Of a DNA stretch of 64,000 bases, positions 1 to 64,000 are shown piece after piece. A model generated the notes under the pieces. The model was not told the origin of the DNA. It did no database searches and saw nothing but the letters and a program-made list of their open reading frames with translations. Source of the stretch: Arenibacter sp. P308M17 (GTDB lineage: Bacteria > Bacteroidota > Bacteroidia > Flavobacteriales > Flavobacteriaceae); the NCBI RefSeq assembly GCF_003426735.1, contig NZ_QVON01000009.1, forward strand, positions 124,001 to 188,000. The letters run 5' to 3'. Positions within the stretch are counted from its first letter, which is position 1, and the number at the start of each line of letters is the position of its first letter. Made by a program: the position numbers and the translations under genes.

Positions 1-1125
1 GGGAATCCGAGCAGAACCCTAAAATTGATCCGAAATTATCTGCATCATGGAGTATATGTACTGCACGGCGAAAAGGATAATGTGGTTCCTACCTATATAG
101 CCCGTGACATGAGGGAGCGATTGGGGAAATTTCATCCGGATTTTACTTATTACGAGTATCCCGGCGGTACGCATTGGTATGGCGACCACAGTGTGGATTG
201 GGAACCCATTTTCAATCTTTTTAAGAAACGGACGATTCCCGAGGTAAAGGATATAAAAAAATTGGAGTTCAGTACAGGATCCCCCGGAGTTTCTTCGTCT
301 TCACATTTTATCTCCATCCATCAGCAACAAATACCTTTTGAAATTAGTTCCTTTGATTTTTCCTGGGATACCATTTTTAAAATCGACACCAAAAATGTGT
401 CCTTGTTGGAGGTGGATTTTTCTCAATTGCCTGAAGAAATCAATAGTATCGAGCTTAATGGTAAGGAGATCAAAATCCCATCAAGGGGGGATACTTTTTT
501 TAAGGAAAGGGATGGGGAGTGGAATATGGTGTCCAAACCGTCTTTGGAAGAAAAAGGTCCCCATAGATATGGAGGGTTCAAGGATGCCTTTAGAAATGAT
601 GTGGTGTTCGTATATGCAACCAAAGGTTCCAAGGCGGAGAACGATTGGTATTACAATAAGGCCAGGTTTGATGCCGATACCTTCTGGTACAAGGCCAATG
701 GGAACATTGAATTGGTGGCGGATACCAACTTTTCCCCTAAGGACTATCCCGACCAAAATGTTATTGTTTATGGTAACAGGTCCAATAATGCGGCATGGGA
801 CAAACTATTGAAAAATAGTCCGGTCCAAGTATCGGACAATACATTGAATTTTGGAAACAGAAGTCTGTCCGGAGGCAATTGGGGGCTTTATTTTATATTT
901 CCCAGGACCGATAGTGATATTGCCAGTGTTGGAGTTGTATCGGCAACGGGGGAGAAGGGAATGAAAGCGGCCTATGCCAACCATTATTTAGTGAACGGAA
1001 CCACCTTTCCGGATGTATTGCTCTTTGACGAAACTGTTTTGGTGAACGGAACTTCTGCCATTAAATGCGCTGGGTTCTTCGGAAATGACTGGACAATTGA
1101 TAAGGGTGATTTTGAATGGAAATAG
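1..1125 (+). CDS. Alpha/beta hydrolase (prolyl oligopeptidase-like), 5' truncated
   Basis: The reading frame is open from base 1, so the start lies outside the window; the TTG at 25 is only an internal codon. The first 60 or so visible residues are the end of an alpha/beta-hydrolase fold. YVLHGEKDNVVP carries the expected triad Asp (window codon 26) and YPGGTHWYGDH carries the expected triad His (codon 58). The nucleophile Ser must lie upstream. The remaining 300 or so residues form a beta-rich C-terminal region that I do not recognise. Such proteins in Bacteroidota are usually annotated as prolyl oligopeptidase or PHB-depolymerase-like esterases, often exported. The substrate cannot be told from this fragment. 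A hairpin terminator follows about 120 bases downstream. Confidence 0.75.
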   Translation, partial: GNPSRTLKLIRNYLHHGVYVLHGEKDNVVPTYIARDMRERLGKFHPDFTYYEYPGGTHWYGDHSVDWEPIFNLFKKRTIPEVKDIKKLEFSTGSPGVSSSSHFISIHQQQIPFEISSFDFSWDTIFKIDTKNVSLLEVDFSQLPEEINSIELNGKEIKIPSRGDTFFKERDGEWNMVSKPSLEEKGPHRYGGFKDAFRNDVVFVYATKGSKAENDWYYNKARFDADTFWYKANGNIELVADTNFSPKDYPDQNVIVYGNRSNNAAWDKLLKNSPVQVSDNTLNFGNRSLSGGNWGLYFIFPRTDSDIASVGVVSATGEKGMKAAYANHYLVNGTTFPDVLLFDETVLVNGTSAIKCAGFFGNDWTIDKGDFEWK

Positions 1126-1188
1126 TGTTTTATTAATGTAGCAATTTAGCAATGTAACAATGGGCTAATGTTACAATTTGAAACTTTG

Positions 1189-1225
1189 TCGATTTGAAGA
1201 TTTGATAATTTGAAGATTTGATAAT
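1189..1225. repeat. Short AT-rich tandem words
   Basis: The spacer behind the hydrolase gene repeats the words GAAGATTTGATAATTT and GATTTGAAGATTTG about twice. It follows a small GTAACA/TGTTAC inverted repeat at about 1155-1175. It is the same style of low-complexity word repetition seen near 2911-3118 and 30628-30675. No coding potential is apparent. Confidence 0.6.
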
Positions 1226-1248
1226 ATTGTAAGTATACCACTAAGATA

Positions 1249-1286
1249 AAGCCTGTACTTCCGCTGGGAGGGTACAGGCTTTTTTG
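1249..1286 (+). terminator. Rho-independent terminator after the hydrolase gene
   Basis: A perfect 10-bp stem, AAGCCTGTAC (1249-1258) with GTACAGGCTT (1272-1281), encloses a 13-base loop and is followed by a run of T. The T-run lies on the + strand, so it ends the transcript of the hydrolase gene. Without a T-tract it could also stall the leftward lipoprotein transcript. Confidence 0.85.
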
Positions 1287-1391
1287 TAAAGGGGATGTAA
1301 TATGCCCTTAAACATTTATCCCCGGATTTTTTGTTATTGAATCTTCGATTTCTGTCGGTATGAAGAATTTTAAAATAGGACTTTAATACGT

Positions 1392-1973
1392 TCAATATCT
1401 GGGAACATTAAATTCCCCATCGGTTATTATGACCTCTTTGGTGAGGATGGGTTGTCCTGTACTTGTATCGTAATTTGAAAGTATACCTGAAAATGTACCC
1501 TGTATGTTGTCTTCAGAAATCTTGTCATATCTTATTTTTGCATTCTTGTAAAGTTGGGTCGAGATAATGTTTTTACTTGTAACAAACATGGTCTTCACCA
1601 TATCCGTATATCCCATTGAAAAAATGAGGTCCGGGACGGTGCTATCCGGGGCCTCAATGTTGGTGTAGGTAATATTGGTCGTAACTTCGGCACTATTGCC
1701 TATATATATGACCAATCTGTTGGTTTGGCCCGAATCTAGAATATTTGCAGCACCGAATACCTGCATGCCATAAGATTCGCTATTGGAATCGTATTCATAA
1801 ATACCCGTAAGGTTGATCTGTGTCTCTGGTTTAAAGGGATAATCTATTTGTGTACCATCCAACTTATAACGGAAATAGTACTTTGAAGTATTTTCATCAT
1901 TTGGGCTATCATCGGACGAACAGGCTTGAAAAAGAAAAATCAATGGGAGCAAAAGGCTGTAATGGTATTTCAT
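1392..1973 (-). CDS. Hypothetical lipoprotein
   Basis: This 193-residue protein has a short lysine-containing start, a hydrophobic stretch and a lipobox (LFQAC, Cys18). The SSDDSPND tail that follows is typical of flavobacterial lipoproteins exported to the outer membrane. The rest is predicted beta-rich (YYFRYKLDG, NLTGIYEYD, GTFSGIL) and resembles the small lipoproteins of this group that carry an edge-strand GTFSG motif near the C terminus. No enzyme motif is visible and I do not recognise a named family. It stands alone, convergent with the hydrolase gene, with a repeat-rich spacer behind its start. Confidence 0.75.
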   Translation of the reverse strand: MKYHYSLLLPLIFLFQACSSDDSPNDENTSKYYFRYKLDGTQIDYPFKPETQINLTGIYEYDSNSESYGMQVFGAANILDSGQTNRLVIYIGNSAEVTTNITYTNIEAPDSTVPDLIFSMGYTDMVKTMFVTSKNIISTQLYKNAKIRYDKISEDNIQGTFSGILSNYDTSTGQPILTKEVIITDGEFNVPRY

Positions 1974-2734
1974 AGAGAATGGCTTATGTGTGAATGGAAT
2001 CGGTGTTGTGGTTATTCTTTGCTCTGTTTCCCTTTTATCGATAAATATCCTATGGTTTGATCAAAGCTATCCGAAGGGCCAACGGGCTTAGGGGCCATTT
2101 TTTGAAAATGTACTGCAAACCCTGAGGATCGATTTGTTTGGGTGGGTAAAAAAGTCGGATATATTCTGAGTATCCATCTTGAAGGGTATTTTTATTTCAA
2201 AAATAATAATCATAAGGTTGGGATGAAATCTCGGATGATTAACTGTAGGCGGCAATTTATTTTATGTTGGAAACCAATGATTTTTTGTCAGAATAAATAT
2301 CTACATAAGAAAAGCGGTCTTGTATTGTTTATGCCGTTAATGTTGCGGAGGATCTGGATATCGAAAATATATAGGTTCCGCCCCTAATGATTCAACCATT
2401 TATAGAAAACAGTATTTAGCAAAGCTGTAGTAGATGATGAAGAACATTGTACCAGAAGATAGGTGGCCAATTTGTGAGGGGAACAACCCAAAAAAAGACA
2501 AGTATCCCGTACAATCTTAAAGATGTATGTCTCTAATACCTAACATCTACTAAGTGGCTTCGACTACCCTCAATCCCTTAACTTTAAACTTTGTAACTTC
2601 TATCCCCTCCGTTTTTTAATTATGGTATTAAATTTTTTCTACCCTTTAACTCCCCCTCCTTGGGAGGGGGTTGGGGGGAGGACTGTCACTGTTAACTGCC
2701 AACTCCATTTGAACATTGAAACTTGCAACTTCCA

Positions 2735-2796
2735 CCCCTTCCGTCTTCTCCTACGTCGAAGCCACCTTCCCCTTTCCAGTGGAAGGAGCTTTTATT
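2735..2796. repeat. Dispersed hairpin repeat, copy A
   Basis: CCCTTCCGTCTTCTCC is followed by CCACCTTCCCCTTTCC and then by GGAAGGAGCTTTTATTG; the last two parts pair as CCTTCC/GGAAGG. The same three blocks in the same order recur at 26953-27024. It looks like an intergenic palindromic repeat of the kind common in Flavobacteriaceae genomes. Confidence 0.7.
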
Positions 2797-2910
2797 GGCT
2801 CTAACCGTTAATTGTGATCCTGCCACTGTCTACTGTGAAGACCAATTAATTCCAATACTCAATACGATGTACTCAAAGAAGATTCTAACATCCAATACGT
2901 TAAATTTCAA

Positions 2911-2985
2911 AGTTGCAATGTTGAAAGTTGCAATGTTGAAAGTTGCAATGTTAAAAGTTGCAGTGTTGAAAGTTGCAATGTTAAA
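2911..2985. repeat. 15-bp tandem repeat, five units
   Basis: Five consecutive 15-base units follow the pattern AGTTGCAATGTTGAA, with A/G variation at two positions, and run into a degenerate sixth unit. The period is a multiple of three, so a frame stays open through it, but the translated KVAMLKVAML pattern looks fortuitous. There are no unique spacers, so it is not a CRISPR array. Confidence 0.9.
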
Positions 2986-3000
2986 TGTTAAAAGTTGTAT

Positions 3001-3118
3001 CTAAACATCTCAATTCTAACATCTAGTAACTAATATCTAGCATCTAGTATCTCCATTCAAGCATCTCAATTCTAGTATCTCAATTCTAAAATCTAACATC
3101 TAGTATCTATTATCTAGC
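3001..3118. repeat. Low-complexity CATCTA/ATCTAG word array
   Basis: About 118 bases are assembled from a few short words: CATCTAG, AGTATCT, TCAATTCTA and AACATCTAG. The unit length is irregular, so this is not a simple tandem repeat. The GCATCTAGTATC words resemble the reverse complement of the flank of the four-helix-bundle gene at 59584-59613. Confidence 0.7.
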
Positions 3119-3143
3119 CTTCGTTTCGCCTCCTTATCCAAAA

Positions 3144-4763
3144 TCAGTCCTTATCGATGGTTTTGTAGGTGTACTTGCTTTTTTTCCAATCAATGAGTTC
3201 CGAAGGGTAGTACTTTACATTCATTTTATCCAAATAGGGTGCCTGGTTGCCCAACCTTAGCTTGTAATTTTCCCAACTCCTATTTTCTTCTGTGCTCCAG
3301 CTAAGTTCGGAATAACCGATCATCCTGGGAAATGCCAAATATTCCAACTCGTCCATACTGCTAATGGTCTCCGACCATAATGGGGCTTCAACCCCCAAAA
3401 TATGATCCTTATTTATTCCCTGTACATATCTTTCAGGTGTCCAGACATATCCTGTATCCACAGGAATATACCCCGCCCAATGAAGTCCGTGTTTGGAAAG
3501 GCTGTCATACTGCATATCCAAATAGGCCTTTTTGCCTGGGGACAATATAATTTTGAGCCCCTTTTCCACAGCCAATTTGGCATTTTCTTCATTGGACCAA
3601 AACTGGGCAATGGCAGTGGTATCTATATCGGCGTGCACAATTTCATCCCATCCTATCATTATTTTACCGTACTTCTTAACAATTTTGTCCACTTTGGAAA
3701 CAAAATGGATAAAATCCTTTTTCTTGGTAACATGGCTTTCATCACCACCGGCATGGAAATATGGTCCTGGCGTAATGGCCGATATTTCCCTAACAACATC
3801 ATCTATAAAGGCATATACCGTATCCTTACGTGTGTCGAAGGTGCTAAACCCAACTTCCGTTCCGGTATAAATTTTAGGTGTTTTTCCGTTTCCGTTCAAT
3901 ATGGGATACGAAACCGATGCGGCATTGGTATGCCCGGGCATATCTATTTCAGGAACTATGGTGATAAAATGTTTGGCGGCATAGGCTACTATATCCTTAT
4001 AATCCTCTTGGGTATAAAAACCACCTGGGCCACCACCAACTTCTGAACTTCCCCCAATTTCTGTAAGCTTGGGCCATGATTTAATTTCTATTCTCCAGCC
4101 CTGATCATCTGCAAGGTGCAGGTGTAGGGTATTAATTTTGTAATAGGCCAAAATGTCTATATACTTCTTAACATCTTCTACGCTAAAGAAGTGACGGGCA
4201 ACATCCAACATGGCCCCCCTATATTCAAAATTGGGATGGTCTGTTATCTTTCCGGTAGGAATCAACCACATTTTATTTTCGGATAGGGTATCATTACTGG
4301 TCTCCGGAATAATTTGCCTTATGGTCTGTATCCCCCTAAAGGCCCCTTCGGCCGTTTTTGCATTAAGGATAATGGAGTCTTGGGTTATGTACAGGCCGTA
4401 ACCTTCCTTGGATGAAAAAGAGGTGCTGTCTGACTGATTTATAAAAATGATCCGTTGAGAGGTAGCCTTGTTTGTTGAATTTACGGGCAGGTCCAAATTG
4501 ATCTGCCATTTTATCTTTTCGGATAGAAATTCACCAACCTCAGCAAAGCCCGCAGCATTTTCAGAGGTATAGATGATGGTGTTTTTATCCAGACCAAAGG
4601 CGCTGTTGGTAGGCGTTATCTTTAAAGGTTTTGGAATTAAATTTTCCTTGGTCAGGTCGGTTGCCGGAAAATTGATGACTTTCTTTTTTTCCTGTTGACA
4701 AGCTATGAAAGCGACAAAGGCGGTAAATACTAACAATGATTTAAAAAGAATTGATTTTTTCAT
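3144..4763 (-). CDS. Beta-N-acetylhexosaminidase, GH20 lipoprotein
   Basis: A 539-residue exported exo-hexosaminidase predicted to release terminal GlcNAc or GalNAc from chitin oligomers, glycoconjugates or peptidoglycan fragments. A lipoprotein signal ends at FIAC (Cys22). Residues 40-170 are the GH20b accessory domain. The GH20 barrel follows, with HLHLADDQGWRIEI (214-227), PEIDMPGHT (271-279), the catalytic pair in HAGGDE (Asp341-Glu342) and the substrate-binding tryptophan in PLWSE (461-465). Length and motif order are normal for the family, so it should be active. It is the last gene of a leftward group of exported proteins; a 50-base gap separates it from the SGNH hydrolase gene. Confidence 0.93.
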   Translation of the reverse strand: MKKSILFKSLLVFTAFVAFIACQQEKKKVINFPATDLTKENLIPKPLKITPTNSAFGLDKNTIIYTSENAAGFAEVGEFLSEKIKWQINLDLPVNSTNKATSQRIIFINQSDSTSFSSKEGYGLYITQDSIILNAKTAEGAFRGIQTIRQIIPETSNDTLSENKMWLIPTGKITDHPNFEYRGAMLDVARHFFSVEDVKKYIDILAYYKINTLHLHLADDQGWRIEIKSWPKLTEIGGSSEVGGGPGGFYTQEDYKDIVAYAAKHFITIVPEIDMPGHTNAASVSYPILNGNGKTPKIYTGTEVGFSTFDTRKDTVYAFIDDVVREISAITPGPYFHAGGDESHVTKKKDFIHFVSKVDKIVKKYGKIMIGWDEIVHADIDTTAIAQFWSNEENAKLAVEKGLKIILSPGKKAYLDMQYDSLSKHGLHWAGYIPVDTGYVWTPERYVQGINKDHILGVEAPLWSETISSMDELEYLAFPRMIGYSELSWSTEENRSWENYKLRLGNQAPYLDKMNVKYYPSELIDWKKSKYTYKTIDKD

Positions 4764-4813
4764 GTGGATGGATGGATTGTATTGATATTACTTGTTAGTT
4801 CCTATTTTTAGCT

Positions 4814-5458
4814 TCAATTCATAAAGGGTTCTATGGCCAAATACCAAAGGTTGTATCCTTTATAGTTCATGTGGAGCCCATCATTTAAAAAGATGTCCTT
4901 TCTTAGCTGTTTACCATCCATCATCACATCCCATACATTGGCAAACTCCAAGGAAGTGTCCTTTTTGCAAAGTTGTTTAAACTGTCTGTTCAATCTTTTG
5001 TATTTTCTTTTTAAATGCCATCTGGCGATACTTGGTTTTGCTGCAATTATCACCACTTGGGTTCCGTTATCTTTTTCCCTTATTTTATCTATTATTTGGC
5101 GAGTGGTCGCTATTATATCTTTGGTTCTTTTCTTGGAGGCAATATCATTATCACCCTCGTAGATAAATACTTTTTTTGGGTTATATTGCAGTATGAGCTC
5201 GTTATGGTACCGGTAAAGATCGGAAGATTGGGATCCTCCAAAACCCGAGTTGATAATTTGGTGATCAGGAAACATGGCTTCCAAATTTTTCCACATTCTG
5301 ATACTGGAACTACCTGTAAATACTATAGTTTCCTTGGAGGAATCCCAAAGGGAATCGTACTTTTTCTGTATGGCCATCACCTCCTTCCGAAAGGCCGGGG
5401 CTTCTTGGCCATAACTAAGGAAAGTCAAACAAAGGAATACAAAAGTGAGTTTTTTCAA
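4814..5458 (-). CDS. SGNH/GDSL-family hydrolase, secreted
   Basis: A periplasmic or secreted esterase or deacetylase of the SGNH superfamily. From a TTG start at 5458 the protein is 214 residues with a signal peptide (KKLTFVFLCLTFLSYG). The longer frame to 5527 adds an N-terminal tail that does not look like a signal, so I prefer the TTG. The four blocks are present: GSSSIR (nucleophile Ser, about 49-52), GFGGS (72-76), GDND (102-105) and DGLH (193-196, catalytic Asp/His). Such enzymes often remove acetyl groups from carbohydrates, which would suit the GH20 neighbour, but the substrate is not known. Confidence 0.85.
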   Translation of the reverse strand: MKKLTFVFLCLTFLSYGQEAPAFRKEVMAIQKKYDSLWDSSKETIVFTGSSSIRMWKNLEAMFPDHQIINSGFGGSQSSDLYRYHNELILQYNPKKVFIYEGDNDIASKKRTKDIIATTRQIIDKIREKDNGTQVVIIAAKPSIARWHLKRKYKRLNRQFKQLCKKDTSLEFANVWDVMMDGKQLRKDIFLNDGLHMNYKGYNLWYLAIEPFMN

Positions 5459-5644
5459 TGTTGTTAAATTAAAGGTGTAAAATAAAACTTTAAATGTTGC
5501 CGACAAATAATTTTCGACCTGGAACATGGGTTGTTCGCTAACGGTAAAATTACGTCTTCCTTGGCATTATCTGTTATTTTTTGTCAATACCATTTACAAT
5601 GTAAGAAATTAGCCTCAATGGAAAACCCTTACGGACCTACTATA

Positions 5645-6553
5645 TTACCTAACTCCCTTTACCTTCATCTCCAGGGTATACAAAGAATTCATGGCCGTAA
5701 TGAAAAGGGTCTGCTGGTCTTTGCCTCCAAAGGTAACATTGGCCGTCCACTTCTGGTCTATAGGAATATGAAGTATTTGTTCCCCTTTGGGATTAAAGAT
5801 GGTAACGCCATCCCCAGTAAGATAAACATTGCCTTGGTCGTCCATAGTCATTCCGTCAGATCCCATATTGGCAAATAGGGTCTTATTACCAAGACTGGCA
5901 TCGGGATTTATGGTATACGAATAGGTTTTTTTATCGCCTATGTCCGAGACGTACAATAAGGAGCCGTCCTTATTACCAATAATGCCATTTGGCCTTACAT
6001 AATCATTTGCCATGATGACTACATCCTGTTTCCCTTGCGGTAGATAATACACATTTTCTTTTTCCAAATCCTGTTCTGTCCTGGCCCAATACGATCTTTT
6101 ATAGAATGGGTCGGTAAAGTAAATACCTCCCTTGGGGTCTACCCAAAGGTCGTTGGGCCCATTTAATTTTTTGCCTTCAAAATCATCGATCAGAACGGTT
6201 ACATTTTTTTGGGAATCTATTCGCCACAGTTGATTTTTTTCATCGGCACAGGCCAAAAGATGGCCTTCTTGGTCAAAATAGAGTCCGTTGGCCCTTCCAG
6301 AAGGTTCCATATAAACAGATACGGTATTATCCTTGGCGGACCATTTTAGTATACGATCGTTGGGTTGGTCCGTAAAGAACACATCCCCATTGGGGGCCAT
6401 GGCCGGGCCTTCGGTAAAAGCATAATCTGCCGCTACCAATTGTACTTTTGCGTTCTTGGCGATCAGGGCAGTGGGAAGGGATTTACAGGAAAGAAAAAGT
6501 AGCATCATACCAGTGAAAACGGTGATCAATGACAGATTGGATTTAATACGCAT
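5645..6553 (-). CDS. SMP-30/gluconolactonase-like lipoprotein
   Basis: A 302-residue six-bladed beta-propeller lactonase. The N terminus is a lipoprotein signal ending LLFLSC (Cys23). FTEGPAMAPNGDVFFTD carries the expected metal ligand Glu48, LNGPND (about 130-135) the substrate-site Asn, and RPNGIIGN and YVSDIGD the further metal ligands (about Asn189 and Asp204). The family hydrolyses sugar lactones such as gluconolactone with a divalent metal ion. Being a lipoprotein, it probably acts at a membrane in the periplasm. It lies upstream of the SGNH and GH20 genes on the same strand; a sugar-lactone substrate is inferred from family only. Confidence 0.85.
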   Translation of the reverse strand: MRIKSNLSLITVFTGMMLLFLSCKSLPTALIAKNAKVQLVAADYAFTEGPAMAPNGDVFFTDQPNDRILKWSAKDNTVSVYMEPSGRANGLYFDQEGHLLACADEKNQLWRIDSQKNVTVLIDDFEGKKLNGPNDLWVDPKGGIYFTDPFYKRSYWARTEQDLEKENVYYLPQGKQDVVIMANDYVRPNGIIGNKDGSLLYVSDIGDKKTYSYTINPDASLGNKTLFANMGSDGMTMDDQGNVYLTGDGVTIFNPKGEQILHIPIDQKWTANVTFGGKDQQTLFITAMNSLYTLEMKVKGVR

Positions 6554-6673
6554 TGGTTCTCTTGGTTTATGGTTTGATGAAGTAATTATTCAGTATAAAT
6601 TTTCCGATCGCCACATTTTCAAACTGACTCATTTTCAAATTGATTTATATCCAAATTGTATCCATTGGTATAC

Positions 6674-7699
6674 TTATTTGTGATCTTTTTCATAGTGGGC
6701 CTTTAATACATCCTCCCCGTAATCATTGGTCAGATCCCTTACTACGGTATGTACATGGTTGGCATCGTTCTGGGTGTTGTCATATTCAATGAGCAACATA
6801 GGGCCCTGAATCCGGAAATAATGTCCTTTTCCGGGCTGCATGCTTCCGGCCCAAGCAAATTTTAAGCGGTCTATACCCGCTTTGTGTATTTTATCCCTAA
6901 ATTCTTCGGCAAATCCATGCTCGTAATTGTTGATGTACAGGTCCAGAAGTTCCATAAAGATCTTTTTCTGATTTTGGGACAGGTCCGTATAGGGGATTCC
7001 CAAGGACTCCAATGCCCCTACCTTTCTTTTGGTCGTAGTAACGATATCGTGAGGGGCGACATCTGTAAATATTACAGTCTTTAATTGTTCCCCGGTCATG
7101 GAGTGCAGCAGTGAAAACCCTAATTGCGCTTCTTTCCTCAATACTTCCCTGCCCTTGTATTCCGTACTTCTTACAATGCCTGGGTTGGTCCCAAAAAAAG
7201 TAGGGGTAGCAGAACTTATAATTCCATCGGTGGAGGTGAAATTTAAGGAAAGATGGTGGCCTTCAAATCGCCATCCCCAGGCTTGGTCCTTGGAGGGATT
7301 GCCAAAAATACAAAAGTGATAATTTAGCGGATCACGTCTGGGCCTACCATCGGGCATTTTATCGGCATCATTATTTTCTATGATCCGCAGCACTTTTTCC
7401 AATTCCATAATTTCCTGGGACTTGCGAAAACCTTCCTCGCTCAGGGAGGCCCTAAGCAGGTCCAGCGCAGCCTTTTTTTGTACCTCGTTAAAATCATGGA
7501 AGGTGGCACCTTCCCTTGAAATAGGTACGTAATTCATATTAAGGCGTTCCGTATCCTCTAAGGAAAATAGGGTCTTGGCCTTTATTTCTTCAGATAGGCT
7601 GTTAATAAAATCATTGGCCTTTTGCAGTACGTTCTGAGCGGGCAGTATTCCAAAAAGGAATAAAAATAAAGTAAGTAATACTATTTTTCTTGATGTCAT
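6674..7699 (-). CDS. DUF3500 family exported protein
   Basis: A 341-residue protein with a signal peptide cut after about residue 22 (FGILPAQ). It matches DUF3500 in overall pattern: the YHFCIFGNPS, WGWRFEGHHLSLNFT and TPTFFGTNPG segments at about 125-170 are highly characteristic. The biochemical role of the family is not established. The conserved His-rich segment (GHHLSLN) could bind a metal, but that is speculation. It lies between the TolB-like gene and the lactonase gene on the same strand, with a gap of about 50 bases to the former. Confidence 0.85.
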   Translation of the reverse strand: MTSRKIVLLTLFLFLFGILPAQNVLQKANDFINSLSEEIKAKTLFSLEDTERLNMNYVPISREGATFHDFNEVQKKAALDLLRASLSEEGFRKSQEIMELEKVLRIIENNDADKMPDGRPRRDPLNYHFCIFGNPSKDQAWGWRFEGHHLSLNFTSTDGIISSATPTFFGTNPGIVRSTEYKGREVLRKEAQLGFSLLHSMTGEQLKTVIFTDVAPHDIVTTTKRKVGALESLGIPYTDLSQNQKKIFMELLDLYINNYEHGFAEEFRDKIHKAGIDRLKFAWAGSMQPGKGHYFRIQGPMLLIEYDNTQNDANHVHTVVRDLTNDYGEDVLKAHYEKDHK

Positions 7700-7752
7700 T
7701 TTAGGTGTTATTCTACTTGTTGGTTTATAATTATCAAAGGGGTCATTGATTT

Positions 7753-9243
7753 TTATTTTAGTCGATAGCTCACGAACGCCAAACGGCTGCTATCGGGAGA
7801 CCATGAGGGTACGTTTATGGTTCCCTGCCCTCCGAACAATTTGGCTATGGTCCTGATTTCCTTGGTCTCAAGATCCATCAATCGGAGCATTACGTCTTTA
7901 TTTGGGGGATGCAAATCTGCTGGAATATCCGGTTCAAAGGAAATATAGACCAACCATTTTCCATCAGGGGATGGATGTGGAAACCAATCATGGTACTTAT
8001 CCGTGGTGAGCTGTTCCTGATCGCTTCCGTTGGTCTTCATACGCCATAGCTGCATGGTACCACTTCGGGAAGAATTAAAGTAGATGTATTTTCCATCGGG
8101 AGAGTAATCCGGTCCGTCATCATTTCCTTCGGCGGTGGTCAATCTGGTTTCCTCCCCTCCATTAACGGGAATGGTATAAATATCGTAGTTCCCATTTCGC
8201 TCTGCGCAATAGGCCAATGTGCTGCCATCCGGGGACCATCCGTGCCAGTAGGAAGGTCCTGTGGGAGTTATTTTTTTGGGTACCCCGCCTTCAATGGGAA
8301 GGGTATAGATCAATGACCTTCCTATCTCTGTTCCATCACTTATGACCAACATCTTGCCATCTGGTGAAATGCCGTGGTCATTGTTGATTTTTTTCGCAAA
8401 ATCTGTGGGGATAAGTTCGGGATTGCCCCCTTCTACAGGAATTTGGTATAGTTGCCCTGTGCTATTGTATAGCAACTTTTTACCGTCCATTGTCCAATTT
8501 GGTGCTTCCAAACGATTTTTGGAATGGAGGATTATCTGTCTGTCCCAGGTGGCTATGGGAATAATTTCGAGGGTACTTTCCAATTTTTTAAGCGAGTCAG
8601 GCTTTGCTTCTAAATTTTCCAATACTACTTTGGTGAATTTGGCAGTTTCCACAACCTCGTTGTTATGGGAACAAACACCAAGCCCTACATAGAAGGGCGC
8701 TTTAAACGGCACTTTAATGGCTCCGCCGGACGCTATTAATTCTCCCCCAACTTTGGCAAGGGACATATAGAGATAGTCGCCCACCTTATCAATTCGGATC
8801 CGTTGTGGGGATTTGATGTTCGACTTCAGTTCCCGCGTGATATCCCCATCCGTTTCCCGATATTGTATAGCGGTCATGCCATCGCCATGAACGGCCACAT
8901 CGGCATAGGCCGAGCCGGGATCCAAACTTTGGCGGATAATCAAACAGGCCTTTCTATGTGGATCCACCCCTTTGCCCAACCATTCAATATCGGCTGCTAG
9001 GGCAACATCCCCGGACATTTTTTTCCACACATAATGCAGCTGATCGTTATTGGACCACATATTGGTCCCGCTAGCGGAAATGGTATATGAACTATCGGTG
9101 GGGTTGAATTGAAGGGACCCCTTATGCTTTACTGCGCCAATATCTCCATGGCCTTGGAATATTCCAATATTCCGTTGAATTGCCCATGACATAAGTACGG
9201 TGCCTATCGCGACAGTTAGCAAAATAATTTTTTTATGGTCCAT
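7753..9243 (-). CDS. TolB-like beta-propeller protein with N-terminal lectin-like domain
   Basis: A 496-residue protein anchored by an uncleaved or signal-type helix (about 5-22). Residues 30-210 form a jelly-roll region resembling DUF1349/laminin-G-like domains ([31 protein letters not shown]). Residues 230-496 hold TolB/WD40-like PD40 repeats: [54 protein letters not shown] and [10 protein letters not shown]. These propellers bind proteins or carbohydrates; no catalytic residues are visible. Some databases call such proteins biopolymer transporter TolR, which is misleading. It is the first gene of the leftward group and is divergent from mazG. Confidence 0.85.
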
Positions 9244-9349
9244 AATCGGCCGGGTCGTTTAACCAAGGTACTAAAGTTAGCTAAAAAACTCGGAACAAGC
9301 CATAGTTGGAACCATATAGACTTCGTATTTTTGCCCAAAAGCGAAGCTT

Positions 9350-10123
9350 ATGAACTCTCGGGAATCCCAATTAAAAGCCTTTGATAGGCTGCTTACAATA
9401 ATGGATGAATTGCGGGCCCAATGTCCTTGGGATAAAAAGCAGACCATGCAAACACTACGGCACCTGACCATTGAGGAAACTTATGAATTGGGAGATGCGA
9501 TTCTGGAAAATGATCTGGAGGAAATAAAAAAGGAATTGGGGGATGTTCTCCTGCATATTGTTTTTTATGCCAAAATAGGAAGCGAAACCGGGCATTTCGA
9601 CATAGCCGACGTTAGCAACCAAATCTGTGATAAGCTCATTAACAGGCACCCTCATATCTATGGGGATGTAGTGGTGGAAAATGAAGAGGAGGTGAAGCAG
9701 AATTGGGAAAAAATAAAACTAAAAGAGGGTAAAAAAAGTGTTCTGGAAGGCGTACCCAATGGACTCCCTGCCTTGGTAAAGGCCAACCGTATACAGGATA
9801 AGGTGGCCGGAGTGGGGTTCGACTGGGAAAAGCCGGAACAGGTTTGGGAAAAAGTACAGGAAGAATTGGAAGAATTTCAATATGAAGTTAAGCAGGGCAA
9901 TGGGGACGCTATGGAGTCCGAGTTTGGGGATGTGCTGTTTTCTATGGTAAATTATGCACGTTTTTTGAACATAAATCCTGAAAACGCCCTGGAACGTACC
10001 AATAAGAAGTTCTTAAAACGATTTCAATATTTGGAAAACAGGGCCAAGGAACAGGGCAAGGCCATAAAGGATATGACCTTGGCGGAAATGGATGTTTTTT
10101 GGGAGGAGTCCAAAACCCAATAG
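9350..10123 (+). CDS. mazG: Nucleoside triphosphate pyrophosphohydrolase MazG
   Basis: A 257-residue cytosolic enzyme that hydrolyses NTPs and dNTPs to NMP and pyrophosphate, cleaning aberrant nucleotides from the pool. Two MazG domains are present. The N-terminal one has CPWDKKQT (25-32), EETYEL (42-47) and the metal-binding ELGD (62-65). The second, at about 165-230, has EELEEF and the EFGDVLF motif. Length and architecture match full-length MazG (about 260 residues). It is the first gene of a rightward set and is divergent from the TolB-like gene with about 100 bases between starts. Confidence 0.95.
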   Translation: MNSRESQLKAFDRLLTIMDELRAQCPWDKKQTMQTLRHLTIEETYELGDAILENDLEEIKKELGDVLLHIVFYAKIGSETGHFDIADVSNQICDKLINRHPHIYGDVVVENEEEVKQNWEKIKLKEGKKSVLEGVPNGLPALVKANRIQDKVAGVGFDWEKPEQVWEKVQEELEEFQYEVKQGNGDAMESEFGDVLFSMVNYARFLNINPENALERTNKKFLKRFQYLENRAKEQGKAIKDMTLAEMDVFWEESKTQ

Positions 10124-10210
10124 AAAGCTTTCATTTTTCATAAATTTTCCATTATTCCCAAGAAAAAGAGTGGGGATAATATATATTTGCCCCTTCAAAA
10201 GTAAAGCGTT

Positions 10211-11599
10211 TTGTTACATAAATATACAAGGGAGTTTCGTTACAACCTATCCCTTTCCTTTCCCGTAATTCTAGGTATGCTCGGGCATTCCTTTGTACAG
10301 TTTGCCGACAATGTTATGGTGGGGCAATTGGGTACGGCAGAATTGGCCGCGGTTTCCTTGGGCAATAGTTTTGTGTTCATAGCCATGTCCTTGGGAATAG
10401 GCTTTTCTACGTCTATAACCCCGTTGGTAGCCGAGGCCGATGGGGCGGGCAATGTGGCTGCTGGTAAAAGCGCACTTAAGCACGGTCTATTATTGTGCAC
10501 CATTATGGGAATTTCGCTTTTTGGGATAATATTGTTGGCCAAGCCGCTCATGTACCTAATGAAACAACCTCCTGAAGTGGTGGAATTGGCCATGCCCTAT
10601 TTGGATTTAGTGGCATTTTCTTTGGTTCCTTTAATTATATACCAGGCTTTTAAGCAATTCTCCGAAGGCCTGTCCCAGACCAAGTATCCCATGTATGCCA
10701 CGGTAATTGCAAATTTTGTAAATATTCTATTGAATTACCTTTTAATTTTTGGTTCCTGGGGCTTTCCTAAAATGGGAATCGTGGGGGCAGCCTGGGGAAC
10801 ATTGATTTCCCGTATTATTATGGTCATTTTTCTTTGGGTACTGCTGAAGAACAAAAAGAAATTTCACGACTATGTTACCGGATTCAACTTTAGGGACATA
10901 GAGAAAAGGGTCATGAAGAAAATCCTTGATCTCGGATTTCCTTCGGCCTTACAGATGTTTTTTGAGGTAGCCATTTTTACGGCAGCAGTTTGGTTAAGTG
11001 GTGTTTTGGGGAAAAATTCCCAAGCGGCCAACCAAATCGCCTTAAACTTGAGCAGTATGACCTTTATGGTAGGAATGGGACTGGGCGTGGCGGCTATGAT
11101 CCGTGTGGGAAATCAAAAGGGATTAATGGACTTTAAAGAATTAAGGCGAATTGCACAGTCTATTTTTCTGCTCACCTTGCTATTGGAAATTGTTTTTGCG
11201 GTATCTTTTGTTGTTTTGAACAACTTTCTGCCAACAATTTATTTGGATCTAGGGGATGCCAACAATCTGGCAGATAACTTGGAGGTGATCAAGATGGCGG
11301 CAGAACTAATTTTGGTCGCGGCCGTGTTTCAAATTTCGGATGGTCTACAGGTGGTGGTATTGGGGGCGTTAAGAGGGCTGCAGGATGTTAGGATACCCAC
11401 TATGATTACCTTTGTCGCCTATTGGATAATAGGCTTTCCCATTAGTTTTTATCTGGGACTCTACACGTCTTTGCAGAGTATCGGGATATGGATCGGTCTA
11501 TTGTCCGGACTTACGGCATCTGCCATAATGTTGTATATTCGATTTAATTATCTGACCAAGAAACTAATTGCCCAAAGTGGATTGGAGGATATTGATTGA
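10211..11599 (+). CDS. MATE family multidrug efflux transporter
   Basis: A 462-residue inner-membrane protein with about 12 predicted transmembrane helices, normal for MATE exporters that expel cationic compounds using a sodium or proton gradient. The N-terminal half begins with the typical SFPVILGMLGHSFVQFADNV and GQLGTAELAAVSLGNS segments; the second half has the matching PSALQMFFEVAIF and AANQIALNLSS. The start is TTG at 10211: a stop sits just upstream in frame (10202), and the first ATG, at residue 22, would remove part of helix 1. It follows mazG by 87 bases. The substrate is unknown. Confidence 0.93.
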   Translation: MLHKYTREFRYNLSLSFPVILGMLGHSFVQFADNVMVGQLGTAELAAVSLGNSFVFIAMSLGIGFSTSITPLVAEADGAGNVAAGKSALKHGLLLCTIMGISLFGIILLAKPLMYLMKQPPEVVELAMPYLDLVAFSLVPLIIYQAFKQFSEGLSQTKYPMYATVIANFVNILLNYLLIFGSWGFPKMGIVGAAWGTLISRIIMVIFLWVLLKNKKKFHDYVTGFNFRDIEKRVMKKILDLGFPSALQMFFEVAIFTAAVWLSGVLGKNSQAANQIALNLSSMTFMVGMGLGVAAMIRVGNQKGLMDFKELRRIAQSIFLLTLLLEIVFAVSFVVLNNFLPTIYLDLGDANNLADNLEVIKMAAELILVAAVFQISDGLQVVVLGALRGLQDVRIPTMITFVAYWIIGFPISFYLGLYTSLQSIGIWIGLLSGLTASAIMLYIRFNYLTKKLIAQSGLEDID

Positions 11600-11639
11600 C
11601 ATTTAGGCAAGGCGGTATCTCCCGGGATGGGATAGTTTT

Positions 11640-11900
11640 GTGGATATCGATAATTATATAAAAAGTTGTTTTATGGAATTTCCAAAATTTTTATTAGGGG
11701 ATAATACGGATTATCCAACGGCTATTTTTGTAGTACATACGGAATACCCCAGGTTTATAATCAACCTGGAAAACGATGAGGTAGAGTGGCTGGAAGATTT
11801 TACCCAGGAGGACGAAAAGGAGCTGGAGGCCGAGGCAGAGAATTTAATTGAACAGGCTACGGCTTTCTATGATCGGGAAATTTCTCGTTACGAAGAATAG
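11640..11900 (+). CDS. Small acidic hypothetical protein
   Basis: An 86-residue cytosolic protein starting with GTG at 11640. It is strongly acidic, with an FIINLENDEVEWLEDF centre and a C-terminal Glu-rich helix (about 58-75). I do not recognise a named family, but the sequence looks like a genuine conserved flavobacterial protein: normal codon use and tight packing, with only 3 bases to the PAP2 start. It probably shares a transcript with the MATE and PAP2 genes. No function is proposed. Confidence 0.75.
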   Translation: MDIDNYIKSCFMEFPKFLLGDNTDYPTAIFVVHTEYPRFIINLENDEVEWLEDFTQEDEKELEAEAENLIEQATAFYDREISRYEE

Positions 11901-11903
11901 CCT

Positions 11904-12473
11904 ATGCTGGACCAATTGATACATTACGATAAGGAATTGTTTCTGTTCCTAAATAATTTGGGCAGTGCCAAGTGGGACGGTTTTTGGCTTTTCATGACCA
12001 ATAAATGGAGTTCCGTTCCCCTTTATGGGCTGTTGGCATTTTTAACCTATAGGGCATTCGGTCCCAAACGCCTTTTAATGGCCATAGTGGCTATTGCACT
12101 GCTCGTTCTTGTAACGGACCAATTGGCCAATTTTTTTAAGTATGGGGTGCAACGGTTGAGACCCTGCCATGATAGCGGGATAATCGATCTGATGCGCTTG
12201 GTGAAAAGTTCCTGTGGCGGAAAATATGGCTATTTCTCCGCCCATGCCGCCAATTCCTTTGCCGTAGCCATTTTTTTTGCCACCTTGTTACGGACAAAGT
12301 ACAAATATATAGGTCTGTTGCTAATGGTGTGGGCATCTGTGGTTGCTTATAGTAGGATATATATTGGGGTGCATTTTCCCTTGGATGTGCTTACTGGAAC
12401 CCTAATTGGCACTTTTTTGGGAGGATTATTTTTGAAGCTCTTTCTAAAGGCCGTTTCCAAATACACTCCCTGA
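11904..12473 (+). CDS. PAP2 family membrane phosphatase
   Basis: A 189-residue inner-membrane phosphatase of the PAP2 type, with about five transmembrane helices. The three phosphatase blocks are visible: KYGVQRLRP (about 77-85), SAHAANSF (about 112-119, with the acid/base His) and SRIYIGVHFPLDV (about 150-162, with the nucleophile His). In this family undecaprenyl pyrophosphate, phosphatidic acid or lipid A phosphates are typical substrates; which one cannot be told. It is the last gene of the rightward set and is convergent with the leftward lipid-sugar operon. Confidence 0.92.
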   Translation: MLDQLIHYDKELFLFLNNLGSAKWDGFWLFMTNKWSSVPLYGLLAFLTYRAFGPKRLLMAIVAIALLVLVTDQLANFFKYGVQRLRPCHDSGIIDLMRLVKSSCGGKYGYFSAHAANSFAVAIFFATLLRTKYKYIGLLLMVWASVVAYSRIYIGVHFPLDVLTGTLIGTFLGGLFLKLFLKAVSKYTP

Positions 12474-12607
12474 TCCAGGAATCCAATTCAGGTTGGTCTT
12501 ATTTTTACTTACCCTTTTTTGTCAACTGCATAAAGCATACAGCCAACATATCATCCACTCCTTGGCAAGGAATTCCATTTCATTCCAACACCCCCTTGCC
12601 CATTAGT

Positions 12608-13288
12608 TTAGTTAGACGTTTCCCGCTCAAAAATTTCCTTGTTCAGCGGACCTAGAAAAATAAGGAAAAAGATGGCCCCGAATGCCAATTCGTACACTTC
12701 CCATTTTCGGCTCGCCGGATTAAGGGCAACAAAAACGGTTGCCACTAAAAAGGCGATGGTATGATGCCATTTTACAATGGGTACTGCAAATTTGTTGGCC
12801 AAATCCTTAAACCAATTGTATTTTCTGAAGAGAACAGGGGTAATAATAAGGTAAATGAACATTACCAAGAACAACAATTGGCTAAAGATGATTTTGTTTA
12901 TTTTTTTTTCACCTACCACCAAATTATGAAGGTTGGTTTCGCCCTGGGCGTTGTTTTCTATAAAAAATTCGCTGGATTCCACTCCGAAGATTCGTTGTCC
13001 CCATGAAATTTCTTCTCCTGAAGCAAAAAGGAACAAGACCACAAACAGGAAGGTTCCCAGTTTCCACCATATTTTTTTGCTGCGCCATAACTTTATTAGG
13101 TGGTATAGGGAAAGTAAAAAAATGCCAAATAGCATTATGGCGGTTCCCCATTCAACCGGGCCGTCTTCCTGGGCATAATTAACATCAAAATAGATATCGT
13201 CCATTAGCCCTATATAAAGACCGAACAATACAATTGCCAATACAATGCCGTATCCTATTTTTTCAATTTTGGAAAAGATATTCATCAT
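12608..13288 (-). CDS. Hypothetical polytopic membrane protein
   Basis: A 226-residue inner-membrane protein with about six hydrophobic helices (about 12-30, 46-64, 74-91, 131-152, 171-190 and 198-215). A conserved-looking polar segment, GEEISWGQRIFG (91-102), sits between helices and could be an active or binding site. The family has no name that I can place with confidence. Its ATG overlaps the stop of the ArnT-like gene by four bases (ATGA), so translation is probably coupled. That makes it a likely accessory of the lipid-linked sugar system. It is the last gene of that operon. Confidence 0.8.
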   Translation of the reverse strand: MMNIFSKIEKIGYGIVLAIVLFGLYIGLMDDIYFDVNYAQEDGPVEWGTAIMLFGIFLLSLYHLIKLWRSKKIWWKLGTFLFVVLFLFASGEEISWGQRIFGVESSEFFIENNAQGETNLHNLVVGEKKINKIIFSQLLFLVMFIYLIITPVLFRKYNWFKDLANKFAVPIVKWHHTIAFLVATVFVALNPASRKWEVYELAFGAIFFLIFLGPLNKEIFERETSN

Positions 13289-14928
13289 CGCTTTTGAACT
13301 ATATATAAATTACTTATCAAACGGTTCCTATGTCCCTTGCTCCCGGGATCGGCATTATGGTTTAAATCGTATACGGTTTTTAGCGTATAGCTATATTCCG
13401 GGTCAAAGATACGTTTAAATTCATTTTCATCCGTCGGAATTACCAGCACGCCAAATTTTTCCCCGTCGGGTATTGTGATTTCCTCTTCCCCTTTAAGTAC
13501 AGGAATTCCGGCACCATAGTCCCAAAGCATCTCCGGGGAAATTTCTCCAAAGCAATAGATGTTTAAACCATCTTTCTGTGCTACTTCCCGTAAGGGCGAA
13601 ATACTTTTGTACACCGAATTTTTGTCCATAGCTCCCATAAGCGGCATCGCCAATAATTTTATGGCAGCAATTAGGGCTATAGTGAGCAGGAAACAGCCAT
13701 ACAGATCACTCTTTCTTAATTTAATAAAAAGTAAGACACCTATAACGAAGAGTCCAAGGGAAGAAAGGATATAATAACCCCATAGGCCGTTTAAACCATC
13801 CTTAAGAAGAAAATATACAATAAACGGATAGGCCATACCAATAAGCGCTACAAGGGAAAAGTGGAAATATACTGGAATTTTTTCCTTAGGGCTTAGGGAA
13901 TTCTTAAAATTATGTATGATGTATTCCAAATAAAATCCTGTATTCAGGGCGAGTGGAATTAAAACGGGCACCAGGTACCTGGCTTTTTTTTCAGGAATGA
14001 TAGACAGTAGAATTACGGAAAAAATAGTCCATAGCAGGGTAAGTTGGTAGGTCTTTTTATTACTTACCCTATTTTTAAGATAGGGATATAGTAAACTTAC
14101 CAAAGCTGGAAGGGACCATATGCCGCTTTGCACAAAGAAGCTCCAATAATAATAGAAGGGGCGCACATTGTAGCTGGACCAATTGGCAGTTTCCTTTTTG
14201 GTTATTGACAAAAAAGCGTCGGGATCGGCCAGCCGAACATAAAGGAACCACCATAGTCCAATAACCGTAGCCAATAGGATCATGACCAGTAGCGGAACGT
14301 ATTTCCTATAAATACCAAAGCCCTTAAATTTATATACAGACCCATAGGCCAAGAGAAAAGGGAGTAGAAGTGCATATAATGAAACAGGTCCCTTACTCAT
14401 AAAGGAAAGGCCTATAAAGAGTCCGGCAAGTAGACCGTTCTTCCATTTGTTGTCCGGAAAGCTAAAAAAACCATATAAAAAATAGATGGCTATCAACATA
14501 AATCCGTGGGTATATATATCCCATGGAGCTTCAATGGTAATTACAATAATATAAAAAGAGCTTAATAAAATTAGGGCATTAATAAGTGCAAGCAATTTAT
14601 TGTTCCATAATTTCAAGGATAACAAATATCCCATATATCCTAAAATTATGGCCATTAACATAGTTGGTAGCCGAAGTGCGGCTATATTTTCCAAACCAAA
14701 AGCTAATCCAAAGAGCGCAGTGATCCAACTTGGCAAAGGGGGTTTTTCATATCTTGGCATTTCGTTCAAGGTGGTCAGCAGCCAATTGCCCTCGGTAATC
14801 ATTTCCCTTGCCGTAATGAAATTTCTGGCTTCCATGATAGTAACGGGAACAACGTTCAAATGAAAAAGAAAAATGGAGGTTCCCGCCAAGAAGATCAGGG
14901 CAATGGGATTATTTTTCAACCAGGTCAT
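13285..14928 (-). CDS. ArnT-like glycosyltransferase (GT39/GT83 type)
   Basis: A 547-residue inner-membrane GT-C fold enzyme expected to transfer a sugar from an undecaprenyl-phosphate carrier onto lipid A or another periplasmic acceptor. The first periplasmic loop has the typical EARNFITAREMI and MPRYEKPPLPSW segments (about 34-70); E34 matches the acidic residue that follows helix 1 in ArnT/PMT enzymes. About 11-12 helices follow, then a C-terminal soluble domain from about 440. Its start overlaps the LAB_N gene by 20 bases and its stop overlaps the next gene by 4. The sugar need not be aminoarabinose: no arn nucleotide-sugar genes are present. Confidence 0.88.
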   Translation of the reverse strand: MTWLKNNPIALIFLAGTSIFLFHLNVVPVTIMEARNFITAREMITEGNWLLTTLNEMPRYEKPPLPSWITALFGLAFGLENIAALRLPTMLMAIILGYMGYLLSLKLWNNKLLALINALILLSSFYIIVITIEAPWDIYTHGFMLIAIYFLYGFFSFPDNKWKNGLLAGLFIGLSFMSKGPVSLYALLLPFLLAYGSVYKFKGFGIYRKYVPLLVMILLATVIGLWWFLYVRLADPDAFLSITKKETANWSSYNVRPFYYYWSFFVQSGIWSLPALVSLLYPYLKNRVSNKKTYQLTLLWTIFSVILLSIIPEKKARYLVPVLIPLALNTGFYLEYIIHNFKNSLSPKEKIPVYFHFSLVALIGMAYPFIVYFLLKDGLNGLWGYYILSSLGLFVIGVLLFIKLRKSDLYGCFLLTIALIAAIKLLAMPLMGAMDKNSVYKSISPLREVAQKDGLNIYCFGEISPEMLWDYGAGIPVLKGEEEITIPDGEKFGVLVIPTDENEFKRIFDPEYSYTLKTVYDLNHNADPGSKGHRNRLISNLYIVQKR

Positions 14929-15547
14929 GCTCTTGATTTTTAAGGATAAACAGATTTCTTAAATAGACGATCAATCCCAATGAATGGCCCGCAAATAGTA
15001 CCGGGTCTTTCCTGAAAATAGCATAGGTAAGAATCAAGGAGGCCCCAATTAAACTTAACAGCCAAAAACCAAAGGGAAGACTGGAGGCGTTCTTTTTCTC
15101 GGAATATATCCATTGGTATACAAACCGAAAGGTGAAAATAACCTGGGCTATACTGCCCAACAAAAGCAACCAGATAGGAATATTTTCATTGCTGAAGAAT
15201 TGCCTTAGGTCGTAGGTATTGTTATTGTATCCATAAACTATAATTATCAATGGGAAAACCCATAGGAAAATCCTAAATGCCCTTGGCAATTTGGTCCATT
15301 CACCTTGTAACTGGATGTTGCGGATATAGATAAAATAGGTAAGGGCCTGTCCCAACATTATGGCAAAATCGTTGCGCAACCATCCGTAGACGAACAATAG
15401 AAATGAAGCCAATAGACTTAGTTGCCAAAAGAGTCTGGGGGTAATTACTTTTTTGCTCTTTTCCGAAAGTACCCATTGCACCAACATTCTACTGGAAAAC
15501 AGAATTTGGGCAATAAAGCCAATTGCATAAACCATCCAATCTGCCAT
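14909..15547 (-). CDS. LAB_N domain membrane protein (lipid-A-disaccharide synthase N-terminal-like)
   Basis: A 212-residue protein made of two copies of the three-helix LAB_N domain. Copy 1 has GFIAQILFSSRMLVQWV (about 10-26) with FWQLSLLASFLLFVYG (40-55); copy 2 has GSIAQVIFTFRFVYQWIYS (about 117-135) with FWLLSLIGASLILTYA. Free-standing LAB_N proteins are common beside GT2 and ArnT-like genes. They are thought to help present or flip lipid-linked sugars, though the mechanism is not firmly shown. The GT2 stop and this ATG abut exactly (TAA then ATG), and the gene overlaps the transferase gene by 20 bases. Confidence 0.88.
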   Translation of the reverse strand: MADWMVYAIGFIAQILFSSRMLVQWVLSEKSKKVITPRLFWQLSLLASFLLFVYGWLRNDFAIMLGQALTYFIYIRNIQLQGEWTKLPRAFRIFLWVFPLIIIVYGYNNNTYDLRQFFSNENIPIWLLLLGSIAQVIFTFRFVYQWIYSEKKNASSLPFGFWLLSLIGASLILTYAIFRKDPVLFAGHSLGLIVYLRNLFILKNQEHDLVEK

Positions 15548-16261
15548 TTACCCTATTTTATCTACTTGGTAGTTAATATATTTCTTCTTCATCCATAAAT
15601 AGGCAAAACAATCCATAAGTGGTCCCAATAACCTGTTCCAAAGGCCAAATTTTGCGGTTCCGGCCATTCGTGGAAAATGGCGAATCGGAATTTGCACAAT
15701 GCTTCCATTTTGTAGTAGGATCATGGCGGGTAAAAACCGATGTAAACCTTTGAACATAGGAATTCTTTTGGCATAATCCGTTTTTATTACTTTCAGCGGA
15801 CAGCCGGTATCGTCCATGCCGTCTTGCGTAAATGCACGGCGTATGCCATTGGCGATCGTGGAAGATGCATTTTTTACAAAAGAATCCTTTCTGTCTGCCC
15901 GTACCCCGGTAACCAGGTCGTATTGGCCTATATATTCCAGGAGAAGGTTAAAGTCTTCAGGGGATGTCTGTAGGTCAGAATCTATATAGCCTACCAGAGG
16001 GGTATTGGCATAGTCAAAACCGGCTTTGATGGCCGCACTCAATCCTTTATTATCGACAAATTTCACAAAACCAAAAGTTTCGTTTCTCTGGCAAATGGCT
16101 TCTATCAATTCTTGGCTCCTATCTTTTGAACCATCATTAACGAACAGTACTTTCGCCTTTTTTGTACAAATGGTCATGTAGTCCTTAAGCTCCTTTTCAA
16201 CACGTTCCAAATTATCTTCTTCATTATAGACAGGAATAATTATGGTGAATTCGTAATTCAT
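15548..16261 (-). CDS. Family 2 glycosyltransferase (DPM1/ArnC-like)
   Basis: A 237-residue cytosolic GT-A enzyme predicted to load a sugar onto undecaprenyl phosphate. The motifs are IIIPVYNEEDNL (7-18), VNDGSKDRS (41-49) and the metal- and nucleotide-binding DSD of GYIDSDLQTSPED (Asp94-Asp96). DGMDDTGCPLKV (about 147-158) is the conserved acceptor-side block of this subfamily. It lacks the C-terminal membrane helices of ArnC, so it resembles the soluble DPM1 type. It is the first gene of a four-gene operon, which implies that its lipid-linked product feeds the ArnT-like transferase. Confidence 0.92.
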   Translation of the reverse strand: MNYEFTIIIPVYNEEDNLERVEKELKDYMTICTKKAKVLFVNDGSKDRSQELIEAICQRNETFGFVKFVDNKGLSAAIKAGFDYANTPLVGYIDSDLQTSPEDFNLLLEYIGQYDLVTGVRADRKDSFVKNASSTIANGIRRAFTQDGMDDTGCPLKVIKTDYAKRIPMFKGLHRFLPAMILLQNGSIVQIPIRHFPRMAGTAKFGLWNRLLGPLMDCFAYLWMKKKYINYQVDKIG

Positions 16262-16445
16262 TTTATGCAGGGATAAGTGCTTTTGTGGTTAAAATTTTGG
16301 GCCAAAGATAATCAACTTTGTCCACCTATGTTACATTGGATCGCACATCTTATTGTAGGCTAGCAATTGGTACGGCTACATAATATGTATGGCAAAGGGT
16401 AGCTTATACATTTTGTAATTATTCTTCAGGTACCACATGTAAAAA

Positions 16446-17480
16446 TTAGGGTTTCTTGGCCAGACCTAATAACTTTTCCGCGGCCTTGAACGGGGAAATT
16501 TTTCCCTCTACCACCAATTCTGTCATTTGGTCCAGATGGATTTTCACCTTTTTATTCTGATAAAATTGTTGTTTCAGCTGGTCCTCAATGGTCTGTAACA
16601 ACCAGAATTTGTTCTGTGTTCTTCTCTTTGCCATTATTCCTTCCAGGCCAGGTTTATCGTCAATATAGGTCTTTATAATTTCCCATATTTCCGATATTCC
16701 CGTTTTCTGAATTGCGGAACAGCTGAGTATTTTTGGGGTCCATCCATTTTCTTTTGGAGCAAAAAGGTGCAGGGCTTTGGTAAATTCAATTTTGGCCAAG
16801 TGGGCCTGTTCCACATTGTTGCCATCGGCCTTATTGATTACAATGGCATCTGCCATTTCCATGATGCCCCTTTTAATTCCCTGTAGTGCATCACCTGCCC
16901 CGGCCAATTTCAACAATAAAAAAAAATCTACCATTCCATGTACCGCGGTCTCACTTTGGCCTACCCCGACCGTTTCCACTAAGATGGTGTCGAAGCCGGC
17001 AGCTTCGCAGAGGATTATGGTTTCTCGGGTTTTACGTGCCACCCCTCCCAAAGAATGGCCAGAGGGGGAGGGGCGGATGTAGGCATTCTTATCCTTCACC
17101 AATTCCCCCATACGGGTTTTGTCGCCCAAAATACTACCCTTGCTTATACTGCTGGAAGGATCTACCGCCAGTACGGCCACCTTTTTTCCCAAGGCCGTAA
17201 GGAAGGTACCGAAAGTTTCGATAAAGGTACTTTTGCCTACTCCGGGAACACCGGTTATACCAATCCGTAAACTTTTACCACTATGGGGCAGGCATTGGCC
17301 GATAATTTCATTGGATTTTTGAAAATGGGCACTGTTGGCACTTTCCACCAATGTAATTGCCCTGGCCAAGGTGGCTATGTCGCCGCTTAAAATACCTTGT
17401 ACCAACTCTGATGTGGTCGGACTCTTTTTTCTAAAAGCTTTGGGATTACTATTTCTGTCCTTGTTTTTATTGGTGGCCAA
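16446..17480 (-). CDS. meaB: Methylmalonyl-CoA mutase-associated GTPase MeaB
   Basis: A 344-residue G3E-family GTPase that loads and protects the adenosylcobalamin cofactor of methylmalonyl-CoA mutase. Walker A is GVPGVGKS (77-84), followed by VDPSSSISKGSILGDKTRM (106-124), the switch/Walker B ETVGVGQSE (169-177) and base-specific NKADG (216-220). The C-terminal helical dimerisation arm (about 265-344) is present and length is normal. The mutase itself is not in the window. The stop of the DUF2911 gene is only 2 bases upstream, so the two are cotranscribed. The call is secure; ArgK is an older name for the same family. Confidence 0.95.
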   Translation of the reverse strand: MATNKNKDRNSNPKAFRKKSPTTSELVQGILSGDIATLARAITLVESANSAHFQKSNEIIGQCLPHSGKSLRIGITGVPGVGKSTFIETFGTFLTALGKKVAVLAVDPSSSISKGSILGDKTRMGELVKDKNAYIRPSPSGHSLGGVARKTRETIILCEAAGFDTILVETVGVGQSETAVHGMVDFFLLLKLAGAGDALQGIKRGIMEMADAIVINKADGNNVEQAHLAKIEFTKALHLFAPKENGWTPKILSCSAIQKTGISEIWEIIKTYIDDKPGLEGIMAKRRTQNKFWLLQTIEDQLKQQFYQNKKVKIHLDQMTELVVEGKISPFKAAEKLLGLAKKP

Positions 17481-17482
17481 AA

Positions 17483-18043
17483 CTATTTCTTAATAGGAAG
17501 GCTTAGCTTGGTCTTGTCCCAGGCAAGACTAAGGTAAAGCTGTTCGTTTTCCTCAAAATCTATGGATAGGCTTTCAATGGGTTGCGATAATTGCCGTACC
17601 GGAGTGCTTACTTCTAAAACATCGGCATCGGCATTTCTACTTGTATTTTTCCCTCCACTAAAGATTGTCACTCCCCAATCGGGGATTTCGCTATTGAAAA
17701 TAAAGGTCCAGGTCTCTTTACCGGGGATGGTCCATAGGGAATAGGTACCGGCGGGCAAACTTTTGCCGCCAACACTGATGTTGCTGCCGGTAGTAAAAGT
17801 GGTAGGTTCATTGGCGCCGGTCCTCCATACTACATTATAGGGTACCAATGCGCCAAAAATTTCACGACCCTTCTTAAAGGGACTACTGTAATTTACTTGT
17901 AGATCCATTCCATTCTTACCATAAGTGGCCGTTTTTTCCGGGCTAATCTTTTTGGTCTGTTCCTTTAGATAGGGCCTTCCAAATAAAAAGAAGGCCAATG
18001 CCAACACTACAACAACTGCCAGGAACCATTTAAGAAATTTCAT
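17483..18043 (-). CDS. DUF2911 membrane-anchored protein
   Basis: A 186-residue protein with one N-terminal helix (about 4-23), either a signal anchor or an uncleaved signal, and then a beta-rich exported domain. The segments VNYSSPFKKGREIFG, PYNVVWRTGANEPTTF and LPAGTYSLWTIPG are the hallmark of DUF2911, common in Bacteroidota. The function of the family is unknown. It sits between galM-like and meaB genes on one strand with very short gaps (28 and 2 bases), but nothing links their activities. Confidence 0.9.
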   Translation of the reverse strand: MKFLKWFLAVVVVLALAFFLFGRPYLKEQTKKISPEKTATYGKNGMDLQVNYSSPFKKGREIFGALVPYNVVWRTGANEPTTFTTGSNISVGGKSLPAGTYSLWTIPGKETWTFIFNSEIPDWGVTIFSGGKNTSRNADADVLEVSTPVRQLSQPIESLSIDFEENEQLYLSLAWDKTKLSLPIKK

Positions 18044-18071
18044 ATCCTCGGTTTTACTTGGTTTAAGGGTT

Positions 18072-18980
18072 CTAATTTACGAAACTAAACCTAAATTCGG
18101 TTTCATTGTAATAGGTTTCTCCGGGTTGCAAAATACTATTGGGAAAGTGTGGCTGGTTGGGAGCGTCCGGAAAATTCTGTGTTTCAAAACAGATGGCAGC
18201 AAACGCAGCAGGAGTATAGACCACCACGCCCGGTTGATTGGTCTTCACCTTCATGGACAAACCGGATCTTTCGGAAGCCAATTCGATGCCTTTTTCCAAG
18301 TTAGGATTTATGGCAAACGGAGTATCCAATCGTACTTGGCCAATTTTTTTCATCTCCAGGAAATCGTATTTGGAATTTAAAACGGAAACTATTTTTCCAG
18401 TAGGAAGTAGTTTGTCATCCGTTTCCAAGTACTCGGGGCAAGGCAACCGTAGGTTCCATTGGTCTATGGTATCTGCACCATCCAGGTTAAAATAGGAATG
18501 GTTGGTCAAGTTTACCGGCGTGGCCTTATCCGTAACGGCTTCATGAATTATGAACAAGGATGGGCCGACCAATTTATAGGTCACCGTAGATTTTAAGTTG
18601 CCAGGATAGCCTTCTTCCAAATCCTGGCTTAGGTAACTTAGTTTTACAAACGGATTTTCCCCGTCCTGTACTTGCTCTATGGTCCAATACCTCTTTCCAA
18701 AGCCCTTTTGTCCACCATGGAGATGCACCCCATCCCTGGAATAAATGGGATAGTGGACCTTGTTGATTTCAAAACCGTTATTGGATATTCTTCCGGCATA
18801 ACGGCCTATACAGGCACCAAGGGCCTTGTTGTCCGTTAAATATTTTTCAGGTTCCTCCAAGCCCACCACCACATTGATGTCCATGACATCCTTATTTTTT
18901 AATATCAATTTTTGTATGATGGCACCGTAGTCCAGTACGGTCATGGTGATGAAACTATTTTTAATTGTAACTTGATTCAA
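18072..18980 (-). CDS. Aldose 1-epimerase
   Basis: A 302-residue mutarotase that interconverts the alpha and beta anomers of aldoses such as glucose and galactose. Family residues are visible: GRYAGRISNNGF (59-70), VHLHGG (85-90), the catalytic His in NLTNHSYFNL (His161) and the catalytic base Glu in CFETQNFPDAPNQ (Glu266). There is no signal peptide, so it is cytosolic. It is shorter than E. coli GalM (about 346) but all active-site blocks are present. It starts a leftward group with the DUF2911 and meaB genes and is divergent from the sigma-factor gene. Confidence 0.93.
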   Translation of the reverse strand: MNQVTIKNSFITMTVLDYGAIIQKLILKNKDVMDINVVVGLEEPEKYLTDNKALGACIGRYAGRISNNGFEINKVHYPIYSRDGVHLHGGQKGFGKRYWTIEQVQDGENPFVKLSYLSQDLEEGYPGNLKSTVTYKLVGPSLFIIHEAVTDKATPVNLTNHSYFNLDGADTIDQWNLRLPCPEYLETDDKLLPTGKIVSVLNSKYDFLEMKKIGQVRLDTPFAINPNLEKGIELASERSGLSMKVKTNQPGVVVYTPAAFAAICFETQNFPDAPNQPHFPNSILQPGETYYNETEFRFSFVN

Positions 18981-19122
18981 GATAGCATTTTTTAAGATTT
19001 AAGATAAAAATACTATTTTTTGCAACATTACAATCATTCCGTCGTCCTTTAGGTAATTGGGATTTATCAGGAATGATTTAAATGTAACCAAACCTTCCCA
19101 ACAACAACAGAAACTGGCCAAA

Positions 19123-19665
19123 ATGTTTCAGACTGATACGGTAGAACAATGTAAACGTAATGATCGCAAAGCGCAATTGGAACTGTACAATCAATATTGT
19201 CAGGGCATGTACTGTGTGGCGATGCGATTTTTAAGAAATCCCGACGATGCGGAAGATGTGGTACAGGAATCATTTATCAAGGCCTTTCAAAAAATGGATC
19301 AGTACAAGGGAGAAGTAACCTTTGGGGCTTGGTTAAAAAGGATAGTGGTAAACAAGAGTATCGATTTTTTAAAATCGAAAAAAATCAATACCGTGGAATT
19401 GAATGAAGGGTATATGCATGTTGTGGAAGATGAAGATTGGTCGGTAGAGGACAAGGTCACCGTGGAAGAGGTAATCCATGCCATTACAGGGTTGCCGGAT
19501 AAGTATAGGTATGTGGTGCAATTGTTTCTGGTAGAAGGGTACGATCACAGCGAGATATCCGAAATATTGGATATTAGTTATTCTACTTGTAGGACAAGGT
19601 TATTAAGGGGTAAAGGACAATTAAAGGAACTATTAAAATCGAACAACTATGTCGCAAGATCTTAG
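19123..19665 (+). CDS. ECF-type RNA polymerase sigma factor
   Basis: A sigma-70 family regulator of about 180 residues from the ATG at 19123. An in-frame TTG at 19057 would add 22 residues that lack sigma character, so I prefer the ATG, though the longer form is possible. Region 2 is seen as LRNPDDAEDVVQESFIKAF through AWLKRIVVNKSIDFLK; region 4 as LPDKYRYVVQLFLVEGYDHS through STCRTRLLRGK. There is no region 3, as expected for ECF factors. The downstream gene overlaps it by 17 bases and encodes a membrane anti-sigma-like protein, so the pair forms a signal switch that probably drives its own operon. Confidence 0.92.
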   Translation: MFQTDTVEQCKRNDRKAQLELYNQYCQGMYCVAMRFLRNPDDAEDVVQESFIKAFQKMDQYKGEVTFGAWLKRIVVNKSIDFLKSKKINTVELNEGYMHVVEDEDWSVEDKVTVEEVIHAITGLPDKYRYVVQLFLVEGYDHSEISEILDISYSTCRTRLLRGKGQLKELLKSNNYVARS

Positions 19666-20245
19666 GGATATGTTCAGGAATTCCGATGCGGAAATAGAGC
19701 TATCAATGAAGGCTGGCCATGAACAGCGTTTTTTAAAAAGAATGGAAGGGGAACTACCGGTTTCCAAGGGTCTTTCTTTCCCTTGGTTCAAAATTGCCGC
19801 TGCTATCATAATTCTTATTGGCTTGGGGGCCTACATTTTTGTGCCATGGAATGGACAGGAAGCTGTGGAGGCTACCATAGTTGAAAAGGATAAACCCATG
19901 CCCGAGGAAAAAGGGATTTCCCTAGGGGATCTTTCCCCGGATTTAAAGAAGGTGGAGGATTATTATATGGTAAGCATAAATCTGGAATTATCACAATTGG
20001 AAATTTCCGATAGGAACAAAACCCTAATAGATAGTTATATGGAACGCTTGGAGGAATTGAATAAAGAGTATAAAAAGTTGAATGGGGAATTAAACGCAAT
20101 TGGCCCCAACGACCAGACCATAACCGCCTTGATAAAAAATCTACAACTAAGATTGCAGCTGTTGTACAAACTGAGGGATAAGTTAAAGGAATTGCAAACC
20201 CATGGTATGCAAGCGGATAAGGATACTTTGATTAGGAGTGTCTGA
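19649..20245 (+). CDS. Putative transmembrane anti-sigma factor
   Basis: A 198-residue single-pass membrane protein. Residues 1-44 are a cytosolic, helical, charged segment expected to hold the sigma factor, 47-65 is a hydrophobic helix (FKIAAAIIILIGLGAYIF), and the periplasmic part (about 100-198) is a long helical, probably coiled-coil region rich in Leu, Glu and Lys. The family assignment rests on context: it overlaps the sigma gene by 17 bases, has the right topology and precedes an exported protein gene. No zinc-binding HxxxCxxC motif is seen, so it is not a ZAS-type anti-sigma factor. Confidence 0.8.
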   Translation: MSQDLRDMFRNSDAEIELSMKAGHEQRFLKRMEGELPVSKGLSFPWFKIAAAIIILIGLGAYIFVPWNGQEAVEATIVEKDKPMPEEKGISLGDLSPDLKKVEDYYMVSINLELSQLEISDRNKTLIDSYMERLEELNKEYKKLNGELNAIGPNDQTITALIKNLQLRLQLLYKLRDKLKELQTHGMQADKDTLIRSV

Positions 20246-20280
20246 GAAGACGAAATATTAAACTAAAATACATTGTACAG

Positions 20281-21801
20281 ATGAAAACGATATTGAAAAA
20301 GACAGGACTTATTACGGGGATAATGGTATTGTTGTGTACCAGTGCTATTTGGGGGCAAAAAAAGACCAAAACCTTCCATGAGAATTTTAATGTATCCAGC
20401 GATGTGGTACTGGAAGTAAACACCAGTTACGCCGATATTGAATTTGAAACATGGAACAAGAATCAAGTGGATATTTCTGCAGTGGTGGAATTGGAGGATG
20501 TCTCCGAGGAGGAAGCGGACAGCTATTTTAAAAAGGAACCTATAAAAATAGTAGGAAATAGTAAGAATATAAGTATCAGTACAGCATCTGGGCACCGGGA
20601 GTTCCTAACTTACAATGCCGAAGATATTGATATCGATATTGATTTTTTGGATCAATTTAATGGGGCAGGGGGAGCCCAAACCATAGCACCATTGGTGGAG
20701 CTACCAGAACTTCCGGAAATGATGGAAATGCCCCCACTTCCCCCAATGAATATACAACCATTTGATTATGAGTCCTATAAAAAGGATGGGGAAGCCTATT
20801 TAAAGGAATGGAAGAAAGAATTTGATAAGGGTTTTGGTAAGGATTATGAAAGAAAAATGGAAGAATGGAGCAAGCGTATGGATTTAAAGCGGGCCGAGAT
20901 CGATAAAAGGAGAATGGAAATGGAGAGGAAGAGGGAACAGGCCCAACAAGACCGATTGCAGCGATTGCAAGAGATACAAACCCAAAGAATGGAAATCCAT
21001 GAAAAAGAGCAAGAACAAATGGCCAGATCCATAACTTCCGGGAAACAGTTGAAGGTAAGTAAGAACGATAGGAATGCCATAGCGATAAAGGTCGATTCCG
21101 CAAAGAGGACCAGTAATGAAATTATTGTGTTGGACCTGGCCCGGCAAAATGCTCCCAATGTGTTCTATTCCATAAAAAAGGGAGGGGACAAAAATGTAAA
21201 GGTCAAGAAAACGATAAAAATAAAATTGCCGAAGTCTACCAAAATTAAAATGAACGTAAGGCATGGGGAAGTTATCCTTGCCGAAAACACAAAGAATCTA
21301 AGTGCTACTTTATCCTATTCCAGTTTGTTGGCAACGACCATTGATGGCGATAAGACGTTTATAGATGCTTCCTATTCCCCTGTAAGTGTGCAAAAATGGA
21401 ATTATGGTCAATTAAAAGCGGATTATTCGGATAAGGTAGATATCAAGGAAGTTGAAAACCTGACGTTAAGCGCTACTTTTTCCGATATCAATATTGATAA
21501 CCTATTAAATAGGGCCTTTATAAAAAATAGCTTTGGTCCCTTGGCCATTAATGCCATTTCCAAGGATTTTACCAATTTGGATATCAACCTGCAAAACGCC
21601 GAATTCCGTTGTACCCTGCCCAAGACCGCATTTAACATTACAGTAAATGGCAGCAATTCCGAATTGGTCTACCCAAAGGAACTGTATATGGTAAAAACAA
21701 AAAATGGATATAATACCTTGAACAAGGGATATCATATAAACAAGGGTAGTGGCAAGTCCGTTATTATTAATTCCAAATTTACAGAAGTTGTTCTAAAGTA
21801 A
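20281..21801 (+). CDS. Exported DUF4097-like protein with charged coiled-coil insert
   Basis: A 506-residue exported protein with a signal peptide (cut about residue 25, SAIWGQ). Residues 28-125 and 256-506 are repetitive short beta strands like the DUF4097 adhesin-type solenoid (NTSYADIEFETWNKNQ, LSATFSDINIDNLL, GSNSELVYPKELY). Between them lie a proline-rich linker (about 138-160, ELPELPEMMEMPPLPPM) and a highly charged helix of about 85 residues (170-255) rich in Lys, Glu, Arg and Met, probably a coiled coil. It is the third gene of the sigma/anti-sigma unit and may be its main target or sensor partner. No enzyme motif is seen. Confidence 0.8.
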   Translation: MKTILKKTGLITGIMVLLCTSAIWGQKKTKTFHENFNVSSDVVLEVNTSYADIEFETWNKNQVDISAVVELEDVSEEEADSYFKKEPIKIVGNSKNISISTASGHREFLTYNAEDIDIDIDFLDQFNGAGGAQTIAPLVELPELPEMMEMPPLPPMNIQPFDYESYKKDGEAYLKEWKKEFDKGFGKDYERKMEEWSKRMDLKRAEIDKRRMEMERKREQAQQDRLQRLQEIQTQRMEIHEKEQEQMARSITSGKQLKVSKNDRNAIAIKVDSAKRTSNEIIVLDLARQNAPNVFYSIKKGGDKNVKVKKTIKIKLPKSTKIKMNVRHGEVILAENTKNLSATLSYSSLLATTIDGDKTFIDASYSPVSVQKWNYGQLKADYSDKVDIKEVENLTLSATFSDINIDNLLNRAFIKNSFGPLAINAISKDFTNLDINLQNAEFRCTLPKTAFNITVNGSNSELVYPKELYMVKTKNGYNTLNKGYHINKGSGKSVIINSKFTEVVLK

Positions 21802-21919
21802 TGGGAATTGTTATTTATAACTAAACTCCTTCTGTTGGTAGAAAGCTTTAAACGTGAATTCGACATAAAAGTAATTGCAAGACATTGATTTCGTGTAAAT
21901 TCAATAATTGCTACTGTCT

Positions 21920-21990
21920 CCTCGAGCGGAGTCGAGAGGTTATTTTGACAGTTATATCTTTAAATTGAGGTCTCGACTGCGCTCGACCGG
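21920..21990. repeat. CTCGAGCGGAGTCGAG-type inverted repeat
   Basis: CCTCGAGCGGAGTCGAGAGG (21920-21939) is mirrored 30 bases on by GGTCTCGACTGCGCTCGACC (about 21969-21988). Each arm is itself partly palindromic (CTCGA/TCGAG). From memory this sequence type is scattered through flavobacterial genomes as an intergenic repeat; a genome search would confirm it. Confidence 0.7.
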
Positions 21991-22126
21991 ACAAAATTAT
22001 CATATATAACTGCTTTTTGCCAACTGTGGACTTCCATAGTTTATGGAAATTTATCCGGATAACCATCGGGAGCGGGCCTGCCGGTAAAGGCAGGATTTTT
22101 TAGTACATGATAAAAAATAGTTTTTC

Positions 22127-22192
22127 GTCATCGCGAGGTACGAAGCGATCTGTCGCCCATTGGGCAGATTGCTTCACTTTGTTCGCAATGAC
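22127..22192. repeat. TCATCGCGAGG-type inverted repeat
   Basis: GTCATCGCGAGGTACGAAGC (22127-22146) pairs with GCTTCACTTTGTTCGCAATGAC (about 22171-22192) around a CGATCTGTCGCCCATTGGGCAGATT centre that forms its own hairpin (ATCTG...CAGAT). The pattern matches a widespread class of bacterial intergenic repeats whose ends read GTCATTGCGA and TCGCAATGAC. Confidence 0.75.
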
Positions 22193-22244
22193 ATATTTTT
22201 ATGCTCTGATCGATTTTTGACTTGTACTTAACCTTTAATAAATA

Positions 22245-22283
22245 ATACAGCGGGGGATTTATATAGAAAATCCCCCGCTGTAT
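22245..22283 (-). terminator. Strong hairpin terminator after the oxidoreductase gene
   Basis: A perfect 16-bp stem, ATACAGCGGGGGATTT (22245-22260) with AAATCCCCCGCTGTAT (22268-22283), surrounds a 7-base loop, 18 bases beyond the stop of the leftward oxidoreductase gene. A moderately T-rich tract follows on the minus strand. It is well placed to stop both convergent transcripts. Confidence 0.85.
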
Positions 22284-22301
22284 GTCATTTAATCCAACAA
22301 A

Positions 22302-23630
22302 TTATAATTTAGGCTCCCAGCCATTTTGGTATTCCCTTTTCCAATAGGACATGGCTTCATCGTCATTTTTAACCTTTCCTGTGGTTGTGTTGATGTGAAT
22401 GGTCCTACCAACATCCTGGGCAATATTCCCTAAATGACACAGCATGGTAGAAATACTGGCGTCGTTGATATCCGAATTCAGGGAAGTATCCTGACGGATG
22501 GCACTAAAGAAATTATGTATGTGATTTACATCCAAACCACCCATACCCATTGTATTGGTGGTAGCACTTTTTACCCCTTCCTCAACTTTCTTTATTAGAC
22601 TACCATCCAGATTATACAGGTTGTAATCGTTTCTGCTAAGGGTAATCATTCCTTTGCTACCATAAATGGTAACCCCTCTTCCGGGCTGCTCCGGTTTAAT
22701 TAAACCACGGCTATGTCCGGTCCAGGTAATAAATTTATCGTTATCAAATGTGTAGGTTACCTGTTGGTTGTCCACAAATTCCCAATCGTCCTTGAAGGTG
22801 TATTTCCCTCCAAAGGAGGTTACACTATTGGGCAGGTCCACGCTCAATGCCCAACGGCAAATATCAATTTCATGGGTACCATTGTTGTGTATTTCCCCTG
22901 TGCCCCAAGTACGGAACCAATGCCAGTTGTAAGGGTGCACATTGTCCCTGTAAGATTCCCTAGGTGCGGGACCCTGCCATAAATCCCAGTCCAATGTGTT
23001 TGGCACCTCTATTTTATTCCCAATTCCAATGGATCCCCTATTACTGGAATAATAGGCCTCGCCTTTATAGACGTCTCCAATGATTCCCTCCCGGATCTCT
23101 TTAACGGCCAATGCAGAACTTTGGGAAGAACGTTGCTGGTTTCCCATTTGCACTTTTTTGCCATATTTCTTCTGTGCGGCTACCAGAAGCTCGTTTTCGT
23201 GCGGATTGTGGCTACATGGTTTTTCTACATACACATGTTTTCCTGCCTGTAGGGCCATGATGGCCATGGGAGCATGCCAATGTTCCGGGGTGGCTATAAA
23301 TACGGCATCTACCTTCTTGTCTTCCAAAACTTTTCTAAAGTCTTTTTCCACTTTGGGGACATAACCGATATTCTCTTTGCACCAAACATTGTGTTCCTCC
23401 AGAATTTTATCGTCCACATCACAACTATAAAGGATTTTGGCATTGGGGTCCTGGTTTATGGCCACGAAGTGGGCCTTGGCCCTGCTTCTCACCCCTATTA
23501 CGGCTACATTAATTTTGTCATTGGCCCCTAAAATATTGCTGTAGCCCATACTTGGCATAACCAATCCTACCAAGCTGAGTGCCGCACTGCCTGCTGCTGT
23601 TTTTTTAATAAAATCTCTTCTAGTTTTCAT
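22302..23630 (-). CDS. Gfo/Idh/MocA family oxidoreductase, Tat-exported
   Basis: A 442-residue NAD(P)-dependent sugar oxidoreductase. The start carries a twin-arginine signal (RRDFIKKTAAGSAAL, Arg4-Arg5) that would export the folded, cofactor-loaded protein to the periplasm. The Rossmann segment is VAVIGVRSRAKAHF (43-55) and the catalytic-lysine motif is VEKPCSHN (Lys137). The C-terminal half has the usual GFO/IDH/MocA dimer domain with the conserved His region HNNGTHEIDICRW. The gene abuts the stop of the double-DUF1080 gene (TAA then ATG), and that pairing suggests handling of 3-keto-glycosides. The substrate is inferred, not shown. Confidence 0.92.
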   Translation of the reverse strand: MKTRRDFIKKTAAGSAALSLVGLVMPSMGYSNILGANDKINVAVIGVRSRAKAHFVAINQDPNAKILYSCDVDDKILEEHNVWCKENIGYVPKVEKDFRKVLEDKKVDAVFIATPEHWHAPMAIMALQAGKHVYVEKPCSHNPHENELLVAAQKKYGKKVQMGNQQRSSQSSALAVKEIREGIIGDVYKGEAYYSSNRGSIGIGNKIEVPNTLDWDLWQGPAPRESYRDNVHPYNWHWFRTWGTGEIHNNGTHEIDICRWALSVDLPNSVTSFGGKYTFKDDWEFVDNQQVTYTFDNDKFITWTGHSRGLIKPEQPGRGVTIYGSKGMITLSRNDYNLYNLDGSLIKKVEEGVKSATTNTMGMGGLDVNHIHNFFSAIRQDTSLNSDINDASISTMLCHLGNIAQDVGRTIHINTTTGKVKNDDEAMSYWKREYQNGWEPKL

Positions 23631-25022
23631 TTATTCGCTTTTGTTTATGCTTTTAATTTTGATGTTTTTAAAAGAAACCCTATCCCCATGATCTTGAAGA
23701 AGGATGTGTCCTTGGTCCCCTTCGCCAAAATTCGGCCATTTTACGTATTTACTTTCGGATACCAATTTTCGATAGGCCTCACTTTTTCTCTCATATTCCA
23801 AAACTTTGGTGCCGTTTAACCAATGTTCAACATGGTTGTTGATAGATATGATATGTGCAGTATTCCATTCCCCGATAGGGTTAATGGGTTTGTTGGGGTC
23901 TGCCTGAATAAGATCGTACAATGAAGCTACCGTTCTACTGCCCTCGTGATTGCCCAATTTGGCATCCGGGTGACGGGCATCGTCCAAAATTTGGTATTCC
24001 AGACCAATGGAAGACCCTGGCCCTTTATTAAGGTCGGTATTTACGTAATACTTTATTCCACTGTTGGCTCCTTCCGTAAGTTTAAAATCTACTTTTAATT
24101 CGAAATCCCCATATAGTGCGGTGGTAACAATATCTCCCCCTGCTGCGGATTCTTCACCACCGGATGGCAATACGGTAAGGACACCATCCGCAATTTCCCA
24201 TCCGGACTCGGGAAAATCATCCAATCGGGCCCCACGCCATCCAGTGGTGGTTTCACCGTCCCAGAGAAGTTTCCAGTTATCCTTTTCTTCGCCCACGGTA
24301 AGCTTGTTTTTGGTAATTATTGGGGTTAGGGGCGATTTTCTGGAATAGGTTTCCAGGTTGTCCGTAAGTATTTTAATGTTTTTCCAAACTATTTGGGTTC
24401 CTTCGTTTTTGTCCTTGCCTATACCGTGTACCTGTAGCGCAATAAAACCGCTAGCCGTTTTATCATCTATTAGATATGCTGCGGGGACCTCGTTTATCCA
24501 AGTTTTTATGGTATCCCCTATGGCTTCTATCCGGTAATGGTTCCAATCGTTCTGTTTAAAGGCCTGCTGCGCCTTTGGGTTGCCGTCCAAAGGATTTAAC
24601 CAACCCCTTCTGCCCTCGTCATATATACCGGCACTCCAAGCCCTATCCGAGGGGTCTATTTCGATCTGGTATCCGTGTACCTTGCCGTCCTTGTAGGTTG
24701 GAATGCTATTGCTTCTGATCTGGATCCCTGAATTCATGGATGGATCTACCTTATAATCCAATTCCAAAATGAAATCCCCATACATTTTGTTGGTAGCCAT
24801 AAAGGAGTTGGGAGTATTGTGAACAGTGGTTCCAACAATGGTGCCGTCCACAACATCGTATTTGGCCACCCCCCCTTTTTGGCTCCAACCGTTGAAGGAC
24901 TTACCATCGAACAAATCTGCCCAAGGTGTGGTGTCCTTTTCCGTTTCTGCACAACCTATCAATAAGAATGCCAATAGAAGTATGGAGAATAGGGTAGGTG
25001 GTATTTTTGACTTTAATTCCAT
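23631..25022 (-). CDS. Double DUF1080 (3-keto-disaccharide hydrolase-like) lipoprotein
   Basis: A 463-residue lipoprotein (lipobox LLIGC, Cys24) with two DUF1080 domains. The first (about 34-220) starts WADLFDGKSFNGW, with SGIQIRSN and HGYQIEIDPSDRAW inside. The second (about 248-460) starts WKLLWDGETTTGWRG, with NSGIKYYVN and LEYQILDD inside. DUF1080 proteins are concanavalin-like jelly rolls, and several are reported to hydrolyse 3-keto-O-glycosides made by Gfo/Idh/MocA oxidases. That fits the gene directly downstream. Two domains in one chain is less usual than one and may reflect binding of longer glycans. Confidence 0.88.
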   Translation of the reverse strand: MELKSKIPPTLFSILLLAFLLIGCAETEKDTTPWADLFDGKSFNGWSQKGGVAKYDVVDGTIVGTTVHNTPNSFMATNKMYGDFILELDYKVDPSMNSGIQIRSNSIPTYKDGKVHGYQIEIDPSDRAWSAGIYDEGRRGWLNPLDGNPKAQQAFKQNDWNHYRIEAIGDTIKTWINEVPAAYLIDDKTASGFIALQVHGIGKDKNEGTQIVWKNIKILTDNLETYSRKSPLTPIITKNKLTVGEEKDNWKLLWDGETTTGWRGARLDDFPESGWEIADGVLTVLPSGGEESAAGGDIVTTALYGDFELKVDFKLTEGANSGIKYYVNTDLNKGPGSSIGLEYQILDDARHPDAKLGNHEGSRTVASLYDLIQADPNKPINPIGEWNTAHIISINNHVEHWLNGTKVLEYERKSEAYRKLVSESKYVKWPNFGEGDQGHILLQDHGDRVSFKNIKIKSINKSE

Positions 25023-25129
25023 TTTTTAATCTTATTTTTTATATGTGGACTTGAAAGGTATAAAAAAGTGATTAAAAATTGTCCTATTGTACTAAAATTA
25101 GCCTTTTTGTTAAATTGATAATCTACCAT

Positions 25130-25161
25130 AAAAAAGGCCGACACACCTATTGTGGTCGGCC
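25130..25161 (-). terminator. Terminator after msrA
   Basis: GGCCGAC (25136-25142) pairs with GTCGGCC (25155-25161), and the run of A at 25130-25135 reads as a T-tract on the minus strand directly after the hairpin. It lies about 80 bases beyond the msrA stop, so it ends the leftward msrA transcript before the DUF1080 gene. Confidence 0.8.
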
Positions 25162-25239
25162 CAATTATTTATAAATAGTTCCTATGTTCCCCTAGATAAT
25201 GGCCTTCGAGAAAAGACCCAATACCTTGAAAGGTTAAAA

Positions 25240-25905
25240 TTAATGCACCCCTTCCTTTAACAATTCAGGAAATTTAGCTTTAAATCGTTTCAGTCGAGGT
25301 ATGGATACATTTCGGATATAGGAATTGTTGGGATTGTTTTTTTCATAATCCTGGTGGTAGTCCTCTGCGTCATAAAAAATGGCAAAGGGTTTTACTTCCG
25401 TGACTATAGGGGCGGAATAGACTTTTTCTTTCTGGAGTTGGGAAATGTAGTCGTTTATTATTTTCTTTTCGGAACCATTTGTGTAAAAGGCTATGGACCG
25501 GTACTGGGCACCCTTGTCCGGCCCCTGCCTGTTTAAGGTAGTGGGGTCATGGGAGCCAAAAAATACCTTTACCAAGGTTTCAAAAGAAACAACTTTTGGG
25601 TCATAATAGATTTCTACGGCCTCGGCGTGGGTGGTACGCCCATAACCCACGTCCTCATAGGTAGGGTTTTTTTCCTTACCGCCAGAATAACCGGAAATCA
25701 CTTCCTGAACTCCTTTTACACTTTCAAAAATGGCCTCCACACACCAAAAGCATCCACTGGCAAAATAGGCGGTTTCGTATTGTTGAAACCCATTTTCTGA
25801 AAGATCCGCTATTATTTCATGCTTTTGTTCCGATTTGGTTTTGGATTGACAGCTGATTGCGGTAAACCCCAAGATAGTGAAGAGGGTAATCTGTAATAGT
25901 TTCAT
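25240..25905 (-). CDS. msrA: Peptide-methionine (S)-S-oxide reductase, lipoprotein form
   Basis: A 221-residue repair enzyme that reduces the S-epimer of methionine sulfoxide in proteins. The catalytic motif is YFASGCFWCVEAIFE (Cys52 nucleophile, Cys55 beside it). The substrate region GYSGG (72-76), GRTTHAEAVEI and the C-terminal DYHQDY block are intact. A lipoprotein signal ends AISC (Cys19), so it protects exported proteins rather than cytosolic ones. No additional C-terminal resolving cysteines are present, so Cys55 is the only visible candidate. The leader upstream is homologous to that of the cytochrome c gene at 48053-48457. Confidence 0.95.
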   Translation of the reverse strand: MKLLQITLFTILGFTAISCQSKTKSEQKHEIIADLSENGFQQYETAYFASGCFWCVEAIFESVKGVQEVISGYSGGKEKNPTYEDVGYGRTTHAEAVEIYYDPKVVSFETLVKVFFGSHDPTTLNRQGPDKGAQYRSIAFYTNGSEKKIINDYISQLQKEKVYSAPIVTEVKPFAIFYDAEDYHQDYEKNNPNNSYIRNVSIPRLKRFKAKFPELLKEGVH

Positions 25906-26034
25906 CTGTTTATATTTATTGTTTTTTATCGGTCAGACCTGCCCGACTTCTTCGTTCAGGCGGGTGTAATATCCACGCAATCATTTTCGGTGGGTTTGAA
26001 AATTTTGCTAATGGATATTTCATAGATACATTTC
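25899..26034. repeat. Leader repeat, msrA copy
   Basis: From the msrA start codon outward, about 135 bases align with 48450-48566 in front of the cytochrome c gene. Shared blocks are AGTTTCATCTGTT, TTATTGTTTTT, ATCGGTCAGA, TGTAAT, GGTTTGA and ATTTCATAGAT, in the same order. A GC-rich palindrome (25938-25964) interrupts only this copy. The block probably includes the promoter and 5' leader. Confidence 0.75.
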
Positions 26035-26505
26035 TTAATATTAGTATGTTATTTCCTTTATCGTGCCGGCTTATGTTTTCAAAATGTTACAAATTCTATA
26101 ATCCTGTCCTTATAAAGATAGAACAGTTTTACCAAAAATTAGTATAAAAAGTACGCTATCCTTTTAGTGTCCGTAAACCAAGAATACTTACGGGAATTCG
26201 GCTTAAAAGTTTTAAAATTTCATTTTATATGCGGAATTGCCTGCCGAAATGCATCTAAAAATGCGCTGTGATAATTACTACAAATACGGAATGAATCCTG
26301 TATTTGCTCTCAAATTCCTGTAGGAATTACCGATTAAACACCAATAATATCGATTAGTGATTTTTAAACGGTTCTTCACTTGTCGAGCATTTTTCACACT
26401 TTATCGGAAGATTTGTCAGATACCGAAAAATAGGGGGTTTTGAACGATTTGTGACCCGTTAAGGGGTCCGTGTGGCGTTAAATTTACATAACAAAACAAC
26501 ATATC
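25906..26505. other. 600-base divergent spacer
   Basis: This is the region between the divergent msrA and small exported protein genes. It holds the shared msrA leader (to about 26034), a CCGTAA/TTACGG inverted repeat (26171-26193) and a small AATTCC/GGAATT hairpin (26313-26328). The remainder is AT-rich; I see no gene, tRNA or recognised regulatory RNA in it. Confidence 0.6.
25938..25964. repeat. GC-rich palindromic element in the msrA leader
   Basis: The 27-base element starts CCTGCCCGACTT and ends GTTCAGGCGGG; its ends pair as CCTGCC/GGCGGG. It resembles the GCCCGCC...TTCAGGCGGGC units at 32957-33021. It is absent from the homologous leader at 48450-48566, as if inserted there. Confidence 0.65.
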
Positions 26506-26742
26506 ATGAAAACGCTTTTAACTTTAATTTTTGTTCTTTTTATCGGAATGGCTGCACAGGCAAACAATGTGGGGCAGGAAACGAAAGTAGAGACCGTTAC
26601 CATGGGTATTGTTACTGTTCTTAATAATAAAGTTTCCGTTAAAACCGAAAACAAAGTAGCCCGTTTGTACATGTTCAAAAATTCAAGGATCAAAAAGGAA
26701 TTGTCTTTTACCACAAAAATGAACAAGGCAAAATTGGCCTAA
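26506..26742 (+). CDS. Small exported hypothetical protein
   Basis: A 78-residue protein with a clear signal peptide (LLTLIFVLFIGMAAQA, cut about residue 19). The mature part is about 59 residues, basic towards the C terminus, with two probable beta strands (VETVTMGIVTVLNNKVSV and ENKVARLYMFKN). I do not recognise the family. The start context and codon use look genuine. It stands alone between long spacers, so it has its own promoter; no partner is evident. Confidence 0.7.
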   Translation: MKTLLTLIFVLFIGMAAQANNVGQETKVETVTMGIVTVLNNKVSVKTENKVARLYMFKNSRIKKELSFTTKMNKAKLA

Positions 26743-27547
26743 TCCTATTAATTACCTATAAACGGTACATCCAATTATAGCATTCCATATTTTTTGTAAT
26801 TTGGCTCTTTTGTATAAAGTTAAGGGTTGCCGAATAGGCCTTGAGTCCAATAATATAAAAGAGTTCCAGTGTTAACTAGGGATCATGACTAATGGTTGTG
26901 TTTAAGCAAATATTGTTGTCAGTCTATAAAGGAAGAATTCTACATTTTTCAATCCCTTCCGTATTCTCCTCCTTTGGTCGGAGAATCCACCTTCCCTTAA
27001 CCAAGGGAAGGAGCTTTTACTTGCCGTATTAGGTAATGGTCTGGACATTAAGGCTAGATACTGTACCGACCTTGGACTTTTTCCTAAAAATGCCGTCCAG
27101 TTTCTAGACTCTGGGTAATGCTTAACTAAGTTGGGCCTTTAAATTCCCCACTATTGTATAGACTTCGCCCTTAATCATAAAAGGTGAAATTTAGTAGGAT
27201 AAATATTTTACCTAATTACTTCAATCTTAAGATTTCCGGATAGCCGTGCCTTGGGGATAATTGCCCATAGCGCCTATGATCTTTTGGCTTTTGTGGCAAC
27301 ACTCTTACAATCGTTATATTAATAAGGATATATGCTTGGTCCTCTTCGTTTTATAAAGGAAAAATAAACTAAATTTAACAATTGGAAATTAACATTTAAA
27401 AGAGGGTACTTGAAATCCAAGATTACACGCATCTGTTCTTAACCCTTGGTTGTTAAAGTGAAAGATTGTTGGAACTTCCTACAAGATGCACATTAGGTAG
27501 GGCTATAAAATTTAACCTTTAGAAATTTTTCCATAAATAATAAGTAG
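26743..27547. other. 800-base spacer upstream of the PAS kinase
   Basis: No gene is visible. It contains one dispersed hairpin repeat (26953-27024); otherwise it is AT-rich sequence with stops in all frames. The last 150 bases probably carry the promoter of the kinase operon, but no clear TAnnTTTG box could be fixed. Confidence 0.6.
26953..27024. repeat. Dispersed hairpin repeat, copy B
   Basis: It carries the same blocks as 2735-2796 (CCCTTCCGT-TTCTCC, CCACCTTCCC, GGAAGGAGCTTTTA) with a longer first loop. Two nested hairpins are visible: TTCTCC...GGAGAA and CTTCCCTT...AAGGGAAG. Copy A keeps the second stem only weakly, so the consensus is clearer here. Confidence 0.75.
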
Positions 27548-27553
27548 TTGAAT

Positions 27554-30199
27554 ATGTATAAAAATGCTTCGGAACTACGTGAACAGTATAATAAGATCTT
27601 TATTGAACAGGCACCAACGGCTATTGCTATGTTGGACAAGGATATGCGATATATTGCGGTATCCCAACGTTGGATCAGGGATTATAAAATGGAAGGAAAG
27701 GAAATTATAGGCCGTTCGCACTATGATATATTTCCGGAAATAGGGGAGCAATGGAAACTGAACCATCAGAAATGCCTTAACGGAGCCATTGATATTTGCG
27801 AGGAGGCACCATTTAAGCGTGCCGATGGAACAATACAATGGATCTATTGGGATGTACGTCCTTGGTATGTTGCGGAGGGGGAGATAGGAGGTTTGCTCAT
27901 GCATACCGGGGATATCACTCCTCAGAAGGAAAGGGAAAAGGAAAGGAACCGCATGTTGGATATTTTGGATAAGACCAGTGAAGTAGCCCGTTTGGGGATA
28001 TGGGAAGTGGATTTGAAAACGAACGGCGTTTATTGGAGTCCGGTTGTTTGCGAAATACATGGGGTAACAGAAAATTTTCGGCCAAGTCTATCAACTGCCC
28101 TAAATTTTTATAAGGAAGGTGCAAGTAGGAATGTTATGCAAAAGTCGCTGGAAAAGGCCATTACACTTGGACTCCCGTATGATGTAGAAGTAGAACTTGT
28201 GACCGCCAAAGGAAAAACCATATGGGTACGGACTGTTGGTAACGGTGAATTTGAGGAAGGGGAATGTGTGCGACTTTACGGGATATTCCAGGACATAAGC
28301 CATAGAAAATTTTCCGAAATGGCACTTAACAAGGCAAATGCCGAAATAAAGGCCATATTCAATTCCAAGACCATTGCGATAATTACTACCAATGATAAAG
28401 GGGTTATAAATCATTTCAATTATGGTGCTGAATATTTATTGGGTTATTCGGCATCTGAAATTATCGGCACAAAAGTACCTAGTGTATTTACTTTGATGGA
28501 GGAGGTTGAGAGGTTTAGGAAGGATATGTCCCAAAAATATGGAATGGATCCATTAAAAGGGTTGGCGGAAAATAATGATTTTGATATTAGGGAATGGACT
28601 TATATTAGAAAAGATGGGACTAAAATTACGGTTCAGGTAACTATCTCGGCCATTAAAAATGCAGATGGGGAGATAATTGGGTCATTAAGTGTAGCATCCG
28701 ATATTACGGCCACTAAAAAAGCAGAGAACGAGTTATTGCGAAAAAACCAGGTTTTGAATTTTGCGGAACGCCTTACAATGATCGGGAACTGGCAATGGAA
28801 TACCATTACAGATCAGGTTAGTTGGTCTGCCAACCTTTATAAAATCTTTGGATTGGATGCAGGGCAACAGGAACTGACCTACGATACTTATTTTTCCTTC
28901 GTACATCCCGAGGATAAGGAATTGGTGACCAATCATGTTCAGATGGCCATTAAGGAGAAAAGCTTCCCGGACCTCATACATCGCATTCAATTGAGGGATG
29001 GAACGGTAAAAAATATACAGCTTTTGGCAGAAATTATGACCAATGATATAGGGGAGGTAATCGAGTTGATAGGTAGCTGTCAGGATATAACGGAGCAGCG
29101 GATGGCGGAGAAAAAATTTCGTGGACTGTTGGAGTCGGCTCCTGATGCCATGGTGATTACCGATGAGCAGGGAAGAATTAATATGATCAACAGGCAGGCG
29201 GAAAAATTATTTGGTTACAGCGTTCAGGAATTAACAGGGAAACCCATGGCAAAACTAATTCCTGATGATGTGATAGCTGCTAATTCCGAGGATTCCAAGG
29301 CTTTCCTATTTAATTCCCAAATAGGGGAGTTGGGGGAAGGAAAGGAGTTGGTAGGAATAAAGAAAAGCGGAAGGCCTATACCGATACAGATCAGTCGTAG
29401 CCCCCTTAAAACGGAAGAAGGCGTATTGGTGTCGACCGCTATCCGCGACATCAGCGCTCAAAAAGCGTCCGAACGCAAGATTCTGGAAGCAAAGGAAAGT
29501 TTGGAAATATTCTCCAAGAAATTGGTGACTAAGAATAAACAACTTGCTGACTTTAATCAAATTACATCCCATAATTTAAGAGCCCCCGTCAGTAACCTGA
29601 ATTCCCTTTTAGGGTTTTATAAACATGCCCAAAGTGATGGGGAACGCAATGATCTGTTTCAAAAATTTGAAACAGTTATCAATCACCTTACATTAACGCT
29701 CAATACCCTGGTAGAGGCTTTAAATATCAAGAAAGATAATGAAGTGGATACGCTGGAGGAAATTGAATTTAATTCAGTAATGGTCAAGACACAGGAAATT
29801 CTATCCGGTGAAATTATGAGGACCGGGGCTGTAATTGAAAGCGATTTTACAAAACTTCCAAAAATTGCATATAATAAAATTTATTTGGAGAGTATTTTTC
29901 TTAACTTGGTAGGAAATGCCCTGAAATACAGGAGTACGGTTAGAGTGCCTAAAATATATGTAACCTCCGGAATTGCAAATGGTAAAAAATATTTGAAGGT
30001 TTCGGACAATGGGCAAGGGATCAATTTAAAAAGGCATGGCCATAAATTGTTTGGATTGAACAAGGTCTTCCATAGGCACCCCGATGCCAAGGGAATTGGT
30101 CTTTTCCTTACCAAAATGCAGGTAGAGGCTTATGGCGGGTCAATTTCGGCCAAAAGTGAAGTAAATGTGGGTACCACCTTCAATATTAATTTTAATTAG
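27554..30199 (+). CDS. Soluble multi-PAS sensor histidine kinase
   Basis: An 881-residue kinase from the ATG at 27554; a TTG two codons earlier is possible. There is no signal peptide or membrane helix, so it senses a cytosolic cue. Five PAS domains are arrayed: about 12-125, 138-255, 265-393, 403-523 and 523-645, several ending in a PAC-like tail (GSLSVASDITATKKAE, STAIRDISAQKASE). The phospho-acceptor is His673 in the variant H-box SHNLRAPVSNL. The ATPase domain has VGNALKYRS (N box), DNGQGINL (G1) and KGIGLFLTK (G2). A CheY-like regulator gene follows after 6 bases and is its likely partner. Confidence 0.92.
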   Translation: MYKNASELREQYNKIFIEQAPTAIAMLDKDMRYIAVSQRWIRDYKMEGKEIIGRSHYDIFPEIGEQWKLNHQKCLNGAIDICEEAPFKRADGTIQWIYWDVRPWYVAEGEIGGLLMHTGDITPQKEREKERNRMLDILDKTSEVARLGIWEVDLKTNGVYWSPVVCEIHGVTENFRPSLSTALNFYKEGASRNVMQKSLEKAITLGLPYDVEVELVTAKGKTIWVRTVGNGEFEEGECVRLYGIFQDISHRKFSEMALNKANAEIKAIFNSKTIAIITTNDKGVINHFNYGAEYLLGYSASEIIGTKVPSVFTLMEEVERFRKDMSQKYGMDPLKGLAENNDFDIREWTYIRKDGTKITVQVTISAIKNADGEIIGSLSVASDITATKKAENELLRKNQVLNFAERLTMIGNWQWNTITDQVSWSANLYKIFGLDAGQQELTYDTYFSFVHPEDKELVTNHVQMAIKEKSFPDLIHRIQLRDGTVKNIQLLAEIMTNDIGEVIELIGSCQDITEQRMAEKKFRGLLESAPDAMVITDEQGRINMINRQAEKLFGYSVQELTGKPMAKLIPDDVIAANSEDSKAFLFNSQIGELGEGKELVGIKKSGRPIPIQISRSPLKTEEGVLVSTAIRDISAQKASERKILEAKESLEIFSKKLVTKNKQLADFNQITSHNLRAPVSNLNSLLGFYKHAQSDGERNDLFQKFETVINHLTLTLNTLVEALNIKKDNEVDTLEEIEFNSVMVKTQEILSGEIMRTGAVIESDFTKLPKIAYNKIYLESIFLNLVGNALKYRSTVRVPKIYVTSGIANGKKYLKVSDNGQGINLKRHGHKLFGLNKVFHRHPDAKGIGLFLTKMQVEAYGGSISAKSEVNVGTTFNINFN

Positions 30200-30205
30200 A
30201 TTGTT

Positions 30206-30622
30206 ATGAACAGTTCCATAAATGTTTGTATTGTCGACGATGACGACATATATCGATTTACAATGATCAAAACTTTGAGATCACTAAAGTTGACAAATAA
30301 GATCAAGGTATTTTCTGATGGAGAGGAGGCCTTGGACTTTATGTTGGACAACCTGCATAATGACAAGGAACTTCCGGATGTAATTTTTTTGGATATCGAT
30401 ATGCCTATAATGGACGGATTTGAGTTCATGGAGGAATATGTAAAGCTAAAACCTAAGCTGGGCAAGAAAATAACTATATATATGGTGTCCTCATCCGTAG
30501 ATCCTGTGGATATTGATAGAGCCAAGAAAATAAGCGAAATTACAGATTATATTATAAAGCCTATAACCCAGGACCAATTAACCTATATTATTCAGGAATT
30601 TGTCGGTGACGGAGGCATATAA
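30206..30622 (+). CDS. CheY-like single-domain response regulator
   Basis: A 138-residue receiver domain with no output domain. The acidic pocket is VDDDD (about 10-14), the phospho-acceptor is Asp63 in FLDIDMPIMDG, the switch Ser lies in MVSSS (about 95) and the conserved Lys is in YIIKPI (Lys118). It probably passes the signal by protein contact, for example in a phosphorelay. The 6-base gap to the multi-PAS kinase gene indicates a dedicated pair. Receivers of this kind beside PAS kinases are frequent in Bacteroidota, sometimes linked to light or redox responses; the signal here is unknown. Confidence 0.92.
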   Translation: MNSSINVCIVDDDDIYRFTMIKTLRSLKLTNKIKVFSDGEEALDFMLDNLHNDKELPDVIFLDIDMPIMDGFEFMEEYVKLKPKLGKKITIYMVSSSVDPVDIDRAKKISEITDYIIKPITQDQLTYIIQEFVGDGGI

Positions 30623-30958
30623 TTTATTTGGCAATGAACAATTAACAATGTACAGTGAACAATGGTAAGGTGTTAAAACAACGCGGGTTCTACTGATATT
30701 TAATTGTTAATGAGTTGTTTGTGATAATTTTGTTCGGTGGAGACCCAAGAAATTTTATCCCGTTCCAAAACCCTGCCTTTGCCGTGTATGTAATTTTATT
30801 GCATATATATGCCCGCATTAGTGATTGCAGCGGCATCCTTTTTTAGGACAAAGGGGAAAAATTAAAAATGGTTAAGAGATGTTGGACATAAAAAAGATAT
30901 AGCGGAAAGCACGGCCACTTTATGTTTTTCCATAAAGTGGCAATGCCCCACTGACCAA
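30623..30958. other. 336-base convergent spacer
   Basis: It lies between the response-regulator gene and the end of acsA. Low-complexity words (GAACAATTAACAATG, GTGAACAATGG) occupy about 30628-30675 and resemble the other short-word spacers of this window. A hairpin at 30914-30941 sits next to the acsA stop. No gene is seen. Confidence 0.6.
30914..30941 (-). terminator. Hairpin downstream of acsA
   Basis: A perfect 11-bp stem, GCCACTTTATG (30914-30924) with CATAAAGTGGC (30931-30941), and a 6-base loop start 17 bases beyond the acsA stop. A T-rich stretch follows only some 20 bases later on the minus strand, so termination strength is uncertain. Confidence 0.65.
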
Positions 30959-32866
30959 TTATAGCACGTTGTCCTTAATTTCCTCTACTACCTCGGGGTT
31001 TAAGAGGGTACTGATATCGCCTAAATTGTCCATGTCCCTACTGGCAATTTTCCGCAGTATCCGTCTCATAATCTTGCCCGAACGGGTCTTTGGCAGGCCG
31101 GAAGTAAACTGTATCTTATCCAACTTGGCTATAGGGCCAATGTGTTCTGTAATGATCTGGTTTATTTCGTTCCTCAAATTATCATGGTTACGGGATTCCC
31201 CTGTCTCCTTAAGGATTACATAGCCATACAGTGCATTGCCCTTAATATCGTGCGGGAAGCCAACGATGGCCGATTCTGCCACTGCCGGATGTTCGTTTAT
31301 GGCATCCTCGATTGGGGCCGTACCCAGGTTATGGCCGGATACTATGATTACGTCATCTACGCGGCCCGTAATTCTGTAGTACCCCACCTCGTCCCTGAGA
31401 GCGCCATCCCCGGAAAAGTATTTGTTGGGAAAGGCCGAGAAATAGGTGTCCTTATACCTTTCGTGATTGCCCCAAATGGTCCTCGCCATTCCCGGCCAAG
31501 GGAACTTTATGCACAGTCGGCCCTCTACCTGGTTGCCTTTGAGTTCATTGCCCTGTTCGTCCATTAGTGCAGGTTGTATCCCTATAAAGGGCAGGGTGGC
31601 ATAGGTGGGCTTGGTGGGTGTTACATAAGGGATGGGCGTTATCATAATGCCCCCCGTTTCTGTTTGCCACCACGTGTCTACAATGGGACTATTCTTTTTT
31701 CCTATGACATCATTGTACCAGTGCCAGGCTTCCTCATTGATGGGTTCCCCAACGGAGCCCAATACTTTTAAGGAGGATAGGTCGTGGTTTTCGGCAAAGG
31801 ATATATTCTGTTTTGCCAATGCCCTTATAGCCGTTGGGGCGGTATAGAATTGGTTTACCTTGTGTTTTTCCACGATTTCCCAAAACCTTCCGAAATCCGG
31901 GTAACTCGGCACCCCCTCGAACATCAGGGTAGTGGCACCGTTGGCCAAAGGCCCGTAAACAATATAGCTATGACCGGTAACCCAGCCTATATCGGCAGTA
32001 CACCAATACACATCGTTTTCGGTGTATTGAAAAACATTCTTAAAAGTATAGGCGGTGTACACCAAATATCCAGCGGTAGTATGTACCATTCCCTTGGGTT
32101 TTCCGGTAGATCCGGAAGTATACAAAATGAACAAAGGGTCCTCGGCATCCATAATTTCGGGGACACAGTCCAAATAGGCATCTTCCAATAATGGTTGTAG
32201 CCATTTGTCCCGGCCTTCCTTCATATTAATTTTTGCATTGGTGCGGTTCACTACCAAAACGGTTTCAACACCGGGACAATCTACCAGTCCTTCATCCACA
32301 ATTCCTTTTAGGTCAATGGATTTGGAACCCCTGTAAGAACCATCTGAAGTTATGACCAATTTACAATCACTGTCATTGATACGTGTAGCCAAGGCGGTAG
32401 ATGAAAAGCCTGCAAATACTACGGAATGTATGGCTCCAATCCGGGCACAGGCAAGAAGGGCAATGGACAGTTCCGGGATCATGGGCAGGTATATGCACAC
32501 CCGATCTCCCTTTTTAATGCCTTGGTCCTTTAATACATTGGCCAATTTACACACCCGTTCGTGCAGTTGGCGGTAGGTAATGTGTTGGGCTTCCTCCTCA
32601 GGATCATTGGGCTCAAAAATAATGGCCGTTTTATCTCCCCTGGTGAGTAAATGCCGGTCTATACAGTTTTCCGTAATATTCAGTTGTGCCCCTTCGAACC
32701 ATTTTACCTCGGGCTTTTCAAAATCCCAACTTAGCACATTGTCCCACTTTTTTCTCCATAAAAAATGTTCTTCGGCCACTTCTCCCCAGAAATTTTCCGG
32801 CTCCCTTACCGATTTTCGATACACTTGATAATACTCTTCTAAATGCTTAATGTGATAATTGCTCAT
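30959..32866 (-). CDS. acsA: Acetyl-CoA synthetase
   Basis: A 635-residue cytosolic ligase that activates acetate to acetyl-CoA through acetyl-AMP. The N-terminal ACS cap is present (about 10-60). The P-loop-like A3 motif is YTSGSTGKPKG (249-259); later blocks include VDTWWQTETGG and the hinge and C-terminal segments ITGRVDDVIIVSGHN. The C-terminal LPKTRSGKIMRRILR holds the catalytic and acetylation-controlled Lys598. Length and motifs are standard. A sodium:solute symporter of the acetate type lies 376 bases upstream on the same strand, so uptake and activation are neighbours. Confidence 0.96.
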   Translation of the reverse strand: MSNYHIKHLEEYYQVYRKSVREPENFWGEVAEEHFLWRKKWDNVLSWDFEKPEVKWFEGAQLNITENCIDRHLLTRGDKTAIIFEPNDPEEEAQHITYRQLHERVCKLANVLKDQGIKKGDRVCIYLPMIPELSIALLACARIGAIHSVVFAGFSSTALATRINDSDCKLVITSDGSYRGSKSIDLKGIVDEGLVDCPGVETVLVVNRTNAKINMKEGRDKWLQPLLEDAYLDCVPEIMDAEDPLFILYTSGSTGKPKGMVHTTAGYLVYTAYTFKNVFQYTENDVYWCTADIGWVTGHSYIVYGPLANGATTLMFEGVPSYPDFGRFWEIVEKHKVNQFYTAPTAIRALAKQNISFAENHDLSSLKVLGSVGEPINEEAWHWYNDVIGKKNSPIVDTWWQTETGGIMITPIPYVTPTKPTYATLPFIGIQPALMDEQGNELKGNQVEGRLCIKFPWPGMARTIWGNHERYKDTYFSAFPNKYFSGDGALRDEVGYYRITGRVDDVIIVSGHNLGTAPIEDAINEHPAVAESAIVGFPHDIKGNALYGYVILKETGESRNHDNLRNEINQIITEHIGPIAKLDKIQFTSGLPKTRSGKIMRRILRKIASRDMDNLGDISTLLNPEVVEEIKDNVL

Positions 32867-33242
32867 CGTGTTTTTAAAATTTCTATAAATTTATATAAAT
32901 CATCCCTAAATGGAAGGCTTCATTCCATGATTTTACTCGATAATCGAGATTTAATTGCTCCGACGCTTGCCCGCCAGTGCCGTTCGGACGGGCCCGCCCG
33001 TGCCGTTCAGGCGGGCGTCGAAATCAAACTTGAATTTCCTTTCAATGACTCGTGGGCCTGCCTTTGTCGGCAGACAGGCTTGCCCCGAGGTAGTTTACTA
33101 GTAAAAGACTATTTTTTTGAGAAACAGTTAAAACCGTTGCCGTCAAAATTAGGTATTCCTATTCCTGGGGTCAAACCGGTCACTACACCAAAATGATAGT
33201 TGTTGTTTTTGCAATTTATTGTGCTTTAGTGTATTAAAAGAT
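32867..33242. other. 376-base spacer with GC-rich repeats
   Basis: The gap between the symporter gene and acsA (both leftward) holds GC-rich palindromic repeats (32957-33085) in otherwise AT-rich sequence. It presumably carries the acsA promoter close to 32867-32950. No gene is seen. Confidence 0.6.
32957..33085. repeat. GC-rich palindromic repeat cluster
   Basis: Two related units, GCCCGCCAGTGCCGTTCGGA and CCGCCCGTGCCGTTCAGGCG, lie back to back at about 32968-33017 and are followed by a third hairpin, GCCTGCC...GGCAGACAGGC (about 33056-33080). The composition contrasts sharply with the AT-rich surroundings. The shared GCCGTTC(A/G)G core also resembles the element in the msrA leader. Confidence 0.7.
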
Positions 33243-34940
33243 TTAGTGGTCCACTGCCTCGGCTGCACCACTTGGAATCCTAATGTTCTCCACTATTTCC
33301 TGAACATTTTCCGGGGGGGCTGGTGTAAATCTATTGATCACCAATGCCACAATAAAGTTGATGATCATGGCCACGGTACCAAAGCCTTCCGGGGAAATGC
33401 CAAACCACCATTCCGACTTATCGGGAATTTCGCCCAACCAGCCCAACTTGAATTTGGCCATATAGAACAGCATTAGGCTGATTCCTACTACCATACCGCC
33501 AATGGCGCCCTCCTTGTTCATTTTTTTGTAAAAAATGCCCAGAACAATGGCAGGGAAGAATGAGGCTGCCGCCAGTCCAAAGGCAAGGGCCACCACTGCC
33601 GCCACAAATCCCGGAGGGTGTATCCCAAAATATCCGGCAATTATCACTGCCACGGTAGCTGCGCCCCTTGCAGCCCAAAGCTCCCCTTTTTCAGAGATAT
33701 TGGGTTTAAAAACTTTCTTGATCAGGTCATGGGAAACAGAGGAAGAGATGACCAACAACAATCCAGCCGCGGTACTGAGGGCAGCGGCCAAGCCACCTGC
33801 CGCCACCAAGGCAATTACCCAGGCCGGAAGATCGGCAATTTCTGGATTGGCCAGCACCATAATATCATTATCTACCGTTAATTCGTTCTTATCCTTATCG
33901 GCTACATATTGAATAATGCCATCCTTGTTCTTGTCTTCGAATCCCAATAAACCGGTTTCCTCCCAATTCTTAAACCAAAGGGGCATTAAGCTGTATTCTT
34001 TATTACTGACGGTATTTATTAAATTCATTTTGGCAAAAACGGATACCGCCGGGGCGGTAGTGTACAGAATGGCAATGAGCAACAATGCCAGTCCGGCCGA
34101 TTTCCGGGCGTCTTTGACCCTTTTTACGGTAAAGAACCTAACAATAACATGGGGCAATCCTGCCGTCCCTACCATAAGGGCCAAAGTTATGGCAAAGACA
34201 TCGATGACGGATTTGGAACCATCCGTGTATTCGGCAAAGCCCAGCTCTGTAGAGAGCCCGTTTAACCGATCCATAAGAAAGGTACCCGAACCATCGTTAA
34301 GTGTGGATCCCATACCCAGTTGTGGTATAGGGTTGCCCGTCATTTGAAAGGAAATAAAAATGGCAGGGACCATAAAAGCGAATATCAGCACACAGTATTG
34401 TGCCACCTGTGTATAGGTAATTCCTTTCATGCCTCCCAATACGGCATAAAAGAGCACGATCACCATTCCTATAATTACCCCGGTATTAATGTCTACCTGC
34501 AAAAATCGGGAGAATACCACTCCTACACCTCGCATTTGTCCGGCAACATAGGTAAAGGATACGATCAATGCGCAGAATACGGCCACCATACGAGCGGTGT
34601 TGGAATAATAGCGGTCCCCAATAAAATCGGGTACCGTAAACTTTCCAAATTTTCTCAGATAGGGGGCAAGTAGCAAGGCCAACAGTACGTAGCCTCCGGT
34701 CCATCCCATTAGGTATACGGAGCCGTCATAGCCAGCAAAGGCAATAATACCGGCCATGGAGATAAAGGAGGCCGCGGACATCCAGTCGGCCGCAGTGGCC
34801 ATTCCATTTGCCAGGGGCGACACCCCTCCACCGGCCACATAAAACTCTTTTGTTGATCCTGCCCTGGACCAAATGGCGATTCCTATATACAGGGCAAAGG
34901 TGATTCCTACTAGAAGGTACGTCCAGACTTGAACACTCAT
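33243..34940 (-). CDS. Sodium:solute symporter, acetate permease type
   Basis: A 565-residue inner-membrane SSS-family transporter with about 13 helices. It begins WTYLLVGITFALYIGIAIWS and has the typical family segments FYVAGGGVSPLANGMATAADWMSAASF (about 33-59) and the later ALSTAAGLLLVISSSVSHDL (about 375-395). The combination with a DUF4212 small subunit gene upstream and acsA downstream supports a short-chain carboxylate such as acetate as substrate, like ActP. The exact substrate is inferred from context. The DUF4212 gene lies about 100 bases upstream on the same strand. Confidence 0.9.
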   Translation of the reverse strand: MSVQVWTYLLVGITFALYIGIAIWSRAGSTKEFYVAGGGVSPLANGMATAADWMSAASFISMAGIIAFAGYDGSVYLMGWTGGYVLLALLLAPYLRKFGKFTVPDFIGDRYYSNTARMVAVFCALIVSFTYVAGQMRGVGVVFSRFLQVDINTGVIIGMVIVLFYAVLGGMKGITYTQVAQYCVLIFAFMVPAIFISFQMTGNPIPQLGMGSTLNDGSGTFLMDRLNGLSTELGFAEYTDGSKSVIDVFAITLALMVGTAGLPHVIVRFFTVKRVKDARKSAGLALLLIAILYTTAPAVSVFAKMNLINTVSNKEYSLMPLWFKNWEETGLLGFEDKNKDGIIQYVADKDKNELTVDNDIMVLANPEIADLPAWVIALVAAGGLAAALSTAAGLLLVISSSVSHDLIKKVFKPNISEKGELWAARGAATVAVIIAGYFGIHPPGFVAAVVALAFGLAAASFFPAIVLGIFYKKMNKEGAIGGMVVGISLMLFYMAKFKLGWLGEIPDKSEWWFGISPEGFGTVAMIINFIVALVINRFTPAPPENVQEIVENIRIPSGAAEAVDH

Positions 34941-35039
34941 ATTTTATGGTTTTTGGTTGATATTGCGGATTGTATAAATTGGTGATCCGGAGGGAAGCCC
35001 CCATATGGTTCTGTAACTATGTCGGAAAAATAAAAGTGG

Positions 35040-35300
35040 TTATTCGTTGTAACCGTATTTTTTGTCCAACTTGTTCATGAGGCGAACATAAACAAATATT
35101 AGAACTACAAAGACGTAGATGGATCCCTGCTGTGCAAACCAAAACCCCAACTTAAAACCTCCTATTTTTATAGTATTCAGGGCATCTTTAAATAATATCC
35201 CGGCCCCGAACGAAACTGCAAACCATATGGATAATAGAATAAATAGATAGCGCACATTTTCCTTCCAATAGGCTGTTGCCTTTTTTTGTTTTTCGCTCAT
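35040..35300 (-). CDS. DUF4212 small subunit of sodium:solute symporter
   Basis: An 86-residue protein with two transmembrane helices (about 18-38 and 56-75) linked by the segment KIGGFKLGFWFAQQGS, which is diagnostic of DUF4212. The family is found almost only beside SSS-type transporter genes and is annotated as their small subunit. Here it directly precedes the symporter gene. It starts the acetate-uptake unit; the upstream anmK end is separated by about 80 bases. Confidence 0.92.
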   Translation of the reverse strand: MSEKQKKATAYWKENVRYLFILLSIWFAVSFGAGILFKDALNTIKIGGFKLGFWFAQQGSIYVFVVLIFVYVRLMNKLDKKYGYNE

Positions 35301-35378
35301 TATATCTTTGGTTTAGTAAAGCGGCAATAATTAAGTAACCAAGATAAGGTTTTGATTTAATATACCAAACGATATTTG

Positions 35379-36455
35379 TTAGGCCGGTAAATAAATTACC
35401 CCCCCGAAAGAATCCTTTTTGGCCCCTGTAACGGAGCTGAGGCAATTAATTTTCTCTTCATCCCTTAAGACGCCCATAAGCGCAAAAACAAGGGCCTCTT
35501 TAAATTCGATCAAGGTCTTGGAGGGCAGGACAACCTTAATTTCCGCTCCAAGTTTTTCCTGTAAACAATCCGTTAAAAAAGAGTTCAGGGCCCCGCCGCC
35601 GGTAACAAATAAGCTCTTTTTTGTTTTATTCCTTTGGCCTTTTACCTGAAGGGAGATCTGATCGCAAATATGATGAACGGCGGTATGCAGTAAATTTTCA
35701 ATTCGGTCCCCGGTACCTTCAACAATGGGGACTACTTTGTCTATAAACCATTCGAAACCAATAGATTTTGGAAAGGGCAATTTGTAGAATTCCAGGTCGT
35801 TGAGTTGGTCCAACATGCCCTGGTTTATCTTTCCGGTCCTTGCCAGATCACCTCCTTTGTCATAATCGAGGTCTATTTTTTTTGTAATATGGTTTAGGAC
35901 CATATTTGCCAAGCCTATATCATACGCCAATCTTCTGCCATTTTGTTCAAAGGAAATATTGCTGATCCCGCCCAGATTTAGGCAAAAATCGTAACTGTCA
36001 AAAAAGAGTTGATCGCCAATAGGTACCAAAGGTGCTCCCTGTCCGCCCAAGGCCACATCGTTGGTCCGGAAATCGCAGATTACCTTTGTGGCACTCGCGT
36101 TGGCCAAATGTTGGCCGGAACCTATTTGAAAGGTGAGTCCATTTTGGGGCTGGTGATGGGTGGTATGGCCGTGGCTGGCAATAAAATCCACTTCCAATGC
36201 ATGCGCTTTAATAAAATTATTGGCCTGCAGTCCCAGCCAGCTACCATAGGAATTGTGGAATTGTAGCAATTGGTCTGCCGGCAGGTAAATGGAGTTTTTA
36301 AGCTTTGTCTGCATTTCATCGCTATAGGGAATGCTCTGCGTTTGTTTAATCTCAAAATCCCAACCCGTGGGCGTTTCCCATATATGGCAGTAGGCCAGGT
36401 CCAATCCGTCCAATGAGGTGCCGGACATTAGCCCAATGATTTTATATATTTTCAT
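35379..36455 (-). CDS. anmK: Anhydro-N-acetylmuramic acid kinase
   Basis: A 358-residue cytosolic kinase that cleaves the 1,6-anhydro ring of anhydroMurNAc while phosphorylating it, giving MurNAc-6-P. I chose the ATG at 36455, preceded by a purine-rich AAAGAACTAAAG, because the signature IIGLMSGTSLDGLDLAY follows at once; a start at 36485 would add ten residues. Other blocks are ASHGHTTHHQP, FRTNDVALGGQGAPLVP and LNLGGISN, plus GGGALNSFL near the C terminus. Its product is the substrate of MurQ, encoded at 47236. It is the last gene of the leftward peptidoglycan-recycling operon. Confidence 0.95.
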   Translation of the reverse strand: MKIYKIIGLMSGTSLDGLDLAYCHIWETPTGWDFEIKQTQSIPYSDEMQTKLKNSIYLPADQLLQFHNSYGSWLGLQANNFIKAHALEVDFIASHGHTTHHQPQNGLTFQIGSGQHLANASATKVICDFRTNDVALGGQGAPLVPIGDQLFFDSYDFCLNLGGISNISFEQNGRRLAYDIGLANMVLNHITKKIDLDYDKGGDLARTGKINQGMLDQLNDLEFYKLPFPKSIGFEWFIDKVVPIVEGTGDRIENLLHTAVHHICDQISLQVKGQRNKTKKSLFVTGGGALNSFLTDCLQEKLGAEIKVVLPSKTLIEFKEALVFALMGVLRDEEKINCLSSVTGAKKDSFGGVIYLPA

Positions 36456-36500
36456 CTTTAGTTCTTTAATGTTTTTATGGTTCAAAGTAATGGACCCGAT

Positions 36501-37163
36501 CTATTCGGACAATATAAAGATCACCGACAAAGGTTTATTTCCATCGTTGGTCACTTCCTGTAATTGGTGCAATTGGAGTCCCGCTTTTTTGAATACGGAT
36601 ATCCAGGATTCAAAAGTACGGGCATACCAAGCATGGCCATCCGTAAAATTGCCGGGAAGTCCTTTCCAGGAATCACCTATCCATTGGCTTTTATACTCCA
36701 TGTTATTTTGCATTAGGAAAAAGGGGTGAAGGGTCTGTACAGCGATATAGCCATTTTCAGATAGCGCGTTTTTTACTTGCTTCAGGAGTTGGCCCAGGCC
36801 TTCTTTTTGATAAAGGCAGAAGTTGAAAACAGCAGCGTCATAGGGGGCTTCCGGGATGGGGTTTCCCAATATAATGTCTTCGTAGGACATTTGATAATAG
36901 GTGCCTCCTCCTTTTTTTTTCGCATTTTCCAATAATTGGGGAATGGCATCCAGGCCTACCGTGGATTTACCCATGGCACCTAGACTTCGTGTAAGCCAGC
37001 CCTCCCCACAGCCAATATCCAAAACTTTAATGGCAGGAGAATTGCCAATGAGCTGTAATATGGCCCTATTGGTGAATTTTCTGGATTCAATATCGGCATT
37101 GTCGATTACCTTGATCCATTCGAGGGCATTTATATTCCATGATTTGATAATGTTATTCTCCAT
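36501..37163 (-). CDS. Class I SAM-dependent methyltransferase
   Basis: A 220-residue cytosolic methyltransferase. Motif I is KVLDIGCGEGW (46-56), motif II includes TVGLDAIPQLLENA (about 68-81), and the DAAVFNFCLYQ segment (about 118-128) is motif IV. The C-terminal half resembles small-molecule methyltransferases of the Methyltransf_11/25 type. The acceptor is unknown. It sits between the nagZ-like gene (5-base gap) and anmK (45-base gap) inside a peptidoglycan-recycling operon. A role there is possible but not supported by family knowledge, so it may be a passenger. Confidence 0.88.
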   Translation of the reverse strand: MENNIIKSWNINALEWIKVIDNADIESRKFTNRAILQLIGNSPAIKVLDIGCGEGWLTRSLGAMGKSTVGLDAIPQLLENAKKKGGGTYYQMSYEDIILGNPIPEAPYDAAVFNFCLYQKEGLGQLLKQVKNALSENGYIAVQTLHPFFLMQNNMEYKSQWIGDSWKGLPGNFTDGHAWYARTFESWISVFKKAGLQLHQLQEVTNDGNKPLSVIFILSE

Positions 37164-37168
37164 TGTTT

Positions 37169-38734
37169 TTATCGCTCTTTTGGATTAATGGTAACGGGCA
37201 ATGTTCCTTTGGCTTTGTTTTTACCTGTGAAATGTGCCAGGGCATTCTCTTGAAATTCTATGAAATTTTGATACCCCAATACCACTGCTTTGGCGGTCTT
37301 ATACTCAATGAGGTTTAGTACATATGGGTTTCCAAATACATATAGGATTACCTTCTTTGTTTTTAACAAGTGCTGCAGCTGCAGAAGCTCCTCGGTCTTA
37401 AGGTCAAAATTGTTCTGCGGTTTGACTTTTGGTGGATAAAGGACAATTAAAACATTGTGCTCATTTTTAGGTCGCTCCATGGCGATTTTGGAGGCCGCTT
37501 TCACAAAGGTGTTATTGGTAGATTCCCCTAGGGAGAGGCAAGTAAAGCCTTCATTTATAAAGTCGGTAATAATACTATCGCTCCCCGTCAATAAAGTAAG
37601 GCTTTCCTTGGCCAACCGTTGGTTCAATATAGTGGTTTCCTCTCGGTCTGTAGGAGGTAGGGAAAGGGATGCAAAGGCTTTCTCCTTTAATTTCCATACC
37701 CTTTTAAAGCTTTCTTCTATTTCACCGGGCGCTGCATTATGTATTATTTTTTGAATGCCTTCCTCTGTGTTCTCTGCAAAGCAAAGGATATCATTGCCCG
37801 CATCAAACGCACGCCATTCCAGTTCCCCTTTTTCGGAAAACATTTTGCTTACGCTATGCATGTTCAAGGCATCGGATATGACTATACCAGTAAAATTTAA
37901 TTCCTTACGTAAGAGGCCTTGAATGATGGATTTGGAGATGGTGGCCGGAGTACCTTTGCCTTTATCCAGGGTGGGGATGGATAAATGACCTACCATAACG
38001 CTATCCACTCCACTATTTATGGATTCCCTAAAGGGATAAAGTTCGTTTTCCATCAAAGCTTCTTTGGATTTATTAATGACTGGAAGGCCAAGATGGGAAT
38101 CCGTAGCCGTATCACCGTGTCCGGGAAAATGTTTGATACAACTTAAAACACCAACGCTTTGGGTACCCTTTATAAATGCCAGTGCTTTTTGGGCTACATT
38201 CAATTTGTCCTCCCCAAATGAGCGGTAACCGATTACGGGATTGTTGGGGTTGTTGTTAATGTCCACTACTGGGGCCAAATTCCAATGAATACCAGCCTGT
38301 CTGCAATCAATGCCTATTTGTTGACCTACTTTGAAAATTAAGTCCTCCCTGTTGTGGACTGCCCCCAGGGTGATGGCATAGGGATACTGCGGCGTATTTT
38401 CAACGCGCATTGCCAAGCCCCATTCGGCATCGATACTTATGAGCAACGGATATTTTGCGGCATTTTGGTATCTTTCAATTAGGCTCTTTAGTGTGGTCAG
38501 GCTTTGTTGGTTATAAATAATTTTCTTTTTCCCTTCAAAATTGGTAGCGGCACTGGCCCTGCTATGAAAGAAACAAAGGCCACCAATGTGGTATTTTCCA
38601 ATGAGCGCTTCCAATCTCCGGATTTCTTCTTCGGTATCATTGATAAAAGCGGCCGGCATAAACAATTGGCCCACTTTTTCTTTTAGGACAAGCTGAATAG
38701 TAGCCGTAGTATAGGGCGCAATTTTAAACATCAT
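37169..38734 (-). CDS. nagZ: GH3 beta-N-acetylglucosaminidase, NagZ-like
   Basis: A cytosolic GH3 enzyme of about 521 residues expected to remove GlcNAc from GlcNAc-anhydroMurNAc (peptides). The start is ATG at 38734 (or the adjacent one at 38731), overlapping the permease stop by about 11 bases; the longer frame to 38773 lies inside the permease gene. NagZ features are the KHFPGHGDT loop (about 201-209, catalytic His) and the nucleophile Asp in VISDALNMHSV (about Asp288). There is no signal peptide, unlike secreted GH3s. A C-terminal domain of about 170 residues is present, as in many Bacteroidota homologues. Context with an AmpG-like permease and AnmK strongly supports the role. Confidence 0.9.
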   Translation of the reverse strand: MMFKIAPYTTATIQLVLKEKVGQLFMPAAFINDTEEEIRRLEALIGKYHIGGLCFFHSRASAATNFEGKKKIIYNQQSLTTLKSLIERYQNAAKYPLLISIDAEWGLAMRVENTPQYPYAITLGAVHNREDLIFKVGQQIGIDCRQAGIHWNLAPVVDINNNPNNPVIGYRSFGEDKLNVAQKALAFIKGTQSVGVLSCIKHFPGHGDTATDSHLGLPVINKSKEALMENELYPFRESINSGVDSVMVGHLSIPTLDKGKGTPATISKSIIQGLLRKELNFTGIVISDALNMHSVSKMFSEKGELEWRAFDAGNDILCFAENTEEGIQKIIHNAAPGEIEESFKRVWKLKEKAFASLSLPPTDREETTILNQRLAKESLTLLTGSDSIITDFINEGFTCLSLGESTNNTFVKAASKIAMERPKNEHNVLIVLYPPKVKPQNNFDLKTEELLQLQHLLKTKKVILYVFGNPYVLNLIEYKTAKAVVLGYQNFIEFQENALAHFTGKNKAKGTLPVTINPKER

Positions 38735-39998
38735 GGGTATTGGTCTTTTTACCGTAATCGGCAGGATATTCAATATATTTTAAGAGGAACAGTGCGGGTA
38801 GGGCCGCAATGACCACCCAAACGAAAAAGCCGCCATATCCGAGCCATTCCTGGATATAACCACTGGCCATTCCCGGCAGCATCATTCCCAGGGCCATAAA
38901 TCCGGTGGCAATGGCATAGTGGGAAGTTTTTGAAATTCCTTCCGCAATATAGATCAGGAAGATCAGAAAGGCAGCAAATCCAAAGCCGTACCCAAACTGT
39001 TCCAACACCACTGTTACTACAACGGCCACAATGCTGGTGGTTTTTGTCAAGGCCAAAAAGGCGTACATGGCATTGGGCAGATTTAGGGACAAGACCATGG
39101 GCAACATCCATTTTTTTAATCCATCCTTGGAAATAAGGATGCCACCGAGGATCCCTCCCAAGGATAACATTATTACTCCCACAGTTCCGTAAATGGTCCC
39201 TACCGCCTCGGTAGAATATTCCAGTCCGCCCGCTGAGGTTTTGTCCAGCAAAAAAGGGGCGGCCATTTTTACCAATTGGGATTCCCCAAGACGATAACTT
39301 AAAATAAAGGCCAGGGCGATTCCGATATTCGGCTTCTTAAAAAAGGAAATGAACACCTCCAAAAATCCTTCAGGTTTTACTTGGACAATGGCTTGGGAGG
39401 ATTCAAATTTTGGAGCGACAAAAAAGTTGGCCACCGTCAATGTCAACATTAAAATGGCAGCGGCGATCATGGTAACGGACCATGCTTTGGTGTTGTCCCC
39501 ATAATAATTTTCCAGAAATCCGGCGAGGATAACTATGAGTCCTTGACCGGTAATCATTGCAAGGCGGTAGAAGGTACTCCGCATGCCTACAAAGAAGGCC
39601 TGTTTTTTTTCTGTGAGGCCCAACATATAATATCCGTCCGATGCAATATCGTTGGTTGCCGAGGCAAAAGCAGCCATCCAAAAACACGCCAAAGTGGTGG
39701 TAAAAAAAATGGAAGTTGGAAGGGTCAAGCCCACTCCAAGAATGGCGAGGGAAATGATCAGCTGCATGCTCAGGAACCATTTTCGTTTGGTGCCATTGAG
39801 ATCTACAAACGGACTCCAGAGAGGTTTTAAAACCCATGGAAGATATAACCAACTGGTGTATAAACCAATATCTGAGTTATTGATACCCAGTTTTTTATAC
39901 ATTATTACCGAAACTGTAACTACAAGTACGTACGGAATGCCTTGTGTAAAGTATAAAACAGGAACCCATGCCCATGCCCACTTGTCTTTTTGAATCAT
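38724..39998 (-). CDS. AmpG-like muropeptide permease (MFS)
   Basis: A 424-residue inner-membrane MFS transporter with about 12 helices. It begins WAWAWVPVLYFTQGIPYVLV, and LGLTEKKQAFFVGMRSTFYRLAMI (about 127-150) and the segment PLWSPFVDLNGTKRKW are typical of the AmpG branch, which imports GlcNAc-anhydroMurNAc and its peptides. The assignment of substrate rests on this resemblance and on the operon: a glycosidase gene upstream and nagZ- and anmK-like genes downstream, with the nagZ-like start overlapping its stop. A general sugar MFS transporter remains possible. Confidence 0.85.
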   Translation of the reverse strand: MIQKDKWAWAWVPVLYFTQGIPYVLVVTVSVIMYKKLGINNSDIGLYTSWLYLPWVLKPLWSPFVDLNGTKRKWFLSMQLIISLAILGVGLTLPTSIFFTTTLACFWMAAFASATNDIASDGYYMLGLTEKKQAFFVGMRSTFYRLAMITGQGLIVILAGFLENYYGDNTKAWSVTMIAAAILMLTLTVANFFVAPKFESSQAIVQVKPEGFLEVFISFFKKPNIGIALAFILSYRLGESQLVKMAAPFLLDKTSAGGLEYSTEAVGTIYGTVGVIMLSLGGILGGILISKDGLKKWMLPMVLSLNLPNAMYAFLALTKTTSIVAVVVTVVLEQFGYGFGFAAFLIFLIYIAEGISKTSHYAIATGFMALGMMLPGMASGYIQEWLGYGGFFVWVVIAALPALFLLKYIEYPADYGKKTNTHDV

Positions 39999-40069
39999 TT
40001 TGCCTGCACTTTATTTGCTAAAATTGATTTTATATTGTTTATGATGAAGATATAAAATCTTCCGTTGCT

Positions 40070-41584
40070 TTAATTTATACGGATAATTTTAGGCCTGCTT
40101 TCCTGTCCAAAATTATTTATAAATGATAAGGCCAAAATTTTCTTTCCTTTGAATTTCGATGGGTCAAAACTAAAATTTCCCGACTCGGATAACGGTATTT
40201 TTGACACTAGATTATCGGTGTTTTCCAGGTTTAATTTGGATTCTTTTTTAGCTACATATACCAGGGCATAACTTAAATTTTGTCTTTCCTGGGGCGGTAT
40301 GCTGAAGTATAGAATTCCCTCTTTTTCTTCAAACCGGGTTTCGACTATCCTATTTTGGAATACGTTTATTGGTAATGGTGGGCTAGGGGGCAGGGCCATC
40401 TTGTGGTAGTATTTTTTCTTCAATATTCTAAGCACATCCTCCTTGTTGGACATAAGGGATTTGGCACTAAAAAATACATTGCCGATTACATTTTTATTTT
40501 CTCTGGCGAATTTTAGTTGGTTGGGAAGTTCTTTTTTCCTGTCCCAGGCCCTGTCACTGTTGTTTCTTATTTTATATGGCCCGTTGCCAATATACAGATT
40601 GGTATTGTGGCTGTTTTTAGACCACCAGTCCACTATCTTTTTATGGGATGCTGCGGGCAGGTCCATGCTCCAATAGACTTGGGGCACCAAATAGTCTATC
40701 CAGCCATTTTTCATCCATAACAAAGGATCGGCGTATAGATCCTCATAAGTGGTCTGTCCGGCTTTGGTATCCGATCCCCTTGGATCGGTACTGTTGTTTT
40801 TCCATACCCCGAACGGACTTATGCCGAACTGTACCCAGGGTTTTTTACTTTTTATGGTATTATGGACCTTTTGCACCAAACTATCAATATTGCTCCTACG
40901 CCAATCTTCCAAAGATTGTTGCGGTAGGGCGTATTTGATATAGGTTTCCCTGTCTTCAAAGGTTTCACCGGTTATCTTGTAGGGATAGAAGTAATCGTCA
41001 AAATGTACGGCATCTATATCGTAATTGGTTACTACTTCGGCTATGATATCGGTTAGGTGCTGTTGCACTTCCGGTAATCCGGGATTGTAATAATATTTTT
41101 TTCCATATTTCAACATCCAGTCGGGATGTTGGTAGTAATCATGGTCTTCGCTCAATATTTCCAGTTTTTCATCAAACGTCGCCCGGTAGGGGTTAAGCCA
41201 AGCATGAAACTCCATCCCCCTGGCATGTGCTTCCTGTACCATCCATTCCATAGGGTCGTAATAAGGTTGTGGGGCTATCCCTTCGTTGCCGGTCAAAAAT
41301 CTGGACCATGGTGCGTATTGGGAAGGATAAAAGGCATCCCCGGCGGCCCTGATCTGGACAATTACGGCATTAAAATTCAGATTTTCATAAAAATCAAGGA
41401 TTTTCAGGTAGTCCTGTTTCTGTTTTTCAATATCATCCAACCCATTTTTCGGCCAGTCGATATTGACTACGGTGGCTATCCAGACTCCCCTCAATTCATG
41501 CTTGGGTGTTGGTATGGAAGATTGGAATACCGAGCAGGAGGAAGTAAGGACCAATGAAAGTAATATGAAAATTCTTTTGAACAT
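40070..41584 (-). CDS. GHL10 family glycoside hydrolase lipoprotein (DigH-like)
   Basis: A 504-residue lipoprotein (lipobox LTSSC, Cys17) with the GHL10 (DUF187) barrel from about 28 to 345: HELRGVWIATVVNIDWP, NFNAVIVQIRAAGDAFYPS, GMEFHAWLNPYRA, DAVHFDDYFYPY and FGISPFGVWKN. A C-terminal fibronectin-like region follows. E. coli DigH (YddW), of this family, cleaves glycan strands stripped of stem peptides. Its place ahead of an AmpG-like permease, NagZ and AnmK genes supports a peptidoglycan-cleaving role in the periplasm or at the outer membrane. The Asp pair in HFDDYFYP is a plausible active site. Confidence 0.9.
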   Translation of the reverse strand: MFKRIFILLSLVLTSSCSVFQSSIPTPKHELRGVWIATVVNIDWPKNGLDDIEKQKQDYLKILDFYENLNFNAVIVQIRAAGDAFYPSQYAPWSRFLTGNEGIAPQPYYDPMEWMVQEAHARGMEFHAWLNPYRATFDEKLEILSEDHDYYQHPDWMLKYGKKYYYNPGLPEVQQHLTDIIAEVVTNYDIDAVHFDDYFYPYKITGETFEDRETYIKYALPQQSLEDWRRSNIDSLVQKVHNTIKSKKPWVQFGISPFGVWKNNSTDPRGSDTKAGQTTYEDLYADPLLWMKNGWIDYLVPQVYWSMDLPAASHKKIVDWWSKNSHNTNLYIGNGPYKIRNNSDRAWDRKKELPNQLKFARENKNVIGNVFFSAKSLMSNKEDVLRILKKKYYHKMALPPSPPLPINVFQNRIVETRFEEKEGILYFSIPPQERQNLSYALVYVAKKESKLNLENTDNLVSKIPLSESGNFSFDPSKFKGKKILALSFINNFGQESRPKIIRIN

Positions 41585-41604
41585 ATGGGATTGAGCGTTG
41601 AAAT

Positions 41605-41641
41605 AAAAGGCCTAGCATTTTAACATAAATGTAGGCCTTTT
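41605..41641 (-). terminator. Hairpin between susD and the GHL10 gene
   Basis: AAAAGGCCTA (41605-41614) pairs with TAGGCCTTTT (41632-41641), with T-rich sequence following on the minus strand. It lies just beyond the susD stop and before the GHL10 start. It may attenuate transcription so that the abundant SusC/SusD pair is made in excess over the enzymes. It could act in both directions. Confidence 0.7.
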
Positions 41642-41663
41642 GTAAACTAAAACAACATTTCCT

Positions 41664-43007
41664 TTAAATTGTTGGATCGGCCGGAGTATTGCTATTGTTG
41701 TCCCTCTCGGTGTTTGGATAGGGATAAAAGTTTCTATTCCTTTCATCCGTAAACACTTTGGCACTTGTGCTGGGCTCAGGTCGCTCAAATCTTCTACTGT
41801 CCTCCAAGCTGGTTCCGGTTAGGAACAGCTCCAATCTACGATTAAGGTATACTTCGTCCAAGAGGGCATCAACGGACATATCTCCGGTATATGAAGCAAT
41901 ATTGGCATTAAGGCCAAAAACGTCGTCATTATCCGTTCTAACATTGTCTATTGCGGTTACTGCCGCAGTCATATCAACTGAAGTTTTTCTAAGATTGGCC
42001 TCGGCAATAATTAGATTCATTTCGTCCGGTAAATAAACTGGAATGGATTCGGTTCCATCTTCCATATCAAAGAAACCCGCAAGATCTTCAATGGGCAATT
42101 GATTTAAGTTCATTTCATCCAATGATACCAGGTAGAAATCAATTCGCCCATCCTCTGGGTCTATTGAAAAGGAATTGGGCAAGCCGAAGTTGTCCCTAGG
42201 TTTAAAATTGGGAACGCCGTTTTGAAAGACCCTGCTCCAGACCGGATTTAGGTTCTGTGAATCATAGGTGAATACGGAGGCAACGGATTGGTCTACAGAA
42301 CCGGCGGCCGTTATGGCGTCCTCGTAATTACCTGCAAATAAATTGTACCTGGCCGACATGGCCTTTAAGGTATTATCCAAATCTATATTCCCTCTTAATA
42401 TCTCGGAACTGAACTCTTCGGATATTGGGTTGGACGAAATTAGGTTTTGAGCCTCATTAATTAAGGCAACTGCAGTGTTGTATGCCTCTGTTCTGGATAC
42501 GAATGCAGCATCCCCATCCTGGCCGATAGCTACAATTACTTGTTCGTAGTTCTGGGCCAAACTACCTATGGCCATGGCCTTAAATAAATTGGCGTAGGCT
42601 ACCAATCCACTTTTGGTACCATCCTCGATACTAAGATCGGGTGCACTTTTTGCAATATCCTCCGAAATCGACATTACCCGAAGCATAGTAGACCAGAGTC
42701 CGACTATATTGGAAGTGGAATTGGGGATGTCCCCACCGTCCTCAAGATCGATCATGTTCTGAAAGGTAGTGGTAATACCTGCCTCTCTAGTGGTTACTGC
42801 AGGAGTTTCAACGATCCATCTAAGACCGGTAGTGGAATACAATTGTTGCATGCCTATGGTTGCTGCCAATATGCCTTCCCTGGAAGAAAAGACCTGAGCG
42901 TCCGTAGCGGCATTGGGATTGTCAAAATCGGTTTCGCAAGATGATATTACCAAGACGGTCATCAATAGTGCAATAGCCTTTATGTTCATATTCAAATATT
43001 TTTTCAT
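41664..43007 (-). CDS. SusD/RagB family outer-membrane lipoprotein
   Basis: A surface glycan-binding lipoprotein of about 447 residues that caps the SusC-type transporter. I chose the ATG at 43007 (MKKYLNMNIK...), giving a lipobox VISSC with Cys24; the frame to 43037 overlaps the susC end. Tetratricopeptide-like helices and the SusD C-terminal features (FYPYPNTERDNN) are visible. It lacks close similarity to starch SusD and is shorter than many (often 500-600), which fits a smaller ligand. In this locus I infer a peptidoglycan fragment as ligand. Confidence 0.9.
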   Translation of the reverse strand: MKKYLNMNIKAIALLMTVLVISSCETDFDNPNAATDAQVFSSREGILAATIGMQQLYSTTGLRWIVETPAVTTREAGITTTFQNMIDLEDGGDIPNSTSNIVGLWSTMLRVMSISEDIAKSAPDLSIEDGTKSGLVAYANLFKAMAIGSLAQNYEQVIVAIGQDGDAAFVSRTEAYNTAVALINEAQNLISSNPISEEFSSEILRGNIDLDNTLKAMSARYNLFAGNYEDAITAAGSVDQSVASVFTYDSQNLNPVWSRVFQNGVPNFKPRDNFGLPNSFSIDPEDGRIDFYLVSLDEMNLNQLPIEDLAGFFDMEDGTESIPVYLPDEMNLIIAEANLRKTSVDMTAAVTAIDNVRTDNDDVFGLNANIASYTGDMSVDALLDEVYLNRRLELFLTGTSLEDSRRFERPEPSTSAKVFTDERNRNFYPYPNTERDNNSNTPADPTI

Positions 43008-43023
43008 TGTTGTTGTTTTTAAG

Positions 43024-45999
43024 TTAGAAACTAACATTTACTCCAAATTGATACGTTTTAGGGATGGGAACTGTAGCGAAATCAAACCCTCTTACCCCAT
43101 TGCTTTGCCCTGCGGCACTTACTTCTGGATCCCACCCGGAATAATTGTCCCATGAAACCAGGTTTCTACCTACCAAACTCAATGCTACATTGTCTATAAT
43201 GTCCCATTTTGGTTTAAAGTTATAGCTCAGGCTTACCTCCCTTAACTTAACAAAGGATCCATCTTCCACAAACTCTTCAAAGATATTGGCCTGTGCCCCA
43301 CCGTAGCCCTTGGGAAGGTTTCCCAACAATTCTTGACCCACATTATATCCACCACCAAACAATACATTGTCCATCAATCTGCGGTTCCAGTTGAATACTT
43401 CATAGCCCTGAACAGCATCAAACTGCACTCTTAAAGAAAAATCCTTATAAGTAATTTCATTGATCAGGGAACCAAACCAATCTGGATTGGGGTCGCCCAA
43501 TACTTTGGACGATTCGCCATCCTCAGTAGTACCTCTAAAAGGATATCCATTGGCGTCCAGGGCTATGGTCCCATCTTCGTTTCTAGCGTAAAACTCCCTA
43601 TAGAAAACACCTAAAGACTCCCCTTCTATTACATAGTTGGTGGAGAAACTGCCATCAAGGGTTAGTCGCCCTCCTCCTGCTACGTTGGTAACCTCATTCT
43701 TGTTTTTGGAGAAAGAAGCGGTCACGTCCCATGAAAAGTTTTCATTTTTAATGGGTGCGGCCATAAGAAGTACTTCTATCCCTTTATTTTCCAAATTTCC
43801 TACGTTTTCGAACCTCGAGCTAAAACCACTTGATGGTGCCAATACCCTTGGAAGCAATAGATCGGTCACTTTTTGATGGTAATACGAAAACTCTAGGCCT
43901 AAGCGGTTGTTGAGAAAACCTGCATCAAAACCCAATTCAATTTCATCCTGTCTTTCGGGTTTTAGGTTTTCATTTCCTTGAGCGGTCGAGGGGATAAGAC
44001 TTACCGCCCCACCAATGGCTGACGGCGTATATACTGAAAATCTGTCAAAGGCACCCAATGCGGTAAGGTTACCGGCCTGTCCCCATGAAGTCCTTAATTT
44101 AAAGGAATTAAAAGTGTCTGAAAAGGTATCTTTCCAAAAATCCTCATCGGATAGAACGTAAGAGGCGCTGGCCTTAAAATAAAGTTGATTGCGCTCATCC
44201 TTACCGAAAGTTGAAGCCCCGTCCATTCTTACGGCCCCGTTTATGTAAAGTTTGTCCATGAAGGAAAACGATTGTTGCAGGAAAGCTCCCCAGTATGATA
44301 TCTGTGATCTAGTCTCTCCTTGTTCCAATAAACTACCTCCAGTTGCCGTTTGCACCACAGGAGGAAGTCCGGTTGCACTAATGCCTACCCTGTCCCTTTC
44401 TTCGTATTGCCAAGATCCGCCGGCGGTGGTGGTGGAGTTCACGCTATCCGATATATCCGTTCTGTAAGTTATATTAAGGTCACTGTTGTATTGAAAACTG
44501 TTTAAATCGGATCTTCTAGCAAATCCATCGGGTAGGGTGGAAGTATTATTGATTGGGATAAAGGCAGTGGCGGATTGGTTGTAATAATCCATTCCCAGGG
44601 TATATTTTGCGGAAAGATGCTCATTGAATTTACCATCCAAGGCAATGCTGGTGATAAAACGATTGGTTTTTTGTCCAAAATCGAAACGGTCCACCGCTTC
44701 CAAAGGGTTGGTTCTCGCCACCAAGGGAGAGGTTATAGGGTAAACTCCGGAAGCATCAGGAGTTGGATCTATGGAATTATCGCTGAACAAGAACCCTGTA
44801 ATGGAACCATAGGCAGAATTGATCCCTCCATTGGGAACGTCGTTGCTTATACTTCTAACGTAGTTGAAACCTCCGGTGATATCCAGCCAATCAAATGCCT
44901 TTTGGGTAATGTTGGCCTTAAAGCCATAACGTTTAAAGTCGGTATTCTTTACAATACCTTCATTGTCCAAGTGTGAGGCCGAAAGAAAATAGGAGGTCTT
45001 CCCATTTCCGCCATTTACCGAAAAGTAATTCTCCAGTCCGGAACCAGTATCGAAAATAACATCTTGTAAATCATATCGCTCTGCTGCAACTGTAGCCAAA
45101 TTATTTCTATCAGTGGCCACTTCCCATGCTAGGGGAACGGTATTGTAATCTATTTTTTTTCTAAGCTCGTTAAGCTTGGTATTTGTCATAAAAGTAAATT
45201 TTGGCTCCCCACTTTTACCTTTTTTGGTGAAAATTTGAACTACCCCGTTGCTTGCTCTCGAACCGTATATTGCCGCTGCCGCTGCACCCTTTATAATTTC
45301 TATTTTTTCAATATCGTTGGGGTTAAGATCGGCAAGCCTGTTCTGGGAATTTCCTCCCAAATCTATGAGTTCGTTACTGGAATTGCTGACTATGATGCCA
45401 TCCACAATATAAAGGGGATCGGAACTACCTGCAATGGTGCTTGGCCCCCTAAGTCTTATACTGATGCCTCCAGCCGGGTCTCCGGAATTTTGTTGTACCA
45501 GGGCACCGGAAACTTTTCCGGCAATGGCCTGATCTACCTGGGTGGCGCCATTATTGGTCAAATCTTCCGATTTTACTGAGGATATGGCGTTTCCCAAAGA
45601 TCTTTTATTGGCCCCTGTCCCTGTCCCGGTAACCACCACTTCGTCCAGACTTAAAAGGTCCTCCACTAGTACAATATCCTGAGTGATATTGTTGCCCGAG
45701 GCAGTGAAGGATATTTTTTGAGTGCTAAAACCAAGATAGCTAGCGGTTAGGGAATAATCCCCGTTCTCCAAATCAGCCTTAAAGCTGTAGTTTCCATCAA
45801 AATCCGAAACCGCCCCAAAAGAAGTATTTGCAATAAATACAGAGGCTCCGGCAATTGGTATCCCAGAACCGCTTTCGGTTACGTTTCCACTGATTGTAAT
45901 TGGGGATTGTTGCCCAAATACATTTGTACTCATTACCAAAAGTAGCCATAGGAATAAATGGCTTGGCAATTTTCCTCTAATTGTTTGAAATTTTTTCAT
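43024..45999 (-). CDS. SusC/RagA-type TonB-dependent outer-membrane transporter
   Basis: A 991-residue outer-membrane beta-barrel that imports oligomers with energy from TonB. In order: signal peptide (about 1-29, ending NVFGQ), a carboxypeptidase-regulatory-like beta domain (about 33-112, GNVTESGSGIPIAGASVFI), the TonB box and plug (LDEVVVTGTGTG at about 117-128, through IEIIKGAAAAAIYGSRASNGVVQIFTKKG), and the barrel ending in the typical aromatic C terminus QFGVNVSF. susD follows on the same strand. The divergent DeoR-type regulator gene and the peptidoglycan-recycling genes make this a candidate muropeptide or glycan importer. Confidence 0.93.
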   Translation of the reverse strand: MKKFQTIRGKLPSHLFLWLLLVMSTNVFGQQSPITISGNVTESGSGIPIAGASVFIANTSFGAVSDFDGNYSFKADLENGDYSLTASYLGFSTQKISFTASGNNITQDIVLVEDLLSLDEVVVTGTGTGANKRSLGNAISSVKSEDLTNNGATQVDQAIAGKVSGALVQQNSGDPAGGISIRLRGPSTIAGSSDPLYIVDGIIVSNSSNELIDLGGNSQNRLADLNPNDIEKIEIIKGAAAAAIYGSRASNGVVQIFTKKGKSGEPKFTFMTNTKLNELRKKIDYNTVPLAWEVATDRNNLATVAAERYDLQDVIFDTGSGLENYFSVNGGNGKTSYFLSASHLDNEGIVKNTDFKRYGFKANITQKAFDWLDITGGFNYVRSISNDVPNGGINSAYGSITGFLFSDNSIDPTPDASGVYPITSPLVARTNPLEAVDRFDFGQKTNRFITSIALDGKFNEHLSAKYTLGMDYYNQSATAFIPINNTSTLPDGFARRSDLNSFQYNSDLNITYRTDISDSVNSTTTAGGSWQYEERDRVGISATGLPPVVQTATGGSLLEQGETRSQISYWGAFLQQSFSFMDKLYINGAVRMDGASTFGKDERNQLYFKASASYVLSDEDFWKDTFSDTFNSFKLRTSWGQAGNLTALGAFDRFSVYTPSAIGGAVSLIPSTAQGNENLKPERQDEIELGFDAGFLNNRLGLEFSYYHQKVTDLLLPRVLAPSSGFSSRFENVGNLENKGIEVLLMAAPIKNENFSWDVTASFSKNKNEVTNVAGGGRLTLDGSFSTNYVIEGESLGVFYREFYARNEDGTIALDANGYPFRGTTEDGESSKVLGDPNPDWFGSLINEITYKDFSLRVQFDAVQGYEVFNWNRRLMDNVLFGGGYNVGQELLGNLPKGYGGAQANIFEEFVEDGSFVKLREVSLSYNFKPKWDIIDNVALSLVGRNLVSWDNYSGWDPEVSAAGQSNGVRGFDFATVPIPKTYQFGVNVSF

Positions 46000-46082
46000 C
46001 GGCTTTTAGAGTTAATTTTTAGTGAATTAAATTAGAAATAGAGTAATTGTTATTCTCAAAAATATGCAAAAAACCGCAACTC

Positions 46083-46107
46083 TTGCAATAATTTGCAATA
46101 TATTGCA
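46083..46107. promoter_or_regulatory. Candidate operator in the susC/deoR intergenic region
   Basis: A perfect 14-base palindrome, TGCAATATATTGCA (46094-46107), is preceded by a half-site TTGCAATA (46083-46090) in the 190-base divergent region. DeoR-type regulators bind such repeats, so this could be the operator through which the regulator controls both itself and the transporter operon. The assignment is an inference from position and symmetry. Confidence 0.55.
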
Positions 46108-46191
46108 TTAATTTTTGAAATTGTTAGCTTTATGAGGATTGTTTGCAGTATTTTGCTAATATTGAGAATATTCTGTTAATATGATAATTTT

Positions 46192-46941
46192 ATGTTAAAA
46201 GCCGAGAGACAACAAGTAATCCTAAACGAGGTTAGAATCCATAATAGGGTTTTATTCACGGATATTGCCGAACTATTGAGTGTTTCGGTAGATACCATTC
46301 GCCGTGATATTAAGGAGCTCAGTGCCGTAAAAAAATTAAAAAAGGTACATGGCGGGGCCATTTCATTAGGTTTTAACAATTACCATGTTGAAAATCAAGA
46401 GATCTATGCCCTTGAGAGTAAGTCGCGCATTGCCAAAAAGGCAATAACCCTGATCAAGAGTGGACAGGTCGTACTTTTAAGTGGGGGAACCACTAATATG
46501 GAAATTGCAAGGATGATTCCGCCCCATTTGAAAATTACCTGTTTTACACCCAGTTTACCGGTGGCCGTTCAATTAATGGCCAAATCGGATGTGGAAGTAA
46601 TATTGGTAGGTGGAAAGTTATCCAAGGATTCGCAAATTGCCATTGGGGGCTGCGCTATAAACATGTTGAACGATATTAAAGTGGATATCTGCTTTTTGGG
46701 TATCAATTCTATTGACAGATTAAACGGGGTGACCGATTTTGACTGGGATGTTGTTCAAATGAAAAAGGCTATGATTAATGCCTCCAAAAAAATCGTTGCC
46801 CCTTCAATTTCCGAGAAATTACATTCTACACAGCGGTTCAGGATATGTGACTTGGATACTATCGATGTTTTAATTACCGAATTGGATCCAGAGGATGATA
46901 AATTAAAGGATTTTAGGGAAACCAATATGATATTGTTATAA
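46192..46941 (+). CDS. DeoR/GlpR family transcriptional regulator
   Basis: A 249-residue regulator with an N-terminal DeoR helix-turn-helix (about 5-58: LFTDIAELLSVSVDTIRRDI followed by KKVHGGA) and a C-terminal DeoRC sugar-phosphate sensor domain. The sensor motifs are LLSGGTTNMEIA (about 94-105), VEVILVGGKLS and DICFLGINSID. These proteins respond to phosphorylated sugars; MurNAc-6-P, made by AnmK and used by MurQ, would be a logical effector. It is divergent from susC and precedes murQ on the same strand by about 295 bases. Confidence 0.92.
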   Translation: MLKAERQQVILNEVRIHNRVLFTDIAELLSVSVDTIRRDIKELSAVKKLKKVHGGAISLGFNNYHVENQEIYALESKSRIAKKAITLIKSGQVVLLSGGTTNMEIARMIPPHLKITCFTPSLPVAVQLMAKSDVEVILVGGKLSKDSQIAIGGCAINMLNDIKVDICFLGINSIDRLNGVTDFDWDVVQMKKAMINASKKIVAPSISEKLHSTQRFRICDLDTIDVLITELDPEDDKLKDFRETNMILL

Positions 46942-47235
46942 AATATGTAAATGTTGGTCCTTTGTAAATTTTTAAATGGTCTTAATTTTATTAATAATCG
47001 CAGTAAGTTTTGGATAAGGTTCAAAAGTAAAATTTCATAAGTTTGCCATTATATTCTGAGTATACTTTGACTTGTGAAACAGTGGTTAGTTTAAATAAAA
47101 AATTATTTCCAAATGAATAACAGGAGTAATGGCTTAATTTAATGAAATTACTGAGTTGATCATCCTATTCAAGTATTCTATGTTTAGTTTAAACCAATTA
47201 ATAATTCTATCTAAATCAAATACCGACCATAAAAT

Positions 47236-48051
47236 ATGTCCGACTACCTAAAGATTACCGAATTACCATCAAAATATACCGATTTGGAATTGATGGATAC
47301 CGCAACGATCCTTAAAAATATGAATAAGGAGGACCAATTGATTGCCGATGCGGTAGCCTTGGTCATACCTGAAGTGACCAAATTGGTGGATGCCCTGAAG
47401 GAAAGATTCGACAAGGGGGGCAGATTATTTTATATAGGTGCCGGCACCAGTGGCCGTTTGGGTGTGCTTGACGCTTCGGAAATTCCGCCCACTTTTGGGT
47501 TGTCGCACGATCATGTCATTGGATTGATAGCAGGTGGGGATGTGGCCATCAGAAAGGCCGTTGAGAATGCAGAGGACAATACCGTTCAGGCCTGGAAGGA
47601 TTTGGAAGCTTTTGATATAACTAAGAACGATACCGTGGTGGGAATTGCCGCATCGGGCACTACACCTTATGTTATTGGAGGGGTAAAGGCCGCCGCCGCA
47701 CATGGATTGTTGACCGCATGTATCACCAATAATCCGGGATCTCCCCTTACCCAAGTTGTGGAAATACCTATTGCTGTAAATGTAGGGCCGGAATTTCTTA
47801 CCGGAAGTACGCGGATGAAAAGCGGAACATCTCAAAAGCTGGTGCTCAACATGATTTCCACGGCCCTAATGATCAGGATCGGGAGGGTAAAAGGGAATAA
47901 AATGGTAAATATGCAGCTTACCAATGAAAAGTTGGTAGACCGCGGCACCCGGTATTTGGTAGAGGAGTTAAATATAGATTATACCGAGGCCGAAAAATTA
48001 TTAAAGAAATACGGTTCCGTAAAGAATGCCATAGACGCCAGAAGGGGATAG
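47236..48051 (+). CDS. murQ: N-acetylmuramic acid 6-phosphate etherase
   Basis: A 271-residue cytosolic lyase that removes D-lactate from MurNAc-6-P to give GlcNAc-6-P. SIS-fold signatures are YIGAGTSGRLGVLDASEIPPTF (acid/base Glu82) and the second conserved Glu in VENAEDN (about Glu113); GIAASGTTPYV and LTGSTRMKSGTSQK complete the sugar-phosphate site. It is slightly shorter than E. coli MurQ (298) but intact. It joins the AnmK product to amino-sugar metabolism. It is convergent with the cytochrome c gene, one base away. Confidence 0.96.
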   Translation: MSDYLKITELPSKYTDLELMDTATILKNMNKEDQLIADAVALVIPEVTKLVDALKERFDKGGRLFYIGAGTSGRLGVLDASEIPPTFGLSHDHVIGLIAGGDVAIRKAVENAEDNTVQAWKDLEAFDITKNDTVVGIAASGTTPYVIGGVKAAAAHGLLTACITNNPGSPLTQVVEIPIAVNVGPEFLTGSTRMKSGTSQKLVLNMISTALMIRIGRVKGNKMVNMQLTNEKLVDRGTRYLVEELNIDYTEAEKLLKKYGSVKNAIDARRG

Positions 48052-48052
48052 A

Positions 48053-48457
48053 TTATTTATGGACATTCATGGACACTTCCTCCTCGGTTACCATGCTGTC
48101 GCTTTTATTGCCCCATGAATTCAGGATATAGTTCATTACATCTGCAATTTCCCCATCTTCCAATCCCATTGGTGGCATAATGTTGTCATAGGTCAGCCCA
48201 TTGACCAATATAGGGCCTTGTTGGCCGTATTTTATACCCCTTATACTTTCTTCCCTTTTGTTCATTAAAAAATCAGATTTGGCCAATGGCGGGAATGTTT
48301 TTTCCACGCCTTCCCCATTGGCCATATGGCAATTTATACAGAAGTCGGAATAAATATCCCCACCTCTTTGGATACTTTCTTCCAATTCCTTGTCCTGGAA
48401 CAAAAAAAGGGCCAGTAAGGAAATGGACAAAATATAGGTTATAAGCAAGAGTTTCAT
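48053..48457 (-). CDS. Small periplasmic or membrane-anchored cytochrome c
   Basis: A 134-residue class I cytochrome c. One N-terminal helix (about 2-20) exports or anchors it. Haem attaches at CINCH (Cys40, Cys43, His44) and the axial Met is in NIMPPMG (Met94, or possibly Met97), before the usual C-terminal helix EIADVMNYILNSWGN. It lies downstream of the PQQ-type sugar dehydrogenase gene on the same strand (about 145 bases apart), so it may accept electrons from that enzyme. The leader shared with msrA lies directly upstream of its start. Confidence 0.92.
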   Translation of the reverse strand: MKLLLITYILSISLLALFLFQDKELEESIQRGGDIYSDFCINCHMANGEGVEKTFPPLAKSDFLMNKREESIRGIKYGQQGPILVNGLTYDNIMPPMGLEDGEIADVMNYILNSWGNKSDSMVTEEEVSMNVHK

Positions 48458-48566
48458 CTGTTACTTTTTATTGTTTTTAATCGGTCAGATGTAATGCCTT
48501 GATTATCATGTCGTCCCGATAATTATCGGGAGGTTTGATAAATCTCCATTGGGCATTTCATAGATT
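48450..48566. repeat. Leader repeat, cytochrome c copy
   Basis: This copy is homologous to 25899-26034, starting at the first codons (both genes begin ATGAAACT) and running outward through TTATTGTTTTTAATCGGTCAGA to ATTTCATAGAT. An 18-base palindrome (48514-48531) interrupts this copy but not the msrA one. Confidence 0.75.
48514..48531. repeat. Perfect 18-base palindrome in the cytochrome c leader
   Basis: TCCCGATAATTATCGGGA is an exact palindrome. It sits at a position where the homologous msrA leader has no equivalent, so it looks like an inserted element rather than part of the ancestral leader. Confidence 0.75.
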
Positions 48567-48601
48567 ATTCTTTAAGTTGCTGAGGTGTAAGGAAAAAGAT
48601 G

Positions 48602-49723
48602 TTATTTTTTTGGTACCAGTTTATAGATCCCCTTCCCTTCCACTGCAACATATATAAAACCATCAGGAGCTTGTCTTACGTCTCGTACACGTCCCAGGTC
48701 GGGCATTAATTTTTCCCTATAAACAACCTTATTGCCCTTTAGTTCCAGTCTTTCCAAGTATTGAAATTTTAGGGAACCTACGAGTAAATTGCCTTTCCAT
48801 TCCGGATATTTGTCAGAGGTTACAAAAGCCATTCCACTAGGGGCAATGGACGGTACCCAGTAATGTACGGGTTGTTCCATGCCTTCCATTTCGGTTTTGT
48901 CCGTTATGGGCGTACCACTATAATTGATGCCATAGGTAATTACCGGCCATCCATAATTCTTACCCTTTTCAATGATATTGATTTCGTCCCCGCCCTGTGG
49001 CCCGTGTTCATTGTCCCAGATTTTCCCTGTCATCGGGTTTTTGGCCAGACCCTGGGGATTTCTGTGCCCATAGCTATATATGGCCGTTTTTGCCCCTTCG
49101 GTATTTACAAACGGATTATCCAAAGGAATACTTCCGTCCGCGTTCAAACGATATATTTTTCCGCCATCCCTGGTAATATCCTGGGGGTTAACATCCCGGT
49201 CACCACGCTCTCCGATGGAAAAGAATAAATATCCGTTATCGTCAAAGACAATTCTGGATCCAAAATGCTGGCCTTTGGTAGTGTTCGGGGTAGCCTTGTA
49301 CAACAACTGGGTGTCGGTAAGGCTATTGTTGTTCAATTTTGCCCTGATTATTGCTGTATTTCCACCCTTATCATCACCGTCTTCGGAGGCATAGGATATG
49401 TAGATCCACCCATTATTGGCGTAATCGGGATGCAGGACAACATCCAAAAGACCTCCTTGGCCTCTATTGTATACGACTGGGGCATTGCCCACTTCTATTT
49501 TTTGACCATCCTGAAAATGGATCAATTTACCTGCCTTTTCCGTGATGAGCATACTACCATCCGGCAGAAAGGTAAATCCCCATGGTATTTGTAGTTCATC
49601 GATTATTAGTTCTGCAGTGAAGGGTGGGTTATCTATGTTATTAACCTCATTTTCAGTTTGTTGTGCGCAGGATAAATTTAAGGTCAGTAAGGTGACGAAT
49701 ATAATTTGAATACTATTTTTCAT
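48602..49723 (-). CDS. PQQ-dependent sugar dehydrogenase, lipoprotein
   Basis: A 373-residue six-bladed propeller of the glucose/sorbosone dehydrogenase family. A lipoprotein signal ends LNLSC (Cys19). Signature blocks are IPWGFTFLPDGSMLITEKAGKL (about 45-66), GQGGLLDVVLHPDYANNGWIY (about 88-108), GQHFGSRIVFDDNGYLFFSIGERG and GHRNPQGLAKNPMTGKIWDNEHGPQGGDEIN. The family oxidises aldose sugars with PQQ and calcium in the periplasm; some Bacteroidota members have unproven substrates. A cytochrome c gene lies directly downstream and is a plausible electron acceptor. It is divergent from the giant adhesin gene. Confidence 0.92.
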   Translation of the reverse strand: MKNSIQIIFVTLLTLNLSCAQQTENEVNNIDNPPFTAELIIDELQIPWGFTFLPDGSMLITEKAGKLIHFQDGQKIEVGNAPVVYNRGQGGLLDVVLHPDYANNGWIYISYASEDGDDKGGNTAIIRAKLNNNSLTDTQLLYKATPNTTKGQHFGSRIVFDDNGYLFFSIGERGDRDVNPQDITRDGGKIYRLNADGSIPLDNPFVNTEGAKTAIYSYGHRNPQGLAKNPMTGKIWDNEHGPQGGDEINIIEKGKNYGWPVITYGINYSGTPITDKTEMEGMEQPVHYWVPSIAPSGMAFVTSDKYPEWKGNLLVGSLKFQYLERLELKGNKVVYREKLMPDLGRVRDVRQAPDGFIYVAVEGKGIYKLVPKK

Positions 49724-49857
49724 AATTTATCGTTAAATAATTAATAATGTAGCTTAGAACGCTAAAGATAAATATAAAATATAAGTTTAAACCAATACAC
49801 CAAGAATATACTTTGACCTCCCAAGTCCAATTATATTTTGTAAAACCTACTTAACCT

Positions 49858-52800
49858 ATGCTCCCGAAAAAGCCTCGGTATATTTATTATACCCTAGTTC
49901 TGCTAACACTAAGTATTGTGTTTGGTGTGTTGAAGGCAAACCCCATAGTTAACGAACTTATAGCGGATGTTTCCGCTGCGGTAGAAAATATAAATACCAC
50001 AAAAATTGTAGTTGACCGGCTCCAGGAGAGTAATTTTTCGGACAAAACAAAAATAAGCTCCGTAAAGGCGGTGGAAATGGATATTACTACCAGTCCAATG
50101 ATGTTTGCTACGATCATCAACGGGGCCAACGAAGAGGTAACCTGTACCAATGATGGGAGTACCCTGGCCAAATTTTTTCTATGTGGGACCGGTGATGATA
50201 GAACCATTTCTGTAAGCGGAAGTGGTACCATTACCTGGCAAAAGGTTTCCGCAAGTTGTCCGTTCGTAGGTACCGACGATTGTCCCGTAAAGGATAATAG
50301 TTGTTATGGGCCGGCAGTAACCGGGGCAACTTATTTTTTGGATGCCAGTGACCCCTCCGTTGCAGGGGAATATCGAGTTAGGGTAGGGTCGGGTGCCTTT
50401 TATTATTTCCGGGTTTCTTCCAATCCCTTGAACCCCCAACTGAGTACCCAGGATATTATCTGTGGAAATGCCGGCAGGGTAGAGGTTACCAATGTCCCTG
50501 CTGGATACGAATACAGCCTGAATTCTGCTGCCGGTCCCTATCAGGATAATCCGTATTTCGATATACTTACCCCAGGTAATTATCAGGTGTATACACGATT
50601 AAAGAACGCTTCCCCCAGTGCCTGTGTTTTTCCATCCCAAACCGTAACCGTTAGCGAGGTGGATATGACCGTAGATGTTTCCATGATAGATATTGTCTGT
50701 AGTGGGGATAAGGGCAGTATAAGCATTGACGTTTCCGGAGTACCCGGATTTTACAGTTATAGATTAATTAGGAACGGGGTTACCATGAACACCTATGGTC
50801 CCAATAGTTCCAATACACATACCTTTAATAATCTTGGTGCCGGTACTTATTCCGTATCGGTTCAGGCCGGCAGCAGTTGTACCCAGACCATAAGTACCAT
50901 TAATGGAAATCCGATTACCATTGGTGCCGGACTGGTTCCTGTTGATGCTACTGCTTTTGCGACCGATAGTTTTGGTTGTGGTGCTACTTCGGTGGATATC
51001 ACCATTGATGCCAGTGGGGGTACAGGACCCTATCAATATAGCATTAACGGAGGGGCTTTCAGCGGGAGTTTTACCACTTCCACAACCCATACCGTTAACA
51101 GTCCCGGATCCTATAGTATAGTGGTAAGGGATGTTAACGGATGTACCAAGAATGCTGCGGTAGACGTTGAGAATATTCCACCTCCGGTATACAATATCAG
51201 TTCTATAGATGCCAATTGCGGGGGGTCTAACAACGGAAGCATCACTGTAAATGTTACGAATAGTAATGGTTATAACCTGGAATACAGTATTAATAATGGC
51301 GGTACGTTTCAGAACAGCAATGTGTTTTCCAATCTGTCCCCAGGGAACTATAATATTGTTATAAGGTATCAGCAAGATACTTTTTCATGTACCACTCCTG
51401 CAGTTGCGAGAGCCATAGGTACCCCTTCAACAATATTGGGAAATGCCAACGCCACCCAAACCCCAACCTGTTTGAACGAAAGTGGGGGCCAGATTACCTT
51501 TTCGGGAGTCAGTGGAGGTGTAGGTCCCTATGAGTATAGCATTGGGTCCGGATTCCTTCTGAACAATACGGTATTTAATGGGATTTCTGCGGGAACATAC
51601 TCCCCGCAGATACGGGATGCCAATGGTTGTGTCTCCACCTTGCCCACCATTGTTTTTAGTCCGTTGAACAAACCTACGGATATCGATTTTATGGTATCCA
51701 GTATAGATTGTGCTACCGGTACGGCATCCGTTTCCTTGGCCGTAACAGGGGGTGCGGCCATCAGTACCTATGAAATTATAGCCCCTACCAATGTAAATAA
51801 TGGTGGGGCCAATACCTTCACGGGCCTAGGTCTGGGAAATTATACCTTTAGGGTAACCGATTCTGCCGGTTGTAATTATACGGAAAGTTTTGCCATCACC
51901 GATATTAGCTCTATTGGGGTGACAAGTCAATTGCTTACGAATGTCAGTTGTGTAGGATATAGTGATGGGGCAGGTCGTTTTATAGTGGACGGCTTTAGCG
52001 GCACCTATAGGTATCAGATAGATGCAAATCCAGCTGTAACCGGACAGACCTCCAATATAGTTTCAGTAAGCGGATTAGGAGCCGGTTCCTATACCATAAC
52101 GGTTACGGATGAAGACACCAATTGCGTAGATACTGCAACGCTGGTCATTGCGGAACCATCAACACCATTGGCCATAAATCCAATATGGACCGATATGAGC
52201 TGCCAGAACAACAATAGGGGAGCGGTTAATGGGAATGCTTCCGGAGGTTGGGGCGGATTCCAATATACCCTCACCAGACCTAATGGAACTACTTTGGGGC
52301 CAAGGAGCAATCCAAATTTTACGGGTCTGACCGATGATACCGGCCCCTACATCATTAGTGTGGTAGACGGGGGTGGTTGTACCGCCTCCGCAAGTTATAC
52401 CTTTACTTCCTTGACGGCACCTATCCTAGTGTTGGATTCGGCTGCCTCGGATTTTTGTTTTGATAGTTCCAATGCCACCACTATGGTGGTCAACGCCAGT
52501 GGTGGGGATGGGAACTATGAGTACCGAATAGATAATGGCCCTTGGACAGCCGGTGGTGCAAGTGCAAGTTATGGCGGACTTACCCCTGGTAACCATACCG
52601 TTGAGGTTAGGGACGGAAATAACTGTTTGGATAGTGTGGTTAGGAATATTAGGCCACAGACTACCTCTACGGTCAGTATACAAAAAGAGCTTACCTGTAG
52701 CTTGGTACCTGGAGCCGGTGATGCCGATATTCGGGTCAATATTGGCAATGGAAATCCACCTTATGCCAATTATGCCGTAAATATTAATGGAGGGGGATAT

Positions 52801-55800
52801 GGTCCCATTACACCTATTGCAGGAAGTAGTTTTGTGTATACCACCGCAAGTCCCGGTACTTATCAATTCCAAATTACGGACGGCAATGGTTGTGTGGTGG
52901 AAACCAATGTGGTAACCATAAGTCCTACGGATATTATAGCGGCGACTGCCGATGTTACCGATCCTCGATGCGACGATCCCAATACCGGGGTGGTGCGCTT
53001 GATCCCCGATACCACCGTAGGGGTGGCTCCATACGCCTATAGTATAGATGGGATTACCTATACGAATCAGGCAGTATACGGAAACCTTTCTCCAGGAAAT
53101 TATACCTACTGGGTAAGGGATAGTAGGGGATGTTTTATAGATGTATCATTTACAGTAGGCCCTCCGGATCCGGGAGTGGATGTTAACGTGGTGCCCAATG
53201 ATGCCACCTGTGCTGCGGGAGTCGTTACAGGAAGTATTGATGTTACTGGTAATATCAATGGTGTAGCTCCTTATACCTATACTTTATTGGATGTAAACGG
53301 AACCGTGGTCGGTCCCGTTGTAAATACAGCAAGTGACACCCATAGTTTTACCAATTTACCAGTTGGGGAATACACGGTAATTACTAGGGATGCATCCGGT
53401 TGTGAAGATAGGGATGCGGTCACCTTGGGCCATACAGGGCTAACAATAACCCCGGTTCCACCACCATTGCCGGCAAGCTGTGATCCCAGTGCAGATGGCT
53501 TTACATATACTGTTAACATTGCTGGTGGTTCGGGAGAGTATGATATAAGGGTGATTGGTGATCCGTCAGGCTTTTTTAGTATGGTATCTGGTGCTACTTC
53601 ACATACCTTTAGTTATGCAGCAAATGGCATTATCTATGGAGTGGCCTATACGGTTGAAGTTTTGGATAGGGTAACAGGCTGTATCTATCAACAGGAAATT
53701 CCTCCTGTAAGTGATGCAAGTAATCCATTGGCAGCTGTGGCTTCGGGAACTTCAGCTTCCTGTGATGTTTCTGGAAATGGAATATTCAATTATGAGGTTG
53801 AGGAATATACTGGTACCCAACTGGAAATTACGGTTTTTAATGTCACAACTGGTGCTATAGCTGTACCTGCAATAATCATTGTAGTGCCAGCCTATGTTGC
53901 GGGTACTCCTTATGCAGGACAGATAACAAACTTGCCTCCCGGTAACTACCGCGTTTTGGTGGAAGACGTACCTACGGGCTGTACCATTAGTGCACAGGCA
54001 ATTATAGCCCAAGATATCCCAACCATAAGTGTAGATAGTAATACCAATGCCAATTGTAATGATCCGGACGGACATTTAGTGGTACGCGGTGTGGGTGGAA
54101 CGGGTCCATATCAATATTCCGTTGTACCGACTACAACGCCTGTTGGGGCCTATTCGCCAACTACGGACTATGATCTTACGCCTGGGAATTATGATGTTTA
54201 TGTACAGGACGCCAGTGGTTGTGGTTCTTTTAATACGGTCACTATCCTGGAGGATCCGGGAGTTGCGGTACCTACCATAGATGTTACCAATCAATGCTTT
54301 GTGGTGACCTCCTATAATGTAGCCGTTACTTCGCCATTAAATAGTGGTCCTGCCCCGGAAACTACTTTTCAATACGACATGGGCAACGGATTTCAGGATA
54401 GCCCATTATTCTCAGTTCCCAATCCAGGTACTTATACCATGACGGTAAGGGATGGTAACGGATGTACGGCAACCAATACTTTTGAAGTATACGATTTCTT
54501 TTCCATAACCGCCAGTGCAACCGCGGAGCCTTCCTGTAATAATGCCGATGGTACCATTACCGTGGTAACCTCCGGTGGAAGCGGGGATTTTGATTATGTT
54601 TTGGACGATGGTATAAATCCACCTACTTTTCAAGCTAATAATCCTGTTTTTACAGGCCTTATTCCAGGAAATTATACCATAACCGTTACAGATAGGAGTT
54701 CCAATACTTCTCCATTATGTGAGGATACCGCCGTTGTTGAAATTATTACGGTAGATCAACCAATTATAGATTCCGTACTAACTGAAGATATTTCTTGTTT
54801 CGGAAGTGCCGATGGCAGTATTTCTGTGGATTTGGTAGCGGCTTCGGCCACGGACGGACCTTTTGTTTATAATTTGTACGATAGTTCCAATAATTTGGTG
54901 GTGAGTCAGGCAGATGCCATTTTCGATAATTTAACCGCGGACAACTATCGGGTAGAAGTAGTGTCCAGTAGAGGATGTACATCGTTGCCGGAACCTGCAA
55001 ACATTGCAGAGCCTACGGCATTAATGGGAGCGGCAACAGCACCTCCTTTTGCCTGTAACCCATCCAGCAATACCTTTAATACCACAATAATAACCGCATA
55101 TGCGGATACCAATGGGGATGGCTCCGGAACACTTACAGGTACCGGTCCTTACACTTACAGTATCAATGATGGTAGCCCGGTATTCGACGGGACCAATTTC
55201 CAAACTGGCAATACTTTTGAGATTATAGATAATGGTGGGCCACAAACCATCATCGTAACCATAAGGGATGATAACGGTTGCGAAATAACGGATACGGTCA
55301 ATTTAGTTCCTCCCTCCGGATTGACCTTTAGCTTTAACGAGCTTAGCCCGATTACCTGTGATGCTTCCGGATCCGGTGTGATGGCCAGTACCGTGGAGAT
55401 TATAATAGATCAAGGCCCAGGAAATTATGAAGTGGAAATTTTACCCTTGGGAACCGAACCGGTGCGTTCTTCTGCCGGTACGGATAGGGTTGTATGGGAT
55501 TTGGATACCCCCGGCGATTATATTTTTGCCGTGAGGGATATTGACAATGGTGGTTGTTTATTTGTTACTCCAACCTATAATGTGCCCGATTATAATCTTA
55601 TTGAGGCTGTTATAGATGAGGTGAAACCGGTAACCTGTTTTAATGGGACCGACGGAGAAATCAGTATTGAAGTCAATAATTATACTGGTGTATATAACTA
55701 TGAAGTTTTTTCCCGTGATGCCGCAGGTGTGGAGACCAGTACAGGGGTAAGCGGAAGTTTTGATACGTCCAACCCCATCAATAGTCCCGAAATTATTACT

Positions 55801-58299
55801 GGAGTGCCTGCTGGCAACTTACTGGTACGGGTAGAGGCAGTGGATAGTCCATTTTGTGATACTGTTAGTAACACCACTACGGTGCACGGACCGGACAGAC
55901 CTTTGGATCCTACACCGGCCCAAACGGCGGATGTAACCTGTTTTATTCCAGGTAGGGGAGAAATAACGGTGTCAGGCGATGGTGGCTGGGGAGGCTATGA
56001 ATATCAATTGGAATTGGAAACGGCTCCCGGGGTATACCTTATGATCGCTTCCTTTTCCACCAACAATGTATTCAGTGATTTAATAAGTGGTACCTACCGG
56101 GTAGGTATCCGGGATACAGGTGCTTGCGTGGTTACGGAAGACTTCGTCATTAGTCCGCCGGTTCCGATAGCCGCCGATATTAGAATTGTACAGCCTTTGC
56201 TATGTCCTGGTTCCAATGATGGAATAATCGAGGCCTATAATATGAGCGGGGGAGAGGATATTAATGGTGATGGCGAGGAGTATCTGTTCCAGCTGAATAG
56301 GCTGGATACATCAGGCAATATATTAAATACGAGTGGATTACAGGAATCTGCTGTCTTTCCTAACCTTCCTACAGGCAATTATACCATAGTGGTCTATGAC
56401 GGGTGGGGATGTAGTTTTACTACACTACCGGTTTTTATCCAAGACCCTTTGCCGGTAGATGCCGATCTTGTGGAGACTTTGGCTCCCGGTTGCGGGGATG
56501 AGGGCCGTATGGAGCTGACTATTGCCAACCCCGTGGCCGGAATGGAGTATTTCTATCGCAGGTCCGGCACCACTGATCCTTTTGTTTCCTTTGGAGGAAT
56601 AGACGTGGTTGTTGTTGAGATTGTTATACCGGACGTAAATCTCAATCCTGGCCCATACCAATTTGATGTACAGAATGGCAATGGTTGTCCAGAGCAGAAG
56701 TCGAATGAAATTAATCTGGACCCTGCCTTACCTTTGGTAATAGCCCTTGATCTGGTAGATGCGAATATTAAATGTGCCGGACAGCCCACAGGAATTGTAA
56801 GGTCCGAGGCATTTGGAGGGGTAGGAAACTATATCTATACATTGGTAAACAATGATCTGGATAGCGGAACCCCGGGGGTTCCAAGACTCCCTGTGGCCAC
56901 CGATATTGTGAGAGGGGCACAAAGTTCCGGTATATTTAGGGATCTGCCACCGGGATCGTATTATGTTTATGCTACTAGTCTTGGATGTACCGCTATTTCC
57001 GGGGAAGTGTTAATAACTCCCAAAGACCCATTGCTATTGGATCGTTTGGAAATGGTACCCGTTAGTTGTTATGGGGATGTAGATGGGCAGGTCATTATAG
57101 AGGCCAGTGGCGGTACCGGGAAGATTCGTTTCTCCATATCCGATACCTTAAGCGAGTTCTTTGAGGGGGAAGATCCCTTGAATCCCAATTCTTTCACCTT
57201 TACGGATTTACCGCCCGGTACCTATGAAATAATTGTACAGGATGAGCTGGGATGTAATATTTTGCAGGAAGTGACCATTACGGAGCCCGAAGAATTGGTA
57301 GTGGCGAACGTGGATACTATTCCTGAAACCTGTATCAATGCCGCCGATGGCTCAGCGCAACTCACCGTTATGGGGGGAACACCCTTTTTGGATGTGGTAA
57401 GCGGTACGGAGTATTATGAGACCAAGATTATCGGACCTAATTCTGTGGGCGACGAAGTTTTTGTTAGAAACGATGCCCTGTTTTTTGATAACCTAATGGG
57501 GGGTGAAACCTATGTGGTCTTCATTCGTGATGCCATGGGGTGTGAAGCAAACGCCATTGTTCCCATCCCCATTGGGGTCGACCTAAGTTCCGAACCCATT
57601 GTGGAATATGGATGTGAGGGGATTTTTCCAAATAGTACCGTTACCATCCGTATGACGGATCAGAGCTTAATGTCTAGACTCCTTTTTTCATTGGATGTGG
57701 ACGATATGACCTTGGCCAATACCCAGACCATTTTTGGGGATTTGGCGGCCGGTGATCATACTGTTTATATTTATCATGAAAATGGATGTGCCACTTCGGT
57801 CAATTTTAGTGTGGATGCGTATGAACCATTGACCCTGACTGCGGTCAAGACGGGTCCAAATGAGGTTACTGCAACGGCGACTGGCGGTTTTGGGGATTAC
57901 GAATATTTTTTCCAGGGCGACCCTTATGGCGATGTCAATGTGTTTTTATCCAATCAGGACACCAATGTAACGGTCAGGGTGGTAGATCGTATGGGGTGTG
58001 AGGCTACAGTATCCATTCCGTTCAAATTTACGGGTATGCTGGAAATACCTAATTTCTTTACTCCAAATGGAGACAACAAAAATGATGAATGGTACCCCGG
58101 AAATAGGGATTTCTTTCCTCACTTGGAAGTTAAGATCTATGATCGCTATGGTAGGGTAGTGGCCATTTTGGACCAAGTGTCCGGTTGGGACGGTAATTAT
58201 GATGGCAAAGCTCTGCCTACAGGGGATTATTGGTATGAAGTGAACGCAAATGACGAAGATAAGCAACAGTTTTTCGGACATTTTACCTTATATAGATAA
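49858..58299 (+). CDS. Giant SprB-like cell-surface protein with T9SS type B sorting domain
   Basis: A 2813-residue secreted protein. A signal peptide (about 1-27, YIYYTLVLLTLSIVFGVLKA) is followed by a short unique region. Then come about 28 modules (counted by eye) of 80-100 residues, each opening with a Cys-containing strand such as VSCYGDVDGQVIIEASGGTG, EDISCFGSADGSISV or PSCNNADGTITV and closing with LPPGTYEIIVQDELGC-type strands. This is the SprB repeat pattern. Residues about 2728-2813 (IPNFFTPNGDNKNDEW to GHFTLYR) form the gliding-motility-associated C-terminal domain, exported by the type IX system and retained at the surface. It may serve in gliding or adhesion. No PorP/SprF gene follows. 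Confidence 0.93.
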   Translation: MLPKKPRYIYYTLVLLTLSIVFGVLKANPIVNELIADVSAAVENINTTKIVVDRLQESNFSDKTKISSVKAVEMDITTSPMMFATIINGANEEVTCTNDGSTLAKFFLCGTGDDRTISVSGSGTITWQKVSASCPFVGTDDCPVKDNSCYGPAVTGATYFLDASDPSVAGEYRVRVGSGAFYYFRVSSNPLNPQLSTQDIICGNAGRVEVTNVPAGYEYSLNSAAGPYQDNPYFDILTPGNYQVYTRLKNASPSACVFPSQTVTVSEVDMTVDVSMIDIVCSGDKGSISIDVSGVPGFYSYRLIRNGVTMNTYGPNSSNTHTFNNLGAGTYSVSVQAGSSCTQTISTINGNPITIGAGLVPVDATAFATDSFGCGATSVDITIDASGGTGPYQYSINGGAFSGSFTTSTTHTVNSPGSYSIVVRDVNGCTKNAAVDVENIPPPVYNISSIDANCGGSNNGSITVNVTNSNGYNLEYSINNGGTFQNSNVFSNLSPGNYNIVIRYQQDTFSCTTPAVARAIGTPSTILGNANATQTPTCLNESGGQITFSGVSGGVGPYEYSIGSGFLLNNTVFNGISAGTYSPQIRDANGCVSTLPTIVFSPLNKPTDIDFMVSSIDCATGTASVSLAVTGGAAISTYEIIAPTNVNNGGANTFTGLGLGNYTFRVTDSAGCNYTESFAITDISSIGVTSQLLTNVSCVGYSDGAGRFIVDGFSGTYRYQIDANPAVTGQTSNIVSVSGLGAGSYTITVTDEDTNCVDTATLVIAEPSTPLAINPIWTDMSCQNNNRGAVNGNASGGWGGFQYTLTRPNGTTLGPRSNPNFTGLTDDTGPYIISVVDGGGCTASASYTFTSLTAPILVLDSAASDFCFDSSNATTMVVNASGGDGNYEYRIDNGPWTAGGASASYGGLTPGNHTVEVRDGNNCLDSVVRNIRPQTTSTVSIQKELTCSLVPGAGDADIRVNIGNGNPPYANYAVNINGGGYGPITPIAGSSFVYTTASPGTYQFQITDGNGCVVETNVVTISPTDIIAATADVTDPRCDDPNTGVVRLIPDTTVGVAPYAYSIDGITYTNQAVYGNLSPGNYTYWVRDSRGCFIDVSFTVGPPDPGVDVNVVPNDATCAAGVVTGSIDVTGNINGVAPYTYTLLDVNGTVVGPVVNTASDTHSFTNLPVGEYTVITRDASGCEDRDAVTLGHTGLTITPVPPPLPASCDPSADGFTYTVNIAGGSGEYDIRVIGDPSGFFSMVSGATSHTFSYAANGIIYGVAYTVEVLDRVTGCIYQQEIPPVSDASNPLAAVASGTSASCDVSGNGIFNYEVEEYTGTQLEITVFNVTTGAIAVPAIIIVVPAYVAGTPYAGQITNLPPGNYRVLVEDVPTGCTISAQAIIAQDIPTISVDSNTNANCNDPDGHLVVRGVGGTGPYQYSVVPTTTPVGAYSPTTDYDLTPGNYDVYVQDASGCGSFNTVTILEDPGVAVPTIDVTNQCFVVTSYNVAVTSPLNSGPAPETTFQYDMGNGFQDSPLFSVPNPGTYTMTVRDGNGCTATNTFEVYDFFSITASATAEPSCNNADGTITVVTSGGSGDFDYVLDDGINPPTFQANNPVFTGLIPGNYTITVTDRSSNTSPLCEDTAVVEIITVDQPIIDSVLTEDISCFGSADGSISVDLVAASATDGPFVYNLYDSSNNLVVSQADAIFDNLTADNYRVEVVSSRGCTSLPEPANIAEPTALMGAATAPPFACNPSSNTFNTTIITAYADTNGDGSGTLTGTGPYTYSINDGSPVFDGTNFQTGNTFEIIDNGGPQTIIVTIRDDNGCEITDTVNLVPPSGLTFSFNELSPITCDASGSGVMASTVEIIIDQGPGNYEVEILPLGTEPVRSSAGTDRVVWDLDTPGDYIFAVRDIDNGGCLFVTPTYNVPDYNLIEAVIDEVKPVTCFNGTDGEISIEVNNYTGVYNYEVFSRDAAGVETSTGVSGSFDTSNPINSPEIITGVPAGNLLVRVEAVDSPFCDTVSNTTTVHGPDRPLDPTPAQTADVTCFIPGRGEITVSGDGGWGGYEYQLELETAPGVYLMIASFSTNNVFSDLISGTYRVGIRDTGACVVTEDFVISPPVPIAADIRIVQPLLCPGSNDGIIEAYNMSGGEDINGDGEEYLFQLNRLDTSGNILNTSGLQESAVFPNLPTGNYTIVVYDGWGCSFTTLPVFIQDPLPVDADLVETLAPGCGDEGRMELTIANPVAGMEYFYRRSGTTDPFVSFGGIDVVVVEIVIPDVNLNPGPYQFDVQNGNGCPEQKSNEINLDPALPLVIALDLVDANIKCAGQPTGIVRSEAFGGVGNYIYTLVNNDLDSGTPGVPRLPVATDIVRGAQSSGIFRDLPPGSYYVYATSLGCTAISGEVLITPKDPLLLDRLEMVPVSCYGDVDGQVIIEASGGTGKIRFSISDTLSEFFEGEDPLNPNSFTFTDLPPGTYEIIVQDELGCNILQEVTITEPEELVVANVDTIPETCINAADGSAQLTVMGGTPFLDVVSGTEYYETKIIGPNSVGDEVFVRNDALFFDNLMGGETYVVFIRDAMGCEANAIVPIPIGVDLSSEPIVEYGCEGIFPNSTVTIRMTDQSLMSRLLFSLDVDDMTLANTQTIFGDLAAGDHTVYIYHENGCATSVNFSVDAYEPLTLTAVKTGPNEVTATATGGFGDYEYFFQGDPYGDVNVFLSNQDTNVTVRVVDRMGCEATVSIPFKFTGMLEIPNFFTPNGDNKNDEWYPGNRDFFPHLEVKIYDRYGRVVAILDQVSGWDGNYDGKALPTGDYWYEVNANDEDKQQFFGHFTLYR

Positions 58300-58327
58300 C
58301 TGAATTATTACCTGTATTTTTCCATGA

Positions 58328-58372
58328 AAGTGAGGTCGCTTAAAAACTATTTAGGGGGCCTCACTTATTTTG
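58328..58372 (+). terminator. Possible terminator after the giant surface-protein gene
   Basis: AAGTGAGG (58328-58335) pairs with CCTCACTT (58359-58366) across a 23-base loop and is followed by ATTTTGG. The position, 30 bases beyond the stop, suits a terminator, but the loop is long and the T-tract short. Confidence 0.5.
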
Positions 58373-58477
58373 GTATGCTTGCCTGAAAGGCCATCAAAAA
58401 ATCCAAACCGCCCTTGAGGTTCTCTAAAACAAAAAAATATAGTGGATAATCTCGTCAACGCCCGAATAATGGACATC

Positions 58478-58512
58478 TTTACGAAATCTTTATATCGCAA
58501 TCATTAACTTTG
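58478..58512 (+). promoter_or_regulatory. kdpD promoter with KdpE-style direct repeat
   Basis: TTTACG (58478-58483), a 5-base spacer AAATC, and TTTATA (58489-58494) resemble the KdpE site of enteric bacteria (TTTATA-N5-TTTACA). Ten bases on is TAACTTTG (58505-58512), a perfect match to the Bacteroidota -7 box TAnnTTTG. The kinase GTG start is only 10 bases later, so the transcript would be nearly leaderless. The same repeat with the same spacer occurs at 60701-60717. Confidence 0.65.
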
Positions 58513-58522
58513 AACAAAAATT

Positions 58523-59599
58523 GTGGACTTACTTAGAACAAGAAGATACAGCAAGATAAATCAATACCTGATAAGCGTTTTGCTTATTGTATTTACTGCC
58601 GTGTTATGCTTTTTTTCAGTTGATATTATTGGCTACAGGGCCGTTGCACTTATTTTACTTTTGGTTGTTTCTATCAAAGCCATCCTTTTTGATATTTTTC
58701 CAGTAATGCTATCGGCAATATTAAGTGCATTGATTTGGAATTTCTTTTTTATTCCACCAACGTACACCTTACATATTGGTACTGCCGAAGATGGATTGAT
58801 GTTCTTAATGTATTTCGTTATTGCATCAATAAATGCAGTTTTAACCTACAAAATTAGGGAAGTAGAGCGAAAGGAAAGGGATGAGGCAGAAAAAGAAAAA
58901 GCGATCCAACTTTACAGCACCTTACTTAATTCACTTTCCCACGAATTGAGAACACCAATTTCCACAATAATTGGTTCCATTGACACCATTAGAGATAGCC
59001 AAACCAAGCTTTCTGACCATAATCGCAACGAACTTTATTCACAAATTGAAATTGCCGGTTTTCGATTAAACCGCCAAGTAGAGAACCTTCTAAGTATGAG
59101 CAGACTTGAAGCGGGTTTTATCCGACCCAAGATTGATTGGTGCGATCTTAACGAAATTGTTTTTTCTGCGATTAAGGACATTGAAAATGATGAGCAAGAT
59201 CACAAAATTGTATTTGCACCCAATGAAAACCTACCGTTGGTCAAAATTGACAGCGGTTTAACAGAGCAAATTCTATTTAATCTCATTCATAATGCCGTGC
59301 AACATACACCAAAACATTCAACCATCTCCGTTGAATTGGGTAACAGCGAAACACATTGCATTATTTCGGTTATTGACAACGGAAACGGATTTCCTAAAAC
59401 TGACATTGATTTTGTTTTTGATAAATTCTACCGTTTAAACAATACTGCAACGGGTGGAACAGGTTTAGGACTTTCCATTGTAAAAGGTTTTACGGAAGCT
59501 ATGAACGGTAACGTACTTTTAGATAATTTAGAGGAAGGTGGTGCAAGATTTTTAGTTAAAATTCCGTGCGAAAAATTAGTTTTGAGTGAGGAGAGATGA
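58523..59599 (+). CDS. KdpD-like sensor histidine kinase lacking the N-terminal sensor domain
   Basis: A 358-residue inner-membrane kinase from a GTG start. Residues 15-110 are the DUF4118 four-helix membrane domain of KdpD (FIPPTYTLHIGT at 77-88). Next come the HisKA domain with His140 in SLSHELRTPIST and the ATPase domain with NLIHNAVQH (N box, about 253-261), DNGNGF (285-290) and GGTGLGLSIV (311-320). The large cytosolic KdpD and USP domains of E. coli KdpD (about 400 residues) are absent, so potassium sensing must differ. A KdpE-type regulator is encoded downstream, separated by a four-helix-bundle gene. Confidence 0.9.
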   Translation: MDLLRTRRYSKINQYLISVLLIVFTAVLCFFSVDIIGYRAVALILLLVVSIKAILFDIFPVMLSAILSALIWNFFFIPPTYTLHIGTAEDGLMFLMYFVIASINAVLTYKIREVERKERDEAEKEKAIQLYSTLLNSLSHELRTPISTIIGSIDTIRDSQTKLSDHNRNELYSQIEIAGFRLNRQVENLLSMSRLEAGFIRPKIDWCDLNEIVFSAIKDIENDEQDHKIVFAPNENLPLVKIDSGLTEQILFNLIHNAVQHTPKHSTISVELGNSETHCIISVIDNGNGFPKTDIDFVFDKFYRLNNTATGGTGLGLSIVKGFTEAMNGNVLLDNLEEGGARFLVKIPCEKLVLSEER

Positions 59600-59613
59600 G
59601 TGATGCTAGATGC
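59584..59613. repeat. Left inverted flank of the four-helix-bundle gene
   Basis: GAGTGAGGAGAGATGAGTGA and the following TGCTAGATGC lie between the kinase stop and the four-helix gene. The reverse complement of the gene's 3' end (59981-60016) reads GAGTTATAAGAGATGAGTTA and then TGAGTTATGTTGC, so the flanks form an imperfect inverted pair. Confidence 0.6.
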
Positions 59614-59635
59614 AAGAGAAAAAAAATATTGAATT

Positions 59636-60016
59636 ATGGGTAAAAGTATTTTGAAAGTAAAATCGTTTTTGTTTGCTTTGGAAATTATTCAGCTGTATAA
59701 ATTTCTTTCTAACGAAAAAAGGGAGTATGTTTTGAGCAAACAATTGTTACGCTCAGGGACTTCGGTTGGTGCTAACATAAGAGAAGCCCAAAATGCACAG
59801 AGCCCCAAAGACTTTATTCACAAACTTGCTATATCACAAAAGGAATGTGACGAATCCTTGTATTGGCTTGAATTATTACATCGCTCGGGTTATATATCAG
59901 AAGTTCTATTTGAAGAACATTTTGCCAAAGCAACAGAAATATTAAAGATGCTTAAAAGCTCAATCCCTACCCAAAGCAACATAACTCATAACTCATCTCT
60001 TATAACTCCTAACTAA
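59636..60016 (+). CDS. Four-helix-bundle protein (S23/IVP-like)
   Basis: A 126-residue helical protein of the family first seen as the protein encoded by intervening sequences in 23S rRNA (S23/IVP), structurally like the Avd accessory protein of diversity-generating retroelements. Characteristic segments are YVLSKQLLRSGTSVGANIREAQNAQSP (about 31-57) and KLAISQKECDESLYWLELLHRSGY (about 62-85). The C terminus, THNSSLITPN, is a low-complexity tail encoded by the repetitive right flank. It sits alone between kdpD-like and kdpE-like genes, far from any rRNA, with inverted flanks. Its role is unknown; a cassette-like insertion is likely. Confidence 0.88.
   Translation: MGKSILKVKSFLFALEIIQLYKFLSNEKREYVLSKQLLRSGTSVGANIREAQNAQSPKDFIHKLAISQKECDESLYWLELLHRSGYISEVLFEEHFAKATEILKMLKSSIPTQSNITHNSSLITPN
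59981..60016. repeat. Right inverted flank, encoding the four-helix protein's tail
   Basis: The bases encoding the last twelve residues are a repetition of ATAACTC, ACTCATA and ACTCATCTC words and are partly complementary to 59584-59613. The low-complexity protein tail is therefore a product of the repeat rather than of the fold. Confidence 0.6.
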
Positions 60017-60020
60017 AGAA

Positions 60021-60698
60021 ATGAATAAGGCAGAAATACTTATTATTGATGATGAACCGCAAATCAGAAAACTGCTTCAAATAAATTTGGAGAGCAACGA
60101 TTATAAGGTAATTCAAGCAAGCTCGGGAAAAGAAGGGTTGATCCTATCTGCCAGTCATCCCCCTGATTTGATATTGCTCGATATTGGTTTGCCGGATAAA
60201 AGTGGCCACGAAATTTTACATGAACTACGCGAATGGTATAACAAACCCATCATAATACTTTCGGTTCAGGACAATGAAACCGATATTGTTTCGGCCCTGG
60301 ACCATGGGGCAACCGACTATTTGACAAAACCATTCCGCACAGGAGAACTATTGGCTAGAATTCGTTCCGCAATTGGAAGAAGTCAAAATACGGAGAACAG
60401 CCCCATTGTTTCTTGTGGGGATATTGAGGTTGATTTGGTGGCCCGAACTGTAAAACGAAAAAATGAAGCCATAAAACTCACCTCTACAGAGTATAACCTA
60501 TTGGCTTTATTCGCCAAAAACGAAGGTAAAGTCCTCACACATCAATACCTACTGAAAGAGATTTGGGGATATAGCTATCAAACCGAAACACAGTATTTGC
60601 GTGTTTTTGTTGGTACATTACGTAAAAAGATTGAGGAAAACCCCAATAATCCGCAACATATCATCACAGAAAGCGGAGTTGGTTATCGCTTTCAATAG
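60021..60698 (+). CDS. kdpE: KdpE-like OmpR-family response regulator
   Basis: A 225-residue DNA-binding regulator. The receiver (1-115) has the acidic pair in IIDDEPQIR (about 10-12), the phospho-acceptor Asp54 in LLDIGLPDKSG and Lys in DYLTKPF. The winged-helix effector domain (about 130-225) has the typical LTSTEYNLLALFAKNEGKV and the C-terminal GVGYRF. It is the obvious partner of the KdpD-like kinase. No kdpFABC genes are present; the nearest transporter gene is ktrB-like, so this system probably controls that channel. KdpE-style direct repeats flank the two units. Confidence 0.92.
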   Translation: MNKAEILIIDDEPQIRKLLQINLESNDYKVIQASSGKEGLILSASHPPDLILLDIGLPDKSGHEILHELREWYNKPIIILSVQDNETDIVSALDHGATDYLTKPFRTGELLARIRSAIGRSQNTENSPIVSCGDIEVDLVARTVKRKNEAIKLTSTEYNLLALFAKNEGKVLTHQYLLKEIWGYSYQTETQYLRVFVGTLRKKIEENPNNPQHIITESGVGYRFQ

Positions 60699-60700
60699 TC

Positions 60701-60767
60701 TTTATAAAATCTTTATACAAGCATCCCAATCCTTGATTTTTTAAATATCACTTCCATCCGACCTTTG
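60701..60767 (+). promoter_or_regulatory. KdpE-style direct repeat upstream of the potassium-channel unit
   Basis: TTTATA (60701-60706), spacer AAATC, and TTTATA (60712-60717) begin 3 bases after the kdpE stop. The repeat matches the one at 58478-58494, including the spacer, and fits the enteric KdpE pattern TTTATA-N5-TTTACA. A weaker -7-like GACCTTTG lies at 60760-60767, ahead of the small ORF at 60792. The site-to-box distance is longer (42 bases) than at kdpD. Confidence 0.6.
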
Positions 60768-60791
60768 TAGTGCCAAAAAAAACACAAAGAG

Positions 60792-60946
60792 ATGAAATGG
60801 GATTTTTTCTATGATGAAGGTGAGGGCAACCCTACGAATCCATTCAAGATTGGTACAAGGACATCAAACATTTGATTGTACCCACAATTTTAATGATGGT
60901 TTTAGGAATTGCTGCTTATCCCTATTTCCGGTTTTTCCATTTCTAA
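60792..60946 (+). pseudogene. Small membrane ORF with an apparent frameshift
   Basis: The ATG at 60792, preceded by CACAAAGAG, opens MKWDFFYDEGEGNPTNPFKI and stops at 60875. From about 60824 the frame one base back reads GQPYESIQDWYKDIKHLIVP and then TILMMVLGIAAYPYFRFFHF before a stop at 60946. That gives a well-formed charged head plus one membrane helix. Joined by one missing or extra base near GAGGGCAAC, the two make a 50-residue single-pass protein. It could be a true broken gene, a sequence error or a frameshifted gene; the product would be a small accessory of the potassium unit. Confidence 0.5.
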
Positions 60947-60958
60947 AGTTTATAACAG

Positions 60959-61306
60959 ATGAATAGTGAATTATCAATAACGAAAAAAATGGCAGATGTG
61001 ATTGTTCAAGTTTGCTTTGATGTAGTGGAGTTTTCAAGACTTTACGAGCAAGACCACCCTAAAAGTGCCAAACATATTTTTCAAAGCAATGAAGAAGTAA
61101 AAAAGGGCTTGAAATGGATTGTAAATGCTAAAAATCAAACAGAATTTAAAAACAGGGTTTCCGATTACTTGAAGGCCGTAAAATTAGCCAAACAACTCTA
61201 TCAGGACATCCAAATTCCTATTGAGGGCAAGGATAGAATAATTGTTCAGCTTTCCAATCTTCAAATACATCTGACCGAACTTAACAAAGCAGTTTCACCT
61301 AATTAA
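60959..61306 (+). CDS. Small helical hypothetical protein
   Basis: A 115-residue cytosolic protein, almost entirely helical, without a recognised domain. Segments SITKKMADVIVQVCFDVVEF, FKNRVSDYLKAVKLAKQLYQ and DRIIVQLSNLQIHLTELNKA predict a bundle. It resembles four-helix-bundle proteins in size only; the GTSVGANIREA signature is missing, so I do not assign it there. It lies 5 bases before the potassium-channel gene and is probably cotranscribed with it, so a regulatory role for the channel is conceivable but unproven. Confidence 0.7.
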   Translation: MNSELSITKKMADVIVQVCFDVVEFSRLYEQDHPKSAKHIFQSNEEVKKGLKWIVNAKNQTEFKNRVSDYLKAVKLAKQLYQDIQIPIEGKDRIIVQLSNLQIHLTELNKAVSPN

Positions 61307-61311
61307 GTAGT

Positions 61312-62649
61312 ATGAAAAATGTAGTAAAAAGATACCGTAAATTTCAATTGTCATTATCGCCCCAACAAAACCTTCTTTACGGTTTTTTGATGTATACCTT
61401 AATTGGATGGACTCTACTCTGCTTGCCGTTTTTTCATAAACAGGCCGTTACGGCATTGGATAGTTTGTTTATAGCCACATCGGCAATTTCCACAACAGGA
61501 TTGGTAACCGTAAGTGTTTTTGATACCTATAATTGGTTTGGTCAGTTCATTGTAATGTTACTTTTTCAAATTGGCGGTATTGGTTATATGACCTTTACTT
61601 CCTTTGTGCTATTGTCAAAGAAAAGTCCTTTGACCCATTGGCATCAGCGAGTGTTAAACGCAGAATTTACAATGCCAAAAGGATTTGAATTGAAAGATTT
61701 TTTAAAGTCGGTCATCATTTTCACCTTCATTATAGAAACAATTGGGGCATTGTGCCTTTACATTGCCTTTACCCGGGCGGGCGTTGAACATAATTTTGCT
61801 ATTTGGAGCAGTATCTTCCATAGCGTTTCGGCATTTTGCACAGCAGGCTTTGGTCTGTATAATGATAGCTTTGAGCAGTTTGCGGGCAATACTTCCATCA
61901 ATACCATTATTTCTGTATTGGCCATTTGTGGTTCTTTGGGCTTTATTGTTGTAACCGACCTTTGGAACAGAATTTCAGGGAAAACCAAGAGCATCACCTT
62001 TACGACCATAACAATTTTCGGGGTAATTATCGTATTGCTTTCCATCGGAACTACAATGATCTATTTTTTTGAACCTTCGGTAAGTCACTTGGGCGAAAAC
62101 AAATTAATGGCTTCCTTTTTTCAATCTATGAGTGCATTGACAACCGTAGGTTTTAATACGGTTCCCATTGGAAGTTTTTCAACAGGAATTTTGTTGGTCG
62201 TTATTTTCTTGATGTATGTAGGCGCTTCCCCTTCGGGTACGGGTGGAGGTATGAAATCTACCACTTTAACTGCCCTAATTGCGATAATGTGGAGCAGAAT
62301 TAGGAATAATAGGCAAGTAACTTTCTTTGGTAAGACCATACCTTTGGAACGGCTTTATGTAGCTACTTCAATTTTTATGCTTTATGCATCCGTAATTTTC
62401 CTTTCCACATTCTTGTTGGCTATGACCGAAGATTTTCCACTGGACCAAATTCTGTTTGAAACCACATCGGCCATTGGAACAGTTGGTTTGAGTACAGGCA
62501 TAACAAGTAACTTGAGTGTTTGGGGAAAAGTGGTCATCATTTTTGTAATGTTCGTAGGCAGGCTGGGTTTACTCACTTTTGGTCTGGCAATTTTAGCAAG
62601 GAGAAATAAAATTAAAACCATAGGGGATGAGGCTGATTTGGCAGTTTAA
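61312..62649 (+). CDS. TrkH/KtrB-family potassium channel subunit
   Basis: A 445-residue inner-membrane potassium uptake protein. Four pore-loop repeats are visible: ATSAISTTGLVTV (about 55-67), SVSAFCTAGFGLY (about 172-184), SMSALTTVGFNTVPIG (about 273-288) and TTSAIGTVGLSTGI (about 385-398). The Gly residues form the selectivity filter. The short N terminus and overall size are closer to KtrB than to E. coli TrkH. The cytosolic gating ring (KtrA/TrkA) is not encoded in the window. It is probably controlled by the KdpDE-like pair encoded just upstream. Confidence 0.93.
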   Translation: MKNVVKRYRKFQLSLSPQQNLLYGFLMYTLIGWTLLCLPFFHKQAVTALDSLFIATSAISTTGLVTVSVFDTYNWFGQFIVMLLFQIGGIGYMTFTSFVLLSKKSPLTHWHQRVLNAEFTMPKGFELKDFLKSVIIFTFIIETIGALCLYIAFTRAGVEHNFAIWSSIFHSVSAFCTAGFGLYNDSFEQFAGNTSINTIISVLAICGSLGFIVVTDLWNRISGKTKSITFTTITIFGVIIVLLSIGTTMIYFFEPSVSHLGENKLMASFFQSMSALTTVGFNTVPIGSFSTGILLVVIFLMYVGASPSGTGGGMKSTTLTALIAIMWSRIRNNRQVTFFGKTIPLERLYVATSIFMLYASVIFLSTFLLAMTEDFPLDQILFETTSAIGTVGLSTGITSNLSVWGKVVIIFVMFVGRLGLLTFGLAILARRNKIKTIGDEADLAV

Positions 62650-62846
62650 TGTCGTTATCTAGTGTCAGACTATCGAAACAAATGCGGATTTTTTAGCTAA
62701 AATTCAGTATTTTGGTATCTATAAAAGTTTGGTGCGGGCGGATAGTGAATCGCTCCGAAATCTCGCTCTGCCAGTAATAGCAGAACCGATAACGATCATT
62801 ATAATAGAAGACCTAGATACAAGTAAAATGAGGAAGACAAAATTTC

Positions 62847-63296
62847 ATGGCAACTGATAAAAAGCAACCACAAAAAACAAACGGACAAGGTTCAACTCCT
62901 TTTGCCCAAACTTATTTTCACGGAACAAAAGTCGATTTAAAAATAGGCGACCTTATTGAAGTCGGTTACAGCTCGAACTACGGACAGCGAAAAAATGCAA
63001 AATACATTTTCTTGTCCGAGACATTGGACGCTGCAATTTGGGGCGCTGAACTTGCCTTTGGCGAAGGACGGGAAAGAATTTATTTGGTAGAGCCGCAAGG
63101 ACAAATTGAGGACGACCCGGACCTGACGGATAAAAAATTTCCCGGCAATCCCACCAAATCGTATCGTTCAACAGAACCATTTAGAGTTGTTGGAGAAGTA
63201 ACGGTATGGCAAGGACATCCGGTAGAACATATTGATACAATGAAAGAACATCTCAAAAAACTTAAAGCACAGGGCATAAACTCATTAAATGACTAA
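62847..63296 (+). CDS. arr: NAD+-rifampin ADP-ribosyltransferase
   Basis: A 149-residue enzyme that transfers ADP-ribose from NAD+ onto rifamycins and inactivates them. The family pattern is clear: FAQTYFHGTKVDLKIGDLI (His25), SETLDAAIWGAELAFGEGRERIYLVEP (about 57-83), EDDPDLTDKKFPGNPTKSYRSTEPFRVVGEV (Asp90) and a final GHPVEHID. An alignment from memory puts Phe55 where the mycobacterial enzyme has the Tyr of its His-Tyr-Asp set. Members occur both as environmental chromosomal genes and in mobile resistance cassettes. It precedes a VOC gene by 8 bases; the 200-base gap behind ktrB carries no gene. Confidence 0.93.
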   Translation: MATDKKQPQKTNGQGSTPFAQTYFHGTKVDLKIGDLIEVGYSSNYGQRKNAKYIFLSETLDAAIWGAELAFGEGRERIYLVEPQGQIEDDPDLTDKKFPGNPTKSYRSTEPFRVVGEVTVWQGHPVEHIDTMKEHLKKLKAQGINSLND

Positions 63297-63304
63297 AATA
63301 AGGT

Positions 63305-63757
63305 ATGGGGAAAAGTAAATTACTGGAAATGAACAACGTTGGTATCGTTGTAGAAAACCTTGACAATGCCATTTCCTTTTTTACGGAAATCGGACTGGAA
63401 CTTGAAGGGCGGGGGATGGTTGAAGGGGAATGGGCCGGACAAGTGACCGGGCTTGGAAACCAATCTGTAGAAGTTGCTATGATGGTTACACCTGATGGCC
63501 ATAGCCGACTCGAAATTTCAAAATTTATTTCACCGCCTACTATTTCAGATCATAGAACGGCCCCTGTTAATTCACTCGGTTATCTACGCATCATGTTCAG
63601 GGTAGACAATATTGACGAATTGGTGTCCAGACTTATCATGCAAGGTGCTGAACTTGTTGGGGAAGTGGTTCAGTATGAAAATACATATCGGCTTTGTTAC
63701 ATTCGCGGAACGGAAGGGCTACTGATCGGACTTGCGGAACAACTAAATGAAAAATGA
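63305..63757 (+). CDS. VOC-superfamily protein (glyoxalase/bleomycin-resistance fold)
   Basis: A 150-residue vicinal-oxygen-chelate protein with two beta-alpha-beta-beta-beta modules: MNNVGIVVENLDNAISFFTEIGL (about 9-31), SRLEISKF (about 68-75), GYLRIMFRVDNIDELVSRLI (about 92-111) and a closing GTEGLLIGLAEQL. The usual first metal-ligand His is Asn here (MNNVGIV), so metal binding may be altered. Functions in this superfamily range from isomerases to drug-binding proteins. It is probably cotranscribed with arr, so a role in detoxification is plausible but unproven. Confidence 0.88.
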   Translation: MGKSKLLEMNNVGIVVENLDNAISFFTEIGLELEGRGMVEGEWAGQVTGLGNQSVEVAMMVTPDGHSRLEISKFISPPTISDHRTAPVNSLGYLRIMFRVDNIDELVSRLIMQGAELVGEVVQYENTYRLCYIRGTEGLLIGLAEQLNEK

Positions 63758-63878
63758 CAAAAAAAGAGGACAGCAGAAAAAACATATAAACAGCAGGGGC
63801 AGAATTGAACATTGCATAGTGGAAGTACATTTTGAAGCTACCTTTTAGAAGGGCCTTCATCTTACTGAAAAGGAAAAA

Positions 63879-64000
63879 ATGAAAATAAATATCTTGATTT
63901 TATTAATTGGAACTCTTGTTTTGTTAGGTTGTGATAACGATGATGTTCATAGAGATATTGATGGTCAGTATATCGGGACTTTTCATAGAGGTAGGAACAG
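63879..64000 (+). CDS. Lipoprotein, 3' truncated by the window edge
   Basis: An ATG at 63879 behind a good ribosome-binding site (AGGAAAAA) opens a lipoprotein signal MKINILILLIGTLVLLGC with Cys18 as the lipidation site. DNDDVHRDIDGQYIGTFHRG follows before the window ends. The DGQYIGTF segment resembles the small beta-barrel lipoproteins of Flavobacteriaceae. Only about 40 residues are visible, so no function can be given. Confidence 0.75.
   Translation, partial: MKINILILLIGTLVLLGCDNDDVHRDIDGQYIGTFHRGRN

Follow-up and report, generated by a model that had tools for sequence, protein, structure and literature searches.

The gene run headed by a SusC–SusD pair in a 64,000-nucleotide stretch of the Arenibacter sp. 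P308M17 genome (the window) is probably a locus for the salvage of peptidoglycan sugars that carries its own importer for the outer membrane (Table 1). The surface lipoprotein SusD and the TonB-dependent channel SusC would pass glycan fragments with MurNAc through to the periplasm. The GHL10 lipoprotein, probably a lytic transglycosylase, would cleave glycan strands and leave anhydroMurNAc ends, and AmpG would carry GlcNAc-anhydroMurNAc to the cytosol, where NagZ would split it, AnmK would form MurNAc-6-P and MurQ would yield GlcNAc-6-P and D-lactate, the path being completed by enzymes encoded elsewhere in the genome. The DeoR regulator would act at a tandem 10-bp repeat over susC. The gene neighbourhood points to the ligand class of SusCD and characterised relatives suggest each enzyme step, while the gene families, their order and conservation, the promoter repeat and, as a model, the SusD fold can be read from the sequences themselves. 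The proposal of the initial annotation that SusCD imports peptidoglycan glycan fragments for AmpG, NagZ, AnmK and MurQ gains support from comparative genomics, and its ligand, induction and transport stand as predictions.

Table 1. Features of the predicted salvage locus (positions in the window).
Feature	Position	Strand	Evidence
anmK, anhydro-MurNAc kinase	35379..36485	-	PF03702 3e-59; NF007144 above cut-off
Class I SAM-dependent methyltransferase	36501..37163	-	PF13489, PF08241
GH3 NagZ-type beta-N-acetylglucosaminidase	37169..38773	-	PF00933 2e-74; motif KHFPGHGDTATDSH; 6k5j
ampG-like inner-membrane muropeptide permease	38724..39998	-	TIGR00901 below cut-off; AmpG structures 8zgz, 9c3f
GHL10 lipoprotein, peptidoglycan glycan-strand cleaving, Cwp19/DigH type	40070..41584	-	PF02638 2e-79; 5oq2
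susD, outer-membrane ligand-binding lipoprotein	41664..43037	-	AlphaFold2 and Foldseek; weak PF07980
susC, TonB-dependent outer-membrane transporter	43024..45999	-	TIGR04056 619 bits, above cut-off
Tandem GCA repeat, proposed DeoR operator	46066..46107	.	susC–deoR divergent promoter sequence
DeoR-family regulator	46192..46941	+	PF00455, PF08220
murQ, MurNAc-6-phosphate etherase	47236..48051	+	PRK05441 above cut-off; MurQ 4s12 9e-74

All nine genes lie where they had first been placed, and profile matches agree with the SusC, SusD, GHL10 lipoprotein, AmpG, NagZ-type GH3, methyltransferase and AnmK assignments made for the 10.6-kb leftward run and with DeoR and MurQ on the opposite strand. The run extends from 45999 to 35379 (10,621 bp) with intergenic gaps of -50 to +79 bp, which suit a single predicted transcript. 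The four recycling genes, AmpG, NagZ, AnmK and MurQ, are co-located, with the AmpG and NagZ scores below their NCBIfam cut-offs: AmpG reaches 184 bits in its top model (cut-off 350), its closest solved structures being AmpG proteins (8zgz at 4e-22), and the GH3 protein reaches 156.5 bits against NF003740 (cut-off 207). The latter matches PF00933 with 251 bits, carries at residue 214 the motif KHFPGHGDTATDSH, which we take to be the NagZ signature, and has a GH3 beta-N-acetylglucosaminidase (6k5j, 4.9e-59) as its closest solved relative; inspection by eye showed no signal peptide in this protein or nine relatives, and the enzyme is probably cytosolic. AnmK matches PF03702 with 201 bits and was found in 18/18 Arenibacter genomes, and MurQ scores 298 against a TIGR00274 cut-off of 302. 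Comparison with relatives indicates probable ATG starts at 36455 for AnmK, favoured since the leader holds a stop in 8 of the 18 Arenibacter genomes, at 38734 for NagZ and at 43007 for SusD.

Two features of a polysaccharide-utilisation locus are present, a TonB-dependent transporter of the SusC type (TIGR04056) and adjoining glycan-cleaving enzymes and regulator (GHL10, GH3, DeoR) that recur in relatives (a MurNAc marker gene at 58/80 loci vs 0/36 control loci). SusD is weak by sequence (PF07980 at E 0.005, below the cut-off) and a phmmer search with it against the PDB gave no match, but its AlphaFold2 model (mean pLDDT 82) finds SusD-like proteins as best Foldseek matches (3qnk, E 2.5e-10, TM about 0.6, rmsd 9), and a SusD fold in the lipoprotein beside SusC, as predicted by the model, is a third such feature. 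Its lipid Cys is followed by ETDFD, and CETDF matches the Flavobacterium surface-export consensus after this residue, SDDFE (PMC5080379), only loosely; surface exposure of SusD is a prediction. Acidic residues directly after the lipid Cys, present in SusD, are absent from the GHL10 protein and nine relatives, so that GHL10 may face the periplasm and leave the cluster with no clear surface enzyme, a point against the proposal. The GHL10 domain matches PF02638 with 268 bits, and Cwp19 (5oq2, 9.8e-107) is the only solved GHL10 relative recovered. An earlier suggestion that the natural ligand is peptide-free, consistent with GHL10 specificity, is weakened by this relative, for which lytic transglycosylase activity with release of anhydro-muropeptides is described (PMC6016235); that activity fits the AnmK route and does not require peptide-free strands.

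Among the cluster proteins, profile scans recognised none encoded by a gene for AmpD, Ldc, NagA or NagK; these had been called missing, which holds for the cluster, but candidates for later steps occur elsewhere in the genome. They include a NagA-like frame just below its cut-off (221.2 bits vs 225.65), and a NagB::PIG-L homologue of 60% identity lies at C21:227356-229245. A further candidate is the single Amidase_2 match in the genome, whose frame, judged by eye, begins like a lipoprotein. A MurT symporter, MurK kinase or NamZ (ybbC) of the Tannerella forsythia type was not found among the scanned cluster proteins, and the one NamZ match in the genome, also a candidate for a later step, is on another contig.

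The association of this SusD subfamily with MurNAc metabolism was counted with a marker set of AmpG, AnmK, MurQ and NamZ, any of them lying up to about 10 kb from SusD. At least one marker gene falls in this range in 58 of 80 loci found by SusD, which include many close relatives (10/80 from Arenibacter), and in 18 of the 31 loci that came from sampling the family evenly, vs none of the 36 other SusD loci of the Arenibacter genome, a single-genome control in which some stretches overlap. AnmK is found at 51, MurQ at 44 and NamZ at 6 of the 80 loci. Within the stretches examined, some of them short contigs, 22/80 and 13/31 loci carry no marker gene, which counts against the proposal; seven of these 13 sample loci are full 19.9-kb stretches. 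The surroundings are several and unlike: Arenibacter and Flagellimonas–Allomuricauda have the order MurQ/DeoR/(NagB)/SusCD/GHL10/AmpG/NagZ/methyltransferase/AnmK, Formosa and Flavivirga combine SusCD–NamZ with MurQ and a GH3::beta-lactamase, Maribacter litoralis has SusCD–methyltransferase–AnmK–symporter–MurQ, and in Pontibacter an AnmK relative lies directly upstream of SusC. Four other genomes of one draw that have this SusD lack an AmpG match, which also counts against the proposal; three of them carry NamZ, or AnmK and MurQ, beside SusD instead. An HGSNAT-like protein was considered as MurT and dropped; since MurT belongs to the sodium symporter superfamily (PMC5790795), an SSF protein is the MurT candidate, neither protein being in the marker set.

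Conservation of susCD with the recycling genes, which the initial annotation had set as a check, shows in searches anchored on SusD, and the pair was not found in 16/16 AmpG loci of other genera. These 16 loci had suggested that SusCD is not conserved with recycling genes, a view dropped after the SusD-anchored searches recovered both together in Flagellimonas, Allomuricauda, Formosa and others. The pair was also not found in 7/18 Arenibacter genomes, and two Arenibacter genomes keep the recycling core with neither DeoR nor SusCD at the locus. On these genome comparisons, the SusCD pair is an add-on module, which corrects the first description of the locus. A simple replacement of nagB by susCD was discarded, as many Flagellimonas and Allomuricauda loci carry both; a NagB::PIG-L-like gene is present in 16/16 of the other-genus AmpG loci and NagB in 23/36 AmpG loci of the SusCD-bearing set. 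Given this co-occurrence, loss of nagB from this position in Arenibacter, with the homologue kept elsewhere, is the likelier course.

The same loci bear on a reading that we regard as rather unlikely, namely that the locus recaptures wall turnover products leaked by the cell itself and does not scavenge other bacteria. Self-recycling classically uses AmpG, NagZ, AnmK and MurQ, and the 16/16 related AmpG loci that operate without SusCD make the core resemble a self-recycling operon; nevertheless, a TonB-dependent SusCD pair uses energy and is the usual sign of nutrient uptake, and the two Arenibacter genomes retain the core without it. Import of a different amino-sugar glycan, for example chitin oligosaccharides, with NagZ and NagB serving GlcNAc and the MurNAc genes as old neighbours, seems improbable: NagB and GH3 act in GlcNAc metabolism generally and a GH3::beta-lactamase of the alternative-locus kind acts on chitooligosaccharides (RmNag3, PMC6987092), but the recurrent neighbours AnmK, MurQ and NamZ act on MurNAc compounds and no chitinase occurs among ten scanned proteins of the window.

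The regulatory region also speaks for peptidoglycan-sugar salvage. The repeat comprises five GCA units at steps of 10, 9, 10 and 10 bp on the + strand; strict GCA triples at 46084-46107 give two matches in the window vs 0.20 expected, and triples with a trailing A/T give five in the 5.04-Mb genome, two of them at this site, on both strands. GCA pairs 10 bp apart are enriched in DeoR–susC promoters (99 vs 5.2 expected, 39 thinned sequences) and in DeoR–nagB promoters (106 vs 5.7 expected, 34 sequences), and the tandem 10-bp repeat is common to both, including recycling loci without SusCD. Neighbourhood links DeoR with the repeat, a putative operator. In a DeoR tree of 87 rows, built after removal of 14 near-duplicate loci and of frames that hold stops or reach <85% coverage and carrying a long-branch warning, the locus DeoR groups with Arenibacter susC-side regulators outside a 24-row nagB-side clade; the susC label switches 11 times, and the clade with the locus DeoR also holds 11 nagB-side rows. 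The several unlike MurNAc-salvage contexts, the 0/36 control and the common promoter repeat together support peptidoglycan import by SusCD. It is likewise improbable that DeoR, SusC, SusD and the methyltransferase form an independent cassette, serving an unrelated and perhaps methylated ligand, which came to lie in a recycling locus. The methyltransferase does track SusCD (35/36 AmpG loci with the pair vs 3/16 without) and, of the gene set, long-flanked relatives in Maribacter and Gramella have only these four genes, as do others with no recycling genes nearby in the stretches examined. However, the cassette or SusCD alone sits in several dissimilar types of MurNAc locus, and the repeat matches nagB promoters, some at recycling loci without SusCD.

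SusCD may, with about even chances, represent a recognisable class of importers specific to the glycan of bacterial cell walls. In this reading, DeoR, SusC, SusD and often the methyltransferase would travel as a regulated cassette that has joined different MurNAc-salvage loci in Flavobacteriaceae, perhaps beyond, and made a self-recycling operon a scavenging one; two-DeoR loci and Arenibacter losses of nagB or of the cassette would be stages. The SusCD subfamily, which accompanies MurNAc genes across many genera, provides a named candidate importer and an assayable promoter repeat, and natural strains exist with and without the cassette. If the proposal is true, dead bacteria would be a nutrient for marine flavobacteria.

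In the AmpG–NagZ–AnmK–MurQ path of E. coli, the enzymes act in the same order between anhydro-disaccharide and GlcNAc-6-P, and AmpD and LdcA are present; to our knowledge, E. coli has no SusCD and no such gene cluster. DigH belongs to GHL10. Cwp19 and DigH (GHL10/DUF187) share the catalytic domain family of the Arenibacter lipoprotein. Cwp19 differs in being a surface protein of a Gram-positive bacterium and carrying CWB2 repeats, and DigH is a denuded-glycan hydrolase (PMC6016235, PMC12288456). The ampG–murTKQ operon of T. forsythia, in the same phylum, likewise clusters AmpG and MurQ and serves the use of outside peptidoglycan fragments, but it follows a free-MurNAc route (MurT, MurK), has ybbC, is regulated by GppX instead of DeoR and lacks SusCD among its nine named genes; as for how wall fragments cross the outer membrane in Bacteroidota, the portions of these papers drawn on here treat inner-membrane and cytosolic steps (PMC5388701, PMC5790795, PMC7670621). 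Within open-licence PubMed Central literature, one description of a murein-metabolism locus with susCD pairs was found, from 2023, in the Urechidicola symbiont of Idas mussels (PMC10199937), of which the Arenibacter locus is thus a variant. Both are from Flavobacteriaceae, and the former is named with susCD, deoR, murQ, nagB, ampG and glycoside hydrolases 3, 171 and 10; it differs in having two susCD pairs over about 27 kb, an amidase, a carboxypeptidase, an epimerase and GH18, with no anmK named in its legend, whereas the Arenibacter locus, with no peptide-handling genes recognised, has one susCD pair, AnmK and a methyltransferase.

All nine genes proposed for the cluster in the initial annotation were confirmed in content and strand (see the table), and intergenic spacing within the minus-strand run ranges from -50 to +79 bp. 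Functional assignments throughout rest on homology and gene neighbourhood, and the host genome (5.04 Mb) belongs to Arenibacter according to the titles of its closest matches. The predicted SusD is recognized weakly by Pfam (E 0.005, below the cut-off) and found no match in a PDB sequence search; its AlphaFold2 model (pLDDT 82, pTM 0.84) retrieved SusD-like proteins as best structural hits, at a TM of about 0.6 and, for the top-ranked ones, rmsd values between 5 and 9, which points to a SusD-like fold. Moreover, 36 further proteins of this genome exceed the PF07980 cut-off, and a search of the genome with the window SusD at E 1e-5 recovered nothing but SusD itself.

Features of the cluster and its promoter region (window positions)
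Feature	Position	Strand
AnmK	35379-36485	-
Methyltransferase	36501-37163	-
GH3	37169-38773	-
AmpG	38724-39998	-
GHL10	40070-41584	-
SusD	41664-43037	-
SusC	43024-45999	-
GCA repeat, five units	46066-46107	
DeoR	46192-46941	+
MurQ	47236-48051	+

Beyond the cluster, an acetyl-CoA synthetase and a sodium:solute symporter (30959-34940) adjoin anmK and recur in relatives; a link through acetate from amino-sugar deacetylation might exist. On the other side, cytochrome c and a glucose/sorbosone dehydrogenase (PF07995; 48053-49723) adjoin murQ and stand beside the cluster in many relatives, followed by a repeat-containing ORF of 2813 aa (49858-58299) whose C-terminal region resembles, by eye, a gliding/type IX secretion sorting domain.

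Genome contigs were searched with a profile from a six-row SusD alignment, and neighbours were called by tblastn (1e-6, 60% query coverage) in the best 80 of 119 confirmed relatives. At least one marker of MurNAc salvage was present in 58 of these 80 loci (AmpG 36, AnmK 51, MurQ 44, NamZ 6), together with GHL10 in 38, the methyltransferase in 49, DeoR in 55 and NagB in 27; the AnmK relative in Pontibacter is only 28-31% identical. The 22 loci lacking a marker include short contigs (L123, L149, L169, L176, L177) and also long stretches, among them those of Maribacter (L127, L128), Gramella (L132), Latescibacterota (L159-L162) and Saprospiraceae (L175). In an even draw of 397 genomes of the family, the subfamily (E 1e-60 or less) occurred in 34, across 26 of 237 genera, and 31 loci were fetched, leaving out two Arenibacter and G014, which was already examined and has NamZ. 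A marker was found in 18 of the 31; of the other 13, six are truncated by the end of a contig, and the remaining seven span the full 19.9 kb. At the 36 other SusD loci of the Arenibacter genome, a few of which have overlapping stretches, no marker gene was found (Fisher p 9e-15 and 2e-8 for the two samples, a guide only, since kinship among loci is ignored). The expected conservation of SusCD beside MurNAc genes in Flavobacteriaceae was borne out. A tight tie to AmpG in particular is less favoured: in a 120-genome draw of the family, four other genomes with this SusD (G014, G057, G116, G119) gave no AmpG match, and beside SusD they carry NamZ in two, AnmK and MurQ in one, and only NagB in G116 (11.5-kb stretch). 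As judged from gene neighbourhood, SusCD tracks MurNAc genes generally more than AmpG.

Unlike contexts also occur. G014 has the order DeoR, SusC (47%), SusD (41-43%), NamZ (PF07075, 246 bits), GH3::beta-lactamase, DeoR and an HGSNAT-like protein with no Pfam match, and Formosa and Flavivirga loci have MurQ in addition, with an SSF symporter too in L164 and L179. RmNag3, a Rhodothermus GH3::beta-lactamase of the same build, is reported to show beta-N-acetylglucosaminidase activity, and a signal peptide is predicted for it (PMC6987092). In L288, the corresponding slot, flanked by NagB and by GHL10-AmpG-NagZ-AnmK, is taken by a SusCD just 33-39% like ours, and in Maribacter and Gramella loci showing no recycling genes within the stretch examined, the methyltransferase lies immediately downstream of SusD.

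AmpG was found in 18 of the 120 genomes (own included). Sixteen of the others share 72-85% identity; the remaining one, at 36%, has none of the other cluster genes in its 20 kb. Around the 16, which belong to other genera, NagZ, AnmK, MurQ and NagB are present in all, DeoR in 15, GHL10 in 8, and SusC and SusD in none; the methyltransferase occurs in 3, versus 35 of the 36 AmpG loci with SusCD, its occurrence tracking that of the pair. An ORF of 637-661 aa lies at the far side of GHL10/AmpG in all 16 and adjoins DeoR wherever this was found; three scanned copies (L019, L020, L031) fuse a glucosamine-6-phosphate deaminase domain to a PIG-L deacetylase domain, and by tblastn the ORFs of all 16 match one of the three. 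Since these loci keep the core genes and NagB without SusCD, the AmpG core seems to be the older part, a recycling operon, and SusCD an addition to it.

In the DeoR tree (87 rows), the window DeoR groups with susC-side regulators of Arenibacter (100/99). The wider clade around them has 28 rows (99/98), and 24 rows of nagB-side regulators form a separate clade (98/85). Both types coexist in L125, L126, L130, L259 and similar loci, one before nagB and the other before susC. On the simplest reading, a recycling operon of the DeoR-nagB type was joined by a DeoR-SusCD cassette and later lost one DeoR and, in Arenibacter, nagB also. This joining is not one clean event, because the susC label switches 11 times and 11 nagB-side rows fall within the clade holding the window DeoR.

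Of the 78 DeoR-divergent promoters that remained after thinning, 73 have susC or nagB on the other side. GCA triplets 10 bp apart numbered 99 on the SusC side (39 sequences; 5.2 in dinucleotide shuffles) and 106 on the NagB side (34 sequences; 5.7). Unthinned, with near-copies partly removed, at least one pair occurred in 39 of 47 SusC-side and all 42 NagB-side promoters (5.9 and 6.5 in order-1 simulation). The pattern GCAWN6GCAWN6GCAW has five sites genome-wide, two of them the window site on both strands, and its reversed control has one; by eye, the deoR-murQ gap shows no such array. Because both promoter types carry these repeats, they appear tied to one kind of regulator, and DeoR would bind the repeat.

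Within 18 Arenibacter genomes (own included), AnmK was found in 18, AmpG in 12 and SusD in 11, the complete arrangement being present in ten (the window and nine others). G124 and G136 have the locus, but neither DeoR nor SusCD was found in it: MurQ and GHL10 are about 190-230 bp apart, with no match above 24 bp to the window deoR-susCD stretch; G124 is also without the methyltransferase. In G130, SusCD and the methyltransferase adjoin a different set, namely GHL10 (37% like ours), SSF symporter, NAGPA/metallophosphatase protein, HGSNAT-like protein, GH3::beta-lactamase and AnmK. Five genomes have this set without window-type SusCD, whole in G120, G123 and G127 and partial (20-kb stretch) in G128, which additionally has MurQ (L099), and G131, which has a different SusCD pair (L098). 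Across the Arenibacter genomes, AnmK keeps its position, as does the symporter-Acs pair next to it, and it is the transport and cleavage genes that vary. The gene set of L094-L099 is an alternative salvage route in the same chromosomal place. In these six loci, GH3::beta-lactamase and the HGSNAT-like protein adjoin anmK, and a 1286-aa NAGPA/metallophosphatase/golvesin-type protein occurs in four (L094-L097; Pfam scan on the L097 copies only).

Regarding the enzymatic steps, the solved GHL10 relative found was Cwp19, reported to leave anhydroNAM ends (PMC6016235), and E. coli DigH is described as a denuded-glycan hydrolase (PMC12288456). Candidates for later steps elsewhere in the genome are a NagB::PIG-L homologue (60% identical), a NagA-like frame (below cut-off) and NamZ, with a frame resembling, by eye, a BadF-type kinase 3.6 kb from NamZ. 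No cytosolic AmpD of the Amidase_2 family was recognized in the genome, because its sole Amidase_2 match has a lipoprotein-type start (by eye). Peptide-free glycan is a possible substrate of the cluster.

In the literature searched, no account was found of the breadth of this SusCD subfamily, of the comparison with control SusD loci, of the promoter repeat or of how the cassette behaves. A murein PUL with susCD is a kind of locus already in print as annotation, in the Urechidicola symbiont of Idas mussels (PMC10199937). In contrast to the T. forsythia operon, which includes no SusCD among the genes named, the window cluster has the SusCD pair.
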